DNA of 60,914 nucleotides. It comes from Syntrophobacteraceae bacterium. Lineage in GTDB: Bacteria > Desulfobacterota > Syntrophobacteria > Syntrophobacterales > Syntrophobacteraceae. Positions 1 to 60,914 of this stretch are shown here, piece after piece. The DNA lies in NCBI GenBank assembly GCA_031292215.1, contig JARLHO010000137.1, forward strand, positions 1-60,914. The letters are read 5' to 3'. The translations under genes were made by a program, and so were the position numbers. Within the stretch, counting starts at the first letter, position 1; each line of letters opens with the position of its first letter. Under the pieces are notes generated by a model that saw only the letters and a program-made list of their open reading frames with translations, was not told the origin of the DNA and did no database searches.

Positions 1-13
1 CTCTCTACTCTAC

Positions 14-85
14 TGTTCTTCGTGGTTGGCTACTGACCCGGAGGTCTGAACTGAGAGCAATACCGGGATTCAACCACGAAGAACA
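14..85. repeat. 15-bp perfect inverted repeat in the left-edge intergenic region
   Basis: Positions 14-28 (TGTTCTTCGTGGTTG) and 71-85 are exact reverse complements separated by 42 bases. The right arm continues into a purine-rich stretch, and another partial copy (CTTCGTGGT) lies near 113-121. The rest of 1-309 holds no gene I can support. Bases 225-300 include a degenerate copy of the C-rich repeat seen elsewhere in the window. The element may be a dispersed intergenic repeat or the remains of a terminator. Confidence 0.6.
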
Positions 86-309
86 CAAAGAGCGCGAAGG
101 GAAAAATGGGGCTTCGTGGTGAACGCTTACGTTCTGTCATGGAATACTAAAACTCGTAGGAGAACCAACAGACTGATAAATATACGATTTAAGCGCTACA
201 GATGCTCCGACATTTAAACAAGCCTCTCCCACCCCTTGGCAAAAAGGGGCGTAAAAATCTTAACACGGCAAGATCACAGGTTATTACTCCCCAAAAAACA
301 AGGGGGCTG

Positions 310-2619
310 TTAGTCCCCATCGCCCAAGGCGATTGTCACCACCGCAGGGGCCGCATCGATGTGGAGTTCGGTTCCGCGCCAGAAGACTTGCCGTGGCGCC
401 GACACTATTTTGCCGGGCGCGCCGGAGTAGGGCCACGGCAAGATGAACCCTCCCGGCGGAAGGGCCGCGGAATCTATCCTCAGGCGCAGAAGGTTTTTTT
501 CCCGGCGAAGCGAATAGCTAAGACGCCCCCAGGGGGTGGTAAGGCCGGAAAGGGCTGCGCCTTGGCCGGAAAGCCAGGCGGTCGGGATTCCTGCTCCCAG
601 CACCATGGCCGAATCCGCGGGCCGTCTGTAGGCAAACATATCCAGAACCGAACCGATGAAGTCCGAGGCTATCCACGCGTGGGGCATGTCGCCGATAAAG
701 CCCGGTTTTTTGCTGTCGCGGCGCACCGCCTCGGCCCAGCCGTTCCAGGCCGCGGGGCGGCGGCCTTTTCGGAAAAAATCGAGAAGCGGTTGTACGCGGT
801 TTCGCCAACCCAGGCGAATAAATGCGCCCACCATGCGCAGTTCGTATGGCGTATAGGCTTTCCGAGGGGCCGAAAAATTATGCCAGTAGCGCTCGAAGGT
901 GCCTTCGAGTATCCGTTTGGGCAGGTATGCGCTTTCGCCGGTAGGAGAGAGCGCGATCGTTGAGGAGGTGGGATCGAAGTCGCCAAGTTCGGCACATCCC
1001 GGCACATAGTCGATTTTGTGGAGAGCTGCCGACCGGCGAATCGAAGCGAGGAGGTCGTTTCGAAATTGGTCGCGGGAGGCGGCTATGCGCCTGTCCTGGT
1101 CGGGTTTACCCAGTTTTCGGGCAAGATATCCCGCATCGTCATAGCCCTTAAGCGACCAGAAGTCGTCCCAGTACGAATGCATCGGCTTTTTGCAGTAGCC
1201 TTCGTGGCTGATCGAGGCGGGCATGAGGCCAAAGTCGGAGGGTTCGGCAGGCTTTTTTTCCTTTGCGCGAAGCCGGTCCATATAGTCGATGGCAAGTAAT
1301 ACGTGCGGCCACAGCGCTTCGAGTCGGGCTTTGTCATGGGTAAAGCGGTAGAGTTCTGCGACAGTGAAGACGAACTCCCCCTGGCTGTCGTTTTCGGGAG
1401 TTGGGTCAGCGCCGCGAGCGTCCACGCAGCAGGGCGCCTTGCCGCTTTGAAACTGGAAAGGCGCATACCAGTCGATGAAGTCGCGCACTATGGCCTGTTT
1501 ATCCATCCGCAACAGGGCCTCCGACATCATCGCCCCGTCCCGGATCCAGGTGCGGGCATAGGAGCGCGTGCCGGGCTGAAGAGCTGGACCGTTTCGAGAC
1601 ATCAGTATAGAGGCAAGCGAGGTGCGAAGGGTGTCCACAATCCAGCGGGCGGACGGCGGCACTCGAATCCCCACGGTATTTAGGACGGCGCGCCATTTCG
1701 AAGCGACGCTGCGCCTCTTTCGGGCCGTCCAGTTTTCGGGGTCCCGCGTTGCGGCCTCGGGGAGCTCGGTAGCTCCGGACAAGGGAAAGAGCAGATGGAT
1801 CGTTTGGCTTTGGCGCGGCCCAAGAGATAAGCCAAACCGCATGGCGCCGGAAGCGCGGCCGGAGGGGTCGCTCGCCGGCCGGGCGGAGGCGTGCCCCGGA
1901 GCCCGCGCTGAAATGATGTCCCCGGAAGTAAAGGCTGAGGCGATGAATTCGTCGGGCTTTTCGAGCGCAAAAAAGCCAACTTTATCGTTTACCCTTACCG
2001 CGCCGCCCCTCCACTCGATCCTGTAGATGGGGCTAAAACCCCCTTTCGTATTTAGAAATTGAGTGGGCGGGTCTACCTGGAAGGGGCGAACCGCCAGCAC
2101 CAGGGTGGCCCTGCCGGCATGGTCGCCCCGGTTTGTAAGCGTATAGTCCACGTGCAGGCGCGAGTCGGCAGTATCTCCCGAGGCAAATGCGTGAATGCTC
2201 AGCCTCCAGCCCGGCGCTTTCCAGGTAACCTTGGGTATCGGCAGGTATCCGTCTTCGAGCTCCTGCGTGGAAACCACGTCTGCCCATGTCAAAAGGCGCC
2301 CGTCTGCTGCCAGGAACGGCTCGAGCGAAAATCCGCCCCGGGCCGGCTCGACCGAGCCGTCGGAAGAGACTAGCGCCGAATGGGCCCCGCCTCCATCGAC
2401 GCCGACAAGTGTCCAGTACGCCTGCTCGCCGGAAAAACCCCGGGGATAGAGGCCGCGCCGCGAACTTTTGGCCAGCCGCTCAAAGGTGCGGTCGGGATTT
2501 TGCCGGAAAGACTTCCCGCAAAGTCCCGGGGCCGGCCATTGCAAAATGAGCGCGACCATCGCCGGAAGAGCGGCCGGCGCAGTAATTTTGCGCTTCCCGC
2601 CTTTTACATTTACATGCAT
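310..2619 (-). CDS. Six-hairpin (alpha/alpha)6 glycosidase-like protein
   Basis: A 769-residue protein. It starts with a basic stretch and a hydrophobic segment (about residues 10-35), which suggests export or a membrane anchor. An N-terminal beta-rich half is followed by a helical half carrying the TWIRDGAMMSEALLRM stretch (about residues 360-375), which resembles the amylo-alpha-1,6-glucosidase / six-hairpin glycosidase superfamily. Aromatic and acidic patches such as SYWDDFWSLKGYDD later in the barrel are typical of a sugar cleft. It lies 39 bases after the last sugar-permease gene on the same strand, so it is probably the last gene of the importer operon and trims the imported or periplasmic oligosaccharide. 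Substrate and catalytic residues cannot be fixed from sequence alone; it could also be a phosphorylase-like or non-catalytic relative. Confidence 0.7.
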   Translation of the reverse strand: MHVNVKGGKRKITAPAALPAMVALILQWPAPGLCGKSFRQNPDRTFERLAKSSRRGLYPRGFSGEQAYWTLVGVDGGGAHSALVSSDGSVEPARGGFSLEPFLAADGRLLTWADVVSTQELEDGYLPIPKVTWKAPGWRLSIHAFASGDTADSRLHVDYTLTNRGDHAGRATLVLAVRPFQVDPPTQFLNTKGGFSPIYRIEWRGGAVRVNDKVGFFALEKPDEFIASAFTSGDIISARAPGHASARPASDPSGRASGAMRFGLSLGPRQSQTIHLLFPLSGATELPEAATRDPENWTARKRRSVASKWRAVLNTVGIRVPPSARWIVDTLRTSLASILMSRNGPALQPGTRSYARTWIRDGAMMSEALLRMDKQAIVRDFIDWYAPFQFQSGKAPCCVDARGADPTPENDSQGEFVFTVAELYRFTHDKARLEALWPHVLLAIDYMDRLRAKEKKPAEPSDFGLMPASISHEGYCKKPMHSYWDDFWSLKGYDDAGYLARKLGKPDQDRRIAASRDQFRNDLLASIRRSAALHKIDYVPGCAELGDFDPTSSTIALSPTGESAYLPKRILEGTFERYWHNFSAPRKAYTPYELRMVGAFIRLGWRNRVQPLLDFFRKGRRPAAWNGWAEAVRRDSKKPGFIGDMPHAWIASDFIGSVLDMFAYRRPADSAMVLGAGIPTAWLSGQGAALSGLTTPWGRLSYSLRREKNLLRLRIDSAALPPGGFILPWPYSGAPGKIVSAPRQVFWRGTELHIDAAPAVVTIALGDGD

Positions 2620-2658
2620 CGATTACCTCGGAATATCGGCAAATTTTGAGCTATTATA

Positions 2659-3480
2659 TCAGCCCTTTACGCTTCCGGCGAGAAGCCCCTGGATATAATA
2701 GCGCTGGAGGGCCAGGAAGAGCAGAAGCACCGGGAGAACAGTGACCACCGAGCCGGCCATCATCATCGGGCTGTCTTGGGTGTGTTCGCGAGACAAGGCG
2801 GCCAGGGCCACCGGCAGGGTGTAGTGGTCCTGCCCGGTCAGCACGATCAGCGGCCACATGAAATCGTTCCAGGAGGCGAGAAAGGTGAATACCGCAAGCG
2901 TTACGATTATAGGCTTTAGAAGCGGCAAAACGATCCGGGCGAAGATGCGCATTTCCCCTGCCCCGTCGATGCGGGCCGCCTCCAGGAGCTCATCTGGCAA
3001 AGTGCGGGCGTACTGGCGCACGAGAAATATTCCAAACACCCCGGCCAGCATCGGCGCCATCGCCCCGGCGTAGGCGTTCACCAGCCCCATCCATTTGAGC
3101 ATGATGAAAAGGGGAATCATCGTCACCTGCGAAGGAATTACGAGGGCGCCAAGGAGCATATGGAAGATGCGGTCCCGGCCCGCAAAGCGCAGTTTGGCGA
3201 AGGCATAGCCGGCCGTTACATTAAACCACAGCGAGATAAGCGTAACAACGCTCGCAACTAGTACGCTGTGTAGCAGGTAGCGGGCCATCCCCGCATAGAC
3301 AAACAGCCGCCGGTAGTTTTCCAGGGTGGGACGAAGAGCCAAAAAAGGCGGCGGAAAGCCTGCGGCCGCCTCCTTGGGCATGAAGGATACCGAGAGCATC
3401 CACAAAAGAGGCAGCAAAGAAACAGCCGTTACGCAAACCAGAAGGCCGTTAATCAAAACCTTGGCCGGGCGAAAACTCAC
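2659..3480 (-). CDS. Sugar ABC transporter permease, MalG type (CUT1)
   Basis: Inner-membrane permease subunit of a CUT1-family carbohydrate importer. I start it at the GTG at 3480, whose GTGA overlaps the TGA stop of the upstream permease; this gives 273 residues (usual length about 275) and removes an upstream extension that merely reads through the neighbour gene. About six hydrophobic helices are visible. The cytoplasmic EAA loop reads EAARIDGAGEMRIFARIVLPLLKP-like near residue 190 and is where the ATPase would dock. No ATPase gene lies in this operon, so a shared MsmK/MalK-type ATPase encoded elsewhere is expected, as is common for CUT1 systems. Confidence 0.9.
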   Translation of the reverse strand: MSFRPAKVLINGLLVCVTAVSLLPLLWMLSVSFMPKEAAAGFPPPFLALRPTLENYRRLFVYAGMARYLLHSVLVASVVTLISLWFNVTAGYAFAKLRFAGRDRIFHMLLGALVIPSQVTMIPLFIMLKWMGLVNAYAGAMAPMLAGVFGIFLVRQYARTLPDELLEAARIDGAGEMRIFARIVLPLLKPIIVTLAVFTFLASWNDFMWPLIVLTGQDHYTLPVALAALSREHTQDSPMMMAGSVVTVLPVLLLFLALQRYYIQGLLAGSVKG

Positions 3481-4364
3481 CGCTCTCCTCCCCTGCGCAC
3501 GAGCCTCAGGAACACGGCGGTCACCCCGAACATCAAAAGAAACAAAACGAACGCCTCCGCCGAGGCAAGACCTAGCTCCCACCATTTAAAGGCGTCCCGG
3601 TACATGAGGTAGAGAACGCTCACCGTGCTCTGGAGCGGCCCGCCCTCGGTAATGACGTAGGGCTCGGAAAAGAGCTGAAAATAGCCCGACATGGTCAGAA
3701 TGACCACTAAAAGCAAGGTCGGCTTGAGTAGGGGAAGGGTTATATGGCGAAATTGGCTAAAAGCGGATGCTCCGTCCATACGGGCCGCCTCGTATAACTC
3801 CTCGGGGATCGTCTGCAGCCCGGCCAGGAAAATGACCATGTTGTAGCCAAAATTTTTCCAGACGGCGAACAGGATGATCGTTGGCATCGCCCAGCGCGGA
3901 TCTCCCAGCCAATTGACGGGATGGATTCCCGGGAGCGAAAAGAGGTAATTTATAAGCCCGTGGCGCGTATTGAACAGATAGCGCCAGATAAGGGCTACCG
4001 CTACCAGGGTAGTTACCACGGGCGCAAAGAGCGCGGTGCGAAAAAAGGATTTACACCATGCAAGCTTTGAGTTTAGAAGCAACGCCGTCCCCAGTGAGGC
4101 CGTAATCGAAAGGGGGACACCGGCCGCTACAAAATAGAGTGTGTGGCCGAGCGCCGCCCAAAACAGCGGCCGATGCAGCAAGATCAGATAATTGTGTAGA
4201 CCGGTGAAACGAAGATTATGGATATCTGCGAGCGCGTACAGGTCGAAGTCGGTAAGGCTTAAGGCAAATCCGGCCAACACCGGAAGCAGGAAAAACAGGA
4301 AAAGAACTATGAGCGCCGGCAAAACAAAGAGCCATGCGGCATACCCCTTGCTCAATTTTCGCAT
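3477..4364 (-). CDS. Sugar ABC transporter permease, MalF type (CUT1)
   Basis: A 295-residue inner-membrane permease that pairs with the MalG-type subunit encoded next. The N-terminus carries a short basic stretch and then a long hydrophobic helix (residues 10-32), with about five more helices. The EAA loop (EAARMDGASAFSQFRHITLP, about residues 195-215) is well conserved. Its stop overlaps the GTG of the following permease by four bases, showing translational coupling. It lies 104 bases downstream of the binding-protein gene, the usual order SBP-MalF-MalG. Confidence 0.92.
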   Translation of the reverse strand: MRKLSKGYAAWLFVLPALIVLFLFFLLPVLAGFALSLTDFDLYALADIHNLRFTGLHNYLILLHRPLFWAALGHTLYFVAAGVPLSITASLGTALLLNSKLAWCKSFFRTALFAPVVTTLVAVALIWRYLFNTRHGLINYLFSLPGIHPVNWLGDPRWAMPTIILFAVWKNFGYNMVIFLAGLQTIPEELYEAARMDGASAFSQFRHITLPLLKPTLLLVVILTMSGYFQLFSEPYVITEGGPLQSTVSVLYLMYRDAFKWWELGLASAEAFVLFLLMFGVTAVFLRLVRRGGER

Positions 4365-4468
4365 CTCCCTGGTGTTTGGACTCTACACCCGCAGCCTCGC
4401 TCCCCGTAAAAATCTAAGCGCCTTTTCCATATTTGCAAATAATTTAGGGCTTGTCCGTAAATAAACCC

Positions 4469-5764
4469 TTAATTTCTTTTTTCCCGTGAAAGGACCCAGC
4501 GGCGCTTGGAAAGGATCGCATCCGCGCGGCGGTCAAGCTCCCTTGCGGCCCGATCGACCGTGAGATCCCCATGGGCAAGACGCTCGCCCACCACCGAGAT
4601 CTCCCCGGCGATGTGCTGCCACTCGGGGACCTTCGGAACAGGCTTGGCCCTTTCCAGTTGCTCGCCAAACGCCAACGCATACGGGTCGTTTGCAAGGATC
4701 GAGTTTTTCCAGGAGGTTCTTCGGGGCGGCAGGTCGCCGGTCAGTCGGTAAAACTTGCGCTGAACTGTGGGGTTGGACAAAAATTCGATCAGCTGCCAGG
4801 CCGCCCGCAAGTGGTGCGAGGCGCGAAAAATCACAAGGCTCGATCCTCCCGCAATGGATGCCCCGGGGCCATCGGGTCCGGGCATGGGCGCTGTCGCCCA
4901 GGCGTTTTGGAGCTCTTCGGGCATCCCGTGCTCAAGCTCTGCGATGTACCAGGGACCGGATATAAAAAATGTGAAATAGCCGCGGGCAAAGTCGGTAACC
5001 GTTGCGATTTCGGTTGTAGAGACCAGGGGGGCCCAATGGTTGCCAAAAATTTCCCCATAGAAACCTAGCGCTTTCTTAAAGCCGGGACTTTCGAAGCCGC
5101 CGTACCTGCCGCCGTCTCGAAGCAGGGGCGCGGGCTGCTGCAGGCCCAGTGTCACAAGGGGCTCGAATTCGTTTAGGGGCAAGAGGAGCGCGTAATTTCC
5201 GGGGCCTTGCGTCGCCTTTACGGCGCGAAGTTGCCTCGCCCACTCGGCCCAGGTTCGCGGCGGATGATCAAAGCCCGCTCTTTTAAGCAGATCCCGGCGA
5301 TAGAAAAGGAGCCGCGTGTCCACGTACCAGGGCACGCCGTAGAGCGCGCCGCCGATGATATTTGTGTCCCATATCCCCGGAAAATAGTCGCCGGGCTCTA
5401 CCGAGGCCGAAGACCTCACCCTGGCCGAAAGCGGCGTTAGAGCCCCCACCTCGGCCAACTCGGGAATCCACGTGTTGCCCAGTTGGCAAAGGTCCGGCGA
5501 AGAGCCGCCGACAAAAGCGGTAAGAAGCTTCTGGTGGGCCCCTGCCCACGGAAGCGTTTGCAACCTCACCCTGATTTCCGGGTGTTCGCGCTCGAAGGCC
5601 GGAATCAAACGGCCCACGGCATCGCCTTCGCGGCCCATCGCCCAGAACGTGAGCGTTTCCCGGGTGTCCGCGGTTCCGGCGCAGCCTGAAAGCAGGAGCG
5701 CGGCTACGAGCAGGAGCAGCCACACCGGGGCTGCTCCGGGTAATCGTTTCTGAAATGTAATCAT
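4469..5764 (-). CDS. Sugar ABC transporter substrate-binding lipoprotein
   Basis: A 431-residue extracytoplasmic solute-binding protein of the family-1 (MalE/UgpB-like) type. The N-terminus has a basic start, a leucine-rich hydrophobic core and a lipobox LLSGC with the lipidated Cys at residue 28, so it is a membrane-anchored lipoprotein. The mature part begins with LTFWAMGREGDAVGRLIPAF, the usual first strand and helix of the fold, and carries ISGPWYIAELE, typical of the hinge region. It is the first gene of the minus-strand importer operon and divergent from the glycoamylase-type gene, which suggests a shared glucan-type substrate. Confidence 0.92.
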   Translation of the reverse strand: MITFQKRLPGAAPVWLLLLVAALLLSGCAGTADTRETLTFWAMGREGDAVGRLIPAFEREHPEIRVRLQTLPWAGAHQKLLTAFVGGSSPDLCQLGNTWIPELAEVGALTPLSARVRSSASVEPGDYFPGIWDTNIIGGALYGVPWYVDTRLLFYRRDLLKRAGFDHPPRTWAEWARQLRAVKATQGPGNYALLLPLNEFEPLVTLGLQQPAPLLRDGGRYGGFESPGFKKALGFYGEIFGNHWAPLVSTTEIATVTDFARGYFTFFISGPWYIAELEHGMPEELQNAWATAPMPGPDGPGASIAGGSSLVIFRASHHLRAAWQLIEFLSNPTVQRKFYRLTGDLPPRRTSWKNSILANDPYALAFGEQLERAKPVPKVPEWQHIAGEISVVGERLAHGDLTVDRAARELDRRADAILSKRRWVLSREKRN

Positions 5765-5837
5765 AAGGTCACTTGAGTATTTTTTAGAGCTTTCTTCTAC
5801 TTTATTTTAGAATCGTTACCTGATACACTGCATATCC
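5765..5837. promoter_or_regulatory. Divergent promoter region between sugar importer and glycoamylase-type gene
   Basis: A 73-base AT-rich gap separates the start codons of two divergent genes, so both promoters must lie here or overlap the coding ends. On the plus strand TTGAGT (about 5774) followed 17 bases later by TCTACT is a weak sigma-70-like pair. No clear operator palindrome is visible. Assignment is by position rather than by strong motif. Confidence 0.4.
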
Positions 5838-7295
5838 ATGAAACAACTATACATTATTGCGATTCTACTGTCGATAGCACTGGCCGCCGCCCCCAAGGGC
5901 GCCCGGGCAGCCATCGAAACCGATGCCCCGAAAGAAAAGATCTCTCACGGGCAGAAGGAATTTCTCGATCGGGTGGAACGGGACACCTTTCGGTTTTTTT
6001 GGGACACCGCCAATCCCCGAAACGGGCTGGTCCCCGACAGTTTCCCCGGCGCGAAAATGTGCAGCGTCGCAGGAGTCGGCTTCGCTTTGACCTCGTATGC
6101 GGTGGGGGCGAAAAGACATTTTATAACACGCGCCCGGGCTGCGGAGCGGACCCTGAAGACCCTCGACTTTCTCTTCAATGCTCCGCAAAGCGCCAATCCC
6201 GGGGGGGCTGCGGGCTACAAGGGGTTTTTCTATCATTTCCTGCGCATGGACAATGGGTTTCGCTATGAAGAATCGGAACTTTCAACCATCGACACCGCGC
6301 TCCTTATGGCCGGTGTGCTTTCCTCCGAGGCCTATTTCGATAAAGACAACCCTGTGGAGGCCAAGATTCGAAACCGTGCCCGTGCCCTCTACCGGCGGGT
6401 TGACTGGCCGTGGGCCTCTTCGAGATCTTCCCGTCCGCTTTTGAGCATGGGCTGGACCCCGGAAAAGGGGTTTATCCGGTACGACTGGGCCGGATACAAC
6501 GAAGGCATGATCCTCTATATCCTCGCCATAGGCTCGCCGACCCATCCCATTGAGGCCAGGGCCTGGGACAAATGGACCATGACCTATAAGTGGAGCGATT
6601 TTTGCGGGTATTCCTACGTGAATTTCGGACCGGTTTTTGGTTACCAGTATTCCCATATCTGGGTCGATTTTCGAGGTATCCGGGATAAATACATGGCGGC
6701 AAAAGGGATCGACTATTTTATCAACTCCAGACTTGCGGTCTACGCCAACCAAGCCTACTGCGTCCGCAATCCCGGCAAGTGGCGCGGTTACGGGGATATG
6801 GTGTGGGGGCTTTCGGCATCCGATGGACCGGGCAAGACCGATGTCGACAGTGTCCTTGTCCCGACCCGGTTTCATGGGTACTGGGCCCGTGGCTCCTCTT
6901 CGGGTTACACAAGAGACGACGGAACGATTTCCCCTTCGGCAGCAGGTGGCTCGGTGGCCTTTGCCCCCGAGATCGCTATTCCCACCCTCCAATATTTTTT
7001 CCAACGCTTCGGGAGTCGACTCTACGGAAGATTCGGGTTTAAAGACGCTTTCAATCTTAGCTTCGGGTCCGACTCATCCAAGTCCCCGGGCTGGTTTGAC
7101 AGCCATTACCTGGCTATCGATCAGGGGCCGATACTGCTGATGATCGAAAACTATCGTTCCGGATTCCTCTGGGGCCTCATGAAGAAAAACCCCTCGATTA
7201 GAAACGGGCTGGAGCGGGCCGGATTTTCCGGAGGGTGGCTAAAACCACCATATAAGCCGATTATCGCCGCGCGCGTTACAAAAGCCGGCGATTGA
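5838..7295 (+). CDS. Secreted glycoamylase-domain protein (PF10091 / GH144-like)
   Basis: A 485-residue protein with a cleavable signal peptide (residues 1-24, ending AKGARA-like). The mature part matches the glycoamylase family: QKEFLDRVERDTFRFFWDTAN at the start, GLVPDS, the SVAGVGFALTSYAVG block, RYEESELSTIDTALLMAGVL, and YNEGMILYILAIGSP followed by QYSHIWVDFRG. Characterised members of this (alpha/alpha)6 family include GH144 endo-beta-1,2-glucanases, so a periplasmic or outer-surface beta-glucanase is the likely role. It is divergent from a CUT1 importer and its six-hairpin protein. The stop is followed by a 470-base stretch without a recognisable gene. Confidence 0.85.
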   Translation: MKQLYIIAILLSIALAAAPKGARAAIETDAPKEKISHGQKEFLDRVERDTFRFFWDTANPRNGLVPDSFPGAKMCSVAGVGFALTSYAVGAKRHFITRARAAERTLKTLDFLFNAPQSANPGGAAGYKGFFYHFLRMDNGFRYEESELSTIDTALLMAGVLSSEAYFDKDNPVEAKIRNRARALYRRVDWPWASSRSSRPLLSMGWTPEKGFIRYDWAGYNEGMILYILAIGSPTHPIEARAWDKWTMTYKWSDFCGYSYVNFGPVFGYQYSHIWVDFRGIRDKYMAAKGIDYFINSRLAVYANQAYCVRNPGKWRGYGDMVWGLSASDGPGKTDVDSVLVPTRFHGYWARGSSSGYTRDDGTISPSAAGGSVAFAPEIAIPTLQYFFQRFGSRLYGRFGFKDAFNLSFGSDSSKSPGWFDSHYLAIDQGPILLMIENYRSGFLWGLMKKNPSIRNGLERAGFSGGWLKPPYKPIIAARVTKAGD

Positions 7296-7769
7296 AAGCC
7301 TCTTTTAGAAGGACATGAGAACGCACCCGCAAAGGGTTACGTTCAAGCCGGGCCGCCACGTCCGCCGACGCGGTTGGCACGAGAACGGGTTTCACTGCGT
7401 TTCATCCATCCTGCTTTCCAGAATGTTCGGAAGACGCGACAAAGATTCAGACATATCTGGACCGCTCCCGGGCAGGATCTTTATCCACGTTCTCCTCTAC
7501 AGCTTACGCCTTGCCGCCGTCTCCTGTATGCGGTCCCCGATTCGGCAGGCGAGCGCCTGTATGGTTAAAGCTTACAATTACCCACACATACGCCCACTCA
7601 CCACTTAGCGGAGACTCCCAAGAAGGGGCTTGGCCTGATCGCCCCCCTTTTTTGCAAAGGGGGGTTGGGGGGATTTCAAGTCTGTTCGTACAACACGGAG
7701 TAAGCTCCGTCTCTGTTCTTAAGGATATCGTGGTCGAAAAACCTGAGTACTGAATAAACCAAATCCATA
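7296..7769. other. Intergenic stretch with a C-rich dispersed repeat and no supported gene
   Basis: This 474-base gap has only short overlapping open frames (for example 7315-7608 and 7374-7568) without family resemblance or a good ribosome site. Its right part holds one copy of a dispersed element, described separately. I see no RNA gene here. Confidence 0.5.
7620..7712 (+). repeat. Dispersed C6T6...AAAG6 intergenic repeat, copy A
   Basis: The core at 7642-7676 is CCCCCCTTTTTTGCAAAGGG then GGGTTGGGGGGATTT. It can fold into a C/G hairpin with a TTGCAA-type loop. The flanks AAGGGGCTTGG on the left and TCTGTTCGTACA on the right are also shared with the inverted copy near 37.9-38.0 kb, so the repeated unit is about 90 bases and not only the hairpin. 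Confidence 0.85.
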
Positions 7770-9523
7770 TCAGGTAAGGTCTCTTACCTTATCTGCTGTT
7801 ACCGTCATGACTATTTTCCCTCTATAGGGCGTTCCTTTGAGGAGAGCTTCCGCAAAATGTTTTGCCTGAGAGTACTCGATCTTGGGCGGAAGGGGGGGTT
7901 CGTTGGGATCGACCACGGTCTCAATTATCACTGGCCCCGGCGTCTTTAGCGCTTCATCCAGGATCGCGCCGCACTCGCCCGGCTCGGTTATCGTAAACCC
8001 GTGTCCTCCGCAGTTTCGGGCAAAACCCGCAAAGTCTATGGGCTCAAGGGCGCACCCGAATTCGGGGTTTCCAAGCAAAACGATCTGCTCCCATTTGATC
8101 TGGGCCGGCAAATTGTTTTTGAGCACAATGACTTTGACCGGCAGTTTGTACTTTACGCACGTGGAAAAATCGGCCATCGGCATGGAAAAGGCGCCATCGC
8201 CCGCCAGTGCGATCGACTGACGGTCGGGATAGGCCACCTGGGCCGCTATCGCGTAGGGCAGTCCACAGGCCATGGAGGCCAGGGTCCCCGAGACGGAATG
8301 CTTCTGGCCCCGCTTTACCGGTATCTGCCGAGCCCACCAGGTAGCTGCGGTCCCCGAATCGCAGGAAACGATAGCCGTATCCGAGAGCCTCTTGCCCAGT
8401 TCCCAGGCTACCACCTGGGGTTTCATCGGCATGGAGGAATCGGTCCCGCGCTTTTCCATCATGTCCCACCAGTCCTTCATCCCCTTCTGCGCCTCGGTCA
8501 GGAAAGAATGGTTCCTGTTTTTTTTCAACAGGGGCAGCAAGACCTGGAGCGTGCGCAAGCTGTCGCCCACAAGGCCGACATCGGCCGGAGACCGGATTCC
8601 TATGCGCTCGGAGTCTATGTCTATCTGGACTACCCGCACCTGTCCGGGTTTGGGGTAAAATTCGATATAGGGCATGCAGGATCCGACGATCAACAGGGTA
8701 TCGCACTCCTCCAAGGCCTTCTGCGAGGGTTTGGTGCCGACCAGCCCACATTGCCCGGTGGTGTACGGACAGTCGTCCGGAACCGCCGCTTTGCCCAGCA
8801 GGGCTTTTATTATCGGCGCTCCCAGCATCTCGGCGGTCTTAACCAGCTCGTCGGTGGCATTGAGTGCGCCCTGGCCCGCCAGAATGGCCACTTTTTTGCC
8901 TTCATTCAAGATCTTGGCTGCCCTCTCCAGGCTTTGCTCATCGGGCAGGCGGGCGCAGCGGGCAAAAAGACGGAATTCATGGTCAGGGACGTTCCTTTTG
9001 ACCTGTGGGATTCCTCCATGGGTTCGGATTGCATATCGATGGGCATGGTCACGTGCGAGACCCCCCTGTGGGCAACCGCGGCGCGGCAGGCGAGATTGGC
9101 GACGTTTCGGATGTGGGCCGGCCCCATCACGCGCGAGTTGTAGACGGTGACATCCTCGAAGAGCCTGTCCAGTTCGACGTCCTGCTGGGTGTGGGTGTTT
9201 AGAAGATCGTGGAATTGCAGGCCGGTGATGGCCAAAACGGGCTGTTTGTCAAGTTTTGCGTCATAGAGTCCATTTAGCAGATGGATGCCCCCCGGTCCCG
9301 AGGTCGCCAGGCAAACGCCGAGCTTGCCCGTATATTTGGCATAGGCGCAGGCCATGAAGGCGGCTGATTCCTCGTGGCGCACATGAATAAAGCGAATCTT
9401 GTCCTGTCGTTTTCGAAGAGCTTCCATGAACCCGTCGATGCCGTCTCCGGGGAGACCAAAAATCACCTCCACTCCCCAGTCCACCAGGGTATCCATGAAT
9501 TCGTCCGAGGCTGTCATTTTCAT
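7770..9523 (-). pseudogene. Thiamine-pyrophosphate enzyme (pyruvate oxidase / acetolactate synthase-like), frameshifted
   Basis: Two overlapping frames together make one TPP-dependent enzyme of the POX/ALS family, about 580 residues. The front part (from 9523) has the PYR-domain start VEVIFGLPGDGIDGFMEAL, the catalytic Glu region RHEESAAFMACAYAK and ATSGPGGIHLLNGLYDAKLD. The back part (to 7770) has the central domain and the TPP-binding stretch GDGAFSMPMADF...LKNN. The frames join at a T run at 8996-8999 (AAAA on the coding strand): adding one base there restores KRNVPDHEFRLFARCARLPD, running straight into ILNEGKKVAILAGQGAL. The defect is therefore one missing base in a homopolymer, either a recent inactivation or a sequencing error. 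The stand-alone gene resembles quinone-dependent pyruvate dehydrogenase (PoxB) more than biosynthetic ALS, because no regulatory subunit gene is adjacent. Confidence 0.85.
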
Positions 9524-9776
9524 TGTTTTTTCCTCGTTACAGGTTTTTTGAAGAAATCATGGCAGAAATATTGTGCTCGCGACGGGGGGGGGCACATGGG
9601 TTGAACCAGATATTTCACAGGGTAAACCGTAGTATTTTTTACGCCATGCCCGGCCCGAATTCGCGACGTGACGAGGAGGGCGCCGAGGCGGACCTTGCAG
9701 CCCGCGACTTGTTAGGCGGTAAAGCTCTGATTAGATTTCCTGTAGCGGAAAAGTTTTCATGCAAAGGAGATAGATC

Positions 9777-9971
9777 ATGAAGGACTATGTTTTCTGGTCG
9801 GTGGCGGGGCTAAGCGTCCTGGCCCTGGTAGGATTTAGCGTAAGAGCGGCTGCTCGCGGGAATAAAAAAAGCTGTGCTCCCAAGCGAAAAATCGTCCCCG
9901 AGATGAAGCCCGCCTACGAATATCGGTTGTTTCCAGTCGCTGAAACCTCTGAGACGGCCAAAGCCGCCTGA
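9777..9971 (+). CDS. Small single-pass membrane protein, function unknown
   Basis: A 64-residue protein with a good ribosome site (AAAGGAGATAG just before the ATG). Residues 4-26 (YVFWSVAGLSVLALVGFSVRAAA) form one membrane helix, followed by a basic patch (RGNKKSCAPKRK) and a polar tail. The N-terminus is probably outside and the tail in the cytoplasm. It lies divergent from the broken TPP-enzyme gene and ahead of an SDR remnant. I do not recognise a family. Confidence 0.6.
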   Translation: MKDYVFWSVAGLSVLALVGFSVRAAARGNKKSCAPKRKIVPEMKPAYEYRLFPVAETSETAKAA

Positions 9972-10023
9972 GGAAAACAGGATGGTTGCCCAATGGAAAA
10001 TAGATTGTCGGATTGCTGGAGTG

Positions 10024-10256
10024 ATGAAAAGAGGTGAGGTAGTCGTTGTAACCGGAGCTTCAGCGGTGTCGGGCGGGCCGTGGTGAGGGAATTTGCAAAA
10101 AAAGGCGCCTGGATAGGCTTGCTGGCGCGTGATGGGGACAGGCTCGAAGCCGCGCGCGAAGAAGTCGAAAAAGAGGGCGGACGGGCGAAGTTTGACTTTC
10201 CATCGAAAGTGAGGGTTTTGGCCATATGGAACCCGAGGCCCTCCTGGAAAAACTAA
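10024..10256 (+). pseudogene. Truncated, frameshifted short-chain dehydrogenase remnant
   Basis: Translation from the ATG at 10024 gives MKRGEVVVVTGASA, the start of an SDR Rossmann fold. The frame then shifts near 10063-10068; one extra G would restore GVGRAVVREFAKKGAWIGLLARDGDRLEAAREEV, the usual continuation with its Arg-Asp after beta-2. The reading then runs out after about 75 residues with no catalytic Ser-Tyr-Lys part. So only the NAD(P)-binding front of the gene survives. It is too short and broken to function, and codes for nothing complete in any frame. Confidence 0.8.
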
Positions 10257-10714
10257 AGAAGGAAGAACGGATGGCAATAAAAAAAAAGCCAACCAGTGGG
10301 GCAGACTGATCGGCTTCGAGGAGGAAAGAGTTTTTTTTGTTACTAGTAAGCATAAGCATTTTTAGTGCCAAGTATGGTGATAGTGGCATTTGTACCATAA
10401 CTACCAATACTTATCCCTTGCATGAGAGTAATCTATTCGCGACTTAATCCGGTCGCTATCCCGCCAAACGCCAGCCTAATAGCGCCATAATCTCGCCATT
10501 TCGCCGATCGCAACCACCAACCCCCCTCCGGGGCGGCCGACCCCCTGGCGGCCATTCTAATCGTTGCAAACGATTGCAAAAGGCAAAGGATTGCAATCGC
10601 CATTTATCATGTAAAGATCTGTTCTCCCTATTCCGATAGGAAGGATTGAGCGAAAAGAGGCGACTCGGAGTCCATTAAAGAACTGTAAAACACTCTAAAC
10701 CGTGAGTAAAGCGT
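10257..10714. other. Intergenic stretch without a supported gene
   Basis: A 27-residue in-frame tail (reading MEPEALLEKLKKEERMAIKK from 10225) overlaps the left edge and may be the end of a second decayed gene. The rest holds no coding frame of note. The right part carries TTGCAA boxes listed separately and should contain the promoter of the signalling operon. Confidence 0.4.
10559..10600. promoter_or_regulatory. Cluster of TTGCAA palindromes upstream of the signalling operon
   Basis: TCGTTGCAAACGA (10561-10573) is an imperfect palindrome with 5-base arms. It is followed by CGATTGCAAA, and GATTGCAATC (about 10589-10598) is a perfect 10-base palindrome. Three closely spaced copies of a TTGCAA core about 215-255 bases before the binding-protein gene look like operator sites. 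The regulator is unknown. Confidence 0.45.
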
Positions 10715-10814
10715 TATGGATAGCCAATCTGCGCCTTTTAGCCCCTTGCCTGTTGCCCCCGCATCCGTTGCTAAAGGTTTCTGGAAAAGTCAACGGATAT
10801 TGGGGAAGGTTCGC

Positions 10815-11792
10815 GTGAACCATCTCCTGCGATCCCTCGTTTTCCTGTCTGTGTTCCTGCTTACAGCCACCGACGTACAGGTTCGGCAGAAAACCTATCG
10901 CTTTGGCTACATTCTGTCCACGCAGTCCCAGTTGGGCGCCGGCGCAAAAGCTTTCGCCGATGAAGTCGCCAGGAGAACCGGTGGCGAAATCAAAATCGAG
11001 CAGCAACCTAACGCCGCCCTGGGCGGAGAGGTCGAGATGCTAAACGGGTTGGAGTTGGGCACAGTCGATTTCGCCTTCATCACCGGGGCGGCGCTGCCCA
11101 ACATCATTCCCGAGATGGGCGTATTCGACATCCCGTTTCTTTTCCGGGATGTCAACCAGGCTCGCGACGTGCTGGACAGCCCGCTTGGCCTATACTATCT
11201 CGAAAAATTCAAAGCCAAAAACATGATCGCCCTGGCATGGGGCGAAAACGGCTTACGTCACCTCACCAACTCCATTCGTCCCATCCGAACTCCCGAGGAC
11301 GTGAAGGGGCTAAAGCTGCGTCTTCCGCAGTCCGATTGTATGCTGATCGGCTTTAAGACGCTTGGGGCCCAAACGGTGTCCTTGCCCTTCCCCCAGGTCT
11401 TCGGAGCGCTGCAATCCGGCCAGATCGACGGCCAGGAAAACCCCCTGTCGACGATTATCTCCTCCGGGTTTGCCAAGGTGCAGAAATACCTGTCGCTAAC
11501 CGGCCATGTCTACGATCCGGCGGTCATCCTTGTGTCCAAGGATACCCGGGACGAATTTTCGCCGGCCGAACAGGCCATCTTGTATGAAGCGGCCCGGATG
11601 GGTGCGAAAGCCTCGCGCGAATTCAACGAAAAGATGGAGAAGACCGGTGTGGATATACTTCGCAGGCAGGGGGTCGAGGTGGTCGACAAAATCGATCGCG
11701 CCAAATTCCGGGCCGCCGTTTTACCGGCGTTTTCCGAGTACCAAAAGATGTACGGCGCCAATGTAATAAAGCAAATCCAGGACATGAAATAG
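10815..11792 (+). CDS. TRAP transporter DctP-type solute-binding protein without DctQM partners
   Basis: A periplasmic solute receptor of the DctP family (325 residues from the GTG at 10815, which has GGGGAAGG just upstream and is directly followed by a signal peptide; an ATG at 10716 would add 33 atypical residues). Family features are YRFGYILSTQSQLGAGAKAF, the FNAALGGE-like loop, IPEMGVFDIPFLFRD, the GLKLRLPQSD stretch with the Arg that usually salt-bridges the ligand carboxylate, and SGQIDGQENPLSTI. No DctQ or DctM membrane subunit follows. Instead a hybrid histidine kinase begins 26 bases later, so this protein probably presents an organic acid to the sensor. Confidence 0.88.
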   Translation: MNHLLRSLVFLSVFLLTATDVQVRQKTYRFGYILSTQSQLGAGAKAFADEVARRTGGEIKIEQQPNAALGGEVEMLNGLELGTVDFAFITGAALPNIIPEMGVFDIPFLFRDVNQARDVLDSPLGLYYLEKFKAKNMIALAWGENGLRHLTNSIRPIRTPEDVKGLKLRLPQSDCMLIGFKTLGAQTVSLPFPQVFGALQSGQIDGQENPLSTIISSGFAKVQKYLSLTGHVYDPAVILVSKDTRDEFSPAEQAILYEAARMGAKASREFNEKMEKTGVDILRRQGVEVVDKIDRAKFRAAVLPAFSEYQKMYGANVIKQIQDMK

Positions 11793-11818
11793 GCGCCCGC
11801 GCCGGAAAGAATTGAGCA

Positions 11819-14416
11819 ATGCGGACTCGACTTGGCCTCAATCAAAAGATCGGTATTGCAATGGGTTCGGTGCTCTTTATCATAGTCCTCCTGGGAGGGG
11901 GGGCATGGTTAAATCTCAGGACCATCGGTTCGACTACCGACGTGGTTGAAACGCGATTGTATAAGACACTCGATGCCGATACCCTGGTCATGAAGCTCAT
12001 TGAATCCGGCGCCCTGACCTCTGCCTATGCGATCAAGATGTCCGAGAGCGACCTCAAAGCCGCGCAGAGCGCATTGGATAGCCTTGCCGAAAGCCTTGCG
12101 AAGGTGGCCTCCACTTCCACCGATACCGGCAACGCCACTCGCGCCTACCAGAGGAGTTCACAAACCTTGCTCTCGTCCATCGGCGAGCAGCGCACGGCCT
12201 GTTCGGAGTTCGACCGCGCCGCCACTGCCCTCAATACGACCAGTTCAGCCCTTGCTTACATTCTGACTCGCGAGAATCGACCCGAAATGCTGCCGGCAGC
12301 CTTTAGGCTCTACCAGATTTCAGAGACCGGGACGGCGCAGGCACTGCGTTATCTGGCGAACCGCGACCCGGCCTATGTCGCCACGGCTAAAAATGCGATC
12401 GGCGATTTTGCCCCGGCGCTCGGGACTCTGCGCGCCGCCGCCGCCGATTCCCCGCGTATACAAAAAATCCTTGTGGCGCTTCAGTCGCAGATCGCGGTTT
12501 TTTCAAAGGCCCTGGACGCCATGATCGCCTCCACCGACAAGATCGAGGCCGCCAGGGCGCAGCGCCAGGTGGCGGTTAACTCCCTCATCGGCACGATAAA
12601 TGACCTGCGCACGGTAAATAACCAAGAGCAGTCGGCTGCCATTGTCGCCATGCACCATGCGATGGGCGCCTCGTTGTCTATCGTCAGCCTGCTCTCGCTT
12701 CTCGCCATCGCCGTCGTGGCGTTGGCAGGGCTATTTATCGTCAGAAAGTTCATCGAAGGCAAGCAGGCCCGGGAAAAGTTGACCGAGTACGCGCAACAGA
12801 TCGAATTGCAAAACAGGGAACTGGATGTGGCGCTTGGCCGGGCAAGTGCTGCTACCCGAGCCAAGAGCGAGTTCCTTGCCAGAATGAGCCATGAAATTCG
12901 CACACCCATGAATTCGGTAATCGGTTTTACAGACATCCTCCTGGATACCAACCTCGCGGTCGACCAGTCCGATTACGCCAAAACCATAAAAAGGAGCGGG
13001 GAAGCTCTTCTGGACTTGATCAACGACATTTTGGATTTCTCCAGGATGGAAGCCGGCCAGATGACCCTCGAATCAGTTGATTTCGATCCGGAAACAATCG
13101 CCTGCGATGTCTGCGACCTTATAAGGCCAAAGCTAAATGACAAGCCAATTGATGTCCTCTGCCGGATCGCAGACGATGTTCCCGGGTGGGTAAAAGGCGA
13201 CCCGGGGCGTTTTCGTCAGGTCCTCGTCAACTTGATGGGTAATGCCGTAAAGTTTACCGAATCGGGTGAAATCGAGATCTCCATGGGCCTTGAAGAGGCG
13301 CGGGAGACCGGGGTAAAACTTCGCGCCTCTATTCGTGATACCGGTATCGGTGTGACGCCCGATAAGCTTGAAAAGATTTTTGAAGAGTTTCGGCAGGCAG
13401 ACGGCTTCAATACCCGAAAATATGAGGGAAGCGGCCTGGGACTGGCAATCTCTAGACAGATATCGCGTCTTATGGGCGGAGATGTCACCGCTGAAAGCTC
13501 GTTGGGGGAAGGGGCCGTTTTCCACTTTACCGCCTGGTTTGAAAAATCCAAAGGGCTGAAGAAAACTGATGTGGTCCGCATGCCTTCTTTTGCCGGCGCA
13601 AGGGTTCTGGTGGCCGATGACAACGCCAATAATCTTGAGATACTAAACCACATCTTAAGCCGCGCCGGATTACGGGTCACCTCGGTCTCTCAAGCCACAG
13701 ATATCTTGCCTGTTCTGCTCAAGGGCTATCAATCGGACGATCCCTGTCGCCTCGCAATTATTGACATCTGTATGCCCGACATGACTGGCTTTGCAGTAGC
13801 CAAACAAATTCGAGAGCAAAAATCCGGGGTGGCCCAGACTCCATTGCTTGCCTATTCCTCGTCGGTGACCCATGGATCGAGAAGCTGCATTGAGGCGGGG
13901 TTCAACGGTTTCCTCGTGAAACCCGCATCGCGAAAAAGGCTCCTGGAAGAGGTTGCCCAATTGCTCGGAACCGCCCGTGAGCCGGTGGTTCATATCGAGC
14001 GCCCAACGATCTCTTCCCCACCCGATCCTTTTGCCGGTAACCGCGAGGGATTGCGAATACTTCTTGCCGAAGACAATCTGGTCAATGTCAAACTCGCAAC
14101 GGTTCTGCTCACCAACGCCGGGTTTACCGTGGTTGTGGCCAACAATGGTCAGGAAGCCGTGGCAAAATATACCGCCTCCCCCGAGCTTTTCGATTTGATT
14201 CTAATGGACATCCAGATGCCCGTAATGGATGGTTTGAAGGCGACAAGAGCTATTCGGGAAAAAGGATTCGACAAGGTCCCGATCATTGCAATGACAGCCA
14301 ATGCCATGAAGGGGGACCGCGAAAACTGTCAGGATGCCGGGATGAACGATTATGTGTCAAAACCCATCAGGCGCGAAAAGGTCTTTGCAGTGATTAAGAA
14401 ATGGAGCTCGTTCTAA
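11819..14416 (+). CDS. Hybrid sensor histidine kinase with two receiver domains
   Basis: 865 residues. A membrane helix (about 10-32) and a second one (about 285-310) enclose an all-helical periplasmic region of about 250 residues, much like TorS-type sensors; no clear HAMP follows. After a coiled coil come HisKA with the phospho-accepting His358 (ARMSHEIRTPMN), then a HATPase domain (N box GNAVKFT, DTGIGV, GSGLGLAISRQ). Two receivers follow: the first with Asp649 (IIDICMPD), the second with Asp797 (LMDIQMPVMDG) and the KP near the end. No HPt domain is present, so phosphate may pass to another protein. The gene sits directly after the DctP-type protein, which probably docks on its periplasmic bundle. 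Confidence 0.92.
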   Translation: MRTRLGLNQKIGIAMGSVLFIIVLLGGGAWLNLRTIGSTTDVVETRLYKTLDADTLVMKLIESGALTSAYAIKMSESDLKAAQSALDSLAESLAKVASTSTDTGNATRAYQRSSQTLLSSIGEQRTACSEFDRAATALNTTSSALAYILTRENRPEMLPAAFRLYQISETGTAQALRYLANRDPAYVATAKNAIGDFAPALGTLRAAAADSPRIQKILVALQSQIAVFSKALDAMIASTDKIEAARAQRQVAVNSLIGTINDLRTVNNQEQSAAIVAMHHAMGASLSIVSLLSLLAIAVVALAGLFIVRKFIEGKQAREKLTEYAQQIELQNRELDVALGRASAATRAKSEFLARMSHEIRTPMNSVIGFTDILLDTNLAVDQSDYAKTIKRSGEALLDLINDILDFSRMEAGQMTLESVDFDPETIACDVCDLIRPKLNDKPIDVLCRIADDVPGWVKGDPGRFRQVLVNLMGNAVKFTESGEIEISMGLEEARETGVKLRASIRDTGIGVTPDKLEKIFEEFRQADGFNTRKYEGSGLGLAISRQISRLMGGDVTAESSLGEGAVFHFTAWFEKSKGLKKTDVVRMPSFAGARVLVADDNANNLEILNHILSRAGLRVTSVSQATDILPVLLKGYQSDDPCRLAIIDICMPDMTGFAVAKQIREQKSGVAQTPLLAYSSSVTHGSRSCIEAGFNGFLVKPASRKRLLEEVAQLLGTAREPVVHIERPTISSPPDPFAGNREGLRILLAEDNLVNVKLATVLLTNAGFTVVVANNGQEAVAKYTASPELFDLILMDIQMPVMDGLKATRAIREKGFDKVPIIAMTANAMKGDRENCQDAGMNDYVSKPIRREKVFAVIKKWSSF

Positions 14417-14508
14417 GAGTTCGGAAAAATTCGAATTCCATCCCGGAAAAGAGCCCGGTTCGATCTACGGATCGAGGAGTTCCCGGAAAAAAGAAGTTAG
14501 GAGAATCC

Positions 14509-16539
14509 ATGAACGTATCACGGGCGCCAATCTCCCCGGCAACCTGGTTTAGCGCAATGGGTAAGCTTGCCGCGGGTTGTTTTGCTTTCGCAAAAATGTC
14601 TTTTTGCTCTCTTAGAGCAGGCAAATCAAGGTTTCGAAATCAACTCGGCGTCATTATGCCGGTTCTTGTCGCATGCGTTCTCACCGGTTTCGTCTTTGTA
14701 AACGTGCGCCAGGCGGAGTGGAAAAGAGCACAGTTGGTATTTGAAAGACAATCGAGCGATATTTCGGACTCTCTTCTTGCAAATATTGGTTCCTACCTGG
14801 AAGTCATGTATTCTACCGAGAGCTTCTTCCTGGCCAATCCAAGCGTAGACCGGAATGCGTTTCATCTTTTTACCCGGGGGCTGCTCGCGAGGCATCCCGG
14901 GATTCAGGCCCTGGAATGGATACCCGCGGTACCGGGTAAGAAGCGGTCTTCCTACGAGGATGCAGCTCGAAACGACGGGTTTTCGCAATTTCAGATTGCG
15001 GCGCAGGACAGCAAAAAAAAACTCGTGCCGGCCCCATCAAAGGATGAGTATTTTCCGGTCTACTACGTCGAACCCTACGGGGGAAACGAGAAAGCTCTCG
15101 GCTATGACCTGTCCACCAATCCAGCCCGACTGGAGGCTCTGGAAAAAGCTCGGGACTTGGGAGCGGCGATAGCGACCTCACGACTGATGCTCGTACAGGA
15201 GACCGGGACACAGTCGAGTGTGCTCCTGTTTCTCCCGGTTTACTCCACGGGTTCGGTTCCCGGCGACATCCCATCGCGCAGGCGGAGCCTTAAGGGCTTC
15301 ATCGTCGGGGTCTTCAGGATCGGCGACATTGTCGCCACCGCGCTAAGACCTTTTAACCAAAGAGACATCGCTATCGATCTTCTCGATAAGTCCGCCCCTT
15401 ACGGGGAACAGCTCTTGTTTACGAGCAGGGCGCGACCTTTTGAAGCCGCTACTTCCGGAGCGGTGGAAAAAGGGGGTTGGGAGGCTCTCTTTCACCTCCA
15501 TGACTTTGAAGTTGGAGGACGTAAATGGTCGATCGTCTGTTCTCCAACTGCTTCGTATCGAGCCAATCTCCATCTTTGGGAGGCATGGGCCGTCCTTATG
15601 GGTGGGCTTTTCTTCTCCGTGATGCTGGGGGCGTTCCTGCTCGTAGTGATTGGCCAATCGGCCGCAACCGAGTGTATAGTGGTGGTAAGGACAGCAGAAC
15701 TCTCGCAGTTAAATCGGGAGCTCTCACGCCTCAATTTGGATTTGGAAAAGACGATCCTTATCCATAAGCAAATGGAAGATGAGCTGCAATCGGCCACAGA
15801 GCGCGCCAACGGCATGGCCAAACAGGCTCAGGCCGCCAACGAGGCCAAAAGTGATTTCATCGCCAATATGAGCCATGAACTGCGCACGCCCCTTAACGTG
15901 ATCATTGGTTTTACTGAGCTGATCCTGGACAAACAGTGCGGAGACCTTACCCCCCTGCAGGAAGAATACCTTGGCGATGTGGGGCAAAGCGCCAGAAACC
16001 TATTCCTTCTCATAAACGACATCCTGGATCTCACCAAGATTGAAACCGGCGATCTCGAACTCGAACTGACGGAAATAAATCTGCCCGAACTCCTCTCTCG
16101 AAGCCTTACCATCCTCAGGGAAAAGGCGTTAAAACACAATATAGAGCTTTCCTGCGAAGAAGAAGAAGGGACCCCGGCAACTATTGTTGCCGATGAGCGC
16201 AAAGTAAAGCATATAATTTATAACCTCCTCGCCAATGCGGTGAAATTTACCCCCGATGGGGGGCGCGTGCGAATGAAAACGCAATGTTGCGAGGGGTTGC
16301 TTGAGGTTTTCATCGAAGATAGCGGCATTGGTATGAAAAGGGAGGACCTCCAGCGTATCTTCGATCCCTTTGAGCAAGTGGAAAGCTCGCGCAGTCGACG
16401 GTTTCCGGGCGCGGGTGTGGGGCTCTACCTCGCCAAGAGCATGGTGGAGCTTCATGGGGGAACGATCTGGGCCGAAAGTGAGGGGGAAGGGAGAGGCTCC
16501 AGGTTTTGTTTTGTAATGCCGACGATGCCATCAAATTGA
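14509..16539 (+). CDS. CHASE-domain sensor histidine kinase
   Basis: 676 residues from the ATG at 14509, chosen because AGGAG lies 6 bases upstream; a longer frame opens at 14401 inside the end of the previous gene. A membrane helix lies near residues 45-65, then a periplasmic CHASE domain (about 80-350) with the ARHPGIQALEWIPAVP stretch and GYDLSTNPARLEALEKARD. A second helix (about 370-395) leads to a coiled coil and HisKA with His456 (ANMSHELRTPLN), then HATPase motifs NAVKFT, DSGIGM and GAGVGLYLAKSM. It has no receiver of its own; the next gene is a receiver, its probable partner. CHASE domains bind small ligands such as cytokinin-like molecules, but the ligand here is unknown. Confidence 0.92.
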   Translation: MNVSRAPISPATWFSAMGKLAAGCFAFAKMSFCSLRAGKSRFRNQLGVIMPVLVACVLTGFVFVNVRQAEWKRAQLVFERQSSDISDSLLANIGSYLEVMYSTESFFLANPSVDRNAFHLFTRGLLARHPGIQALEWIPAVPGKKRSSYEDAARNDGFSQFQIAAQDSKKKLVPAPSKDEYFPVYYVEPYGGNEKALGYDLSTNPARLEALEKARDLGAAIATSRLMLVQETGTQSSVLLFLPVYSTGSVPGDIPSRRRSLKGFIVGVFRIGDIVATALRPFNQRDIAIDLLDKSAPYGEQLLFTSRARPFEAATSGAVEKGGWEALFHLHDFEVGGRKWSIVCSPTASYRANLHLWEAWAVLMGGLFFSVMLGAFLLVVIGQSAATECIVVVRTAELSQLNRELSRLNLDLEKTILIHKQMEDELQSATERANGMAKQAQAANEAKSDFIANMSHELRTPLNVIIGFTELILDKQCGDLTPLQEEYLGDVGQSARNLFLLINDILDLTKIETGDLELELTEINLPELLSRSLTILREKALKHNIELSCEEEEGTPATIVADERKVKHIIYNLLANAVKFTPDGGRVRMKTQCCEGLLEVFIEDSGIGMKREDLQRIFDPFEQVESSRSRRFPGAGVGLYLAKSMVELHGGTIWAESEGEGRGSRFCFVMPTMPSN

Positions 16540-16555
16540 ATGGGGAGAAGGCCCT

Positions 16556-17008
16556 ATGACCGAGAAACTAAAAACGCTGATTATCGAGGATAGTAAGCCC
16601 ATCCAGGTTATTTACAAAGTTGGGCTTAGTGACACCATCTTTGAAAAGCGTTTTGAGGCAGACGGTAACACAGCCCTGGAAATCTATAAGAGCTGGCGCC
16701 CCGATATCATCGTCTTGGATCTCACGATTCAAGGGATGAGCGGTTTCTTGCTGCTCAAAGAAATTCGGGAGGGGCAAAAAGATGCGATCACTACGGTCGT
16801 GGTGGCGAGTTCTCTCTCGGATGGAAATACGGTTATCGATATTTTGAAACTGGGTGTGGCGGGATATATCGTAAAACCGTTCACCCACAAGGAGATCGGT
16901 AAAAAGATTCTCGATTCTTACAAAAGAATGCATCCGGAAAGGGCCGAGGAAGCATTTGCCGTTTTGAATGCCGACCGGGAGGCCCCCGGGGCGCCCAAGG
17001 GCCGATGA
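16556..17008 (+). CDS. Single-domain response regulator (CheY-like)
   Basis: A 150-residue stand-alone receiver. Acidic pair ED at residues 11-12, phospho-accepting Asp55 (IIVLDLTIQGMSG), Ser in VVVASSLS and Lys107 (YIVKPF) are all present, so it should be phosphorylatable. After the fold there is a 25-residue basic and proline-rich tail with no DNA-binding or enzymatic domain. It follows the CHASE kinase by 16 bases with GGGGAGAAGG as ribosome site, closing the signalling operon. Its output must be through protein contact. Confidence 0.92.
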   Translation: MTEKLKTLIIEDSKPIQVIYKVGLSDTIFEKRFEADGNTALEIYKSWRPDIIVLDLTIQGMSGFLLLKEIREGQKDAITTVVVASSLSDGNTVIDILKLGVAGYIVKPFTHKEIGKKILDSYKRMHPERAEEAFAVLNADREAPGAPKGR

Positions 17009-17059
17009 CTTCTCATTGGCTTTCCTGCTGACGAGGTGCAATAGCCCCATGCTTTGCTT

Positions 17060-17310
17060 TTTGTCGCTTCTATTACCGCTTCTCGTTGCCGCTTGTATTG
17101 CCGGATCTGGTTGCCGTTTTGCACACCCGGTCCGCATGTGCTATGGATCTGCCACCGGGAAATGATGTCGGTATGCTTACGGTGACAAGGGGAGGGTGGT
17201 TTACCATGATTTGGGGAGTTTCCATGGCGCCGCTCATTATTTACCGCTGTTATCGTGCTGTTATCCACGCTGTTATCGTGCTGTTATCCATGCTGTTAGC
17301 TGGCTGTTAT
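17060..17310 (+). repeat. Intergenic element with TTGCCGCTTCT and GCTGTTATC repeats
   Basis: Bases 17065-17125 carry four imperfect 12-base units of the kind TTGCCGCTTCTA. Bases 17246-17310 carry six units of GCTGTTATC plus two or three variable bases (period 11-12). A related but inverted arrangement lies at about 44720-45020, where the reverse strand shows TTGCCGCATCT, TTGCCGCTTCC and several GCTGTTA/GCTGATA units. Shared order in two places suggests one mobile or duplicated intergenic element. Confidence 0.55.
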
Positions 17311-17417
17311 TTGAGCAATCATAATTGGATTTAGAAAAGTAATTCGGTTAGTTACAAATTATGGCGAAATTGTTTTCGCTGTTTTTATCAGCGCGGATGC
17401 AAAAAGATCGGGCTGGT

Positions 17418-17740
17418 CGAAGGAAGCAAGGAGCAGGAAGCAGGAAGCAGGAAGCAGGAAGCGAGGAAGCAGGAAGCGAGGAAGCGAGGAAGCAGGAAGC
17501 GAGGAAGCGAGGAAGCGAGGAAGCGAGGAAGCGAGGAAGCAAGGAAGCAGGAAGCGAGGAAGCAGGAAGCAGGAAGCAGGAAGCAGGAAGCGAGGAAGCG
17601 AGGAAGCGAGGAAGCGAGGAAGCGAGGAAGCGAGGAAGCGAGGAAGCGAGGAGCAGGAAGCAGGAAGCAAGGAGCAGGAAGCAGGAAGCAGGAAGCAGGA
17701 AGCAGGAAGCGAGGAAGCGAGGAAGCGAGGAGCAAGAGGG
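17418..17740 (+). repeat. Minisatellite of mixed 7-base and 8-base GGAAGC units
   Basis: About 320 bases composed of two unit types, AGGAAGC (7) and GAGGAAGC (8), in irregular order, with a few shortened AGGAGC units. Runs of the 8-base unit alternate with runs of the 7-base unit. Because the unit lengths differ by one, all three frames are used in turn. Purines are almost all on the plus strand, so the tract may form unusual DNA structure. Confidence 0.9.
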
Positions 17741-17900
17741 CGACTGTTCCCCCGCTCCCGGCTCCCCGCTTCCCGTATTCGCGGCTCACCTGCTCCGGGG
17801 CGCGCGCGCGGGCTCTTTAAAAAATGAATAAAACAGCAGTCCTGATCCTTTGGTGCGTTTTTTTTCTCTCACCTTCGGTGGAAGGCGCCGCCCCGGGACA

Positions 17901-18815
17901 TTATCTGTCTTGGCGCGCCTCCATATCCCCCTCGGTTCTAAGATGCTCCAAAAAGGCGGAACAAAGGGGCGAGAGTTCCCGGTTCTTTCTTTGCGCCAGA
18001 AAAAACGGTCTTCGAATGGACATCTGCTTAAACGGCACTGCGAAAAGACTGCCTCTTTCGATGTCTTCCCGTACGGCATGCCGGGAAACTATGGATATCC
18101 CGATCCGGGCCTTGATCGCCTCTCGTATCGCTTCGGTTGCGCCCATCTCGGCTACAACGTTTAGAAGCGAAGGGGAAAATCCCGCCTTCTCGAGCTCCTG
18201 GGCAGTCACCATCCGGGTCCCGGAGGACCTTTCACGAAGCACGAAGGGCTCCCCCGCCAGTTCCTCTAACTCCACAGACTCCCTGCCTTCCCACGGATGG
18301 CCCTTGTAGACCGCCAGCACAAGCTCATCGGAGCAAATCTGTTCGAGCACAATTTTCTTTTCATCCCACTTTGCCCCGATTATTCCAAACTCGACCCGGC
18401 CCTCGAGGATCTTTTTGACGATTTCGCCGCTTCCCCCTATCTTTACGGTGATCTGGATCGAAGGATAACAGGCTTTAAATGTCCCAACGAGCCGTGGAAG
18501 CATATAGGCGCCAGGGATCGTGCTCGCCCCCAGCTGAAGAGAGCCGGAGAGGTCGCCCTTGAATTTGCCGATGGCCTGAACCGCCTTATCCCGGAGCTGG
18601 ATCATCTCACGGGCGTATTTGTAGAGGACTTTTCCAGCGGGTGTCGTCAAAATTTCCCGTCCCAGACGGTCGAAGAGTTTTTCTCCAAGCGATTCTTCGA
18701 GCGCCCGGATGTGCTCGCTTACGGTGGGCTGAGTAAGCCCGAGGGACTCAGCAGCCCTCGTAAAGCTTTGAAGCTCGGTGACCTTGCAAAAAATCATGAG
18801 CCGGTGGATATCCAT
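17901..18815 (-). CDS. LysR-family transcriptional regulator (selenium-metabolism-like group)
   Basis: 304 residues from the ATG at 18815 (MDIHRLMIFCKVTELQSFT). A longer frame to 18935 would include the palindromic repeat upstream and is unlikely. The N-terminal helix-turn-helix has AAESLGLTQPTVSEHIRALE and the downstream LFDRLGREILTTPAG. The effector domain begins GSLQLGASTIPGAYMLPRLVG, which resembles the LysR group annotated as selenium-metabolism-associated in sulfate reducers and relatives, itself close to CysB/CysL types. The residues lining the two-lobe pocket include the Ser-Thr pair of ASTIPG, fitting an anionic ligand. No target operon is adjacent, so its regulon is unknown; the specific sub-group is from memory of the family and less sure than the LysR call. 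Confidence 0.88.
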   Translation of the reverse strand: MDIHRLMIFCKVTELQSFTRAAESLGLTQPTVSEHIRALEESLGEKLFDRLGREILTTPAGKVLYKYAREMIQLRDKAVQAIGKFKGDLSGSLQLGASTIPGAYMLPRLVGTFKACYPSIQITVKIGGSGEIVKKILEGRVEFGIIGAKWDEKKIVLEQICSDELVLAVYKGHPWEGRESVELEELAGEPFVLRERSSGTRMVTAQELEKAGFSPSLLNVVAEMGATEAIREAIKARIGISIVSRHAVREDIERGSLFAVPFKQMSIRRPFFLAQRKNRELSPLCSAFLEHLRTEGDMEARQDR

Positions 18816-18849
18816 ACGAAAATTTCCCACTAAGCAGTTGATGCCAGGC

Positions 18850-18880
18850 GTAGGTTGGGTTGAGTGAAGCGAAACCCAAC
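18850..18880. repeat. REP-like palindrome, copy 1
   Basis: GTAGGTTGGG at the left and CCCAAC at the right form an imperfect hairpin around TGAGTGAAGCG. It matches, with a few changes, the palindromes near 37.8 and 39.8-40.0 kb. It lies 35 bases upstream of the LysR start. Confidence 0.75.
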
Positions 18881-18984
18881 AATCCGATCTTATATGAAAC
18901 CTCAAGTCTCGTTCTCGAATAAAACCCGTCCCCAAATCGGGCGGCGCCGCTTGAACCTGACGTGGTATGAGTACCCTGCGGTAC

Positions 18985-20937
18985 TTACCTTTTGCGAAAA
19001 TCTTCCTCTATCTGTTCGAGTTCGAACACCCGGGCTTCCCATTGGCCGGTAAGCTCATTAATCCTGCCCTGCGTTTGCCTGTATCGGGATTGAATCTCCA
19101 CGGCAAGCTTTCCCTGCTTGTAAGTCTGGGTGTCGGAAAGGCGCTCCTTTAGAGCTTCCAGTTCCGCGTGGCAGCAATCGAGCTCTTTTTCGATGCGCTC
19201 GACCAACTCCTGTACGGGTTTTCTGGCGCGAAAGAGCTCGTTTCGCAATTGGGCTTGCTCTCTTTTTTGCGATGTCTGCGATTTGACGCCGTTTCCCCCC
19301 GGTTTTGCCGCTTCGTCTGGAGGGGGAGCGTCGAGACGGCTCCTCCAGGTCCGGGAGAAATCGTCGTAGTTACCGTGGAAAAGGTGGATGCCGCCCGATT
19401 GTACGACCAGTATCTTGTTTGCGGCAGCGTTTATGAACTGCCGGTCGTGACTGATGAAACATACCGTTGCGCTAAATTCGGAAAGCGCCTTTTCCAACAC
19501 GACCCGGGACGCGATGTCGAGGTGGTTTGTCGGTTCGTCTAGCAGCAAAAAGTTGGGGTGCCCGAGCAGCAGCTTGCACAATACCAGCCGGGCCTTTTCT
19601 CCTCCGCTTAGAACCGATGTCCTTTTAAAAACATCCTCTCCCTGGAACAAAAACGCCCCCAGAATTGCGCGAAGTTGTGTCTGTAGCATATCCCCCGAAA
19701 CGGATAAGGCTTCCTCAAAAACCGTGGCCCCTGGGCTTAGTTGCTCCCACTGATGCTGAGCGTAATAGCCCGTCGCGGTGTTAAGGCCAACCGACACCTC
19801 CCCGGTATCAGGCGTAACGACCCCGGCGAGGATCTTTAAAAGGGTGCTCTTACCGGCCCCGTTAGGGCCAAGGAATGCAATTTTATCCCCCCTTGTCACA
19901 AGAAGGTCGATTCCCGAATAAACCGTGGTATCGCCAAAAGACTTGCTCACGTTTTGAAGCTCAACAACCGTCTTGCCCGACCGGGCGCAGGGGGGAAAGC
20001 CAAAACGGATTTGCTGGCCGGAGAGGGGAGCTTCTACTTTTTCGATTTTTTCGAGCGTCTTGACTCGGCTTTGGGCTTGGGCGGCCGTTTTTTTGTTGCA
20101 TCTATTCTTATCTATAAACCTTTCGAGCTGCCGGATTCGGTCCTGCTGGTTTTTATAGGTGGCCATGCGGATTTCCATCCGCTTGGCTTTTTCTTCGAGA
20201 TAGAAATCATAGCTTCCCGCATACTCCTGGAGCATCCCCCCATCGATCTCCACGATGCGACGGACGGTCCTGTTTAGAAACGTGCGGTCATGTGAGACCA
20301 GGACAAGGGCCGAGGAGCAATTTAGCAGGTAGTCTTCCAACCACAGGAGGCTTTCGAGGTCGAGGTGGTTGGTTGGCTCGTCTAAAAGCAAAAGGTCGGG
20401 TTCGGCCAAAAGAAGCCGCGCCAGCTCCAGCCGCATCACCATCCCGCCGCTCAAATCCTTTGCCGGGATCGACAACTGGTGGCCGCCAAACCCCAGGCCG
20501 GCGAGCACCTTTTCGGCCCTGGCCTCCAGGTCGTAGCCAACAAGGTGTTCGATTTTTTCAAACACCGCAGCGTGTCTCGCCGCAAGGTCGGTTAAGACCC
20601 GGCGGTCCTCTTCGCGACGTAGCGCGCTTTGCAGCAACTCCAGTTCGGCCCGAAGCTGTTGAGCTTCCCCGCTCACATCCGTTGCGCGCTCAATGACCGA
20701 TTTGCCCTCAGCCGGGACCATCTCCTGGGGAAGCCACCCGACTCGCACTGCCCCGGCTTTGGCCACATCGCCCGAATCGGGCTCGATCGAGCCAAGAATT
20801 ATCCCGAAAAGAGTCGATTTTCCTGCGCCATTGGGACCTATCAGTCCAATTCTATCCCCGGGGTGTACGTGAAAGGATACGTTGCGGAAAAGTTCCTTCC
20901 CCCCAACGTACTTCGATACCTCTTTTAAATTGAGCAA
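18985..20937 (-). CDS. ABC-F family ATPase (Uup/YdiF/EttA-like)
   Basis: About 650 residues with two ABC ATPase domains on one chain and no membrane segments, the hallmark of ABC-F ribosome-associated proteins. Domain 1: Walker A GPNGAGKST, signature LSGGMVMRLELARLL, Walker B LLLLDEPTNHLDLESL. An interdomain linker of about 80 residues (YKNQQDRIRQLERFID...) follows, then domain 2 with GPNGAGKST, LSGGEKARLVLCKLL and LLLDEPTNHLD. A C-terminal coiled coil (about 545-650) resembles that of Uup. The frame opens at 21012 but has no ATG near the conserved start; a TTG at 20937 with GGGGAG 7 bases upstream is the best start. It likely acts on stalled translation. Confidence 0.9.
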   Translation of the reverse strand: MLNLKEVSKYVGGKELFRNVSFHVHPGDRIGLIGPNGAGKSTLFGIILGSIEPDSGDVAKAGAVRVGWLPQEMVPAEGKSVIERATDVSGEAQQLRAELELLQSALRREEDRRVLTDLAARHAAVFEKIEHLVGYDLEARAEKVLAGLGFGGHQLSIPAKDLSGGMVMRLELARLLLAEPDLLLLDEPTNHLDLESLLWLEDYLLNCSSALVLVSHDRTFLNRTVRRIVEIDGGMLQEYAGSYDFYLEEKAKRMEIRMATYKNQQDRIRQLERFIDKNRCNKKTAAQAQSRVKTLEKIEKVEAPLSGQQIRFGFPPCARSGKTVVELQNVSKSFGDTTVYSGIDLLVTRGDKIAFLGPNGAGKSTLLKILAGVVTPDTGEVSVGLNTATGYYAQHQWEQLSPGATVFEEALSVSGDMLQTQLRAILGAFLFQGEDVFKRTSVLSGGEKARLVLCKLLLGHPNFLLLDEPTNHLDIASRVVLEKALSEFSATVCFISHDRQFINAAANKILVVQSGGIHLFHGNYDDFSRTWRSRLDAPPPDEAAKPGGNGVKSQTSQKREQAQLRNELFRARKPVQELVERIEKELDCCHAELEALKERLSDTQTYKQGKLAVEIQSRYRQTQGRINELTGQWEARVFELEQIEEDFRKR

Positions 20938-21344
20938 ATTTGCTACTCCCCAAAAAAATAACGGCCCGAACACCGCCCAACACAAAACTTTCGAATCCGC
21001 CCGCCCTCCCAATCGCCCCCCTTTTTTTCAAAGTGCAGAAGGGGTAAGGCTCAATCGCCCCCCTTTTTTTCAAAGGGGGGCTGGGGGGATTTACCCAATC
21101 GCCCCCCCGCGTGCAATGCCCCCCATGTGAACGGGCGAGGCTCAATCGCAGAAGGGGTAAGGCTCAATCGCCCCCCTTTTTTTCAAAGAGGGGTTGGGGG
21201 GATTTACCCTTTCGCCCCCCCCCCTTGTCCAGTAGAGACGTGTAAAGCTGTTTCATTTTCCATTTTAACTATAAAAAAAGCTTCCGGGAAAGTTTTTGCA
21301 AACGTTATTGACAAACCTAAGCAAAATAAGGCATCAAATCGAAT
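20938..21344. other. Intergenic region with several C-rich repeat copies
   Basis: About 400 bases between the divergent ABC-F gene and the HAD-efflux operon. The middle (21010-21226) is a nest of C-rich repeat copies; the right 120 bases are AT-rich and should hold the promoter for the operon starting at 21345. I see no gene. Confidence 0.55.
21010..21226 (+). repeat. Dispersed C6T7...AAAG6 repeat, several nested copies
   Basis: Three copies of the C-run, T-run, CAAAG, G-run hairpin occur at about 21014-21035 (broken), 21056-21096 and 21168-21205. The words GCAGAAGGGGTAAGGCTCAATCG repeat between them (first near 21035-21057, again near 21148-21170), showing local duplication. The family is the same as at 7.6 kb and 37.9 kb, though the flanks differ. 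Confidence 0.8.
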
Positions 21345-22145
21345 TTGGATATGTTTTATAGCGCGAAAAGTGGTAAACAGGCCTTCTACGATCACATTTA
21401 CATGGAGACTTTTGTGAGCACCGCTAAATCCTGTCCCGAAGAGGATCTGCAGGCGGTAATATTTGACTGCGACGGCGTACTGGTAGATACCGAGCCGCTC
21501 CATTACCAGGCTTTCCAGAAGGTGCTGGGCCCGCTTGGGCTGGGACACGATTACGCGCGCTACCTCGATCGTTTTGTGGGCTTCGATGACCGGGACGCTT
21601 TTCTTTATGCCTTTAAAGAGGCCGGCCGCGAGCTTTGCGCCGCCTCGCTCGCCAAACTGATCGAAGAAAAGTCCGCGGCGCTCGGCCAACTTATCAAGCG
21701 GGGAGCGCCAGGTTTTCCGGGGGTCGTTTCTCTGGTGGAATCCCTGAGGGAAAGAGGCGTTGTTATGGCGGTCGCCTCGGGGGCCCTGCGGTGCGAAGTC
21801 GAGGCTTTCGTATCCTCTCTTGGCCTGGACGGAGTTTTTAGCGCCATCGTAGCCGCAAACGATGTGAAAAAAAGCAAACCCGACCCCGAGACGTATAGGC
21901 TTGCAGTGGAGCGATTGAGCCGGTTAGGCCCCAATCCCCTCGATCCCCTCTGCTGCCTCGCAATAGAAGATACCCCTGCGGGCATCCATTCGGCCAAATC
22001 GGCAGGACTTGCGGTCGTTGCCGTAACCAACTCATTTCCCGCAACGGAACTCACCGGGGCAAACAAGGTCGTCGGCTCTCTTTTAGAACTCAATTTCCAG
22101 GCAATGGTCGAACTGCTAAAAGCGCGGCGCAAGGAAAAACGATGA
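21345..22145 (+). CDS. HAD-superfamily hydrolase, beta-phosphoglucomutase-like subfamily IA
   Basis: 266 residues. Motif I FDCDGVLVDTE holds the nucleophile Asp and the acid/base Asp; a four-helix cap follows; motif II is in VASGALRCE; motif III Lys is in KKSKPDPE; motif IV is AIEDTPAGIHSAKSAG. This places it with phosphoglycolate phosphatase / beta-phosphoglucomutase-type enzymes acting on small phosphate esters in the cytoplasm. The start is uncertain: ATG 21345, ATG 21402 or GTG 21414 are all possible, and the conserved part begins only at about 21435. Its stop overlaps the ATG of the outer-membrane channel gene (ATGA), so it is co-translated with the efflux system, an odd pairing. Confidence 0.85.
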   Translation: MDMFYSAKSGKQAFYDHIYMETFVSTAKSCPEEDLQAVIFDCDGVLVDTEPLHYQAFQKVLGPLGLGHDYARYLDRFVGFDDRDAFLYAFKEAGRELCAASLAKLIEEKSAALGQLIKRGAPGFPGVVSLVESLRERGVVMAVASGALRCEVEAFVSSLGLDGVFSAIVAANDVKKSKPDPETYRLAVERLSRLGPNPLDPLCCLAIEDTPAGIHSAKSAGLAVVAVTNSFPATELTGANKVVGSLLELNFQAMVELLKARRKEKR

Positions 22146-23476
22146 AACGTTTCCAGTTTGTTATCCTGTTTTTTTGCCTGTCGGCGCCCTTACGGGTGTG
22201 GGCAAAAACGCCCCCCCCGGCCACTCCGATGCAGCCCCTCACCCGGGAAGCCGCCGTGGATTTTGCGCTTGCTCACAACCAGGCCTACAGGGCGGCCTTC
22301 GAAGATGTCTCGGCTTCGCACGAAAAGGTAAACCAGGCCATAGCGGGCTTTTTGCCCAAAGTGGACGGCTCCTACAATTATACGCGCTGGCAGGACCAGC
22401 CCTTTGTCTCTATTGTGGGCACTTCGTTTCAAAATATTCCCTTTTCGGTACAAAACGACAACCGGTGGCAAGTGGGTCTGGTGCAGCCCCTTTTTACCGG
22501 CTTTCAACTGGAATCAAACTACAAGGCGAGCAAGGCCGGCTTGCAGATATCGAAGTACAACCTCCATAAAGCCTGCCTCGACCTGACAAGAGACGTGAAG
22601 GTTGCCTACCTGCAGACGCTTCTTGGAGAAAAGCTGGTCCAGGTCGCCCGTGACAATGTGGCGAGCCTTGAGGTGCAAAGGAAAAACGCGCAGGCAAATT
22701 TCGACCAGGGGGTCGCCGCCAGAAACGACGTGCTAAAAGCAGACGTGGCTCTGGCCCAGGCGGTGCAACGGGAAAGGCAAACCGTAAAACAGTTGATCAT
22801 TCTTCGCTCGACTCTTAACCAATACCTGGGCATAAACCTCGAAGAAAAAGTCGCTCTGGCCGGGATCGAGGAAAAAAACTGCCGGCTCCCGCACCTGGAC
22901 CGCCTCTATGAGATAGCCCGGGATAAAAGGCCCGAATACCTCTCCCTAAAGGAGGCCATAAAGCAGGCTGGATACTCCCGGACCGCGGCCGAGGGCGACT
23001 ATTATCCGCACGTCTCGGCCTTTGCCCAGTATTACCGGGAGGGCGAGGATTTCTCAGGCGCCAACAACCCCTACACCAACAGCCATAACGCCGCGGTCGG
23101 GGTAAGCGTTAACTGGAACCTCTTTGCGGGTGGCCGGACCAGGGCCGCCGTTCTCGAATGGGACTATCGCTTGCGAGGACTCCAGGAGAGACGCACCGAC
23201 CTTTTGCAAAAGATCGATCTTCAGGTAAAAGATGCCCTAAGGCAGTTGCAGGTGGCCAAGGCCAACATCGCGACAAGCAAAACGGCCCTCACCCAGGCCG
23301 AAGAAAACGAGCGCATCACCTCGCTCCAGTACAAAGAGCAGGTTGCGATATTTCTCGATGTACTCAATTCCGAAGTATTTCTGGCGCAAAGTCGCGCCGA
23401 TTTCTACCAGTCCGTCTACGGCTATGAAATTGCAAAAGCCGAGTTGGAAAGAGCGATTGCAGCGCCCCTAAATTAG
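22142..23476 (+). CDS. TolC-family outer-membrane efflux channel
   Basis: 444 residues with a signal peptide (1-21, ending VWA). The two-fold OEP repeat is visible: residues 30-215 and 225-430 are long coiled helices with intervening beta strands (DGSYNYTRWQDQPFVSI and YPHVSAFAQYYREGEDF). No lipobox Cys is seen. As a trimer it would form the outer-membrane and periplasmic tunnel for the EmrA- and EmrB-like proteins encoded next. Start overlaps the upstream stop by four bases. Confidence 0.92.
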   Translation: MKRFQFVILFFCLSAPLRVWAKTPPPATPMQPLTREAAVDFALAHNQAYRAAFEDVSASHEKVNQAIAGFLPKVDGSYNYTRWQDQPFVSIVGTSFQNIPFSVQNDNRWQVGLVQPLFTGFQLESNYKASKAGLQISKYNLHKACLDLTRDVKVAYLQTLLGEKLVQVARDNVASLEVQRKNAQANFDQGVAARNDVLKADVALAQAVQRERQTVKQLIILRSTLNQYLGINLEEKVALAGIEEKNCRLPHLDRLYEIARDKRPEYLSLKEAIKQAGYSRTAAEGDYYPHVSAFAQYYREGEDFSGANNPYTNSHNAAVGVSVNWNLFAGGRTRAAVLEWDYRLRGLQERRTDLLQKIDLQVKDALRQLQVAKANIATSKTALTQAEENERITSLQYKEQVAIFLDVLNSEVFLAQSRADFYQSVYGYEIAKAELERAIAAPLN

Positions 23477-23498
23477 TTTCCTTGCGAGGATGTCAGGC

Positions 23499-24773
23499 AT
23501 GGCGAACGAACAACCTAAAGAATCAAAAAATGCGGGGTTCGGCGGACGGGCGAGGCAAATAAAGCTCGGCGCGGTGGTGGTGGGCGCTTTAGTGATAGTT
23601 ACAGCCCTCTACTGGTGGTTTTTCATACGAAATTATGCGACCACAGACGATGCCTACGCCAAGGCGGACAGTGCGATGATCGGCTCGCGGGTGCCGGGGA
23701 CGGTCCTAAAGGTTTTCGTGCATAACGACTTCGCCGTGCGCACCGGGCAGCCCCTCCTGGAGCTCGACCCGGCCGATTACAAAGTCGCCGCCCAAAGGGC
23801 CAAAGCCTCCCTGGACGAAGCCACCGCCGATCTTAAGGCCGCGCAGGTAATGGTGCCCCCGGTAAATATCGCGACCTCCTCCAATGTCACCGCGGCCCAA
23901 GCCGAGCTAAGCGGTTCTATGGATGCCGTAACCCAGACCAGCCACAGCATCGACCAGTTAAAGCAGGCCCGCGTAGCCGCGGCTGCCGAACTTGCCCAGG
24001 CCGCGCGCGATCGCAAACGGTTCGCAGCCCTTTCGGCCAAAGGCGCCGGGACCCAGCGAAGGCAGGAAGAGGCCCAGACGGCCTTTGATACGGCCAGGGC
24101 GCGCGTTAGTGGACTAGACGCTCAGATAGCGGCTCAGAAATCGGCCCTGGCCGCTGCCTCCCAGCAGGTCGCCCGTTTGAGGGCACAGCTTCAGGGCGTA
24201 AAGAGCAAAAGATCCGATGTGGCCGTTCAACTCCACAAGGTCGAAGGCCTGCAGGCCAAATGCGAAAGGCTAAAAGCCGAACTCGAAGCAGCCAGGCTCC
24301 AGCTCTCTTACTGCCGGATCTCCGCGCCAATCGATGGCTATGTGGCCGAAAAAAGCGTGCAGGTCGGCGACAGGATCCAGCCCGGACAGGCTCTCATGGC
24401 GGTTGTCCCACTCAAAAAGATCTATGTGGAGGCAAATTTTAAGGAAACCCAGCTAACCGATGTTCGCGTCGGCCAGCCCGCCACAATAGATTCCGACCTC
24501 TATCCCAATCACACCTTCAAGGGCAGGGTGGCCGGGATTCGAGCGGGCACAGGGGCCGCTTTTTCCCTCATTCCCCCCGAAAACGCCACGGGCAACTGGA
24601 TAAAGGTGGTCCAACGAATTCCGGTAAGGATCGAACTCGACCAACCGCCTCCCCTCCGATTTCCGCTACGGGTCGGGGCCTCGCTCGAGGTCTCCGTAAA
24701 TATTAAAAATAAAAATGGTCCGCCGCTCCTCCACTCCACCTGGACCGAGACTTCGTCCCAATCGAAGCCATGA
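23499..24773 (+). CDS. EmrA/HlyD-type periplasmic adaptor protein
   Basis: 424 residues from the ATG at 23499 (GAGG lies 9 bases before it; the ATG at 23490 has no room for a ribosome site). One N-terminal membrane helix (about 18-42) precedes YATTDDAYAKADSAMIGSRVPG, the first half of the lipoyl domain. A long alanine-rich helical hairpin (about 95-260) follows, and the second half begins CRISAPIDGYVAEKSVQVGD. This is the architecture of the membrane fusion protein of MFS-linked tripartite pumps. It bridges the TolC-type channel and the EmrB-type pump encoded on each side. Confidence 0.93.
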   Translation: MANEQPKESKNAGFGGRARQIKLGAVVVGALVIVTALYWWFFIRNYATTDDAYAKADSAMIGSRVPGTVLKVFVHNDFAVRTGQPLLELDPADYKVAAQRAKASLDEATADLKAAQVMVPPVNIATSSNVTAAQAELSGSMDAVTQTSHSIDQLKQARVAAAAELAQAARDRKRFAALSAKGAGTQRRQEEAQTAFDTARARVSGLDAQIAAQKSALAAASQQVARLRAQLQGVKSKRSDVAVQLHKVEGLQAKCERLKAELEAARLQLSYCRISAPIDGYVAEKSVQVGDRIQPGQALMAVVPLKKIYVEANFKETQLTDVRVGQPATIDSDLYPNHTFKGRVAGIRAGTGAAFSLIPPENATGNWIKVVQRIPVRIELDQPPPLRFPLRVGASLEVSVNIKNKNGPPLLHSTWTETSSQSKP

Positions 24774-26335
24774 CCTATCCGGCCCAAAACCGTCCTCTGG
24801 TCAACAAGTGGATTGTGGCCCTCGTCGTGATGGTTCCAACCTTCATCGAGGTCATGGACACGAGCGTGGTCAACGTCTCCCTGCCCCATATCCAGGGGAG
24901 CATGAGCGCGGGGGTCGACGAGGTGACCTGGGTGCTTACCTCCTACCTGGTGTCCAATGCCATCATAATCCCCATTACCGGCTGGCTGGCCGGCCTTTTT
25001 GGCAGAAAACGCTACCTTATTTTCTCCATCCTGACTTTTACAGCCGCATCGATACTGTGCGGCGCCGCCCCATCCCTTAAAGTGCTCATCCTGGCGCGGG
25101 TCCTCCAGGGCCTTGGCGGGGGCGGTCTGCAGCCCCTTTCGCAGGCCATTTTACTCGAAACCTTCCCCCGACGGGAACACGGAATGGCGATGGCTGTTTT
25201 CGGCATGGGCGTTGTGATGGCGCCCATCGTCGGACCCGTTCTGGGCGGCTTTATAACCGATCAATGGTCGTGGCGATGGGTTTTTTACATTAATATTCCC
25301 GCGGGAATTCTTGCCGTCCTTCTTACCATCTTTTTTATTGCCGATCCTGCCTACATAAAGCGGCAGGTATTCCGAATAGATAAGTGGGGGCTTTTCCTTC
25401 TGGCCCTTGGCCTGGGCGCTCTGCAAGTCGTTCTCGACAGGGGGGAACGAAAGGATTGGCTGGAGTCCAATTTCATAATAATCCTTTCCATTATCGCATT
25501 GCTGTCTTTGGTGTTTTTCATTATTGTCGAACTTCGCGCCGAACATCCCGTTGTGGATCTTAGGGTTTTTAAAGACAGCGCATTCAGCGCCGGTACCGCC
25601 ATCATGTTTTTGGGCTTCTTTTGCCTTTTCGGCAGTTTCGTGCTGCTGCCGCTCTATACCCAGGAGCTGATGGGATATACGGCTTTTTGGGCCGGGCTTG
25701 TCCTGGGGCCGGGGGGCTTATCGAGCTTTTTCATCATGCCGGTTTCGGGCGCCCTTATGAAAAAGGGGGTTAAACCCTGGATAATTCTGCTGGTGGGACT
25801 GGTGATCACCTCTTATGCTCTCTACATGATGTCAAGATTTGACCTCCAGGGCGACTTCTACGCCATAGCGCTGCCTCGCCTCATCCAGGGCATTGGCCTG
25901 GGGATGTTTTTTGTCCCCCTTTCGGCTGCGGCTTACGTCAACATGCCAGTGGAAAAGATCGGCAACGCATCCGGGGTCTTCAACCTGCTAAGAAATCTGG
26001 GGGGTAGTTTCGGGGTGGCGGTAAGCTCGACGCTTCTCTCGCAAAGAGCCCAGGTCCACCAGACTTTTTTATCCGAAAACATCACGCCCTATAATCCCGC
26101 GTTCCGGACCGCCTACCAGCATGCGGTAGCTCTTTTGCAAAAAAATCACATCCCCGCGACTTCCGAGGCGGGACTTGCATTCATCTACGGGGAGGTCTTG
26201 CGCCAGGCGAACATGCTTTCCTTTAACGATACTTTCTATGTTCTTTCCATTGCCACAGCAGTCATGATTCCCCTTACGCTGTTTTTGCGAAAGGGCTCTT
26301 CCGGGGCCGGTTCATCGTCGGCCGGCATGCACTAA
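24770..26335 (+). CDS. EmrB/QacA-type (DHA2) MFS drug exporter
   Basis: 521 residues with 14 hydrophobic helices. Family marks are FIEVMDTSVVNVSLPHI in helix 1 (the acidic Asp of DHA2 antiporters), the loop LFGRKRY, and motif C as GMGVVMAPIVGPVLGGFI in helix 5, followed by WSWRWVFYINIPAG. It exports lipophilic compounds using the proton gradient. The ATG overlaps the adaptor stop (ATGA), so adaptor and pump are made together. Specific substrate is not predictable. Confidence 0.94.
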   Translation: MTYPAQNRPLVNKWIVALVVMVPTFIEVMDTSVVNVSLPHIQGSMSAGVDEVTWVLTSYLVSNAIIIPITGWLAGLFGRKRYLIFSILTFTAASILCGAAPSLKVLILARVLQGLGGGGLQPLSQAILLETFPRREHGMAMAVFGMGVVMAPIVGPVLGGFITDQWSWRWVFYINIPAGILAVLLTIFFIADPAYIKRQVFRIDKWGLFLLALGLGALQVVLDRGERKDWLESNFIIILSIIALLSLVFFIIVELRAEHPVVDLRVFKDSAFSAGTAIMFLGFFCLFGSFVLLPLYTQELMGYTAFWAGLVLGPGGLSSFFIMPVSGALMKKGVKPWIILLVGLVITSYALYMMSRFDLQGDFYAIALPRLIQGIGLGMFFVPLSAAAYVNMPVEKIGNASGVFNLLRNLGGSFGVAVSSTLLSQRAQVHQTFLSENITPYNPAFRTAYQHAVALLQKNHIPATSEAGLAFIYGEVLRQANMLSFNDTFYVLSIATAVMIPLTLFLRKGSSGAGSSSAGMH

Positions 26336-26356
26336 AACCGGCGGGGAGGAATACTT

Positions 26357-27550
26357 TTGGAAAAAGCACCCGCAGGCGAGATTGCAAACAGGATCAGCAT
26401 GCTGCAGGAGCTTCTGCGGGACATCGGGGTCGATGCCGCCCTGATACGGCAAAATGCCGACCTGTTCTATTTCACGGGCACGGTTCAAGACGCTCACCTC
26501 ATCGTGCCCTCCTCGGGCGCGCCGGTCCTGCTCGTGCGCCGGAGCATCGAACGTACTGAGGACTCATCGCCCATACGACCCGTAGTTCCACTCACAAGCC
26601 TTGGCGACCTCGCCCGGGCCGTTTTCGACGCGTGTGGGCCCCGCGAACCGCAAATCATCGGGCTAGAGCTCGACGTGATGCCGGTAAACACGTTTTTGCT
26701 CTACAGCAAAAGGATTTTTTCGAAACAACAAATCGTTGACATAAGCGGTCTCGTACGCCGGGTGCGCATGATAAAATCGGCGTGGGAGATTGAAATGCTA
26801 AAGAATGCGGCCTCCATTTCAAAGCTTATAGCGGAATCGGTCCCTGCGCTGTTAAAACCCGGGATGAGCGAATTCGACCTGTGCTCGGAACTCGAGTGCG
26901 TATCGCGCAAGGCGGGCAACTACGGTATGCTCCGGTGCAGAACTTTTAACATGGAGATGATTTTTGCCCATGTGCTGTCGGGCCTAAACGGCGCGGTTCC
27001 CTCTTACACCGATGCTCCAAGCGGTGGTCCGGGCATCTCCCCGGCATTTGGCCAGGGTAGCGACCACAAAAAAATTCTGCCCGGCGAGATTGTAAGCGTT
27101 GATGCCACGGTTGTGTGGAATGGATATGCAAACGATCAAACCAGAAATTTTTGTATCGGCCCGCCCCCGGCAAGGCTTTTGGAAGCTTATGAGTTCGTGC
27201 GGTCGACGCACGCGCGGCTAAGGGGCATCGCGCGCCCTGGCGCTGTAACCGGCGACCTCCATGAGATGGTGTGGCAATGGGCCAAGGAAGCCGGATGGGC
27301 CAAATGGTTCATGGGCTGCGCAGAGCCTAGGATTACCTTCGTTGGCCATGGGATTGGAGTCGAGGTGGACGAGTTACCATTTATTGCCAGGCGCCAGGAG
27401 CTCGAGCTTCAAGAAGGTATGGTTTTCGCCTTCGAGCCCAAGGTGGTAATTCCGGGCGAAGGAATTGCCGGACTTGAAAACACCTATCTTGTCACCGGAA
27501 GCGGCATTACCTCACTAAACGAGGCCACCGAAGACCTGGTGATCATCTAA
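26357..27550 (+). CDS. M24-family metallopeptidase (Xaa-Pro aminopeptidase/creatinase-like)
   Basis: 397 residues from a TTG with GGGGAGGA upstream. An N-terminal creatinase-type domain (1-165) is followed by the pita-bread domain. Metal ligands appear in order: Asp in VSVDATVVWNG, Asp in YANDQTRNF, His in GHGIGVEVDELPFI, Glu in FAFEPKVV and Glu in AGLENTYLV. All five are present, so an active dinuclear metal site is likely. Cytoplasmic, no signal peptide. It lies 21 bases after the efflux pump gene and may be co-transcribed, but the functional link is unclear. It could be a dipeptidase or an ectoine-hydrolase-like enzyme. Confidence 0.88.
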   Translation: MEKAPAGEIANRISMLQELLRDIGVDAALIRQNADLFYFTGTVQDAHLIVPSSGAPVLLVRRSIERTEDSSPIRPVVPLTSLGDLARAVFDACGPREPQIIGLELDVMPVNTFLLYSKRIFSKQQIVDISGLVRRVRMIKSAWEIEMLKNAASISKLIAESVPALLKPGMSEFDLCSELECVSRKAGNYGMLRCRTFNMEMIFAHVLSGLNGAVPSYTDAPSGGPGISPAFGQGSDHKKILPGEIVSVDATVVWNGYANDQTRNFCIGPPPARLLEAYEFVRSTHARLRGIARPGAVTGDLHEMVWQWAKEAGWAKWFMGCAEPRITFVGHGIGVEVDELPFIARRQELELQEGMVFAFEPKVVIPGEGIAGLENTYLVTGSGITSLNEATEDLVII

Positions 27551-27562
27551 GCGGAGGGTAAA

Positions 27563-27967
27563 ATGGAGCAGGACGCGGGCAGCAGCGCGGATTTATGGAA
27601 AAGGGAACTCGAAAGGGCGTGGCTCGACATTCCCAAGGTGTTTCGAAGCGAAAGGACTGTCCATAGAACGCTCCAGAGCCATCTCTACGGGTTGATCCGG
27701 CAAGCGGGCATGAAGAGCGTTGCCGACTATATGCCGCCTCGCGTAGCCGACCGGCCGGTGGACATTATCGCCGTAAACGATCAAAATGAAATCGTTTACG
27801 CGATATGCCTGGACACGCTCGTTACCCTGGCGGCCGTAAAGAGCTTGAAGAGTTTTGCGGCTCTTCACAAAATCATTTTCACAACAGGTATGCTCGAAAA
27901 GAAGGTAAGGGAAAGCACGTTTTTTCTAAGCGAGGAAGTTAAACACGTGCACCTGCAGCTTTTTTAG
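27563..27967 (+). CDS. Small conserved-looking cytoplasmic protein, function unknown
   Basis: 134 residues with GCGGAGGG 8 bases upstream of the ATG. It begins with a helical segment (LWKRELERAWLDIPKVFRSERTVH), then has VDIIAVNDQNEIVYAICLD and a final strand-helix part (HKIIFTTGMLEKKVRE). The pattern D-x10-15-hydrophobic strand faintly recalls a restriction-endonuclease-like core, but the catalytic Glu-x-Lys is absent. It follows the peptidase gene by 12 bases. I do not recognise the family. Confidence 0.6.
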   Translation: MEQDAGSSADLWKRELERAWLDIPKVFRSERTVHRTLQSHLYGLIRQAGMKSVADYMPPRVADRPVDIIAVNDQNEIVYAICLDTLVTLAAVKSLKSFAALHKIIFTTGMLEKKVRESTFFLSEEVKHVHLQLF

Positions 27968-27978
27968 AAACAGGTAGG

Positions 27979-27996
27979 GCCGGACCGCAGTCCGGC
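27979..27996. terminator. Hairpin between convergent genes
   Basis: GCCGGAC (27979-27985) pairs perfectly with GTCCGGC (27990-27996) around a CGCA loop. It lies between the convergent ends of a plus and a minus gene, where a two-way terminator is expected. No T run follows on either strand, so it could also be a short palindromic repeat. Confidence 0.45.
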
Positions 27997-28006
27997 GCCG
28001 CCCGCT

Positions 28007-29014
28007 CTATTGGGTCCGCAGGATTTTTCTAACCGAATAGATCTTTTTATCCTGCGATTCGAAATAGATTCGCATCAGCATTTCGCTCACCAGTCCTATT
28101 GCGAGAAACTCGACCCCTATTACCAGGAGGACCGATCCAAACATGGCGAGCAGTCCATGCACTTCGAGAATGGCGATCCCTTTGATAAATTTTTTGTAAC
28201 TCAAAAAAAGGCCAACCAGAAAAGAGATTCCCCAGCATCCCAGAAACAGTTTGCCGAAAAAATGAAGCGGCCGGGTGAGGTAGCGGCTCAAAAAGCCCAC
28301 GGTCAAAAGGTCGAACGCCACCCGGAAGGTCCGTCCCAGCCCGTAGTGGGACTTGCCGTTGTTTCTTCCCATGTCTTTAATGGGAATCTCGATTATTTTC
28401 GCGCCGTTTAGGGCTATCAATGCTGGAACGAAGCGGTGCAGATCGCCGTAGAGGTGCAGGTCTGCGAGGACTTCACGACGATAGGCTTTGAAAGTGGTCC
28501 CGAAATCATGCACGTCTACCCCGGATACCTTTCCAATCAGCCAGTTTGCAATACGAGAAGGAAAAGTGCGGGTCCAGAAAGCATCCGACCTTGCGGTCCT
28601 CCACCCCGAAACCATGTCGTAGCCTTCCTCGATTTTTTTTACGAACTCGGGAATTTCTTCGGGAGCGTGCTGGAGGTCTCCATCCAGGGAGACGATTATT
28701 TCCCCCTTGGCATGATCGAATCCGGCCGCAAGCCCCGCTGTCTGGCCGTAGTTTCTCCGCAGGTGCACCACCGTGAGCCGAGAGTCCTTTTTAAACAGCG
28801 AGTCGAGTATGCCTGGCGTGGCATCGGTGCTCCCATCGTCTACAAGGACAAGTTCCCACGTGTAGTCAAGCGTTTCAACCGCGGCGCACAGCCGCTCGTA
28901 GAGTTCCTCAAGAGTGGAAGCTTCATTATGAAGCGGGATCACCACGGACAACCGCGGCTCCTCTTGCACTCGGGGGGTTGGAATCCTCAACCTTTCCAAT
29001 TTACGATCACTCAC
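28007..29014 (-). CDS. GT2 glycosyltransferase with C-terminal membrane helices (ArnC/DPM1-like)
   Basis: 335 residues from the GTG at 29014, which overlaps the end of the deacetylase gene and has GGAGAGGTGG upstream; a longer frame exists but adds only neighbour-derived sequence. The GT-A core shows LSVVIPLHNEASTLEELYERL, DDGSTDATP, and the DXD-type LDGDLQHAPEEIPEF. Two membrane helices lie near the end (about 240-265 and 275-300). This is the layout of enzymes moving a sugar from a nucleotide to polyprenyl phosphate on the inner-membrane face. With the deacetylase upstream it resembles lipid-linked sugar modification pathways (ArnC-ArnD or hopanoid sugar types). Confidence 0.9.
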   Translation of the reverse strand: MSDRKLERLRIPTPRVQEEPRLSVVIPLHNEASTLEELYERLCAAVETLDYTWELVLVDDGSTDATPGILDSLFKKDSRLTVVHLRRNYGQTAGLAAGFDHAKGEIIVSLDGDLQHAPEEIPEFVKKIEEGYDMVSGWRTARSDAFWTRTFPSRIANWLIGKVSGVDVHDFGTTFKAYRREVLADLHLYGDLHRFVPALIALNGAKIIEIPIKDMGRNNGKSHYGLGRTFRVAFDLLTVGFLSRYLTRPLHFFGKLFLGCWGISFLVGLFLSYKKFIKGIAILEVHGLLAMFGSVLLVIGVEFLAIGLVSEMLMRIYFESQDKKIYSVRKILRTQ

Positions 29015-29921
29015 TATCCACCTCTCCGAAATGGCGCAAAGTAATTGCGTTTTTTTCAAAAAAACCTTTTATTTCAGGGGAAACGAGAAGCTTTTTTTCC
29101 TCTGCCCGCGATGCGACAAGGCGCCCCTTGAGTCCTAGAAGGTCAGCGTCCATCACGCCCGGATGGGTCATCAACTCGCTTAAACCCGGTTTGAGCATCC
29201 CGCAAAGACTTTTCAGGATAGCTTCGTTCATCAATCCCGTGAACGAAATTCCGTATACTCCCGCCGCAGTTTTCATTCCAGCCCCTCGCACCCGCGACCT
29301 GAAAGCGGGTCGAGCAAGAGTGGATACCCGCGCTACGGCCAATTGTTTAAAAAAATTGGCCTTAAACCCATTATGCAAATCGGGTGAAAATCTCCACGAA
29401 CCATTTGGTTCGAAGGGCTCTCGGACCCACTTGACTGAAAAGCGGGCCGCTATTTCCACCATAACGTCCAATACCGCCGGAATGATATGAACATGCTTAT
29501 GGCTGTCGAAATGAGTGGGTTTTATTCCCGAATCGAAAACCTTCTCGGCCTGGGCAAAAAGCTCATGTCTTAGAGCGTCTCGAAGCGATTTGTCCGCAGC
29601 GATCTTTTCGAGTAACCCGAGAGGTCCTGAAGGCAACAAGCCATCGGGGCCGAGAAGCCCGGCAACCTTTTGCACCGGCGCAACGGGTTTTAAACCGGTG
29701 AGAACGAAATGGATTCCGGTCCCGAATTCCTCACGGTTTCCGAATATCTTCACCGCATCATCGAAAGCGGCGCCATTTGCCATGATAGTGGCGCTGCGGA
29801 GCAACCCGGCATCGGCGCATTCGGATACGGCCAGATTGATGCCCTTGGTCAATCCAAGATCGTCGGCATTAATAATCAACTTTTTGTGCATGAGTCGTTT
29901 CAGTTCGAGGGAACGAGCCAT
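29007..29921 (-). CDS. ChbG/HpnK-family (YdjC-like) deacetylase
   Basis: 304 residues. The conserved start KLIINADDLGLTKGINLAV has the metal-binding Asp pair; THFDSHKHVHIIPAVLDVM holds the two metal His residues; the C-terminal ELMTHPGVMD holds the last His. These are the marks of YdjC-type carbohydrate deacetylases, including ChbG (chito-oligosaccharides) and HpnK (N-acetylglucosaminyl hopanoids). It is upstream of and overlaps the GT2 gene by 8 bases, so the two enzymes likely act on the same lipid-linked sugar. Start at 29921 or ATG 29891 cannot be decided; neither has a clear ribosome site. Confidence 0.88.
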   Translation of the reverse strand: MARSLELKRLMHKKLIINADDLGLTKGINLAVSECADAGLLRSATIMANGAAFDDAVKIFGNREEFGTGIHFVLTGLKPVAPVQKVAGLLGPDGLLPSGPLGLLEKIAADKSLRDALRHELFAQAEKVFDSGIKPTHFDSHKHVHIIPAVLDVMVEIAARFSVKWVREPFEPNGSWRFSPDLHNGFKANFFKQLAVARVSTLARPAFRSRVRGAGMKTAAGVYGISFTGLMNEAILKSLCGMLKPGLSELMTHPGVMDADLLGLKGRLVASRAEEKKLLVSPEIKGFFEKNAITLRHFGEVDSE

Positions 29922-30106
29922 TTATTATATTAAGGAAAATCATTTTGGTATCAGAGATGAAAGCAAAAGTCAATTTATTCGCCGCAGCCGAAAAGAAGTT
30001 GCGCCGCGCACCAATTTCTATTAATAGGGGGACAGCTGGAGAATAAGGGGTGGCTCTTCATTCCCATATTTTATGTATATTCAACATAGGGTACAAGGGT
30101 TGTTGT

Positions 30107-31495
30107 ATGACTTTTAAAGACATGGCCAGGGATTGTCTCCTGGCGGCGATATTTTGTCTTCTCATCACGATGTTGGACACTGGCGCCTCCAACGCCGCTG
30201 AAAATCCGAGGGTTTTTACACTCAACGAACTTATCGAGATGGCCCTAAAAACCAGCCCCGAGATAAAAATGGCCGAACAGGACATCCTGGCGGCAAAAAG
30301 CGAATACAAGGAAGCAAAGGGGGGCCAACTGCCACAGTTGGATATGGTGGGAGCAACCGGACCGGCCGAAGACGCTCAATTTCCTACCGTAAATCAAGCG
30401 GGGCAGATTGTCTCCCACGACGGGGGCACATGGGATATCGGGATATTCGGCAGGCTGGATGTCTATATCACACAGCCCATTTACTCTTTCGGCAAGATCT
30501 CCAAGCGCAAGGACGCGGCAGCCCTTGGAGTCGAGGCGAGCAAAGACGCCAGAACGGCGCAACGCAACAAGGTCGTTTTGGAGGTAAAGCAACTTTATTA
30601 CGCCTATTTAATCGCGCAAGAGGGCAAGCATGCCGCCGGAGACGCGATCGGCTACATAAACGATGCGGCAAGGCGCATCCAGAGATTGATCGAGCTGAAA
30701 TCGCCAAACGTTCAACAAAGCGATCTCTACCGGGTGGAGGCCTACCAGGGGGAAGTCAAAGCTTTCGCCGCCAAGGCGCGGTCCGGCGCCAAAGTCGCCT
30801 ATGCCGCACTCAAGGCGGCGATAGGACTACCCAAAGACGAGGAGTTCAGCCTCAAGGAGACCGAACTGCCTCAATCCACGACCCAACTTGCCCCGGTAGA
30901 AATTTATATCCAGCGCGCTCTTTCAAACCGGCCCGAACTTCTGGCGGTAAAGAAGGGCGTCGCCGCCAAGGAAAAACTTGCCGAGGCAGCCAAAGCCGAC
31001 CTGTATCCTACAATTTTTGCCGTCGCTGTCGGGTCGGTCGCCGGTGCGCCCGGTCGCCAGCAATGGGACAATACTTACTGGCCGGACCAGTTCAATCATG
31101 CTTACGGCGGATTTTATGCCGGCGCGCAATGGCACTTCGACCTCGGCATCGGCACGGGAAAGCTCGACAAGGCCAGGGCTGAATACCAGAAGATGCTCAA
31201 TCAGCAAGATTACGCGCGAAGAAATATTCCCGTGGAGGTCGTGAAAGATTACCAGGACGCAGTTGAACAGGGAGAAGCCTCCCATGACTATGGGCAGGCA
31301 GTGGTCGGCGCGCGCAAGTGGATCGTCGCCTCTTTTTCCAACTTTGACCTCGGAATCGGAACGGCCCGGGACATGTTCGACGCCATAGACCGATATGGGA
31401 AAAATCAGGGAAATTATCTGGAAGCATTGTATAATTACAATCTTGCACTGGCGAACCTGGACTATGCAATCGGCGAGATGAGCGACAAACGTTAA
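30107..31495 (+). CDS. TolC-family outer-membrane channel
   Basis: 462 residues from the ATG at 30107 (AAGGG 8 bases upstream; directly followed by a signal peptide MTFKDMARDCLLAAIFCLL). OEP-type repeats: FTLNELIEMALKTSPEIKMAEQDI opens the first half and APVEIYIQRALSNRPELLAV the second. The final segments FDLGIGTARDMFDAI and EALYNYNLALANLDYAIG match the family. It is the first gene of a plus-strand set with the HpnN-like exporter and MlaC-like protein, so it is likely the outer-membrane part of that system and is distinct from the other TolC-type gene at 22.1 kb. Confidence 0.9.
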   Translation: MTFKDMARDCLLAAIFCLLITMLDTGASNAAENPRVFTLNELIEMALKTSPEIKMAEQDILAAKSEYKEAKGGQLPQLDMVGATGPAEDAQFPTVNQAGQIVSHDGGTWDIGIFGRLDVYITQPIYSFGKISKRKDAAALGVEASKDARTAQRNKVVLEVKQLYYAYLIAQEGKHAAGDAIGYINDAARRIQRLIELKSPNVQQSDLYRVEAYQGEVKAFAAKARSGAKVAYAALKAAIGLPKDEEFSLKETELPQSTTQLAPVEIYIQRALSNRPELLAVKKGVAAKEKLAEAAKADLYPTIFAVAVGSVAGAPGRQQWDNTYWPDQFNHAYGGFYAGAQWHFDLGIGTGKLDKARAEYQKMLNQQDYARRNIPVEVVKDYQDAVEQGEASHDYGQAVVGARKWIVASFSNFDLGIGTARDMFDAIDRYGKNQGNYLEALYNYNLALANLDYAIGEMSDKR

Positions 31496-31588
31496 GTGAC
31501 GGAGCGGGAAGCGGGGGGGCGGTCGCCCTCCGGCTCCTTTCTTCCTGCTCCAAGTCCTTATTATACCTCTCATACCACCAGGATCAGA

Positions 31589-34366
31589 ATGAAGCTTTTA
31601 GCATGGTTTACGGAAAAACTCGTGGCTTGGGTTCTCCCCAGGCCACGCTTAGTTCTTATAGTCGCATTACTGAGCGCAGTGGCCTCACTCTGGCTGGCGA
31701 CTACCCGACTGGGCGTTGAAACCGACCAGCTCGAACTCGTCTCCCCCAAACTGCCTCTCATAACCCGATCGGCGATGCTCGACCAATTCGAGTTTCACGG
31801 CAAGACTACGTTTACGCTCGTAATCAAGGCCCCCTCTCAGGACAGGGCCATCGAATTCATGAAGGCCGTAGTTTCGAAGATAAATGCCGACCCGAAACAT
31901 TTTCAAGGCGTATTTTACAGAGTAAATCCCGATGAGTTCAAAAAATGGCTTCTCTATTATCTCGATAAAAACGATCTGGTCGACCTAAGAGACACTATCG
32001 GGCAAAACTCGAAGATGGTTCAAAATCTTAGTGAAAATCCGGACCTGCTAAATTTTTTCACGCTTGTAAACGACGATATGGCCTCAAAGATGGTCGGCCA
32101 GCTTTTCACCGGCTTTCTCGATGATAAAAAACCGTCGACGCCAAAAGGAAAGCCGATGGACCTGGAGTTCATGATAAAGGTCCTCGGGGGTTTTTCCCAA
32201 TACCTCTCAGGCAACCCTGAGTATGTCTCTCCGTGGTCTTCATTTTTTAAAAGCGGCTCGTGGGACCTCCAGAAAGAAGGCTATCTTTGGCAGGGCAAGA
32301 AGAAACTTCTCGTAGCCGAAGTAATGCCCAGCAAAGTCAAAGGAGAAGTCAGCAAGACCCTGGGGTCTCTTGAGCGGTTGCGCTCGGACATAGGGGAACT
32401 CAAGGCCTCGGGCTTTAGCGACGTGGAAGCCGGTGTGACCGGACAGGAAGCGCTAAATAACGATCAAATGCTCACCGCGATGTCGGACATGACCAAGGCG
32501 ACCTGGTTATCGCTTCTGGGGGTCATACTGGTAATGGCCCTGTTTTTGCGTGGTTTTCGCCACCCGCTCATAATCGCTCTGACGCTTCTAGTCGGTCTTT
32601 GCTGGACATTTGGCTGGACCGCGATTTTTATCGGCCACCTCAATATACTTTCTATTGTCTTTGCCCCGATGCTCTGCGGCCTGGGGGTCGATTACGCCAT
32701 CCACTGGTTTGCCAGGTTCGAAGAGGAACGGACCTTAACCGACGCACCGCGCCTGGAGATCATAAAAAATGTCATGGGCAAGTCGGGACCGGGGATAATG
32801 CTTGCGGGCATCAGCACCGCATTTTCTTTTCTGCCCTTTATACTAACCGGGTTCCGTGGACTGATGGAGCTGGGGATGATAACCGGAATGGGCATTCTTT
32901 TTATCTTAATTGCCGATTTTACGGTTTTGCCTGCCCTAAGCTGCTACCTGGCCAACCGTGGCCCGGTCCCCGGAAGGTCCGCAGGCAAGAGAAAAGAGCG
33001 CTATCTTCTCCGGCTGGGTCCCAAGGGCATAAGGGCCATACTCGCTGCGGCCATTGTCTTTACCGCCCTCGGCGTCATCGGCGCCTCACACGTCCATTTC
33101 AGCTTAAATCCCATGCGGCTCCAGTCCAAAAACTCGGAATCGGTTCACTGGGAAAAAGTCATGGTGGAAAATTCCGACCGCTCGATTCTTTCCGCAGCCC
33201 TCATCACCAACTCGGCTCAAGAGGTCGAAAAAGAGAGCGCACGATTTCGGGCCTTGCCGACAGTTTCAGACGTTGACAACGTCTTTTCGCTTCTCCCCGA
33301 TGATCAGGAGGCCAAGATCCCTATCCTGCGCTCGATCGCCCAAGCAGTTCCAGGGCTAAAATCTTCCATCGCCGGTCTTAGCGCCGCCAATCTCGACCCA
33401 CCGCCGGCCGGTGATGCGGCCTACAAGGCATCGCTCATTGACGTTCTCGAAAGAATCAACTTTAAGATGCAGCCGGACCAGGCGTCCAAATGGGGGGCTT
33501 CAAAACCTCAGGTCCAACAGATGAGTACCGTCAGAACGTTTATGGGCGAAATCCTGCAGTCCCTGCACAAAAGTTCGCCGGCTCGAGCCAAAAGACTCTT
33601 GCAATACCGTGAACGTTTCAGAAAAGACATCGTGAACCAGTGGAGCATCATCAGCAGCGGTTCTTCGGCCTCCCCGATGACCATTCGGGATATCCCGGCC
33701 CAATTAAGGGACCAGTTTTACCAGAACGGCCGTTATGTCATAAGGATTTACCCGAAGGGAGCGATCTGGCAGGAAGGGACGCTGACAGATTTCGTAAAAA
33801 GCCTTGAGACGGTGAACCCGGGCGTTCTGGGAGACCCGGTCAGCCTGTATGTGTTTTCCTCGGCCTTCAAGAAGGCATCGATTGAAGCCTCGGTGTACGC
33901 CCTGATAGCGGTAGCGCTGATTCTTCTGCTTACATTCAAAAGTCTTCGGCTTATGCTCATATCGCTTGTCCCGCTAATTATCGGCTCGATCTGGACAGTG
34001 GGGTTGATGGGGGCGACGGGCTTTGATTTTAATCTTGCCAACAGCATATTCATGCCGCTGGTCGTCGGGGCGGGCGTCGAATATGGGGTTATCATACTCT
34101 ACAGGTGGCGGGAGGGGATGTCAGGATACGGACTGCTGCCCTACAGCACGGGCAAGGGAGTAATTCTTGCCGCCCTTACCACCACCATCGGTTTTGGCGT
34201 ATTGATGATATCTGAAAACCAGGGGATTTTCAGCCTGGGGTTTGTGGCGTGGTCGGGAAGCATTTGCGTTCTTCTCTCCGCGTTGCTCATCCTGCCTTCA
34301 ATTCTGTCTTTCATGAACAACCCGGCCCCTGTTTTAGAAAAGGAGACAAAGAATGCCACGTGTTAG
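31589..34366 (+). CDS. RND/MMPL-superfamily lipid exporter, HpnN-like
   Basis: 925 residues from the ATG at 31589 (AGGA upstream; the longer frame begins with a GTG in repeat-like sequence). Twelve membrane helices in two halves, each with a large periplasmic loop: helix 1 near residues 15-35, a five-helix block near 335-490, helix 7 near 505-525, and a last block near 765-910. The first half has DYAIHWFARFEEER, the second EYGVIILYRWREG, the usual RND helix-4 type motifs. It matches the hopanoid-transporter HpnN group, which moves hopanoids or other lipids to the outer membrane. The next gene is of HpnM/MlaC type, as in hpn clusters. No squalene-hopene cyclase lies in the window, so the cargo may differ. 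Confidence 0.88.
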   Translation: MKLLAWFTEKLVAWVLPRPRLVLIVALLSAVASLWLATTRLGVETDQLELVSPKLPLITRSAMLDQFEFHGKTTFTLVIKAPSQDRAIEFMKAVVSKINADPKHFQGVFYRVNPDEFKKWLLYYLDKNDLVDLRDTIGQNSKMVQNLSENPDLLNFFTLVNDDMASKMVGQLFTGFLDDKKPSTPKGKPMDLEFMIKVLGGFSQYLSGNPEYVSPWSSFFKSGSWDLQKEGYLWQGKKKLLVAEVMPSKVKGEVSKTLGSLERLRSDIGELKASGFSDVEAGVTGQEALNNDQMLTAMSDMTKATWLSLLGVILVMALFLRGFRHPLIIALTLLVGLCWTFGWTAIFIGHLNILSIVFAPMLCGLGVDYAIHWFARFEEERTLTDAPRLEIIKNVMGKSGPGIMLAGISTAFSFLPFILTGFRGLMELGMITGMGILFILIADFTVLPALSCYLANRGPVPGRSAGKRKERYLLRLGPKGIRAILAAAIVFTALGVIGASHVHFSLNPMRLQSKNSESVHWEKVMVENSDRSILSAALITNSAQEVEKESARFRALPTVSDVDNVFSLLPDDQEAKIPILRSIAQAVPGLKSSIAGLSAANLDPPPAGDAAYKASLIDVLERINFKMQPDQASKWGASKPQVQQMSTVRTFMGEILQSLHKSSPARAKRLLQYRERFRKDIVNQWSIISSGSSASPMTIRDIPAQLRDQFYQNGRYVIRIYPKGAIWQEGTLTDFVKSLETVNPGVLGDPVSLYVFSSAFKKASIEASVYALIAVALILLLTFKSLRLMLISLVPLIIGSIWTVGLMGATGFDFNLANSIFMPLVVGAGVEYGVIILYRWREGMSGYGLLPYSTGKGVILAALTTTIGFGVLMISENQGIFSLGFVAWSGSICVLLSALLILPSILSFMNNPAPVLEKETKNATC

Positions 34367-34973
34367 ACATTGGAAGTTATTGCTTTTCGCATCTTGTTTC
34401 ATGACTCTTTGGGCCGCTGGGCCGCTTAGAGCGGATTCGGGAGCTACGGCGAAGGTGCGTTCCGTGTTGGACAAGGCCATGGAGATACAGACAAACCCCT
34501 CACTGCAGGGGACTTCGCACCGCAAGGAGCGCGCAGGAATCATCCGCAAGCTGATTGCTCAAAACTTTTTGTCCTCGGAAATGGCAAAAGAGTCCCTGCA
34601 GGAGTATTGGGGAAGGATTTCGGCAAGCCAGCGCGCGCAGTACCGAACGCTTCTCACCGCGATTTTTATCGATTCGTACACCAGACAGGTGGTCGACTTC
34701 CTGAAACAAGAGAAAATCCAGTATCCGGGGGAGAGCCCAGAAGGCGCCTTCACGAAGGTGAAAACCGTAATAATGCGAACCGACGAGCACATCCCGGTCG
34801 ATTATATTATGGAACAAAGCGGCGGAAAGTGGATGATAAGAGATGTGCTAATCGACGGGGTGGGCATAGTTGAAACCTATAAAAGCTCCTTTGCGACATT
34901 TCTTGGCGCGCATTCGTTTAGCGAATTGATCCAGAGGATGGCCATTCAAAAGCGGGCCAACGAGGGACTGTAA
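34353..34973 (+). CDS. HpnM/MlaC (Ttg2D)-like periplasmic lipid-binding protein
   Basis: 206 residues, with a signal peptide of about 25 residues (ending LRA). It overlaps the end of the RND gene by 14 bases. The fold segments match Ttg2D: KVRSVLDKAMEI, RAGIIRKLIAQNFLSSEMAKESLQEYWGRISASQRAQYRTLLTAIFIDSY broken into helices, then VKTVIMRTDEHIPVDYIMEQSGGKWMIRDVLIDGVGIVETY in strands. MlaC proteins carry phospholipid across the periplasm; HpnM is the form linked to HpnN. It ends 12 bases before a strong terminator. Confidence 0.88.
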   Translation: MPRVRHWKLLLFASCFMTLWAAGPLRADSGATAKVRSVLDKAMEIQTNPSLQGTSHRKERAGIIRKLIAQNFLSSEMAKESLQEYWGRISASQRAQYRTLLTAIFIDSYTRQVVDFLKQEKIQYPGESPEGAFTKVKTVIMRTDEHIPVDYIMEQSGGKWMIRDVLIDGVGIVETYKSSFATFLGAHSFSELIQRMAIQKRANEGL

Positions 34974-34985
34974 GTGCAGTGAGCG

Positions 34986-35027
34986 GTGATGAGCGAACGG
35001 TTTTCCTGTTCGCTCATCACTTTGTTT
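34986..35027 (+). terminator. Intrinsic terminator of the TolC-RND-MlaC operon
   Basis: GTGATGAGCGAAC (34986-34998) pairs perfectly with 35008-35020 around a 9-base loop, and TTTGTTTT follows. A 13-bp stem and U tract make this the clearest rho-independent terminator in the window. It also sits at the convergent end of the acyltransferase gene on the other strand. Confidence 0.9.
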
Positions 35028-36001
35028 TAGCTAGTTTTTTTCTGCTCACTCTTCACTGCTCTATCAAAGACCGGTTTTCTCCAGGATTTTTTCCACCTGT
35101 CGTGCATCCATAAATACTGTTCGGGAAACCGGGTGATTATCTCCTCCATCCGGGCGTTTATCTCGCGAGTGATGCGCACGATTTCCGAGGCGTCGTCGGC
35201 TTTTTGCGGGTCTGGCCGGATGGGATCGGAAACAAAGCCTTCAAAGTAATAGGGATCCTCGGTACGACAGGCGGCAACGACGACAACCGGGCGTTTGTGC
35301 CTTACGGCGAGCAGGGCCGGAAGGGGGGTTACAGTTGCGGGTTTTCCAAAAAAATCAACTCTTAGCCCCTTGTTGTGGCTCTGGTCGGGAAGCATGGCGA
35401 CGGATACGCCTTTTCTCAGCACGCGATCGAGGTGGAACATGGCGTTTGCCTTGGGCACCATTAAGTGGCCGCTGCCGATGCGGCTGGAAAGAAGAGCCCG
35501 CTCGAGATAGGGGTTATCGAGAGGACGAATGACCACGGCGAGCGGGATACCGATTTGAGCGCTCAGATGGGGCAAAAGCTCCCAGTTGCCAAGGTGGGGA
35601 GTAACGAAGATGCACCCTCCCGACTGGTCATGAATCGCCTTTGCTTTACGGAAAAGATGTTCGATATGGCCGCTTTTATAGCGACTGCCGGCAATGACCT
35701 TTCCGTCTTTTACGCGGAAGGGCGATTTTATCATTTCCGCCGCGGTCAGCAGGAAAGCCTTGCAGCTCTGCTGAGCAAGGCGCTTTATCTCCTTTTCCCC
35801 CATCCGGTCGCCAAAGGCCATCCTGATATTATCCAGGGCAATTTTGCGTCTCCTGGGGGCGACAAGGTAGAACACCCGGCCAAGAATTGCGCAAACACCC
35901 CGCACGACCCTCACGGGCATAGGCCTGGCAAGAGCAATGACGCCGTAGAAGGCCAACCATTCAACGATCTGTAAGGACTTGGATTTCGCCTTCTTGCCCA
36001 T
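35027..36001 (-). CDS. LpxL/HtrB-like lysophospholipid-type acyltransferase
   Basis: 324 residues from the ATG at 36001, which lies 3 bases after the previous stop; an earlier frame to 36040 only re-reads the upstream gene. An N-terminal membrane helix (about 12-32) precedes the catalytic TPHLGNWELLP with its His-x4-Glu. PLDNPYLERAL and LPDQSHNKGLRVDFFGKPA follow, as in lipid A lauroyl/myristoyl transferases. Such enzymes take an acyl chain from ACP. As the last gene of the ketosynthase cluster it may hand the cluster's product to a lipid or sugar acceptor rather than to lipid A. LpxL-like genes hold this place in aryl-polyene and dialkylresorcinol-type clusters. Confidence 0.88.
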   Translation of the reverse strand: MGKKAKSKSLQIVEWLAFYGVIALARPMPVRVVRGVCAILGRVFYLVAPRRRKIALDNIRMAFGDRMGEKEIKRLAQQSCKAFLLTAAEMIKSPFRVKDGKVIAGSRYKSGHIEHLFRKAKAIHDQSGGCIFVTPHLGNWELLPHLSAQIGIPLAVVIRPLDNPYLERALLSSRIGSGHLMVPKANAMFHLDRVLRKGVSVAMLPDQSHNKGLRVDFFGKPATVTPLPALLAVRHKRPVVVVAACRTEDPYYFEGFVSDPIRPDPQKADDASEIVRITREINARMEEIITRFPEQYLWMHDRWKKSWRKPVFDRAVKSEQKKTS

Positions 36002-36003
36002 AT

Positions 36004-37302
36004 TCAGTTCGCCCGGCCCTCGACTAGAACACTCGAGCACTGCCCCATTATCCCATAGCTTACCGAGACAAAGCTTTTTCCGGCCGCTTTCCGGGTCGAG
36101 GCCGAAATGTCTAGTCCCTCGAAGGCCGGTTCGGCCATCGAAAAGTTAAGGGTCCCCGGAACAAGTCCGGCATTGATTGCCTCGATTCCCAGGATGACTT
36201 CGCATATATCGCTCGCGGCCCCCATATGACCGGTGTAGGCCTTAAGGGCGCAAACGGGGGCGCTTCGCCCCTCGGCCTCAAATATTGTCTGGATCGATTT
36301 GAGCTCGGACCTGTCCCCCTTTCGCGTGCCGCTGCCGTGAGGACAGAGGAAAGCGAGGTCCCCGACATCCACCGAGGCTTCCCGCAGGGCCTGGCGAATA
36401 CAGTTTTTCGACACCTCGTCCGGCACGCTAAGGCTTTTTCCTGCCGGGGGCTCGATACAGTTTCCATTGCCGTTTATTTCAGCCAGGATATTGGCGCCGC
36501 GAGCCATGGCGAGGTCTCGATCCTCGACCAGAATGGCCGCGCCCCCTTCCGCGGGTATGAACCCATCCCTTGCCCTGTCCAGGGGCCTAAAAGAAGCGGG
36601 ACCATGTTTACACCGGGAAAGAATTCCCAGCCCATCGAGCTCATACATGGGAATTTCGGTTATCCAGCAGCAGCAGCCCACCGCGAGCGCGATATCTGCC
36701 TCTCCCTGGCCTATCCGGCGACAGGCGAGTTCGAGCGCGTGGGCGCCGGAGGGCGAAAAGCTCGCAAGGCTTGTGTTTGGCCCCATGAACTCCAACGCTG
36801 CGGTAAGAAAGCTAAAAAGATTATTGCTGATGGATTCGAGCAGGAAAAAAGGGTTAACCTTGTTTATCAGGGATTTGTTTAGAGCAAGGCGATCCACCCC
36901 TTTCCCGCGGTTTTTGGTCGCGTCCTTTAGAGCGGGATGCATAAATTCGCATCCCGTTTTCGTAAGATCCCCCGAGGCCAGGAAAAGCGAGCGGCGCTCC
37001 CCGGGGACCGAAGCCGGATCGATACGCGAGTTTTTTACCGCCTCCATCGCCGCTTCGAACCCGAGCACCGAGCCGCGATTTAGAAACCTTACCTGGCCGG
37101 CCAGGCTGGGCGGAACGCCCTCGGGGCGTTCGACTCCCTCGACTCGACCGTAGAACTGGTAGTGTTCGGGAGCATCCGGGCGCACGCAGCGTTTAATTCC
37201 CGTTTTTGCGGCAAGCACATTTTTCCAGTTGGCCTCCACCCCCTTGCCCAAAGGTGTCACCAAACCCATTCCCGTAACGACGACCCGCCTCGATGAGGAC
37301 AT
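36004..37302 (-). CDS. FabF-like ketosynthase with Ser in place of the active-site Cys
   Basis: 432 residues, complete thiolase fold (RRVVVTGMGLVTPLG to VSVSYGIMGQCSSVLVEG). The nucleophile position reads SFSPSGAHAL, with Ser183 where FabF has Cys (TACASGAHAI). The first catalytic His (CPHGSGTRKGDRSE) and the Lys and second His (LKAYTGHMGAASD) are kept. Condensation therefore should fail or be slow, but malonyl decarboxylation, which needs the two His, may remain, as in KSQ or chain-length-factor types. It follows the second dehydratase by 8 bases and precedes the acyltransferase gene. It may be the partner of the ketosynthase at 38.5-39.8 kb. Confidence 0.85.
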   Translation of the reverse strand: MSSSRRVVVTGMGLVTPLGKGVEANWKNVLAAKTGIKRCVRPDAPEHYQFYGRVEGVERPEGVPPSLAGQVRFLNRGSVLGFEAAMEAVKNSRIDPASVPGERRSLFLASGDLTKTGCEFMHPALKDATKNRGKGVDRLALNKSLINKVNPFFLLESISNNLFSFLTAALEFMGPNTSLASFSPSGAHALELACRRIGQGEADIALAVGCCCWITEIPMYELDGLGILSRCKHGPASFRPLDRARDGFIPAEGGAAILVEDRDLAMARGANILAEINGNGNCIEPPAGKSLSVPDEVSKNCIRQALREASVDVGDLAFLCPHGSGTRKGDRSELKSIQTIFEAEGRSAPVCALKAYTGHMGAASDICEVILGIEAINAGLVPGTLNFSMAEPAFEGLDISASTRKAAGKSFVSVSYGIMGQCSSVLVEGRAN

Positions 37303-37310
37303 TTCGGCCC

Positions 37311-37757
37311 CTAGACCCCGCGCTTTAGAATTTCAAAAAACCTTTTTTGCTCTTCAACTTCCTCGATGGTTTCCAGCTCCACCAGGTTTCCCTGGAACTC
37401 GGCTTTAAGCCTTCGTTTTCCGTTGACCTTGGCAATTGCCCCATATACCACAAGGTCTTTGGACGGGGCGGGAGCGCAACTTACGCTGAGTTCCACCCGG
37501 TCGCCCGGAATGACAAAACCGTAGAAGCCGCACTTTAGAACCCTTGAGACCAAAAACCATTTTTCAAAATCCGAAGACGCCGCCTCGAGCCAGCCGGTGA
37601 GCTGCACGAGCGCTTCAAGCAGCATTATGCCGGGCATGATGGGGTTTTTCGGAAAATGAAATTCGAGGAAATCTTCGCTCATAGCGACATTTTTGACCCC
37701 GGCTATGCTTTTCCCGGGCTCAACGGACGTTATCCGGTCAACCAAAAGATATCTCAC
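37311..37757 (-). CDS. FabZ-like 3-hydroxyacyl-ACP dehydratase (second copy)
   Basis: 148 residues from the GTG at 37757 (GAAGGGA upstream). An ATG at 37787 is possible but abuts a palindromic repeat without a ribosome site, and the GTG start VRYLLVDRIT aligns exactly with MRLLFYDRIT of the sister gene. Hot-dog fold with His34 (FHFPKNPIMPG) and Glu48 (LLEAL), the FabZ catalytic pair at the same numbers as in the other copy. It should dehydrate an ACP-bound beta-hydroxy chain. The C-terminus ends in a charged helix (EEVEEQKRFFEILK). REP-like and tandem repeats lie directly upstream. Confidence 0.87.
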   Translation of the reverse strand: MRYLLVDRITSVEPGKSIAGVKNVAMSEDFLEFHFPKNPIMPGIMLLEALVQLTGWLEAASSDFEKWFLVSRVLKCGFYGFVIPGDRVELSVSCAPAPSKDLVVYGAIAKVNGKRRLKAEFQGNLVELETIEEVEEQKRFFEILKRGV

Positions 37758-37787
37758 TTGACGGGTCCCTTCAATGAATCTTGGCAT

Positions 37788-37818
37788 GTTGGGCTGCGCT
37801 TCGCTTAGCCCAACCTAC
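37788..37818. repeat. REP-like palindrome, copy 2
   Basis: GTTGGGCTGCGC...GCTTAGCCCAACCTAC forms a hairpin with 7-base GTTGGGC/GCCCAAC arms. It starts one base beyond the alternative ATG of the dehydratase and runs straight into the 8-base tandem array. Confidence 0.88.
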
Positions 37819-37894
37819 AAGACTACAAGACTACAAGACTACAAGACTACAAGACTACAAGACTACAAGACTACAAGACTACAAGACTACAAGA
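37815..37894 (+). repeat. Ten exact tandem copies of an 8-base unit (CTACAAGA)
   Basis: Exactly 80 bases of CTACAAGA repeated ten times with no mismatch. The first unit begins with the CTAC that closes the REP-like palindrome, so the array seems to have grown out of the palindrome's end. Perfect identity indicates recent slippage. Confidence 0.97.
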
Positions 37895-37904
37895 CTTAAG
37901 AACA

Positions 37905-38005
37905 TGAACGGAGTTTTATTCGTGCTGTACGAACAGACTCGAAATCCCCCCAACCCCCCTTTGCAAAAAAGGGGGGCGATTGAGCCAAGCCCCTTCCTGC
38001 GACAT
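37905..38005 (-). repeat. Dispersed C6T6...AAAG6 repeat, copy B (inverted)
   Basis: The reverse strand here reads AAGGGGCTTGGCTCAATCG, then the C6T6GCAAAG6 hairpin, TTGGGGGGATTT, and TCTGTTCGTACAGCACG, matching the plus-strand copy at 7620-7712 over about 90 bases with few changes. Confidence 0.87.
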
Positions 38006-38024
38006 GCGCAAGCTTCGCTTCACC

Positions 38025-38136
38025 CACCCAACGGCGCTCACGATTTTTCGCCTGTTTGCCCGAAATTGTGGATGGCCAAGCCAAGCTGTCACAGAGTGCA
38101 CCCAACGGCGCTCACGATTTTTCGCCTGTTTGCCCG
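38025..38136 (+). repeat. Two exact 38-base direct repeats, the second overlapping the 3-prime end of acpS
   Basis: Bases 38025-38062 and 38099-38136 are identical (beginning CACCCAACGGCGCTCACG and ending TTTGCCCG), 74 bases apart. The second copy contains the stop and last codons of the holo-ACP synthase gene. The first copy is a displaced duplicate of that gene end, followed by other sequence. Confidence 0.95.
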
Positions 38137-38519
38137 GCGGCAAGAATTACGGAGGCTACCGCGAAATCGCCGGAATGAGAAATGGATACCGTGTACTGGT
38201 AAACTTTCTTTCGACGGCCCGCTGCCTGCACCCTGCCTTTTACCCGCAGATCGGGTTTCCCGGAACCCTCGGCCACCACTTCCACTTCCCGTAGCGCTCC
38301 GTCTATTCCCTCGCCGGAGAGCCCGATGCCCAGCGCCTTAAGGCAAGCTTCCTTGGCCGCGAACCTGCCCGCCAGATGGAGGTGAGGTTTGGGCATCGAA
38401 AAGCAATACTGGCGCTCGGCATCGGTAAAAATTTCCGCGGCAAGTCCCGGGCTTGCCAGCAAGACCCTCTCCATTTTGGAGATCTGAACGATGTCGATTC
38501 CCTGCAGGATGTGCATCAT
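38112..38519 (-). CDS. acpS: Holo-[acyl-carrier-protein] synthase (4-prime-phosphopantetheinyl transferase)
   Basis: 135 residues from the ATG at 38519, which overlaps the TGA of the ketosynthase gene (ATGATG; 38516 is also possible). GIDIVQISKMERVL has the metal-binding Asp, and AGRFAAKEACLKALG the Glu and Lys of AcpS; VSISHSGDFAVASVIL is the closing strand pair. It moves phosphopantetheine from CoA onto the Ser of ACP. A dedicated copy inside the cluster suggests that it primes the unusual ACP-zinc-ribbon protein encoded at 43 kb. The last eight codons lie in a duplicated 38-base segment. Confidence 0.92.
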   Translation of the reverse strand: MMHILQGIDIVQISKMERVLLASPGLAAEIFTDAERQYCFSMPKPHLHLAGRFAAKEACLKALGIGLSGEGIDGALREVEVVAEGSGKPDLRVKGRVQAAGRRKKVYQYTVSISHSGDFAVASVILAAGQTGEKS

Positions 38520-39811
38520 CGGGCGCCCGGACCCGCAAAATACTTTTTCACCACAATTGTCGCATTCTGCCCGCCGAAGCCAAACGAATTGGAGAGAGCG
38601 GCGCGAACGACCCTTTGCCGGGAGACATCGGGAACGTAATCGAGATCGCACTTCGGGTCGGGACTGGATAGATTTATGGTCGGATGGATTCGATTTTGCG
38701 CCACCGAAAGCGCCGTAAAGGCGAATTCGGGTCCTCCCGAGCCGGCCAGCAGGTGACCGATGAGCGATTTACTCGAACTTACGGCCGGATACGAGGTGCA
38801 GTTTTCAAAAACCTTCTTTATGGCGATGGTTTCGGCCAAATCGTTTAGCTTGGTCGATGTGCCGTGAGCGTTTATGTAGTCGATACCCTCCGGAGCGATT
38901 TTCGAATCGGCAAGGGCGAGCGACATGCACTCCTTCGCCCCTCGGCCTTCGGGATGGGGCGCGGTAAGCCGCCATGCGTCCATGGTCGACGCAAACCCCG
39001 CGACTTCGGCGTATATGCGCGCTCCGCGGGCCAGGGCGTGATGCTCCTCTTCGAGAACGGCCATCCCGGCGCCTTCCCCCATCACAAGACCCGACCTCTT
39101 GCGGTCGAAGGGACGGCACAGTCGCTCGGGGTCCATCCTCGATACGGCAGCAGAGCCTAGCAGCACGAAAAAGACAAGCCCCACCGGATTTATCATCGAA
39201 TCGGCGCCCCCGGCAAGAAAAACGTCCGCCTGACCTCTTTTTACGGCCCGGTATGCGGCGCCGAGGGCAAGGGTTGCGGAGGCGCAAGCCGAGGTGATCG
39301 TAAAATTTGCGCCCTTCAGAACGAATTTGGAGGCGATAAGGGTTGCGGGCGCGCTCGAATTATTGCGTATTATCGAGTCGCGCTCGACAAGATCGAGCTC
39401 AGAGGCAAAGCGTGCGGGGTCAAACTTTTTACCGGAGGTAAGCCATCTGGCTATATCTTCTAGCCGATTGACACCCAGACCCGCGCCAAGGGCTACTCCA
39501 AACCTCGATCGGTCTTCCCCGCAGGGGGTAAAGCCTGCGTCGCTTAGCGCTTTTTTGGCGGCCCACAAGGCGAAAAGGGTCCGGCGCTCCCCTCCGGATT
39601 GGGCTTCGGAGGGAAAATCACGGCAAATCGAGCGGTAATCGTTTTCACAAACCTGCGCGGCAGCCTGCACCCGGGATTTTCCAGCGCACTGGAGCCGAAT
39701 TTTCGACACCCCCGAGACACCGGCCAGGGCTTTTTGCCAGTTTTGCTCAAGTTCGAGCCCCAGCGCCGTCGCAAGCCCCAGGCCCGTTATCACCACCTTG
39801 CGGTCCGTCAT
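38516..39811 (-). CDS. FabF-like beta-ketoacyl synthase (second active copy)
   Basis: 431 residues. VVITGLGLATALG opens the fold. Cys176 is in TSACASATLALG, the catalytic His in NAHGTSTKLND, and Lys and His in SSSKSLIGHLLAGSG, so the Cys-His-His triad is complete. LSNSFGFGGQNATIVVKKY ends it. It should condense malonyl-ACP with an acyl chain. In the cluster it is followed by acpS (4-base overlap), the second dehydratase and the Ser-type ketosynthase. Three palindromes separate its start from the first dehydratase, so it may have its own promoter or depend on readthrough. Confidence 0.93.
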   Translation of the reverse strand: MTDRKVVITGLGLATALGLELEQNWQKALAGVSGVSKIRLQCAGKSRVQAAAQVCENDYRSICRDFPSEAQSGGERRTLFALWAAKKALSDAGFTPCGEDRSRFGVALGAGLGVNRLEDIARWLTSGKKFDPARFASELDLVERDSIIRNNSSAPATLIASKFVLKGANFTITSACASATLALGAAYRAVKRGQADVFLAGGADSMINPVGLVFFVLLGSAAVSRMDPERLCRPFDRKRSGLVMGEGAGMAVLEEEHHALARGARIYAEVAGFASTMDAWRLTAPHPEGRGAKECMSLALADSKIAPEGIDYINAHGTSTKLNDLAETIAIKKVFENCTSYPAVSSSKSLIGHLLAGSGGPEFAFTALSVAQNRIHPTINLSSPDPKCDLDYVPDVSRQRVVRAALSNSFGFGGQNATIVVKKYFAGPGAR

Positions 39812-39822
39812 GAATAATCCTT

Positions 39823-39996
39823 GTTGGGCAGAGCTGCGCGCTTAGCCCAACCTTGTATCTTAAAAGAAAAGGGAGCAACCGAGGCTCCTTTTTGTTGGGC
39901 TGCGCTGCGCTTAGCCCAACCTACAAACTGTGCAACGATTGCCGCCTGAATAAGCGATATTTTTTGTTGGGCTGCGCTGCGCTTAGCCCAACCTAC
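39823..39996. repeat. Three REP-like palindromes in a row (copies 3-5)
   Basis: Palindromes at 39823-39853, 39894-39924 and 39966-39996 all share GTTGGGC...TTAGCCCAACCT. Spacing start to start is 71 and 72 bases, so the copies are regularly placed, and the last two are identical over 31 bases. The words TTTTTGTTGGGC precede both. The region between the two dehydratase/ketosynthase blocks, 39812-40073, has no gene. Confidence 0.92.
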
Positions 39997-40024
39997 AGGG
40001 TTGCTCACCAGTCGCATGAGAGCA

Positions 40025-40044
40025 GTTGGGGTTATCACCCCAAC
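40025..40044. terminator. GTTGGGGT hairpin between the two halves of the lipid cluster
   Basis: GTTGGGGT (40025-40032) pairs with ACCCCAAC (40037-40044) around a TATC loop. It lies 30 bases past the stop of the first dehydratase on the minus strand, where a transcription stop or attenuator would act. There is no long U tract, so it may only be a further palindromic repeat. Confidence 0.45.
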
Positions 40045-40073
40045 AACGCTTGCAGCGCGGGCTGTGCATGGTT

Positions 40074-40517
40074 TTAGACCCACTGCGAGCCGCCGTAGTA
40101 TCGAAACAACGCGCGCAGTCCCTGCGAGTCGGAAGATCCGGCATGAACGTAGATGATCCTTCCGATGGAGGCGATTTCAACACCGTCTACCTTCACCTGT
40201 GCCGAGCCGAGCGAATCGCTTTTCGAGGTGGAAACAAGGCGTCCCGAGATCTCTGCGGAAAAGCCGGGCCGAAGATCGGGGGCCATTGTGACATCCTCGA
40301 TAAGGGACATCACCGCCGAGAGGCTGAAGTCGTGGGAGCGGATAACGAGCCAGCCAAGGAGCTGAGCCATCGCCTCGATAAATATCACGCCGGGAACAAG
40401 GGGTTTTTTCCGGAAATGGTTGCGCAGGTATTCTTCCGAGAGGCAAAAGGTTTTTACCCCGGTAATCGATTCTCCCGGCACAAGGGCGGTTATCCGGTCG
40501 TAGAAAAGAAGTCTCAT
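40074..40517 (-). CDS. FabZ-like 3-hydroxyacyl-ACP dehydratase (first copy)
   Basis: 147 residues from the ATG at 40517, which overlaps the previous stop (ATGA) and aligns with the start of the sister copy. Hot-dog fold with His34 (NHFRKKPLVPG) and Glu48 (FIEAMAQLLG). Phe-Arg-Lys replaces the usual Phe-Pro after the His, a mild change. It should form the trans double bond on the ACP-bound chain after ketoreduction. It follows the degenerate ketosynthase directly. Confidence 0.88.
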   Translation of the reverse strand: MRLLFYDRITALVPGESITGVKTFCLSEEYLRNHFRKKPLVPGVIFIEAMAQLLGWLVIRSHDFSLSAVMSLIEDVTMAPDLRPGFSAEISGRLVSTSKSDSLGSAQVKVDGVEIASIGRIIYVHAGSSDSQGLRALFRYYGGSQWV

Positions 40518-41758
40518 GGACCGTTTGCTCCTTCGAAAATCATTGCGCCGCATCCTCCCTCGCAGCTTATTCCATTTAGGAGGAGACGGCCGATTGTAAA
40601 ATCACGGGAGGCGCCTTTGCGGGAAGGCGCGAGGAATATTTCGGGCAACCGGGCACGATCCGGCATAGAGAGGGCAAGCGCGCAGCTTAGGGCCGGGCCG
40701 GCGGCGAGCGTTTCGCCCACAGCGGCACTGGCGGCCACGATAACCGGGGGGAGAGCGCCCGTATCGAAGAGGTTGAGGACAGCTTCCAGTTCGTTTTCAT
40801 GGGAGGTTGCGAGCATCACGAGGTCTATGTCTTCCGGGGAAATCCCGGCATCGGAAAGCGCTGCCCGCATCGCCGAAGATATCGCCTGGGTGGAAGCAAA
40901 TCGGCCGTCTTCGCTTCTTTCACACGAAAAACCAAAGCCCGAGATCCGGGCGTAAATGTGAGCCCCCCTTTCGACCGCAGTGGAAAGGGGTTCCAGGACG
41001 AGCATGGCGCCCGCTTCTCCAAGAAAGGGGGGAGGAGCGACATTGCCCGGGGGCGGCACCAGCAGATTTTTAAGTTTTGCCCTGGCGAGCCCAAGAGGCG
41101 TTATCTCTTCGCCAATGCCTCCCGCCAGGGCCATTTTCGCTCGTCCCTCCCGCAATGCGCAGGCAGCTTCATAGACCGCTCTCACACCCGAATCGGCGTG
41201 CGGGCAAAAAACTGCGTTTTCCCCGGCCAGACCGAAGTGAATGGAGGCCTGGCAAAAGGCGACATTATTTAGCATTCCGAGCGGCCACAACGGATAGATT
41301 TCCTGAGAGCCGCGAAGAAAGAAGCTGTCGTAGTCGATTCCGGCGTCCGGGTGTAAGGATTTGACCACAGCGGGCAGCAAATCCTCAACGTGATAGTCTA
41401 CCATTCCCATACCGGCAAAAAAGGCACAATCCCCGGGAGCGAACATCCCTTGTCCGATCGAAGCCGAGCGCAGTGCCTCACCCACTGAAGACATCAGAAG
41501 CGCCAGATGCTTTCCCATGGTCAGGGCGAGCTGAGAGGAGATGTCGGTTTTAAAGGGTGCAAGATTTTTAACCGGGGCGGCCAGGCAGCCAAACCCGCTT
41601 GCATCGAAACCGGTGATTTCAGCCGCGCCCGATTTTCCGGCCAGAAAGCTCGAAACGATCTCCGGGAGCGAATTTCCAAGCGAGCACACTGCTCCGAGAC
41701 CAGTAATCGCCACCTGGTCCGATGCTACGGGGAAAAGAGGCAAGCCGGCGGTTTTCAT
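40514..41758 (-). CDS. Degenerate ketosynthase of chain-length-factor type
   Basis: 414 residues with the ketosynthase fold (DQVAITGLGAVCSLGNSLPEI at the start) but without its catalytic residues. At the nucleophile elbow the sequence is FCPHADSGVRAV, putting Ala188 where Cys should be. The first catalytic His is replaced (LATSHENELE where NAHGTGT is usual) and the second also (VGETLAAGPAL for IGHTLGAAG). It overlaps both the active ketosynthase before it and the dehydratase after it by 4 bases. This is the layout of ketosynthase/chain-length-factor pairs of type II polyketide and aryl-polyene systems, where the dead partner shapes the pocket. Confidence 0.85.
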   Translation of the reverse strand: MKTAGLPLFPVASDQVAITGLGAVCSLGNSLPEIVSSFLAGKSGAAEITGFDASGFGCLAAPVKNLAPFKTDISSQLALTMGKHLALLMSSVGEALRSASIGQGMFAPGDCAFFAGMGMVDYHVEDLLPAVVKSLHPDAGIDYDSFFLRGSQEIYPLWPLGMLNNVAFCQASIHFGLAGENAVFCPHADSGVRAVYEAACALREGRAKMALAGGIGEEITPLGLARAKLKNLLVPPPGNVAPPPFLGEAGAMLVLEPLSTAVERGAHIYARISGFGFSCERSEDGRFASTQAISSAMRAALSDAGISPEDIDLVMLATSHENELEAVLNLFDTGALPPVIVAASAAVGETLAAGPALSCALALSMPDRARLPEIFLAPSRKGASRDFTIGRLLLNGISCEGGCGAMIFEGANGP

Positions 41759-43047
41759 TTTCTGAATTTACCCAGGCAAAGACATGCGTTCTGGCCGCCA
41801 AAGCCGAAGGAATTGGAAATCGCTATGCCGTGTTCAAGGCTTCGAGCAATATTAGGAACATAGTCCAGGACGCATTTCGGGTCGGGAAACTCATAGTTTA
41901 TGGTGGGAAGAAGGGTTGAGCCGTTCATCCCCATCAGGGTTAGACCGGCTTCTATAGCACCCCCGGCAGCAATGGTGTGGCCAATCATCGACTTATTGGA
42001 ACTAACCGGGACAAGATTTGCTCTCTCGCCCAAAACCCTCTTTATGGCCAGCGTTTCTATCTGGTCGTTTTGTATGGTCGAGGTCCCATGGGCATTGATG
42101 TACTCGATAGCGGCGGCTGGAAGCCCGGCATCGGCAAGGGCCTTTTGCATGGCGAAAAACGCCCCGTCGCCTTTGGGATGAATGTCGGTAATCCTGAAGG
42201 CATCGGCAGAGGAACCATACCCGAGTACTTCGCCAAGGATGGTTGCCCCGCGCGCCTCGGCGTGGCCCAGGGCTTCCAGGATAAGCGCTCCCGCACCTTC
42301 GGACATGACAAAGCCGTTTCTTTTGCGGTCAAATGGCCTCGAAGCCTTGTCGGGAGAAGAGTATTTCTCGGCAAGGGCTCGGATCAGGACAAAGCCGACA
42401 AACCCCATGAAGTTTACGTTCGATTCGCACCCACCGGCGATGACCACCTCGGCTTTCCCCGACCTGATTGTCCCCAAAGCCTCGCCGATCGCCTGCGCTC
42501 CGGCAGCACAGGCGGAAACCACGGAAAAACCCGGGCCCTTGCAATCGAACAAAATCTGCAGGATCGAAGTAGCCACATCGGGTTTTCTGCGGAAGAAATT
42601 AAAGAAGGAATAGGCGCTGTCACGGGTAAGGCCGTCAATGTCCCAATGGTCCCCCCCGGCGTGGCGGTAGAGGCGGACAAGATCTTCAACCGAAGGGTTT
42701 TCACCGTGATAGCCAAGACTTACGCCGATCGTTCCCCTATCTTCGATCGAACCCAGCCGCGCCATTTCGACAGCCTCGGAGGCTGCTGCCATCATGAGTT
42801 TTAGACCGCGCGAGCTGCATTTTTCGATACCCTGGAGCCTTTTAGACTGAAAACCGCCCAGCCAGGAATCGCTCACCTGCCCGCCGATACGGCATGGCAG
42901 CCCCCCGGTTTCAAAAGAGCTGATGTAGTCAATGCCGGAGACGCCGTTTCGAGCGTTTTCGAAGGTTTCCCCGGAGTTTTTTCCAATCGGCGTGATCATT
43001 CCATAACCGGTAACGACCACCCGCCTGCTATTTGTCTGCAAGTTCAC
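41755..43047 (-). CDS. FabF-like beta-ketoacyl synthase (first active copy)
   Basis: 430 residues from a GTG. RRVVVTGYGMITPIG opens the fold. Cys180 (VVSACAAGAQAIG), His (NAHGTSTIQND), Lys and second His (SSNKSMIGHTIAAGG) complete the triad. SNSFGFGGQNACLCLGKF ends it. It is 7 bases after the ACP gene and overlaps the chain-length-factor-like gene, so the two ketosynthase-fold proteins probably form a heterodimer. It condenses malonyl-ACP extender units onto the growing chain. Confidence 0.94.
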   Translation of the reverse strand: MNLQTNSRRVVVTGYGMITPIGKNSGETFENARNGVSGIDYISSFETGGLPCRIGGQVSDSWLGGFQSKRLQGIEKCSSRGLKLMMAAASEAVEMARLGSIEDRGTIGVSLGYHGENPSVEDLVRLYRHAGGDHWDIDGLTRDSAYSFFNFFRRKPDVATSILQILFDCKGPGFSVVSACAAGAQAIGEALGTIRSGKAEVVIAGGCESNVNFMGFVGFVLIRALAEKYSSPDKASRPFDRKRNGFVMSEGAGALILEALGHAEARGATILGEVLGYGSSADAFRITDIHPKGDGAFFAMQKALADAGLPAAAIEYINAHGTSTIQNDQIETLAIKRVLGERANLVPVSSNKSMIGHTIAAGGAIEAGLTLMGMNGSTLLPTINYEFPDPKCVLDYVPNIARSLEHGIAISNSFGFGGQNACLCLGKFRK

Positions 43048-43054
43048 ATTCCGA

Positions 43055-43618
43055 TCAAAAAATTTTCTTGCTTTCCTGGATCTGCTTTAGCCACTCTTCT
43101 ATGAGGTCGTCCCCGCTGGTAAAGGCAGCAGGCTCGCCGCACCCCCCGCACGCTATCAGGGTTTCTTCCTGGAGCGCCCAGTTTTTCGCCCCGCAGTTTT
43201 CGCAATTTTCGGGCAGCGTGTCCAAAAGACTGGTCACCCCTTCGGCTATGGAGGCAACCGTCACCATAACGGGCAGCTCATCCATATCCATGCCGGCCCG
43301 AATATGGGCGGAGTAGCCGTCGTAGCGCATGCCGAGCACTTCGGCGGCTTTTCCGGTAAGTTTACCTTCCGCATCGATTGCGCTCTCTTCGCCGAAGAGC
43401 TCCTCCATGTGATCGATCACCGTGCGCCTGGCCATTTTGATCCCGAAAGTCTGCTCCAGACGGTAATTTATATCCAGAAAATCGAGCGACTCGGCGCCCA
43501 GGTCCTTCATGAGGGAACTCTCAGCCTTGATGCCGGCCGGGTCGATATCGATCCCTTCGGCAATCGCCTTTTTCACTTCTTCCATTACCCTCTGTTCGGC
43601 AACGAGATTTTGCTTCAT
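43055..43618 (-). CDS. Acyl carrier protein fused to a C-terminal zinc-ribbon-like domain
   Basis: 187 residues. Residues 1-80 are an ACP: SLMKDLGAESLDFLDINYRLE, with Ser44 as the phosphopantetheine site. A middle part (about 85-130, MRYDGYSAHIRAGMDMDELP) is unlike standalone ACPs. Residues 135-160 hold CENCGAKNW...LIACGGCGE, two Cys-x2-Cys pairs spaced for a zinc ribbon. The C-terminus EEWLKQIQESKKIF is helical. ACPs are normally 75-85 residues, so this fusion is notable. AGGGGTTACA precedes the ATG. It sits between an SDR and the first ketosynthase and should carry the chain for the whole cluster. Confidence 0.85.
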   Translation of the reverse strand: MKQNLVAEQRVMEEVKKAIAEGIDIDPAGIKAESSLMKDLGAESLDFLDINYRLEQTFGIKMARRTVIDHMEELFGEESAIDAEGKLTGKAAEVLGMRYDGYSAHIRAGMDMDELPVMVTVASIAEGVTSLLDTLPENCENCGAKNWALQEETLIACGGCGEPAAFTSGDDLIEEWLKQIQESKKIF

Positions 43619-43631
43619 TGTAACCCCTGTT

Positions 43632-44426
43632 CTATGATTTCGGCTTCCTTACCCATGCCGGGCGATATAGTCTATTGCTAAGTCCATTGTCAACCACGAC
43701 TGTCTGGCCGCGAATCCCGCGAGCGGCCGGGCTGCAAAGAAATACAACCACCTCGGCCAGGGCCTGCGGGCTTACGCACAGCTCATCGGGGATATGTTCG
43801 AGCTCTTCCATATATTGTCTAAGTGTCTTAAACGAATCGGTCTTGACTATACCGCCGCAGACCCCGTTGGCAAAAACTCCCCTTTCGGCCAGACTCTCCG
43901 TACAGTCTCGGACCACCGCCTCCATGGCGGCTTTCATGCTTCCGAGCGGATAGGACGGATTATAGAACCGGCTCCCGAGGCTCGATATAAAAACGATTCT
44001 TCCCCCGGCGGCCTCCAGCAGGGGAAGGGATTTCTGAATGCAGAAGATGTTGCCCATGTAGTTGGTTTCGACAAGCTGGCGGATTTCTCGCTCCAGCAGC
44101 TTTTCTATGGGCTTAAACGGCGCCTTGGCGGCATTTAGCACGAGGAAATCAAGCCGGCCGCGCCAAGAGGACACCGCCTCCACCATTTCCCCGACAGAGG
44201 CCTTGGAGGCGATATCGGCCGGAACGGCCAGGGCTTTTCGGCCCAGCTCCTCTATCTCGCGGCAAACCTCGTCGGCTTTTCGCTTCGAGGCGCCATCGGG
44301 CTTGGAATGGTTTACGACCACATCGGCGCCTGCCCCAGCGAAAGCCAGGGCGATAGCCCTGCCGATGCCCCTGGAACTTCCCGTTACAAGAGCTACTTTA
44401 TCGGTAAAAAAACTGTTTTCGGCCAC
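43632..44426 (-). CDS. Short-chain dehydrogenase, FabL/FabG-like (enoyl- or ketoacyl-ACP reductase)
   Basis: 264 residues from a GTG with GGAAAGAT upstream. VALVTGSSRGIGRAIALAFA binds the dinucleotide and LVLNAA is the NNAG-like motif. The active-site stretch is ISSLGSRFYNPSYPLGSMKAAMEA: the Lys is placed as in FabL, but the Tyr is one residue nearer (five residues between Tyr and Lys; FabL has six, FabG three). The end IRGQTVVVDNGLSNRL matches FabL. It is therefore either the ketoreductase or the enoyl reductase of the cluster, and it is the only reductase visible. If it is the ketoreductase, the product would keep its double bonds. Confidence 0.83.
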   Translation of the reverse strand: MAENSFFTDKVALVTGSSRGIGRAIALAFAGAGADVVVNHSKPDGASKRKADEVCREIEELGRKALAVPADIASKASVGEMVEAVSSWRGRLDFLVLNAAKAPFKPIEKLLEREIRQLVETNYMGNIFCIQKSLPLLEAAGGRIVFISSLGSRFYNPSYPLGSMKAAMEAVVRDCTESLAERGVFANGVCGGIVKTDSFKTLRQYMEELEHIPDELCVSPQALAEVVVFLCSPAARGIRGQTVVVDNGLSNRLYRPAWVRKPKS

Positions 44427-45163
44427 AAAAATCTTTCCAAATGAGAGTAATTCCGGCTTTTCAATGAGGCCCCGCCGCCAGCAACCGGGATAAGCATTTT
44501 AGCATAGCGGCTCATTTTTACAACCGAATCAAATTTACAAACGAATCAAATCCGGACTGAATCAAATCCGGACCGAATCCGCTCATCGCTTTCCACTTTC
44601 CCAAAACCGTAAATTTGGTAGAGATTAGCCGGTCAATGCTGATAATACAGGAAACTTTTTGGGAGCCGCATATACATCTTGTTGATTTATTTGACTTTTC
44701 GTTTTCGGGAGGCAGGAAATATCAGCGAATAACAGCGTGCTGTTACGTGCTGATAATATGCTGTTACTGTGCTGCTATCAGGTAAAGAACAGCGTGTAAC
44801 GAGTGCTGATAACGATACCAGGTTGCGCACGGCTTTTCCATTTCCACGGCTTGTTCCCACCATAGTTTTTGGACCCTTCAAATAGACGCAAGTATCGGCA
44901 AATTTTCGTAGCATGAATTTTCCCACAATTATTGTAGACAAAATTCCCGTATGGGCAAAACGGCAATTAGAAGCGGCAACCGGAAGCGGCAATAGATGCG
45001 GCAATCAGAATAGGAAAAAAAAAGGCGAAAGCGAAAGCGAAACAATAGAAAATAGAAACAATAATAGAAGCAAACCTCAGAGGCACAGAGGAGAACCTTT
45101 TTTTTGACCGGCCGGGAGACGACGGTTGGTCAAAAGGGCTGGGCCTTCGGACGCCACACTCAC
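44427..45163. other. Intergenic region with repeats, no supported gene
   Basis: Over 700 bases upstream of the lipid cluster. Bases 44520-44580 hold direct repeats of GAATCAAATCCGGAC. Bases 44725-44815 hold GCTGTTA/GCTGATAA words and 44945-45010 hold GCGGCAA words, the inverted counterpart of the element at 17060-17310. The promoter of the cluster should lie in the first 100 bases next to 44427. Open frames on both strands here are short and repeat-derived. Confidence 0.55.
44720..45020 (-). repeat. Inverted partner of the 17.1-kb intergenic element
   Basis: On the minus strand the order is TTGCCGCATCT, TTGCCGCTTCC, TTGCCGCTTCT, TTGCCGTTTTGC, then about 150 unrelated-looking bases, then several GCTGTTA / GCTGATA words. 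The same order occurs on the plus strand at 17060-17310. The match is by word order and not by strict identity. Confidence 0.45.
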
Positions 45164-45541
45164 TCAATTGGCAAGGCGTTTTATTCCTTCCCTGAGGGTG
45201 GGGACGTTAAAGTTGATGAGAAGCCCGACTTTGAGGCCTGTCAGTTTGAGATAGGTGAGGAGCTGCGCTTCATGCACGGGCTTAAGGACGTCACAAGCTT
45301 TGAGTTCGACGATCAGGCAATCGGCCACGACAAGATCCAGGCGATACCCGCAGTCAAGCTTTCTTCCCCGGTATTCGACCGGGATCTCTTTTTGTCTCTG
45401 GTAAGGGACGGACCTCAAGTCCAACTCCATGCACAAACAGGCCTCGTAAACCGTCTCCAGCAGTCCGGGGCCAAGGGCCTTGTGAACTTCCATCGCTGCT
45501 CCGATAACCTGCCCGGTAAGCTTATTGATTTCCGAGGCCAT
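45164..45541 (-). CDS. GxxExxY family protein
   Basis: 125 residues from the ATG at 45541 (AGGAG 7 bases upstream; the ATG one codon earlier is also possible). INKLTGQVIGAAMEVHKALGPGLLETVYEACL contains the name-giving Gly-x2-Glu-x2-Tyr; YRLDLVVADCLIVELKAC holds an Asp and a Glu-x-Lys in the arrangement of PD-(D/E)XK nucleases; HEAQLLTYLKLTG follows. The family is widespread and usually lone; a nuclease-like role is inferred but unproved. It is divergent from the CRISPR operon and so may share the gap at 45542-45791. Confidence 0.88.
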   Translation of the reverse strand: MASEINKLTGQVIGAAMEVHKALGPGLLETVYEACLCMELDLRSVPYQRQKEIPVEYRGRKLDCGYRLDLVVADCLIVELKACDVLKPVHEAQLLTYLKLTGLKVGLLINFNVPTLREGIKRLAN

Positions 45542-45791
45542 CATCACACTCCTCTTCACACAATCCTTTCCCTGTGGCCGACCTGATGGTCTACTCCGCG
45601 TGTTCCGAGTTAACATGAAGGACCGGATCATGAAGTCACCACAAGAGTCATTCTGTCAAGCAGATTGTCATGCAATTATCCTGTTTAAAGATTGCGTTGC
45701 CGCATTGGATAGCGTAATTATCCGCAAACCAAGTCTTTTTAGATCCAGCCATAAAGCAACGCCCACCAACAGATGTCCAAAAGGGGGGAAG

Positions 45792-46949
45792 GTGAGATCG
45801 AAGCCGTGCGATTTGCGCAATGTGCTCGTGGCCGTTTCGGGCCAGACGCCGGCTATCATCACCGAGACGCTTTGGGCGCTCGAAAGACGCTTTGCTACCA
45901 GTGTCGATGAAATCAGGGTCATAACAACAACTCAGGGCCTGCACATCATAGAAAAGCGGCTCCTTGGCGCAAACGGAGAATTTTCGCGTTTTTGCGCGGA
46001 CTACGGAATTTCGCCGGGACGGATAGCTTTTTCCGAAAAGAACGTTTATGTGCTCGAGGGTTCGGACGGAAGGGGGCTTGAGGATATACGGACCGGCTCG
46101 GACAACCTCAACGCGGCCGACCAGGTTTTCGGCCTGATCAGCGAATGGTGCGGGAGAAAGGGCGAGCGCCTTCTGTGTTCTGTTGCGGGTGGACGGAAGA
46201 CACTCGGGATTTACCTCGCCATGTCTCTTATGATGTGCGGCCGGGCACGGGACAAGCTCTATCATGTGCTGGTGACACCCGAATTCGAGACCGGCGTTCC
46301 CGATTTTTTCTATCCCCCGCCCGTGGAGCGTTTCTTTGACAGATTTTGCAGGGGCGAAGGGCAGGCTCCAGAGAAAATTTCGTCTGCGGCCGCCGGTGTC
46401 GAGCTGGCGGAAATTCCCTTTCTCAGGCTGCGCGAGGCGATCGGGGAGGGAATCGATTTTCAGAAGGGCTACACCGAAGCGGTGGCGCAAAGCCAGCTTC
46501 TCATGAATTACCTGCACGCGCCGCCGTCTCTTACCCTCAAGCTTAAAACCCGCCAAGTCGGGATCGGCCAATTCGAATTCACCCTCTCCCGGCAACTCGC
46601 GGCTGTTTACGGTTTTTTCCTGCTCCAATTCAACGGCCTCGGCGCTCATGGTTCCATGGATTCATTATTTGAGAAAAGAGAGCTACTCTCCGACCTGGAG
46701 CGGCAAATCGACAGGTATGGGGTGGGAGAGAAAGCATTTTATTCATGGGAACGGATGCGAGACGCCGATGAATTCCGCGAGCAGATCGGCCCCTGCATAA
46801 GCAAGGTGAATCGCGCGCTTCGCCGGGGCCTTGGCAGCGGTTTTCTAGCATCGAGATACGCGATTTCAACCGGGAGAAGATACGGGGTGAATGTAGAACT
46901 CTTCAAGGTGTTCGGGGCGGACGGCAAGACATGGAAGGGACTCCGATAA
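45792..46949 (+). CDS. CRISPR-associated CARF protein, NE0113/TIGR02584 type (putative ring nuclease)
   Basis: 385 residues from a GTG preceded by a G-rich stretch; the frame is open from 45525 but that part overlaps a divergent gene. NVLVAVSGQTPAIITETLWAL and VDEIRVITTTQGLHIIEKRLL are the first two elements of the CARF fold; LLCSVAGGRKTLGIYLAMSLMMCGR is the ligand-loop stretch. This matches the Cas_NE0113 group. The C-terminal 170 residues are helical and show no Arg-x4-6-His HEPN motif, so this is not a Csm6-type RNase as far as can be seen. It likely binds cyclic oligoadenylate and either cleaves it or senses it. First gene of the plus-strand CRISPR set. Confidence 0.8.
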   Translation: MRSKPCDLRNVLVAVSGQTPAIITETLWALERRFATSVDEIRVITTTQGLHIIEKRLLGANGEFSRFCADYGISPGRIAFSEKNVYVLEGSDGRGLEDIRTGSDNLNAADQVFGLISEWCGRKGERLLCSVAGGRKTLGIYLAMSLMMCGRARDKLYHVLVTPEFETGVPDFFYPPPVERFFDRFCRGEGQAPEKISSAAAGVELAEIPFLRLREAIGEGIDFQKGYTEAVAQSQLLMNYLHAPPSLTLKLKTRQVGIGQFEFTLSRQLAAVYGFFLLQFNGLGAHGSMDSLFEKRELLSDLERQIDRYGVGEKAFYSWERMRDADEFREQIGPCISKVNRALRRGLGSGFLASRYAISTGRRYGVNVELFKVFGADGKTWKGLR

Positions 46950-47064
46950 AATTTCCGGCAAGTTTTCCGGAAAGATAATTTCCCGCATTCGGGACTCCAA
47001 CACGTTTACCCTCCTACAGCTTGCGGTCGCAAGTTCTCAAAGCGAAAAAGGAGGATGTCGGCAG

Positions 47065-48048
47065 ATGTTCAGTCACATAAGCGCCGGGCGATTTGTATTG
47101 AGGCTCAAGGCGCTCGAGGAGATTCACCTTCCGGCGTATGAAGGTTCCACCCTGCGCGGAGGGTTCGGACACGCGCTAAAGGGGGTGTGCTGCGCCCTGA
47201 AGCGCCAGGAATGCTCATCTTGCATGCTCCGCGACCGGTGTGTCTATCTTTACCTGTTCGAAACCCCTCCCCCGCCGGATACGGAGATGATGCGCCTTTA
47301 CCCTTCGGCGCCGCACCCTTTCGTAATCGAGCCTCCACTGAATGGGCGCCGGGTCATCGCAGCGGGAGAGCCTTTCGAGTTCGGGCTGGTGGTCATAGGG
47401 CGCGCTCTCGACTATTTCCCCTATTTTGTCTACGCCTTCATGCGTCTTGGCGAGATGGGGCTTGGCGGGGGGCGAAGAGATGGAGCGGCGGGGACGGCAA
47501 GGGGCGGGAAATTCAGCCTCGAGGATGTCTGCGCCATGTCGGCTGTGGGACTCGTCTCGATCTACGACAGCGGCGGCCAGTCTCTAAAAAGACCTGCGCC
47601 GTGGCCGGACCAGGGGGCGATTGGCGCGAGGTGCGAAACGTTCGGGGCTACGCGGCGGGTCACCGTGTGTTTCAGGACCCCGACAAGGATCAAATCCGAT
47701 GGGCGGTTAACGGATGGACCGGAATTTCACCACCTGACAAGATCTCTTTTAAGGCGTCTTTCAGCCCTTTCCTATTTCCACTGCGCAAAGAGGCTGGAGC
47801 TGGATTTTAAGGGACTGATCGAAAGGGCCGGGAGTATAGAGCGGGTTTCCTCCGAGCTGAAATGGCACGACTGGGAGAGGTATTCGGGCAGGCAGAAGCA
47901 AAGGATGACTCTTGGCGGATTTGTGGGAGAGGCGACGTTTGCAGGGGATTTCGGAGATTTTTTGCCGATGCTCGCCTGGGGCGAGGTGGTGCATGTTGGG
48001 AAGGCGGCAAGTTTTGGACTGGGGAGATACATGCTCGGACAGGATTAG
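47065..48048 (+). CDS. cas6: Cas6-type pre-crRNA endoribonuclease (RAMP)
   Basis: 327 residues; AGGAGG lies 11 bases before the ATG. LPAYEGSTLRGGFGHALKGVCC is the N-terminal RAMP strand-helix of the PF10040-like Cas6 group. CALKRQECSSCMLRDRCVYLYLFE is the Cys cluster often seen in Cas6 of type III loci. The C-terminal part RQKQRMTLGGFVGEATFAGDF and VHVGKAASFGLGRYML holds the glycine-rich loop and the last strand. It cuts repeat RNA to leave the 8-base 5-prime handle. The gene is 44 bases before cas10. Confidence 0.88.
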   Translation: MFSHISAGRFVLRLKALEEIHLPAYEGSTLRGGFGHALKGVCCALKRQECSSCMLRDRCVYLYLFETPPPPDTEMMRLYPSAPHPFVIEPPLNGRRVIAAGEPFEFGLVVIGRALDYFPYFVYAFMRLGEMGLGGGRRDGAAGTARGGKFSLEDVCAMSAVGLVSIYDSGGQSLKRPAPWPDQGAIGARCETFGATRRVTVCFRTPTRIKSDGRLTDGPEFHHLTRSLLRRLSALSYFHCAKRLELDFKGLIERAGSIERVSSELKWHDWERYSGRQKQRMTLGGFVGEATFAGDFGDFLPMLAWGEVVHVGKAASFGLGRYMLGQD

Positions 48049-48092
48049 GCGAGTCAGGGAAAAATTTTCCAGAAATGTAAAGGAGCCGGTTT

Positions 48093-50501
48093 ATGAATGA
48101 GCGTGAGGAACTGCAACTGGGTTCCCTGCTACACGATATCGGGAAAATAGCGCAGCGCGCGAAATCCGTGAAGTTGACCCGGGAAGACCGGAGTCTTGAA
48201 TCCACATGCTGCCCGGTCTACAGGGACCGTTATTCCCATACCCACGTTCTCTATACTCAGAAGGTTTTTGGCGAGTTGTGGCCCGATTTTTTCCCCCTTG
48301 CCGAGATTATCGCCACTTTTCATCATCGCCCGGACACCTGCACCAACAGCAGGCTTGCCAAGATGGTGGCCCTTGCCGACCGCCTTTCGTCGGGCGAAAG
48401 ACACGGCCTGGAGGAAAGAGACGATTCGGGAGATCCTCGCACGGCGCGACTCCACTGCCTCTTTAGCTCGCTGAGTCTTGAGCCCGTTTGCGAAAAGCCG
48501 GCCTATTTCCCGCTTCTGCCTCTTTCTTCGAATTTAGAGGACCATTTCCCCGGGGACGCGGCCTCGCTGGAGGACAAAGAAAGCTATGACCGGCTGTGGG
48601 AGGAAATGTCCGGCGAACTCGGACGGCTCGATCCGGGGAGCAAATTTTCTAGCTTTTATACCCGGGTCCATTATCTACTCGAGCGATTCGCTCTGTTTAT
48701 CCCTTCAGCCGCCTACAAGGATAGAGCGGACATTTCCCTTTATCACCATTGCAAGGCAACTGCGGCGATCGCCACCTGCCTGTACGATCGCGGCCTGGAA
48801 GAGAAGGAATTGGACGGACTGCTGGCTGCGCTTCGCGGCGCCGACGCGGGGCGTCTTTTGGAGAGGCCGGCCATGTGGCTGATCGGCGGCGACATCTCGG
48901 GCATCCAGGACTTCATTTATTCGATTGCGTCGGCAAAAGCGCTAAAGGGGCTAAGAGGGCGTTCCGCATACCTTCAGTTTCTGGCCGAGGCCGTGTTGAC
49001 CCGGCTTCTAGACGACTTCCATCTTCCCTGCAGCAACCTGATATATTCCGGCGGAGGACATTTTTATCTGCTCGCGCCTCGCACGCCGGAGTCGGAAGGT
49101 ATCCTGGAAGCGTGCCAGAAATATGTCGACGAGGTGCTGGTCCGCTCCCATCGGGGACAGCTTGCGCTCTGCATCGCGCGGGAGCCTCTTCGCTATTGCG
49201 ATTTTATCTGCTCCGGGCGACAGGAGGCAGGCGCCCACAAGAGCACTCCATGCGCGCCGGGCGGATTTTCAGGGGCATGGGCCCGTCTTGGGGCCAAATT
49301 GGCCCGGAGCAAGCGGAGGAAATTCAGGAGCCTTTTTACGGGCGGGGATGGGCTACGCGAGGTGCTTGGGCCTTTTCCCGCCTCCGGGGTAGAGAAGGTC
49401 TGCGATTTATGCGGGGAACCCCTGCCGGGCGAGAGCGAAGCCGCGCGCTGCGATTTATGCGGCAGCTTCGAAAATCTGGCGACTCGTCTAGCACGGGCCG
49501 AGTCCCTGAGCCTTGAGGTCGCGGCCCCGAACCCCCTGGCCACTCCCATCGGGTCCTGCGAGGAGGTGCTCGAGGCCATCGGGTTAAAGCTGAGATTATT
49601 TCGCCCCGGCGAGACAAGTACCGAGGCTTACCTGCTCAATCGAACGGATTTTATTTTAAAAGAGCGGGCGTACCTGGGATTTCGCTTTTTGGCCAGCCAC
49701 ACTCCGATGCGCTCCGGCGAGGTGGTTACGCTGGAAGGACTGGCCGAAGAGGCGACGGGCATAAAAAAATGGGGGGTGGTACGGGCCGATGTGGACAATC
49801 TCGGGCGCGTCTTTAGAGACGGACTTAGGGGAGGCGACCAGAGCATATCCCGCGTGAGCATGCTTAGCCATTTGATCTCCTTATACTTTTCGGCGCATGT
49901 GGAGAGCCTGGCAAGGCGGCCTCCTTACGGTTCGAGGATTTCCATAATTTATTCGGGGGGAGACGACCTTTTCGCTCTCGGGAGCTGGTCTGTGCTTAAG
50001 CCGTTCGCCGAGGAGGTAAACGGTGGTTTCAACGCTTTCACGGCGGGGAGGCTGACCCTTTCGGCCGGCGTATGCCTGGCTCCGGGCCCTGGCTACCCGG
50101 TCGGCCAGGCGGGTAAACTTGCCGGTGAAGCAGAGCATCTTGCCAAGGTGTGCGGAAGGAACAGGTTCGCCATATTTGACGAAGCGATAGGCTGGGAGGA
50201 GCTTCGGGAACTGCAAAAAATTCAGGATGCCCTCGTGGGACTGATAGGCGAGAAGGCGCCGCGGTCGCTTTTTTCATTGCTTTACCAGGCTTTTGACGCC
50301 CAGGAGGAAGCTAAAAAGGGAGAGACTCGGCTTTTTCCTGTGTGGCGACTTCTCTATGCCTTGCGGCGGTTTGTGGAGCGAGAAAAAAAGCTTAGCGGGG
50401 GCATTATGGCCCTTGAGCAATTAATTGTTAAAAACCTTTGGCTGCCGGAGCATGCCGTCATTGCAACGCGGCTTGCCGACTATCTAACGCGGCAGGGATA
50501 G
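48093..50501 (+). CDS. csm1: Cas10/Csm1, HD nuclease and cyclic-oligoadenylate synthase of type III-A
   Basis: 802 residues with AAAGGAGCCGG upstream. The HD motif is His14-Asp15 (LGSLLHDIGKIAQRA). Palm 1 contains MWLIGGDISGIQDFIYSI. A zinc-binding part VCDLCGEPLPGE...CDLCGSF has two Cys-x2-Cys pairs (about 435-460). The second palm has the synthase motif GGDD at residues 622-625 (YSGGDDLFALGSW). Both active sites are complete, so both ssDNA cleavage and cA_n synthesis are expected. This is the large subunit that binds the crRNA 5-prime end. Confidence 0.96.
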   Translation: MNEREELQLGSLLHDIGKIAQRAKSVKLTREDRSLESTCCPVYRDRYSHTHVLYTQKVFGELWPDFFPLAEIIATFHHRPDTCTNSRLAKMVALADRLSSGERHGLEERDDSGDPRTARLHCLFSSLSLEPVCEKPAYFPLLPLSSNLEDHFPGDAASLEDKESYDRLWEEMSGELGRLDPGSKFSSFYTRVHYLLERFALFIPSAAYKDRADISLYHHCKATAAIATCLYDRGLEEKELDGLLAALRGADAGRLLERPAMWLIGGDISGIQDFIYSIASAKALKGLRGRSAYLQFLAEAVLTRLLDDFHLPCSNLIYSGGGHFYLLAPRTPESEGILEACQKYVDEVLVRSHRGQLALCIAREPLRYCDFICSGRQEAGAHKSTPCAPGGFSGAWARLGAKLARSKRRKFRSLFTGGDGLREVLGPFPASGVEKVCDLCGEPLPGESEAARCDLCGSFENLATRLARAESLSLEVAAPNPLATPIGSCEEVLEAIGLKLRLFRPGETSTEAYLLNRTDFILKERAYLGFRFLASHTPMRSGEVVTLEGLAEEATGIKKWGVVRADVDNLGRVFRDGLRGGDQSISRVSMLSHLISLYFSAHVESLARRPPYGSRISIIYSGGDDLFALGSWSVLKPFAEEVNGGFNAFTAGRLTLSAGVCLAPGPGYPVGQAGKLAGEAEHLAKVCGRNRFAIFDEAIGWEELRELQKIQDALVGLIGEKAPRSLFSLLYQAFDAQEEAKKGETRLFPVWRLLYALRRFVEREKKLSGGIMALEQLIVKNLWLPEHAVIATRLADYLTRQG

Positions 50502-50514
50502 AGAGGAGAAACCA

Positions 50515-50925
50515 ATGGCGTATGGAGGCCGAAATCCGGGGCAGGAGGCAGGCGGTTTCGATGTTCAGGAGGCGGATCTGAAGAGCATCGTTATCGGCGG
50601 CGACGCCGTAAAGCTAAACGATGTCGCCAGTAAACTCGGCAAATATTGTGTGACCGGGGGGGAGAAGGAAAAGGTATCAGCTTCGCAAATAAGAGGCATT
50701 CTCGATCATTTGCAGCGGATGTACAAGTTTGACCCTAATGAACTCCAACTGCTTCGCCCCAAGCTTGCCTATGCGGCCGGAAGACACGGCGGGAAGGTAA
50801 ACGATCTGCAAAAGGTCGCGGATAAAGCTATCACCATGGTCGAAGCCGACAAGAAGCGATTTGAAAACTTTCGCAACTTTTTTGAAGCCATAGTCGCATA
50901 TCACCGCTTTCACGGCGGCAAATAG
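50515..50925 (+). CDS. csm2: Csm2 (type III-A small subunit)
   Basis: 136 residues, mostly helical. FDPNELQLLRPKLAYAAGRHG and VEADKKRFENFRNFFEAIVAYHRFHGGK are the conserved helices of Csm2. The first 30 residues are glycine- and glutamine-rich and disordered. It stacks along the Csm3 backbone. It follows csm1 by 13 bases with AGAGGAG as ribosome site. Confidence 0.94.
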   Translation: MAYGGRNPGQEAGGFDVQEADLKSIVIGGDAVKLNDVASKLGKYCVTGGEKEKVSASQIRGILDHLQRMYKFDPNELQLLRPKLAYAAGRHGGKVNDLQKVADKAITMVEADKKRFENFRNFFEAIVAYHRFHGGK

Positions 50926-50934
50926 GAGACCCGC

Positions 50935-51714
50935 ATGGGCAGACTGCTGGGGAAAGTTATCGTTACCGGAAACGTCAAGGCGCTAACAGGGATGAGGATC
51001 GGCGGAAGCAGCGGGGGGTTAAAAATTGGCGGGGTGGACCTCAACGTGATTACAGACCCCTTCGGAACGCCCTACATCCCCGGGTCGTCGCTAAAAGGGA
51101 AAACGAGATCGATCATGGAGCGCTACCACTCACGTACATTACATGGCGGCGTCCACCTGTGTCGAACCGACAGCGAATACAACGAGTGCCCGGTCTGCAG
51201 GGTCTGGGGCACGATGGCGGGCGCGCAGGCGATGACCGCATCCACCATCACCCGCCTGCTTGTCTCGGACGTCTTTCTCGACAAGGAGTCCATAAACCAG
51301 GAGATGAGGGATAACCTGGAGTTGCGCTGGACGGAGGTGAAGTTTGAAACGGCCATCAACCGTGTGACGGGCACGGCACTAAAGGGGAGCCTGCGCCAGA
51401 TCGAAAGGGTGCCGGCGGGGGCCGTTTTTAAAGATATGCATATGATTTTCAATGTTTTCGAGGATAAGGACAAAGACCTGCTAAAAGAGCTCTTCATTGC
51501 CCTCGAACTGCTGGAACACGATTATCTCGGCGGGATGGGGTCCCGCGGTTACGGGCGAGTGGGATTCGAGGACATGAGGGTGTTCTGGAACTCGCGCCGC
51601 GCCTACGAGACAGGAGACATCGCCCTTGAGCCAAGCCGCGCCGTCAACGGAGAAGCGGCGACCCCCCCGAGGCTGGTGCAGGATTTCGAAACGATCAAAA
51701 AAGGGCTGAGCTAA
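50935..51714 (+). CDS. csm3: Csm3 (Cas7-type backbone, target RNA nuclease)
   Basis: 259 residues. Asp35 in KIGGVDLNVITD is the residue that cleaves target RNA every six bases, and it is present. YIPGSSLKGKTRSIMERY is the glycine-rich Cas7 helix. CRTDSEYNECPVCRVWGT is the Cys-containing zinc loop. Several copies form the backbone on the crRNA. Ends at the start of csm4 with no gap. Confidence 0.96.
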   Translation: MGRLLGKVIVTGNVKALTGMRIGGSSGGLKIGGVDLNVITDPFGTPYIPGSSLKGKTRSIMERYHSRTLHGGVHLCRTDSEYNECPVCRVWGTMAGAQAMTASTITRLLVSDVFLDKESINQEMRDNLELRWTEVKFETAINRVTGTALKGSLRQIERVPAGAVFKDMHMIFNVFEDKDKDLLKELFIALELLEHDYLGGMGSRGYGRVGFEDMRVFWNSRRAYETGDIALEPSRAVNGEAATPPRLVQDFETIKKGLS

Positions 51715-52743
51715 ATGGAACTCGATCTGAAGGTGGTTGAGATTCGACTGCGGAGCGGGATGCACCTGGGGGAGCGCGAGGGCTGGCTCGAGGGAACGGG
51801 CGTCTTTCCCCTTTCGGACACGCTCTTTTCGGCCTTTTGCAACGGGTACCGGTTGCTCTATGGGGAGGAAGAACTCGATGCGCTGCTGCAGGCGTTTCTT
51901 GACGGGCCCCCCCCTTTCCGGCTTTCATCGGGATTCCCTAAATGGAAGGGTCTTTATTTTTTCCCGGCGCCCCTCAATCAGATCGCAGCGGAAAAGGATG
52001 TGAAAAATATCCGGTGGATCGAAAAGGCGGGCTGGGAAAGGTTGCTGAGGGGAGAGGCGATCGAAGAGGTCCTCAAGGCATCTTCGGTCCAGTATATCCC
52101 TAAACCGGGGCCGAATTGCCAGGCGAAAGAGACAGAGGAGCCACCCGAGCCCTGGAAAATCCTGGAGACGCCCCGGGTGGGTCTTGACCGGACAAACAAT
52201 CACCCCGGAGAGAGGTATTTTCAATTCGGGCAGGTCCATTTTTACCCGGACGCGTCTTATTTCTTCCTGGCCGATGTCGCTAGCGAGGACGTATGGGAAA
52301 GACTAAAGGCCGTGTGGCGGCTTTTGGCCGATGAAGGCATAGGGGGAGATCGCAGCGTGGGGAAGGGGCTCTACCACAGCCCTTCTTTCGCTGCCCTGCG
52401 CCTCAGTTTGCCCGACCGCGCCGAAAACCAGGCCCTTCTTTCTCTTTTTTACCCCAGTCCTTCCGAGACCGGAATCATTGGAGAGGGCTATTACGAGTTC
52501 ATCGAAAGGAAGGGCTACCTGTACTCTCCGGCGTCGCAGGGTCTTCGAAGAAACGCGGTGAGGCTGTTTAAAACCGGCTCGGTGTTCCCTTCGTCCCGCC
52601 CCCTCCGCGGGCGGCTTATGGATGTAACTCCGGAAATATTTACCCGGCATCGGGTTTACAGGTACGGGATAGCGCTAAGCGTCCCATGCCGGTTAAGGGG
52701 AGAAAGCCATGCGGGAAGTCATGCAGAAAGCCATGTGGGTTGA
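51715..52743 (+). CDS. csm4: Csm4 (Cas5-type subunit that binds the crRNA handle)
   Basis: 342 residues. The start LDLKVVEIRLRSGMHLGEREGW is the first RAMP strand. Later GIGGDRSVGKGLYH is the glycine-rich loop of Csm4. The C-terminal tail reads GESHAGSHAESHVG, made by three 12-base tandem units, and runs 35 bases into csm5. It caps the complex with Cas10. The tail appears to be an add-on to the conserved part. Confidence 0.94.
   Translation: MELDLKVVEIRLRSGMHLGEREGWLEGTGVFPLSDTLFSAFCNGYRLLYGEEELDALLQAFLDGPPPFRLSSGFPKWKGLYFFPAPLNQIAAEKDVKNIRWIEKAGWERLLRGEAIEEVLKASSVQYIPKPGPNCQAKETEEPPEPWKILETPRVGLDRTNNHPGERYFQFGQVHFYPDASYFFLADVASEDVWERLKAVWRLLADEGIGGDRSVGKGLYHSPSFAALRLSLPDRAENQALLSLFYPSPSETGIIGEGYYEFIERKGYLYSPASQGLRRNAVRLFKTGSVFPSSRPLRGRLMDVTPEIFTRHRVYRYGIALSVPCRLRGESHAGSHAESHVG
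52703..52738 (+). repeat. Three 12-base tandem units over the csm4/csm5 overlap
   Basis: AAAGCCATGCGG, GAAGTCATGCAG and AAAGCCATGTGG follow each other. Each unit brings an ATG in the csm5 frame (52709, 52721, 52733) and a Ser-His in the csm4 frame. The slippage has lengthened both proteins at once. Confidence 0.8.
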
Positions 52744-54076
52744 TTTAGAGGTCCTCACCCCGATACACATTGGTAATGGAACCGATATAAGTCCCATCGA
52801 GTACTGGATCGATGAAGGCTTTTCCAGGGTAAACATGGGGAGGCTTTTCGAAGACCCCGACTTCGGGCCGCACCAGGACGCCTTCATCGGCGGGGCCGCC
52901 TCCCAGAGGTATCTCGGCGCCCATCTGCCCACAAAATTATTGAGCCGGCACATCAAATATCGGGCGCCCATGTCTCCCGAGGCCCGTAAATACCTCCTGC
53001 GACACCCGATACAGGTAAAAGAGCAGATCAAATCTGCCGGACGGGTCTTTATTCCGGGCAGCTCCATCAAGGGGAGCCTGCTTTCGGCGCTCATCAGCAG
53101 CACGCTGGAGGAAAAGTACAGGGCGGAGGAGTCAAGATACTCCCTGGAACGGTTAATCGGAGATCCTCGCAGCTTCTCCAACCTGCTCGATGTCACGATT
53201 GGCAGCCTGGGCAGCCAGGGCAGCCAGGGTAATGGAGACAAAAACCGATTTCACAGGTGGCTAGACGTTTCGGATTCGAGTCTTCTCAGCCCGGAACAGG
53301 CGTTGCGCATTTATTACTCGGAGGTCGTGGGGGCTCGGAGAGGCGGTCTTCCAATTCTTTTCGAGGGGCTGAGTCCAGGGAGGACGTTTACTTTCTGTTT
53401 GAATACGCCGTCCGAATCCCGTTTCAACCTTTCGGAGATGCTCAAGATATCGGATGGTTTCTATAAAGAGGTGTGGACGAAAAGCGGGATAAAAGAGGCC
53501 CCCCCGGAAAATGGTTATCTCCTGCGGATCGGGCAGGGATCATCGGCATGGGCCACTTCCCTGCTGATATTTGCCGAGTCGACCGGTGCGAGGTACGAAG
53601 CAGTCCAGCGCCCCAAGACACGCAAGCTCGTCGACGCCACCATTGCGATGGGCTGGGCGGTGCTTACCCGGTCGGAGCGCTCAAGCCTTGCGCAAATACC
53701 TCCTGGAGTCGAAACAGGCAGCGACCGGGAAGGTCAAAGCATGGGTGCAACGGCGGCGCGCCGAGGTTATCCCGCTGCGGAGTCCCTGCCCGAACCCGTC
53801 AAAGCCTTCGAACCCCTCGAACCCCTCTTAGACACGATTTCCACGCCTGAAACGCAGATGTGGCGAAGCGTAAATCTAACCTGGGAGCCCGGCAGCCGGA
53901 CTGTTGTGGCGAAAACGGCTGAAGGAAAGGCGTTTACGAACGATAAAGCCATCATACCGGAACCGATTTATGACCGGTTATGCGTGAAAAGAAAAGTTGT
54001 CAAGGCCGATATAGAGGTCGAGCCGGTCGGCTCCAGGAACTTCAGGATTGTCAGTATCGGATTGGAGTCAGTCTAG
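52709..54076 (+). CDS. csm5: Csm5 (Cas7-type subunit at the crRNA 3-prime end)
   Basis: 455 residues. GGGGAG lies 8 bases before the ATG at 52709; two further in-frame ATGs follow at 12-base spacing. WVDLEVLTPIHIGNGTDISPIEYWID is the conserved start and VFIPGSSIKGSLLSALISS the glycine-rich loop. A short repeat tract GSLGSQGSQGNGD lies near residue 170. A proline-rich stretch (about 355-385) precedes the last domain. It caps the far end of the Csm complex. Confidence 0.94.
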   Translation: MREVMQKAMWVDLEVLTPIHIGNGTDISPIEYWIDEGFSRVNMGRLFEDPDFGPHQDAFIGGAASQRYLGAHLPTKLLSRHIKYRAPMSPEARKYLLRHPIQVKEQIKSAGRVFIPGSSIKGSLLSALISSTLEEKYRAEESRYSLERLIGDPRSFSNLLDVTIGSLGSQGSQGNGDKNRFHRWLDVSDSSLLSPEQALRIYYSEVVGARRGGLPILFEGLSPGRTFTFCLNTPSESRFNLSEMLKISDGFYKEVWTKSGIKEAPPENGYLLRIGQGSSAWATSLLIFAESTGARYEAVQRPKTRKLVDATIAMGWAVLTRSERSSLAQIPPGVETGSDREGQSMGATAARRGYPAAESLPEPVKAFEPLEPLLDTISTPETQMWRSVNLTWEPGSRTVVAKTAEGKAFTNDKAIIPEPIYDRLCVKRKVVKADIEVEPVGSRNFRIVSIGLESV

Positions 54077-54151
54077 GATGAGTGTCAGCATAGCACCCAA
54101 GGGGAGGGATGGGACTTCCCCTCGTGCGGGAATGGATGAGCGGCGGGTGAT

Positions 54152-54496
54152 TCAGCGCAGATCGTAATGGAGCTTCAAAGCGCTGTCCACCTTCTCCATG
54201 ATATCGGGCGGAAGCCGCCCGATTTTCTTCAGAAGGCGGACTTTATCCACCGCCCTCGTCTGGTTGGGCATCACTTTCGAGTTTAGTTCAAGTCCTCCGG
54301 ATTGAGCGGGGACCTCGACCTCAAATGAATAAATCCGGGACACGCTGGATGTTACGGGAGCAATGGAAACGATGGGAGAGTGAGTGTTGTTGATATCATT
54401 TGAAACCACAACCGCAGGGCGAACCTTGGTTGCCTCGGCCCCGACGGCGGGGTCGAAATTCACCAGGAAGACGTCCCCTCGCCTAATCGAGGCCAT
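54152..54496 (-). CDS. MazF/PemK-type endoribonuclease toxin
   Basis: 114 residues from the ATG at 54496, placed by homology: IRRGDVFLVNFDPAVGAEATKVRPAVVVSND is the standard MazF start. The Arg in KVRPAVV and the Ser-Thr-type stretch PVTSSVSRIYSFEV are present, as is the C-terminal TRAVDKVRLLKKIG. It cuts mRNA when free of antitoxin. Its start overlaps the antitoxin end by 14 bases. The pair sits within the CRISPR locus on the opposite strand, between csm5 and csx20. Confidence 0.93.
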   Translation of the reverse strand: MASIRRGDVFLVNFDPAVGAEATKVRPAVVVSNDINNTHSPIVSIAPVTSSVSRIYSFEVEVPAQSGGLELNSKVMPNQTRAVDKVRLLKKIGRLPPDIMEKVDSALKLHYDLR

Positions 54497-54707
54497 CGCC
54501 CACAGCCCCTTCAAGTTCCCCGTTGATCCTGAAAATTTCGCGCGCGGCCGCTTCGTATTCGGCCGCAAGCGTGTGGTCCCGCTGCTCCTTAAGAGAACGC
54601 TCGACGGCCTCAGCGATAAACCGGCTTCTTTTCCCGGGGGAGACTTGCCGTGAAATCTCTTCGAGGAGGTAATCGGGAAGACTGATGTTGATACGAACGG
54701 TTTTCAT
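54483..54707 (-). CDS. Ribbon-helix-helix antitoxin for the MazF-type toxin
   Basis: 74 residues from the ATG at 54707 (AGAGGTG upstream; the GTG at 54713 has no ribosome site). KTVRINISLPDYLLEEISRQV is a ribbon-helix-helix DNA-binding strand and helix, followed by KRSRFIAEAVERSLKEQ. The acidic C-terminus (EIFRINGELEGAVGDGLD) probably wraps the toxin. It should repress its own promoter in 54708-54791. Confidence 0.92.
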   Translation of the reverse strand: MKTVRINISLPDYLLEEISRQVSPGKRSRFIAEAVERSLKEQRDHTLAAEYEAAAREIFRINGELEGAVGDGLD

Positions 54708-54791
54708 TGTCACCTCTTAGTGTGTCTTAATGTGGATAATAACAACACACAACCCGGGATGTCAACGCCGGATGAACGACGTGGCATGTGA

Positions 54792-55196
54792 ATGGACCAA
54801 GGTATGGCGGACACTCTTTTTCTGATATTCAACCACCAGCTCACCAGGGAACAGGAAGCCGATGCGTCGGCCGCGCTGGGGGTAAAGCGGATTATCGAGC
54901 TGCCCGCCGATTTGCAGGAGCTTTGGGGGAATATTCCGCCCGATCTGCCGGCGCTCAACGACTATCTCTGGCCTTTGCGGGAGTGGCTGCTTTCGCGGGC
55001 TGCTCCGGGCGATTACGTCCTGATCCAGGGAGATTTCGGGGCGTGCTGCATCCTGGTTTCTTTCTCCATCGCCAAGGGTTACCTCCCGATTTATTCCACC
55101 ACACGGCGTGTGGCGAGCGAAGAGATGCAAAGTGACGGGCGCATCAGGCTTGTCCACCATTTCGAACACCGGATATTTAGAAGATACGGATTGTAA
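54792..55196 (+). CDS. csx20: CRISPR-associated protein Csx20
   Basis: 134 residues (an in-frame ATG at 54804 matches the usual family start better, but has AAGG too close; 54792 is kept with doubt). DTLFLIFNHQLTREQEADASAALGV, ELPADLQELWGNIPPDLPALNDYLWPL and GDYVLIQGDFGACCILVSFSIAKG followed by PIYSTTRR match Csx20, a small CARF-like Rossmann protein of type III loci. Csx20 proteins are proposed to bind or break down cyclic oligoadenylate. It lies 12 bases ahead of the Card1/Can2-type effector gene, which suggests signal and off-switch are made together. Confidence 0.83.
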   Translation: MDQGMADTLFLIFNHQLTREQEADASAALGVKRIIELPADLQELWGNIPPDLPALNDYLWPLREWLLSRAAPGDYVLIQGDFGACCILVSFSIAKGYLPIYSTTRRVASEEMQSDGRIRLVHHFEHRIFRRYGL

Positions 55197-55208
55197 AGGA
55201 GAAGAGCC

Positions 55209-56426
55209 ATGGCCAGGTGCCTTGTTTGCCTTGTGAGCGACCAAACGATTCCGAATATACTCGTCGCCGCCGACCTCAAACCTGATTATCTGCTGCTTAT
55301 CAGCACTCCCGGCATGGAGAAGAAGGCGAAGTCGGGCGCCATTCTGGAGACTCTCGCTTTGCACGGCGCAGATTATTCGGCTCGCCACGAGGTAATAGAG
55401 GTGGCGGAGAACTCCATTTCGGATTTCAGAAAGAAAATAGGCGACTGGATTGAGCACACCGACCTGGAGTGGGAATATGTCGTCAATCTCACTTGCGGTA
55501 CGAAGCTCATGTCGATTGCCGCCTATGATTTTTTCAAGAGCAATTTCGGAAGCGAAATGGTCTACGTACCCATACCGAAAAACGAGTTCGTCACGCCCTT
55601 TCCGCTACGCAGGCAGACAGCCTCGATCAGTCTCGCAGAGCGTTTGTCGGTAGAAGAATATCTTGCCGCTTACGGTTTCAAGGTTATCAGTAAACACAAC
55701 CTCGACAAGCATCATCGGCAGGCTAAAGCACGGGAAGAAACCACCAGTTTTATTTTCGATCATTACCAGGACCTGTTCCCCCTTCTGCGCCGGTTCAGGG
55801 AACTAATCCACCCGATAGAAAAAAAGCTTACCTCGACGAAAGGCTATCTTTTGAGAGCCGCGCATGCCACCGACAACGGACATCAAACGAAATTGCTTGA
55901 GCAGCTTGGTTTTGAATATTCGGGGACCGAGGTCAGTAAAACGATTTTTAAAGCCGACTGGGAGTATTTGCGAGGCGGGTGGCTCGAAGAATACCTTTTT
56001 TTACGCATAAAGGAAGCGGCGCCTTCGGGAATGCATGCCGACATACTGTTAAACGTTCACTGCAGGGACCCGCAGGGTAATGAGAATGAGTTCGATGTGG
56101 TATTCACCTTCGAGAATACTTTACACATTGTCGAGTGCAAATCGCTTGAAGCGGCGGAGGGCGACGAGCAGCGCATCGGGGGAACGATAAACGATTTTCT
56201 CTACAAGCTCGGAGCGCTACGGCGACATTTCGGGCTTACCCCGAAGGCATTTCTTGCGACTACTTCCAGTGACGTGCTGTACGGAGACGGCGCCCTGAAA
56301 ACGAAATTGGTAGAACGCGGCAGACAGTTTTCGACCGAGATCATCCCGTTAAAAATAGAAAGAGACCCTACGGGTTACTTCAAGAAAATGGTATTCGAGA
56401 GGGCCACGAAGCCTCAGGAATATTGA
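55209..56426 (+). CDS. Card1/Can2-type CARF nuclease (DUF1887 family), cyclic-oligoadenylate-activated effector
   Basis: 405 residues; AAAGGAGAAGAGCC precedes the ATG. The CARF half (1-150) has NLTCGTKLMSIAAYDFF as ligand-binding loop and helix. The C-terminal PD-(D/E)XK nuclease has Asp296 (ENEFDVVFTFENTL) and Glu309-x-Lys311 (HIVECKS), so its active site is complete. Card1 and Can2 are activated by cA4 made by Cas10 and cut ssRNA and/or DNA without sequence choice. It takes the place of Csm6, which is absent from the window. Confidence 0.9.
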   Translation: MARCLVCLVSDQTIPNILVAADLKPDYLLLISTPGMEKKAKSGAILETLALHGADYSARHEVIEVAENSISDFRKKIGDWIEHTDLEWEYVVNLTCGTKLMSIAAYDFFKSNFGSEMVYVPIPKNEFVTPFPLRRQTASISLAERLSVEEYLAAYGFKVISKHNLDKHHRQAKAREETTSFIFDHYQDLFPLLRRFRELIHPIEKKLTSTKGYLLRAAHATDNGHQTKLLEQLGFEYSGTEVSKTIFKADWEYLRGGWLEEYLFLRIKEAAPSGMHADILLNVHCRDPQGNENEFDVVFTFENTLHIVECKSLEAAEGDEQRIGGTINDFLYKLGALRRHFGLTPKAFLATTSSDVLYGDGALKTKLVERGRQFSTEIIPLKIERDPTGYFKKMVFERATKPQEY

Positions 56427-56529
56427 GGAACGGCCGGCACGGATTCCTGCTCAAAGGCTTTACCGAAATAATGAATGGGCTACCGACATGTCGAATGCGA
56501 TACCGACATGACGAACATGATGCGGTTCC

Positions 56530-58428
56530 ATGGCATTTGTCAATGGGATAAGGAAGATGAACGACCACGACAGCTTTGTACCCACCAGTCGAAAAACGGA
56601 GAGCGCATCCCTGGAGCTTGCCCGTTCCCACCTCGATTCGGGCGAGGAGGAAAAGGCGCGCGAACTCGCCATGAGGGCGTGCAGTAAACGGCCAGGCGAT
56701 CCTGAAAACCTGTGTGGGTGGGCCGGGATTTTCGAGGAGCTCGGCATGGCCGCACGGGCGCTCGAATGGTACAAGGCCGCCGTTCGCTCCGTGCCAGAGG
56801 ACTGCGGGGCAATGTTAAAGCTGGCCGTGCTCCTGGGTGAAACCGGCCACGACGAGGAGTCGATCCATTATTTGAAAAAGATCCTCGGGAAGAGCCCTGA
56901 CCACGTCGAAGCCCGCCGGTTGCTGGGAGAGCACTATCGCTCGCTCGGATTCGCCGGACAGGCGGAGGCGACAGGACCGGCCTCTATTGCGGCGGCGCCC
57001 CACGGACCCGGAGAGCGGGAGATCGCAGCCAGGCGCTTTCCCGTAGCCGTCTCAAGCCGCGATACCGAGACTTTCCTTCGTCTGTTTTCCGGAAAGGAAC
57101 TTGGCTATGCGGTTCAGCGGGCGCAGGTCCCCGATGGCTCGATTATTTTCGATTTCCATGGAGAGTCGCTATCTTCCGACCTTGTTCTTTCCCACCTGCG
57201 AGGAGATATAACCCTGGCCGCCTACCCGCTTCGAACCGACAACACGGCCCGATACGGCGCCGTGTCGATCAGGGCGAGGGGCAGCGTCGCCAGGGCAAAC
57301 CGAAAGAACCCGAGTGTCGCGGCGCTACTGGCCGAAAGAGCCAGGGCGCACCTGCTTCTTATGGTAAATTACGCAGCCCGGGCGGGCATACCTGCCTACC
57401 CCGAGGACTGCGGCGGGGTGTGCCTGCGGCTGTGGTTTTTTTTCGATGGATTTTACCATTTTCTAAAGATCAGAAAATTCGTAATGGAACTGCTGGAGCA
57501 TGGACCTGTCCCCGACGGCCGGCTGGCCGTGGAGCCGGTGCTTGCGACTAAGCCAACCGGCCTTGGGTGGGAGGAGAACGCGGTGCTGCTGCCGCTTGGC
57601 ATCCACCGCGCAACCCTTCGGCGCTGTTTTTTCCTCGACCCGGAGGGCGGACACGAAGCGGAGCAGATCAAGTACCTGCGAAGGATCAGGGCTCTTGGGC
57701 CCCCAGAGAACCCGGGTGGCGCGCGCGGCCCGGGGACGGCCTGCCGCAGGCTTTCAGGAGAGAAAGAAAGGATGGCGGAGGAGGCGGGTTTCGGCCATGG
57801 AGATCGCGTGTGGGCAAAATCGAGGTGCGAACCGACAATCGGTTCGCCGCAGGCGATGAAGATTTTCAAGGGCTGTGGCGTTATCGCCGAACTAGTCGAA
57901 AGGGCGCTCCGTGGGCGAAATCTTCGCCACGAGGAAAAGCTCGCCCTGTTCCACTCTTTGGGCATGGTTGAAGACGGCCCCGGGGTCATCCACGATACCC
58001 TCGCCAACTGCCCCGACTACGACTGCGAAAAGGTCGCCAGGCAGACGGCGCGTCTCAGGCCGAACCCGATCAGTTGCCTCAAGCTCCGGAAGCTCCTGCC
58101 CGAGATAGCGTCCTCGGTTGAGTGCGGGTGCGTTTTCGACATGAGGGGTGGGAAATACCCCTCCCCCGTCATGCATGTGAGCCCCCATCTCGTGCCAACC
58201 TCGCTGGAGATGACATTTTCGTCGGTCCTGCCGTTAAAGAGGGTCGCCGAGCGATATTTGAGCCTCAAGCGGCATCAGGAAGAGACCGCCACCGCGTTGG
58301 CAAGGCTCGAAGGGCTCCTTGAGCGGGGATTTCGCGTTAAGGGGCTTGCGAGCCTCAAGGTCGGCAGGGTCAGGCTCGCAAGAGTCGAAGCCGGGGAAAA
58401 ATCAAGCTGGGAGGTCTCGCCTTCGTAG
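56530..58428 (+). CDS. TPR-primase protein of the CRISPR-associated primase-polymerase type, catalytic residues degenerate
   Basis: 632 residues. Residues 25-150 are three to four TPR units (ELARSHLDSGEEEKARELAM, ALEWYKAAVRSVPED, SIHYLKKILGKSPDHVEARR). Residues 180-340 resemble the archaeo-eukaryotic primase fold: ITLAAYPLRTDNTARYGAVS, then the helix and CGGVCLRLWFFFDGF. In active members the strand after ARY carries Asp-x-Asp; here it is Ser246-Ile-Arg248. The following motif normally has His before Leu-Trp; here it is Arg300. Residues 455-560 resemble the PriL-like C-terminal domain, with CPDYDCEKV, NPISCLKLRKLLP and CGCVFD as Cys ligands. It lies 29 bases before cas1. A polymerase role looks lost, a binding role likely. 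Confidence 0.82.
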   Translation: MAFVNGIRKMNDHDSFVPTSRKTESASLELARSHLDSGEEEKARELAMRACSKRPGDPENLCGWAGIFEELGMAARALEWYKAAVRSVPEDCGAMLKLAVLLGETGHDEESIHYLKKILGKSPDHVEARRLLGEHYRSLGFAGQAEATGPASIAAAPHGPGEREIAARRFPVAVSSRDTETFLRLFSGKELGYAVQRAQVPDGSIIFDFHGESLSSDLVLSHLRGDITLAAYPLRTDNTARYGAVSIRARGSVARANRKNPSVAALLAERARAHLLLMVNYAARAGIPAYPEDCGGVCLRLWFFFDGFYHFLKIRKFVMELLEHGPVPDGRLAVEPVLATKPTGLGWEENAVLLPLGIHRATLRRCFFLDPEGGHEAEQIKYLRRIRALGPPENPGGARGPGTACRRLSGEKERMAEEAGFGHGDRVWAKSRCEPTIGSPQAMKIFKGCGVIAELVERALRGRNLRHEEKLALFHSLGMVEDGPGVIHDTLANCPDYDCEKVARQTARLRPNPISCLKLRKLLPEIASSVECGCVFDMRGGKYPSPVMHVSPHLVPTSLEMTFSSVLPLKRVAERYLSLKRHQEETATALARLEGLLERGFRVKGLASLKVGRVRLARVEAGEKSSWEVSPS

Positions 58429-58457
58429 CGTGGCCGCCGAAAAGTGGAGCAACACTC

Positions 58458-59567
58458 ATGTCCTTTGCTTATGTGATGGAACAAAACTCAACCGTTGGGC
58501 TGGAGAGCGAACGGCTGGTAGTGAAGAAAGACCGGGCCGTTCTGCACAGCCTTCTTTTGTTCAAGCTGGAGCAACTCGTGCTGTTCGGGAACGTGCTTTT
58601 GACCCCGGCTGCCGTTTCGGCCCTTCTGCGCAGGGAGATAGACACGGTTTTCCTGAGCCGGAGCGGAGCTTACCGAGGGAGGCTCCAGCCCCCGCTCGGC
58701 AAGAACATCAGCCTGCGGCGCGAACAGTTCCGGAAGTTGCAGGAGGGTGATTTTTGCCTGAGCGCGGCAAATTCCATCGTCTGCGGCAAAATCGCCAACT
58801 CCAGGACCATCCTGCTAAGGCTAAACCGCAACCGGGACGGTCTCGGCCTGGAAGACAATATCCTCAGCCTCAGGCACATGGGGCAAAAAGCCGCCGCAGC
58901 GGCGGGACTGGAGACGCTCAGGGGCTTTGAGGGACGCAGCGCGGTGGTTTATTTCGAAGGTTTTTCCAAGGGGTTTCTGGCCGAGGGCGTCACCTTTCGA
59001 AGGCGGGTGCGGCGCCCGCCCACCGACCCGGTAAACGCACTATTGAGCCTCGGGTACACGCTCCTGTTCAACAGCGTTATGGCGGCCGTCTGCATGGCGG
59101 GTTTCGATCCCTACCTCGGCTGCCTGCACACCGTCGAGTATGGGCGCCCTTCCCTTGCTCTCGACCTCATGGAGGAGTGGCGGGCGCTTGTCGTCGACAG
59201 CCTTGTTCTTAGCCTTTTCAATTTAAGGACCCTCACACTCGACGATTTCGAACTAAGACCGCTCGGCGGGGAGGATAGCGCGGATGATGTCGGGGATGAT
59301 GTCGGGGATCATTCGATCGCCGCCCCTCCCGGCAGTGATCCCCACAAAGGAAAAGAGACCCGGCGCCCCCCGACTCAGGTAAAGCTTACGGCCGACGGGT
59401 ACCGGAAATTCATAACGAATTTCGAGCGGAAAATGGGCGAAAAGATCCAGTATGGCCCGACGGGTCAACAGCTAAGTTATCGGGATTGCATCCGGGAGCA
59501 GGTTAGACATTTCGCGAGGTACGTTCGCGGCGAGGATGACTCCTATCGGCCGATCCATGCGAGGTAG
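58458..59567 (+). CDS. cas1: Cas1 integrase
   Basis: 369 residues. Catalytic residues are Glu158 (GFEGRSAVVYF), His224 (CLHTVEYGRPSLALDLMEEWR) and Asp236/Glu239, all present. An acidic tract EDSADDVGDDVGDHS with 12-base tandem units and a polar linker (about residues 274-300) is inserted before QVKLTADGYRKFITNFERKM; this is longer than usual. It integrates spacers with Cas2. Its end overlaps the open frame ahead of the first cas2 gene. Confidence 0.96.
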   Translation: MSFAYVMEQNSTVGLESERLVVKKDRAVLHSLLLFKLEQLVLFGNVLLTPAAVSALLRREIDTVFLSRSGAYRGRLQPPLGKNISLRREQFRKLQEGDFCLSAANSIVCGKIANSRTILLRLNRNRDGLGLEDNILSLRHMGQKAAAAAGLETLRGFEGRSAVVYFEGFSKGFLAEGVTFRRRVRRPPTDPVNALLSLGYTLLFNSVMAAVCMAGFDPYLGCLHTVEYGRPSLALDLMEEWRALVVDSLVLSLFNLRTLTLDDFELRPLGGEDSADDVGDDVGDHSIAAPPGSDPHKGKETRRPPTQVKLTADGYRKFITNFERKMGEKIQYGPTGQQLSYRDCIREQVRHFARYVRGEDDSYRPIHAR

Positions 59568-59640
59568 GGGAATGGGCGCGACGTCAGCGTCAACTATTTT
59601 TCCCGCGGAAGGCGAGACTCAAAAGAGGAGCGGCCCGATC

Positions 59641-59916
59641 ATGTACATGATGGTTTCCTACGATATAGTCAGGGACGCAACGAGGGGCAGGGTAATGCGA
59701 TTTCTCAAAGACTTCGGACAGCGGGTGCAGCTTAGCGTGTTCGAGTGCGACCTGGATGAGGAGAAATACCGGGAAATGAAGCGCGGGGTGGAGGAACTGA
59801 TCGACAAAAGGAAAGACAGCGTTCGCTATTACAGGCTTTGCCGCCAATGCGTCGCCAGGGTCGTAGTATCGGGCTGGGGCGAAGGGCCTTCGGACAGCGA
59901 ATTCGAGATTGTCTAG
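59641..59916 (+). CDS. cas2: Cas2, first copy
   Basis: 91 residues from the ATG at 59641 (GAGGAG about 10 bases upstream); the frame extends upstream to 59536, but that part overlaps cas1. MYMMVSYDIVRDATRGRVMRFLKDFGQRVQLSVFECDLDEEKY is the ferredoxin-like Cas2 core with the first-strand Asp. RYYRLCRQCVARVVVSGW follows. It forms the dimer that holds the prespacer. A second cas2 begins 13 bases after it. Confidence 0.94.
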   Translation: MYMMVSYDIVRDATRGRVMRFLKDFGQRVQLSVFECDLDEEKYREMKRGVEELIDKRKDSVRYYRLCRQCVARVVVSGWGEGPSDSEFEIV

Positions 59917-59929
59917 ACGGGGTGGTGAA

Positions 59930-60223
59930 ATGACGGAGAGGGTGCACCACATTGTCGTCACCTACGACATCCATGACCGGCGCAGACTGGCCAGGGTGGC
60001 GAAAATATCGAAAGACTTCGGCGGACGCGTTCTGATGAGCGTTTTCGAATGCTCGCTTACGCGATCCGAATTGGACAGGTTCAAAGACCGGATCGACGCC
60101 GAGATTGATCACATGGAAGACAGCGTGAGGTTTTATTTTGTGTGTGAAAAATGCCGGCGGCTGGTCGAGTCCTCGGGGGCTGGGTCTGCATTTTTTGTCG
60201 AGGAAGAGATTATCGTGGGTTAA
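59930..60223 (+). CDS. cas2: Cas2, second copy
   Basis: 97 residues from the ATG at 59930 (GGGGTGG upstream). RVHHIVVTYDIHDRRRLARVAKISKDFGGRVLMSVFECSLTRSELDRF is again a Cas2 core, with the strand-1 Asp. RFYFVCEKCRRLVESSG matches the other copy's RYYRLCRQCVARVVVSG. The two share the same scaffold and are tandem paralogues, but with many changes, so they diverged long ago or were acquired apart. They may make a heterodimer. The CRISPR leader begins just after it. Confidence 0.92.
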   Translation: MTERVHHIVVTYDIHDRRRLARVAKISKDFGGRVLMSVFECSLTRSELDRFKDRIDAEIDHMEDSVRFYFVCEKCRRLVESSGAGSAFFVEEEIIVG

Positions 60224-60446
60224 GCGAGAACCGATAAGACACAAATTGCCGACATAACAACTTTTTGAAATTGCAGGGATGATGCGGATTCAGGGAAGAG
60301 GGGTTCGCGCTTTGTGAAAGCTTCGTTTTTCCAAGTAGTTGCCACGGAATTGGAGGTATTGCAAGTGAGGTTTAGAATCTGCGAGAACGAGGTTCGCGCA
60401 AAAGCGCATGCAACTGGCCGGAGTTGGTCACATTTCGGGGCCGGCT
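60224..60446 (+). promoter_or_regulatory. CRISPR leader
   Basis: 223 bases between the second cas2 and the first repeat, with AT-rich left part and no open frame. It should hold the array promoter and the integration signal. A repeat-like word ACGGAATTGGAGGTATTGC lies near 60350-60370, sharing ACGGAATTG and ATTGC with the repeat. Confidence 0.7.
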
Positions 60447-60914
60447 GACGGAATTGATGACCTGATGAAGAAGGGATTGCGACTCTGAAGTCATTACCTA
60501 TTACAACGAGTTCGTAGCGACGGAATTGATGACCTGATGAAGAAGGGATTGCGACGAGAACGCCCTTGGCAGTTCTTGTTATCAGTATTGGACGGAATTG
60601 ATGACCTGATGAAGAAGGGATTGCGACGTGTATAATGCCATTTGCTTTGTTTTTTGGATTGAGAGACGGAATTGATGACCTGATGAAGAAGGGATTGCGA
60701 CTCCACTTGTTTTGTCGTCTTCGTTGATTGTGCAGATTAGACGGAATTGATGACCTGATGAAGAAGGGATTGCGACAAAATTATTTCTGATTGTAAAGCT
60801 AAAACTCTCTGTAGACGGAATTGATGACCTGATGAAGAAGGGATTGCGACTGCAGAACCTCATAAGTCCCGTACTGGGCCAGTTTCTGACGGAATTGATG
60901 ACCTGATGAAGAAG
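60447..60914 (+). CRISPR. CRISPR array, seven 37-base repeats visible, running past the window end
   Basis: Repeats start at 60447, 60519, 60591, 60665, 60740, 60814 and 60888 (the last cut at the window edge after 27 bases). The six full repeats are identical, starting GACGGAATTGATG and ending AAGGGATTGCGAC. Spacers are 35, 35, 37, 38, 37 and 37 bases. The 3-prime end ATTGCGAC is shaped like the 8-base handle of type III crRNAs, so transcription should be from the leader at the left, on the plus strand. None of the spacers matches other parts of the window as far as I can see. Confidence 0.98.

Follow-up and report, generated by a model that had tools for sequence, protein, structure and literature searches.

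An acyl carrier protein fused to a predicted metal ribbon in a conserved lipid-type operon of Desulfobacterota, Nitrospirota and other bacteria

A Syntrophobacteraceae contig, of which the 60,914 nucleotides analysed here are called the window, encodes an acyl carrier protein (ACP) that continues into a C-terminal tail with the features of a metal ribbon. The arrangement is a real, conserved domain fusion within a conserved lipid-type operon, and it is apparently undescribed: in the titles and abstract openings of the open-licence literature, we found no description of an ACP fused to a zinc ribbon, zinc-binding domain or zinc finger, nor of such an operon. We give a probability of about 0.5 to the reading that the protein is the dedicated carrier of a self-contained type II fatty-acid-like pathway and that the ribbon provides it with a second binding face. 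Carrier proteins are usually distinguished only by the charge patterns of helix II. If the reading is true, the fused metal ribbon would be a natural, built-in address tag on a carrier, useful both for understanding and for engineering carrier-enzyme choice; through the fusion, moreover, a conserved lipid pathway of Nitrospirota and Syntrophobacteraceae-type bacteria can be recognised and its product put to the test.

An earlier note, made from the letters of the window, had described an ACP with Ser44 followed by two Cys-x2-Cys pairs, and this description is borne out. Both parts lie in one gene (Table 1), the PP-binding model PF00550 matches residues 14-70 (E=1e-6; 29.3 bits, against a Pfam cut-off of 20.8), and Ser44 and all four cysteines (139, 142, 157 and 160) are invariant in an alignment of 26 ribbon ACPs, the first cysteine pair being Cys-x-Cys in four of the rows. 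In the tail, W147, G169, D170, L172 and Q181 are likewise invariant; the C-terminal Phe is conserved, the window protein ending in KKIF after the helix that starts with GDDL. The full-length AlphaFold2 model, which is metal-free and was built from the 26 sequences, has a pLDDT of 91.9 and a pTM of 0.87. In addition to the helices entered in Table 1 it contains one at residues 169-184, and its strands 147-150 and 154-157 form a hairpin between the two Cys-x2-Cys knuckles, which is the layout of a zinc ribbon. The four-helix carrier fold is present: solved ACPs span approximately residues 4-136 of the model, with 71-95 residues aligned at Z of about 9-11. Because their alignments extend over this range, residues 66-136 can be divided into an insert (66-111) and, from 112 to 136, the helices that close the fold. 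The same note had counted about 50 unassigned residues after the ACP, a view that gives way here to an insert lying within the carrier fold and followed by its last helices, as judged from the solved ACPs and from ribbon-less relatives. The ribbon modelled alone was poorly predicted (pLDDT 59.7), a result in keeping with, but no proof of, a tail that packs against the carrier.

Table 1. Positions in the window of the fusion gene and its parts, the other operon genes and the transport-related neighbours; residue numbers refer to the fusion protein, and helices to its structure model.
Feature	Position	Strand	Remarks
ACP-ribbon fusion protein, whole gene	43055..43618	-	187 aa, ATG start, single ORF
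ACP core, residues 1-65	43424..43618	-	PF00550 match 14-70; helices 8-23, 44-58
Phosphopantetheine Ser44 in GAESLDFLD	codon 43487-43489	-	in ACP core
Insert within carrier fold, residues 66-111	43286..43423	-	helices 67-75, 89-98; skipped by solved ACPs
Closing helices of ACP fold, residues 112-136	43211..43285	-	helices 112-118, 121-132; structure-alignment ranges stop at about 132-137
Metal-ribbon tail (predicted), residues 137-187	43055..43210	-	Cys4, beta hairpin, GDDL helix, C-terminal Phe
Cys139, Cys142, Cys157, Cys160	codons 43139-43204	-	two Cys-x2-Cys pairs
SDR reductase	43632..44426	-	best NCBIfam model FabL (enoyl-ACP reductase type), below cut-off
KS1 ketosynthase	41755..43047	-	Cys-His-His
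CLF-like partner	40514..41758	-	Cys replaced by Ala, both His lost (window copy)
FabZ-like dehydratase 2	40074..40553	-	His and Glu kept (window copy)
KS3 ketosynthase	38516..39811	-	Cys-His-His
AcpS-type phosphopantetheinyl transferase	38112..38651	-	true start probably inside ORF
FabZ-like dehydratase 1	37311..37787	-	
KS4 ketosynthase	36004..37302	-	Ser for catalytic Cys, both His kept
LpxL-like acyltransferase	35027..36040	-	HLGNWE; sole PF03279 match in the window's genome
MlaC-family protein	34353..34973	+	HpnM-like, weak, below cut-off; convergent neighbour
MMPL/RND transporter	31496..34366	+	best model HpnN, 517.6 bits against a cut-off of 751.85; neighbour
TolC-type outer-membrane channel (OEP)	30050..31495	+	neighbour

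The gene is part of a minus-strand operon in the order SDR, ACP-ribbon, KS1, CLF-like, FabZ2, KS3, AcpS, FabZ1, KS4 and LpxL-like acyltransferase. A search for the same fusion beside ketosynthase genes, which the earlier note had suggested, was successful: among 50 distinct homologues scoring above 100 bits, 49 have KS1 directly downstream (the exception being the truncated L007) and 48 have the SDR directly upstream (all but L103 and L110). Eighteen clusters could be read through to LpxL, namely those of the window, L002, L004, L005, L006, L008, L012, L013, L015, L016, L017, L019 and L053-L058. SDR, ACP-ribbon, KS1, KS4 and LpxL are present in all 18, FabZ1 and FabZ2 in 17 each (L055 lacks both), CLF and KS3 in 13 (missing in L053, L054, L055, L057 and L058), AcpS in 12, and a second, FabG-like SDR in 10, the window not being one of these. 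Eight loci stand outside this count. The available stretches of L003, L007, L010, L011 and L018 end before LpxL; within those of L009, L014 and L020 no LpxL was seen, and only SDR, ACP and KS1 adjoin in L014 and L020. The genomes of L009 and L020 do have an LpxL of the cluster clade, at another locus (L069 and L068, respectively).

The ketosynthase-type proteins of the operon differ in their active-site residues. KS1 carries the Cys-His-His triad in the window and in 24 of 24 other copies, and KS3 does so in the window and 15 others. In the CLF-like protein the Cys column is Ala, Gly or Ser in all six sequences aligned, that of the window included. For KS4, all eight aligned sequences show Ser at the Cys column and retain both His, and the same SP motif recurs in 20 of 20, the variable letter of its alignment being located two residues past the Cys column; judged by these residues, KS4 may be an acyltransferase-like or priming ketosynthase, or a partner subunit. 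FabL is the best of 227 NCBIfam families for the SDR, which scores 201.7 bits against it and so misses the cut-off of 328, and an invariant YPLGxMK replaces the FabG-type YxxxK, a motif that we liken to those of FabI and FabL. The LpxL-like protein reaches the family score of PF03279 (163.1 bits), and shows the H-x4-D/E motif in the form HLGNWE. Two repeats lie inside the operon. The gap between FabZ1 and AcpS holds 10.2 perfect copies of the 8-base unit CTACAAGA (37815-37896), and a change in their number could alter expression; in the intergenic stretch 39812-40073 an overlapping ORF repeats the peptide VGWAKRSAAQQK, a sign of a DNA repeat.

With this content the cluster has the look of an assembly line devoted to a single acyl chain, supplied with a carrier of its own and in many cases also with an enzyme to activate that carrier. 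The LpxL-like enzyme at its end suggests that the carrier hands the chain to a sugar lipid, and the set of genes suggests that the product is an outer-membrane lipid. In the mechanism that we propose, a structural zinc would be held by the four cysteines, and the ribbon together with its helix would offer a second binding face by which the pathway's dedicated enzymes, with KS1/KS4 or the LpxL-like acyltransferase as the likeliest, would tell the ribbon carrier from the housekeeping ACP. A special acyl chain would be built by the SDR, KS and FabZ enzymes on the phosphopantetheine of Ser44, and the LpxL-like enzyme would transfer that chain to lipid A or another sugar lipid; in the window's genus, a block of HpnN/HpnM-like genes may assist in carrying the product to the outer membrane. 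In the tree, the LpxL proteins of the clusters group in a single clade (support 100/100), apart from E. coli LpxL/LpxM, rhizobial LpxXL and most non-cluster copies. Four of 11 genomes (G000, G196, G198 and G199) have no PF03279 match besides the cluster copy, the seven others having two or three; the gammaproteobacterial and acidobacterial carriers of the cluster possess a second, non-cluster LpxL. LpxC was matched in nine of the 11 genomes and not in G198 and G205, the assemblies of which could be incomplete, and it is because of these two that lipid A was dropped as a certain acceptor.

The neighbourhood of the operon adds genes of transport and of hopanoid type. In the window, a block at 28007-34973 comprises a glycosyltransferase, a YdjC protein (HpnK-like), the TolC-type channel and the HpnN-like and HpnM-like proteins, and the part made up of the channel, HpnN-like and MlaC genes is convergent with the operon. 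HpnN-like and MlaC-like genes adjoin LpxL in the window, L002, L004, L005 and L055, that is, among the loci read, only in close relatives of the window; YdjC (best model HpnK, below cut-off) and the glycosyltransferase are found farther out, in the window and L055. The window's genome has two hopene-cyclase matches above cut-off. A hopene cyclase was detected in 10 of 12 ribbon-ACP genomes searched, and no match was obtained in G196 and G199. The co-occurrence is a lead only, and a necessary link to hopanoids was dropped on account of those two genomes and of a comparison confined to ribbon-bearing ones.

These neighbours, together with the KS1/CLF pair, the hopene cyclases and the ribbon ACPs of G198 and G205 that occur in genomes with no LpxC match, could also be accommodated by a polyketide-like, CLF-dependent pathway leading to an exported glycolipid or pigment instead of a lipid A chain, with the LpxL-like enzyme acylating another sugar lipid. 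The likeness to the KS-CLF systems of type II polyketide synthases is genuine insofar as an active KS is encoded beside an inactive CLF-like protein and with an ACP gene; the excerpt available of a type II polyketide synthase catalogue mentions KS-CLFs from Nitrospirae and makes no mention of zinc (PMC10132072). However, CLF is dispensable in the present family, as is KS3, both being absent from five of the 18 complete clusters. The operon contains two FabZ and an LpxL-like acyltransferase, its SDR of enoyl-reductase type suits saturated chains, and neither an aromatic starter gene nor a cyclase gene was seen among its members. We consider the polyketide-like pathway possible but on the unlikely side. 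A fatty-acid-like pathway with its own carrier, which is the reading that we prefer, can be extended tentatively: the metal-folded tail would be a recognition handle that makes the pathway orthogonal to housekeeping synthesis, and the chain would be destined for an outer-membrane glycolipid, in hopanoid-making hosts maybe a hopanoid- or lipid A-linked one exported by the HpnN/HpnM-like neighbours. This extension is speculative, and we would expect it to fail in some part rather than to hold as a whole.

Dedicated carriers for special lipids are known from other bacteria. The rhizobial cluster acpXL-fabZXL-fabF2XL-fabF1XL-adh-lpxXL, as summarised in PMC11901934, serves the very-long-chain fatty acids of lipid A. 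Like the operon of the window, it combines a FabZ and an acyltransferase of the LpxL family with a dedicated ACP, whose sequence departs from the standard after helix II, and with two KS, one active and one degenerate; in the six rhizobial clusters compared, the ACP, the KS pair and LpxXL occur together in all six and FabZ was detected in four. Rhizobial FabF2XL has Glu at the Cys column in four of four aligned sequences, and a degenerate KS partner is therefore common to the rhizobial and the window systems. The AcpXL-like RPA2022 (2kw2) superposes on the model of the window protein with Z 9.9 over 95 residues at 3.0 Å. AcpXL itself is nevertheless unlike the window protein, having approximately 93 residues and no ribbon, and the window protein scores 43.1 bits against the AcpXL family (NF005079 / PRK06508), which is below the cut-off of 83. 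In the trees, KS1, KS4/CLF and LpxL fall into clades apart from FabF1XL (100/99), FabF2XL (100/100) and LpxXL, with long branches that leave the deep order unsure. On the family score and the trees, membership in the AcpXL system was rejected. The anammox-specific amxACP (7auf) is another dedicated ACP for a special lipid and shares the carrier fold (Z 10.0, 1.4 Å over 78 residues), but its 89-residue chain has no ribbon and no insert of such length. The earlier note had further compared the tail with the rubredoxin-like domains of DUF35/OB-fold proteins. In DUF35 (PF01796) proteins such as SSO2064, according to the summary in PMC2954200, a ribbon does occur in the context of acyl metabolism, but at the N-terminus and ahead of an OB-fold. 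The ribbon of the window protein is C-terminal to the ACP and followed by one helix, with no OB-fold in the model, and the comparison finds no support. That DUF35 is not among the 25 listed of the 85 Pfam families that match the tail does not count against it.

We infer that the tail is most likely a zinc ribbon of the structural kind, through which the carrier has a docking face reserved for its dedicated enzymes. This is favoured because the tail is conserved beyond its cysteines, because it seems tied to the KS1/KS4/LpxL clade, and because it is absent from relatives that offload their chain otherwise, as in L051 with its male-sterility-type reductase. Since SDR, KS1, KS4 and LpxL are all always present, the docking partner cannot be singled out among them. 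The earlier note had thought of docking on the ketosynthase pair; CLF cannot be an essential dock, because it is absent from five of the 18 complete clusters, and any KS dock would therefore be KS1 or KS1/KS4.

Selection on the ribbon is purifying. The dN/dS of residues 137-187 is 0.24, 0.24 and 0.21 against three close relatives and 0.18 against a more distant one, while being undefined in two of the six pairs, where dS is saturated; the ACP core has values of 0.04-0.14 and thus evolves more slowly. The faster evolution of the ribbon, and the contrast between the poor ribbon-alone model and the one compact fold predicted for the whole chain, would suit a ribbon that is a stabilising cap only, packed on the insert and the closing helices and having no partner of its own. 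We hold this to be rather improbable, as the insert does not need the ribbon, being kept by ribbon-less relatives, and as the conservation of W147, the GDxL motif, Q181 and the C-terminal Phe goes beyond the cysteines.

Pfam zinc-ribbon models match the tail weakly (best E of about 3e-4), none of them uniquely, and the best zinc-ribbon score of the window row is 16.6 bits against a cut-off of 27.1. The rubredoxin-like model of rubrerythrin gives weak matches in 14 of the 26 rows, and E=3.3e-4 in one row, which would speak for an iron site of rubredoxin type, or for a redox or metal-status switch controlling the carrier. Zinc-ribbon models, however, match as many rows or more (Zn_ribbon_RRN7 matches 19 of 26), the best PDB profile matches of the tail, none of them significant, are ribosomal zinc ribbons, and the operon contains no electron-transfer partner; we regard an iron or redox site as quite unlikely. 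The Pfam matches being weak and of mixed zinc and rubredoxin-like types, zinc is the likelier metal at the predicted Cys4 site. Foldseek run on the low-confidence ribbon-alone model likewise returned weak ribosomal ribbons (best E 0.069), and because that model is poor the list was not used as evidence.

The fusion is conserved to an extent that rules out chance, frameshift or misassembly. Of the 50 homologues, L007 is truncated where its contig stops; the 49 others have a complete C-terminus, and none of them has lost any of the four cysteines. The full pattern C-x(1,2)-C...W...C-x2-C...GD is present in 48, with Y replacing W in L103. Genomes from four phyla, assembled independently of one another, have the identical junction in an open frame, and the joining of an ACP gene to a separate ribbon gene by a sequencing, frame or assembly fault can be dismissed. 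Either such a fault or homologues with the ribbon as a separate protein had been put forward in the earlier note as grounds for doubting the fusion, and neither was found in the genomes and loci examined here. A ribbon-profile search of seven genomes with ribbon-less relatives (G088, G124, G227, G679, G658, G656 and G621) and of the window's genome gave no convincing stand-alone ribbon, the best match outside the window protein (E 8.7e-4) lying inside a 292-residue frame. A scan of 11 loci for the ribbon pattern returned only short, unlikely frames and one 417-residue ORF of L114 with a CxxC..CxxC stretch.

The ribbon-less ACPs that carry the insert are those of L034/L051, L035/L052, L112-L115 and Photobacterium sp. 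DA100 (L118), the Photobacterium protein being the one ribbon-less relative in the plasmid collection. In the L034, L035, L112-L115 and L118 proteins the insert is present, with the same pattern as in the window, and the chain ends before the ribbon. Homologous KS, FabZ and SDR genes are located near several of them, and in the trees the closest relatives of KS1 and KS4 are KS proteins of L051, placed as their sisters with support of 100/98 and 97/95, respectively. In contrast to the window, LpxL matches are absent from L051, L052 and L118, and the L051 cluster has instead a male-sterility-type reductase and a shikimate-dehydrogenase-like protein. Since the insert is common to the ribbon-less relatives, the simplest reading of these sequences is that the ribbon is probably a later addition to an insert-bearing ACP. 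The L051 cluster (L051:1-14233) comprises, besides the two proteins just named and the ribbon-less ACP, five KS and several FabZ-like proteins, and judging by its genes it perhaps makes a fatty aldehyde or alcohol.

A scan of contigs found 19 homologous loci, and the fusion occurs in Desulfobacterota, Nitrospirota, Acidobacteriota and Gammaproteobacteria. The genome tallies that follow include the genome of the query or centre itself, overlap with the locus scan and come from sets drawn evenly, which makes the frequencies rough. Full-length matches are present in 14 of 196 kin genomes, comprising all 11 of the window's genus (the copy of G005 being split across two contigs) plus three further members of its family. 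In Nitrospirota, the phylum of G198, 38 of 395 genomes have a match that extends through the ribbon, among them G429 and G541 without the N-terminus and G503 with an internal stop; a 39th match, in G227, spans only residues 6-136. Three of 297 genomes of Acidobacteriota, the phylum of G202, have the ribbon, with five further matches lacking it or most of it, and in Pseudomonadota the count is one of 398, namely G200 itself.

On the other side of the operon from the transport genes, type III CRISPR-Cas genes and further ORFs on the same strand occupy positions 45525-52743 of the window, including Cas_NE0113 (PF09623) at 45525-46949 and a Cas10/Csm1 protein at 48093-50501. Elsewhere in the window, approximately 41 copies of the 8-base repeat AGGAAGCG extend over positions 17421-17731.

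Follow-up and report, generated by a model that had tools for sequence, protein, structure and literature searches.

The window examined here (the whole stretch of 60,914 nucleotides of DNA, from a Syntrophobacteraceae bacterium) encodes a homologue of the CRISPR-associated primase-polymerases (CAPPs) in which the catalytic residues are lost from an AEP domain whose modelled fold persists. The protein belongs to a clade that shares this loss; we refer to its members as dead CAPPs and to relatives with intact motifs as active CAPPs. Dead CAPPs have conserved cleft residues of their own and are encoded beside cas1 and two cas2 genes. We suspect, with somewhat more confidence than doubt, that the protein is unable to make DNA by the Prim-Pol two-metal mechanism and has been retained as a non-catalytic component of a variant adaptation complex with Cas1, Cas2A and Cas2B, its cleft having been remodelled.

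The gene lies in a locus with the order Cas6, Cas10/Csm1, Csm2-5, Csx20, CARF-nuclease, CAPP, Cas1, two Cas2 and array (Table 1). With Cas10/Csm1 and Csm2-5 present, the locus is of type III-A; Csm1 (555 bits) and Csm5 (66.7 bits) were found by family search, and Csm2-4 were assigned by position and by jackhmmer groups across loci. Upstream of cas6 is a second ancillary CRISPR protein, of the Cas_NE0113 type (PF09623; 45525-46949, + strand), and a PemK/MazF-type toxin with a ribbon-helix-helix antitoxin-like gene (54152-54713, - strand) sits within the cas operon between csm5 and csx20.

Table 1. Features of the CRISPR locus and parts of the CAPP homologue (nucleotide positions in the window, or residues of the protein)
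Feature	Position	Strand	Remarks
Cas6	47065..48048	+	
Type III-A effector: Cas10/Csm1, Csm2, Csm3, Csm4, Csm5	48093..54076	+	Cas10 and Csm5 by family search
Csx20	54792..55196	+	family search
CARF-PD(D/E)xK ancillary effector (Card1-like)	55209..56426	+	
CAPP homologue, predicted non-catalytic	56530..58428	+	632 aa, with a C-terminal helix; family, alignment and fold evidence
TPR part of CAPP homologue	residues about 24-140		
AEP/Prim-Pol domain of CAPP homologue	residues about 176-392		contains S246, R248, R300, E335
Cys-rich CTD of CAPP homologue	residues about 440-560		C449, C516, C532, C534
Cas1	58458..59567	+	30 bp downstream of CAPP gene
Cas2A	59641..59916	+	probable start 59641; longer ORF opens at 59536
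Cas2B, second divergent Cas2	59930..60223	+	probable start 59930; longer ORF opens at 59909
CRISPR array	60447..60914	+	37-nt repeat GACGGAATTGATGACCTGATGAAGAAGGGATTGCGAC; six full repeats and one cut by the contig end

By descent and architecture the window protein is a CAPP homologue, and it is not classed as a catalytic Prim-Pol given that motifs I and II fail. It scores 246 bits against NCBIfam NF040561, 'CRISPR-associated primase-polymerase type A1' (curated cut-off, 200 bits), has AEP-TOTE and TPR matches in Pfam, and is matched by PADLOC PrimPol (3.5e-69). The score, the combination of TPR, AEP and Cys-containing CTD, and the placement of the gene in a CRISPR locus, in one operon with cas1 and cas2, are those of a type A1 CAPP; they bear out the architecture and the position beside cas1 that an earlier note had read from the DNA. 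That note had also described the Cys-rich C-terminal domain as intact, and its four cysteines show little or no variation among dead CAPPs. We take this domain to be PriCT-like. Where CART-CAPPs have an N-terminal reverse transcriptase (RT) domain, the window protein has TPR instead. The start of the gene is uncertain, with possible start codons at 56530 and 56557.

In an AlphaFold2 model built on an alignment of 22 dead-clade members, pLDDT lies at 82-94 for most blocks of the AEP domain and falls to 73 in the lowest; an AEP-only model made without an alignment reached pLDDT 36 and was left out of the analysis. The nearest solved fold to the modelled AEP domain is the Prim-Pol domain of MsCAPP (7nqe/7nqf; Z 25.0 over 210 residues, rmsd 2.7 Å to 7nqe), and the matches ranked after it cover the TPR part. 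Structure prediction, a check that the earlier note had proposed, thus places the domain within the Prim-Pol fold (Z about 25).

In a phmmer alignment with MsCAPP (PDB 7nqd), S246-I-R248 is paired with the motif I D-I-D, R300 with the motif II His that precedes I-W, and E335 with the motif III Glu. Measured against the superfamily motifs (I hhhDhD/E, II sxH and III hD/E, defined together with the role of E260 in PMC10345425), the window protein has neither I nor II and retains III as E335. The Asp-x-Asp of type A1 CAPPs (D177/D179 in MpCAPP) is S246/R248 here. An alignment of 77 CAPPs places S246, R248 and R300 in the same way, and the residues and numbering given by the earlier note (Ser246-Ile-Arg248 for Asp-x-Asp, Arg300 for His) were right. 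What that note overlooked, beside the tandem cas2 genes, is that K297, Q340, G349 and K353, all invariant in active members, are missing as well.

Across the 77-protein alignment, positions 246/248/300/335 are D/D/H/E in all 41 active-type CAPPs, and in all 36 dead-clade proteins other residues stand in place of both Asp and the His. Positions 246 and 248 are occupied by S, A, V, H, L, R and others in the dead clade; E335 is kept in most close relatives, and some members instead have T, S, R, Q, D, A, G or C. A check of the alignment for a substitute acidic pair, also suggested earlier, found none conserved clade-wide at the metal positions. One protein, at L097 (1525-3303, + strand), is the sole dead-clade member with E-x-E at 246/248, has Arg for the His, and possibly retains a metal site. 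In MpCAPP, the D177A/D179A mutation abolished both polymerase and primase activity (PMC8211822). Replacement of the motif II His by Arg/Lys or Gln occurs in other AEP families, and the acids of motifs I and III have been reported as nearly universal across PrimPol-PV1 families (PMC5862659). We strongly infer from these comparisons that the Prim-Pol domain of the window protein is non-catalytic.

The sample comprised 147 relatives and 395 genomes of the phylum, together with an alignment-based scan of 84,980 species, which yielded 77 usable CAPPs, none identical to another, that come from this phylum and from named relatives (41 active-type and 36 dead). A single-protein scan found no relatives in genome contigs, and the alignment-based scan recovered them; viral contigs scanned with the CAPP alignment gave no relative. 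In a tree built with the motif columns removed, the dead CAPPs form one clade (SH-aLRT 99), consistent with one change. The motif loss is most simply derived, because the motifs are present in the AEP outgroup as well as in active CAPPs. The clade is found in sulfate reducers and their relatives; its named taxa include Desulfobacca, Syntrophobacteraceae, Desulfarculaceae, Ca. Desulfofervidaceae and one Deferribacteres MAG, with Desulfoferrobacter suflitae DRH4 and Thermodesulfatator autotrophicus S606 as named strains.

For close dead pairs in which it could be computed, dN/dS is about 0.07-0.32 in the TPR, AEP and CTD parts. Since the loss is clade-wide, affects most nucleotide-site residues and is accompanied by dN/dS well below 1, it is not recent decay, and the same observations strongly support the earlier proposal that the window protein has lost DNA synthesis, as far as sequences can indicate. 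The residues invariant in active CAPPs alone and lost or variable in the dead clade are R195, W197, D246, D248, K297, H300, Q340, G349, N350, K353 and H359, of which N350 and H359 are still present in the window protein. The old nucleotide cleft instead has near-invariants of the dead clade, R300 (97%), T340 (94%), G344 (97%), W347 (94%) and E349 (97%), which give the signature T-x-x-x-G-x-x-W-x-E, and 33 columns are invariant among 22 diverse dead-clade members. Judged from these alignments, the dead clade has exchanged its former conserved site for a new one and has not drifted. R195, W197 and Y207, which may contact the template, are lost or variable too, and this speaks against a plain DNA-binding role of the kind that active CAPPs have. 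The equivalog model NF040561 does not tell dead from active CAPPs (it scores dead proteins at up to 576 bits, in L096), and dead proteins are therefore named 'primase-polymerase', which is probably a misnomer here.

All 29 dead loci with enough downstream sequence carry a pair of Cas2 genes, one from each of two lineages; the remaining seven are cut by contig ends. Among active loci, 35 have exactly one Cas2 and none has two. For loci with more than 2.5 kb downstream, the ratio of two Cas2 genes to one is 19:0 in dead and 0:22 in active loci (Fisher p 4e-12), a value that is descriptive because the linkage reflects one clade of shared ancestry and the 41 loci do not count as independent tests. 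Each dead locus has a single copy of Cas2B, and these copies make up one clade (99%); Cas2A groups with the single Cas2 of active loci in a tree that comes from a short alignment and has many unresolved forks. The gene order in dead loci is capp-cas1-cas2A-cas2B, or a rearranged one in the Thermodesulfatator group. The Cas1 active-site E, H and D are intact in every readable locus, including the window (E197/H263/D275, numbered by the stop-to-stop reading frame). When dead loci were searched for further genes that recur among them, nothing came up beyond known cas genes and antisense artefacts, and a partial literature search found no report of tandem or heterodimeric Cas2.

Tandem cas2 genes also follow cas1 where no CAPP was detected, at L147 (7115-7795, - strand) and L146 (9279-9969, + strand) in genomes G068 and G090, and the pairing of CAPP with two Cas2 genes is therefore not exclusive; about 2 kb upstream is masked in G090. 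In about 20 active loci (e.g., L104, L105, L109, L113, L118, L123 and L125), an open frame of roughly 450-660 aa directly upstream of the CAPP encodes a TPR-only protein, which was not seen beside dead CAPPs. This protein accounts for a second 'capp' match upstream of active CAPPs, which is not a CAPP. A CAPP-Cas1 fusion (L066 6607-8721; L090 7950-10064) was rejected as evidence for a functional link, given that it joins a dead CAPP in frame to mid-Cas1 and lacks the last part of the CTD as well as the first part of Cas1; it is probably a deletion or an assembly fault.

Arrays adjoining dead modules are long and diverse, with 84 repeats and 83 distinct spacers at L102, 79 and 75 at L083, 73 and 72 at L094, and 57 and 56 at L137. 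Spacers therefore seem to have been acquired successfully, provided that the arrays are not the work of a different integrase of the same cell. The latter could be so in the window genome, which has a second complete cas1-cas2 pair (G000:C130 12912-14176) and a weaker Cas1-like match (G000:C32 4527-5174). Replacement of the lost synthesis by an RT was rejected, as no RT was found near the dead locus in 18 genomes, or anywhere in the single-contig genomes G091 and G252. In 16 of 21 dead-CAPP genomes, including single-contig G024, G091 and G252, no AEP-TOTE-type domain was found other than that of the dead protein, which therefore does not need a catalytic partner of this type.

Residues 1-360 of MpCAPP bind Cas1, and a CAPP-Cas1-Cas2 complex is documented (PMC8211822). 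Together with the invariant genetic linkage, this interaction supports the suggestion in the earlier note that the window protein may help Cas1-Cas2. In the scenario that we favour, the dead CAPP would be a scaffold. Its TPR-AEP part would dock on Cas1, as the matching MpCAPP fragment does, and the remodelled cleft, the Cys-rich CTD or both may hold prespacer or integration-intermediate DNA, or a partner. Cas1 would carry out integration, gaps would be filled by host polymerases, and Cas2A is predicted to pair with Cas2B. A more speculative version, which we consider doubtful, would make this a novel type III adaptation machine, in which the Cas1 complex is built on a Cas2A-Cas2B heterodimer. 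The cleft would bind selectively to a single end of the prespacer or of an array intermediate, and protein parts, not DNA synthesis, would then set the asymmetry (which end goes in first, and spacer orientation).

The rebuilt cleft could also belong to a changed enzyme, in which R300, T340, W347, E349 and sometimes E335 would serve another phosphotransfer, nuclease or nucleotidyl reaction. The new near-invariant residues of the cleft include an Arg and a Glu, most close relatives keep E335, and L097 has Glu at both 246 and 248; E335 (in the window protein and many relatives) and the new near-invariant acid E349 might form a rearranged metal site, a point that also counts against the non-catalytic reading. 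We nevertheless think such an enzyme improbable, as no acid pair is conserved across the clade at the metal positions, where 246/248 and E335 vary. It is very unlikely that the protein is a redundant, drifting relic carried along with cas1 and cas2. A few clade members are broken, with frame breaks in L053, L099 and L103 and an in-frame deletion in L090, and the inactive domain of RT-CAPP fusions has been explained likewise (PMC10415136). However, purifying selection in all three domains, the invariant columns among diverse members and the clade-specific conservation that took the place of the old already disfavour a relic.

MpCAPP self-associates as homodimers (PMC8211822), and two genomes (G041 and G045) have an active CAPP in addition to the dead one, at a different locus, as might be expected if the dead protein were a regulatory or architectural partner in trans, the non-catalytic half of a heterodimer with an active CAPP or other AEP. 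This is already disfavoured by the window genome (96.9% complete) and single-contig G024, G091 and G252, which have the dead CAPP only, and we give it a very small probability. Smaller still, in our estimate, is the chance that the cleft or the CTD is a sensor that binds cyclic oligoadenylate or another nucleotide, linking type III signalling to adaptation. The cleft does descend from a nucleotide site, and type III loci with an intact-looking Cas10 GGDD and CARF effectors adjoin the protein; against this, the triphosphate-site residues K297, H300 and K353 are gone, the neighbouring CARF effectors already sense, and a domain search of the window protein found no CARF or SAVED domain. The cyclic-nucleotide binding raised in the earlier note gains no support.

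CAPPs have been proposed as suppliers of DNA synthesis for spacer acquisition. That a large clade keeps the protein without the chemistry, beside long diverse arrays, implies a second, non-synthetic CAPP job, which a comparison of dead with active members could test directly. A hetero-Cas2 integrase is one possibility suggested by the strict association with two Cas2 lineages. In a partial literature search, mostly of papers outside subscription, we came across no description of dead CAPPs as a free-standing clade, nor of the linkage of this clade to two Cas2 genes. The earlier note regarded a non-catalytic primase in an adaptation module as new, which holds in part. Inactive Prim-Pol domains are known in RT-CAPP fusions, where they were attributed to redundancy after RT capture (PMC10415136), and these fusions resemble the dead CAPPs as CRISPR adaptation proteins that retain a Prim-Pol domain without detectable synthesis (PMC10415136). 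In the fusions, however, the RT domain supplies synthesis, whereas the dead clade has an RT neither fused nor nearby, retains TPR and CTD, and has a rebuilt cleft.

The closest known relatives of the dead clade are the CAPP_A proteins of TPR type (MpCAPP/MsCAPP; NF040561), with which it shares the TPR-AEP-CTD order, Cys-rich CTD, type III locus, adjoining cas1 and Prim-Pol fold. It differs in the replaced Asp pair of motif I and His of motif II, the loss of the nucleotide-site Lys, Gln and Asn, its own invariant cleft residues, and two Cas2 genes instead of one. PriL/Pri2 and PriX are primase-related proteins that assist the catalytic PriS without catalysing; unlike these, dead CAPPs have no catalytic partner AEP detected in most of their genomes. 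The AEPs of TOTE conflict systems (PF22548 and PF22709) resemble the window protein in Pfam comparisons, where they give the AEP domain its highest-ranking match and the C-terminal helix a weak one. The helicase and nuclease parts that belong to TOTE systems were not observed at the window locus, and in contrast to the dead clade a TOTE-like relative (L068) keeps its catalytic residues.
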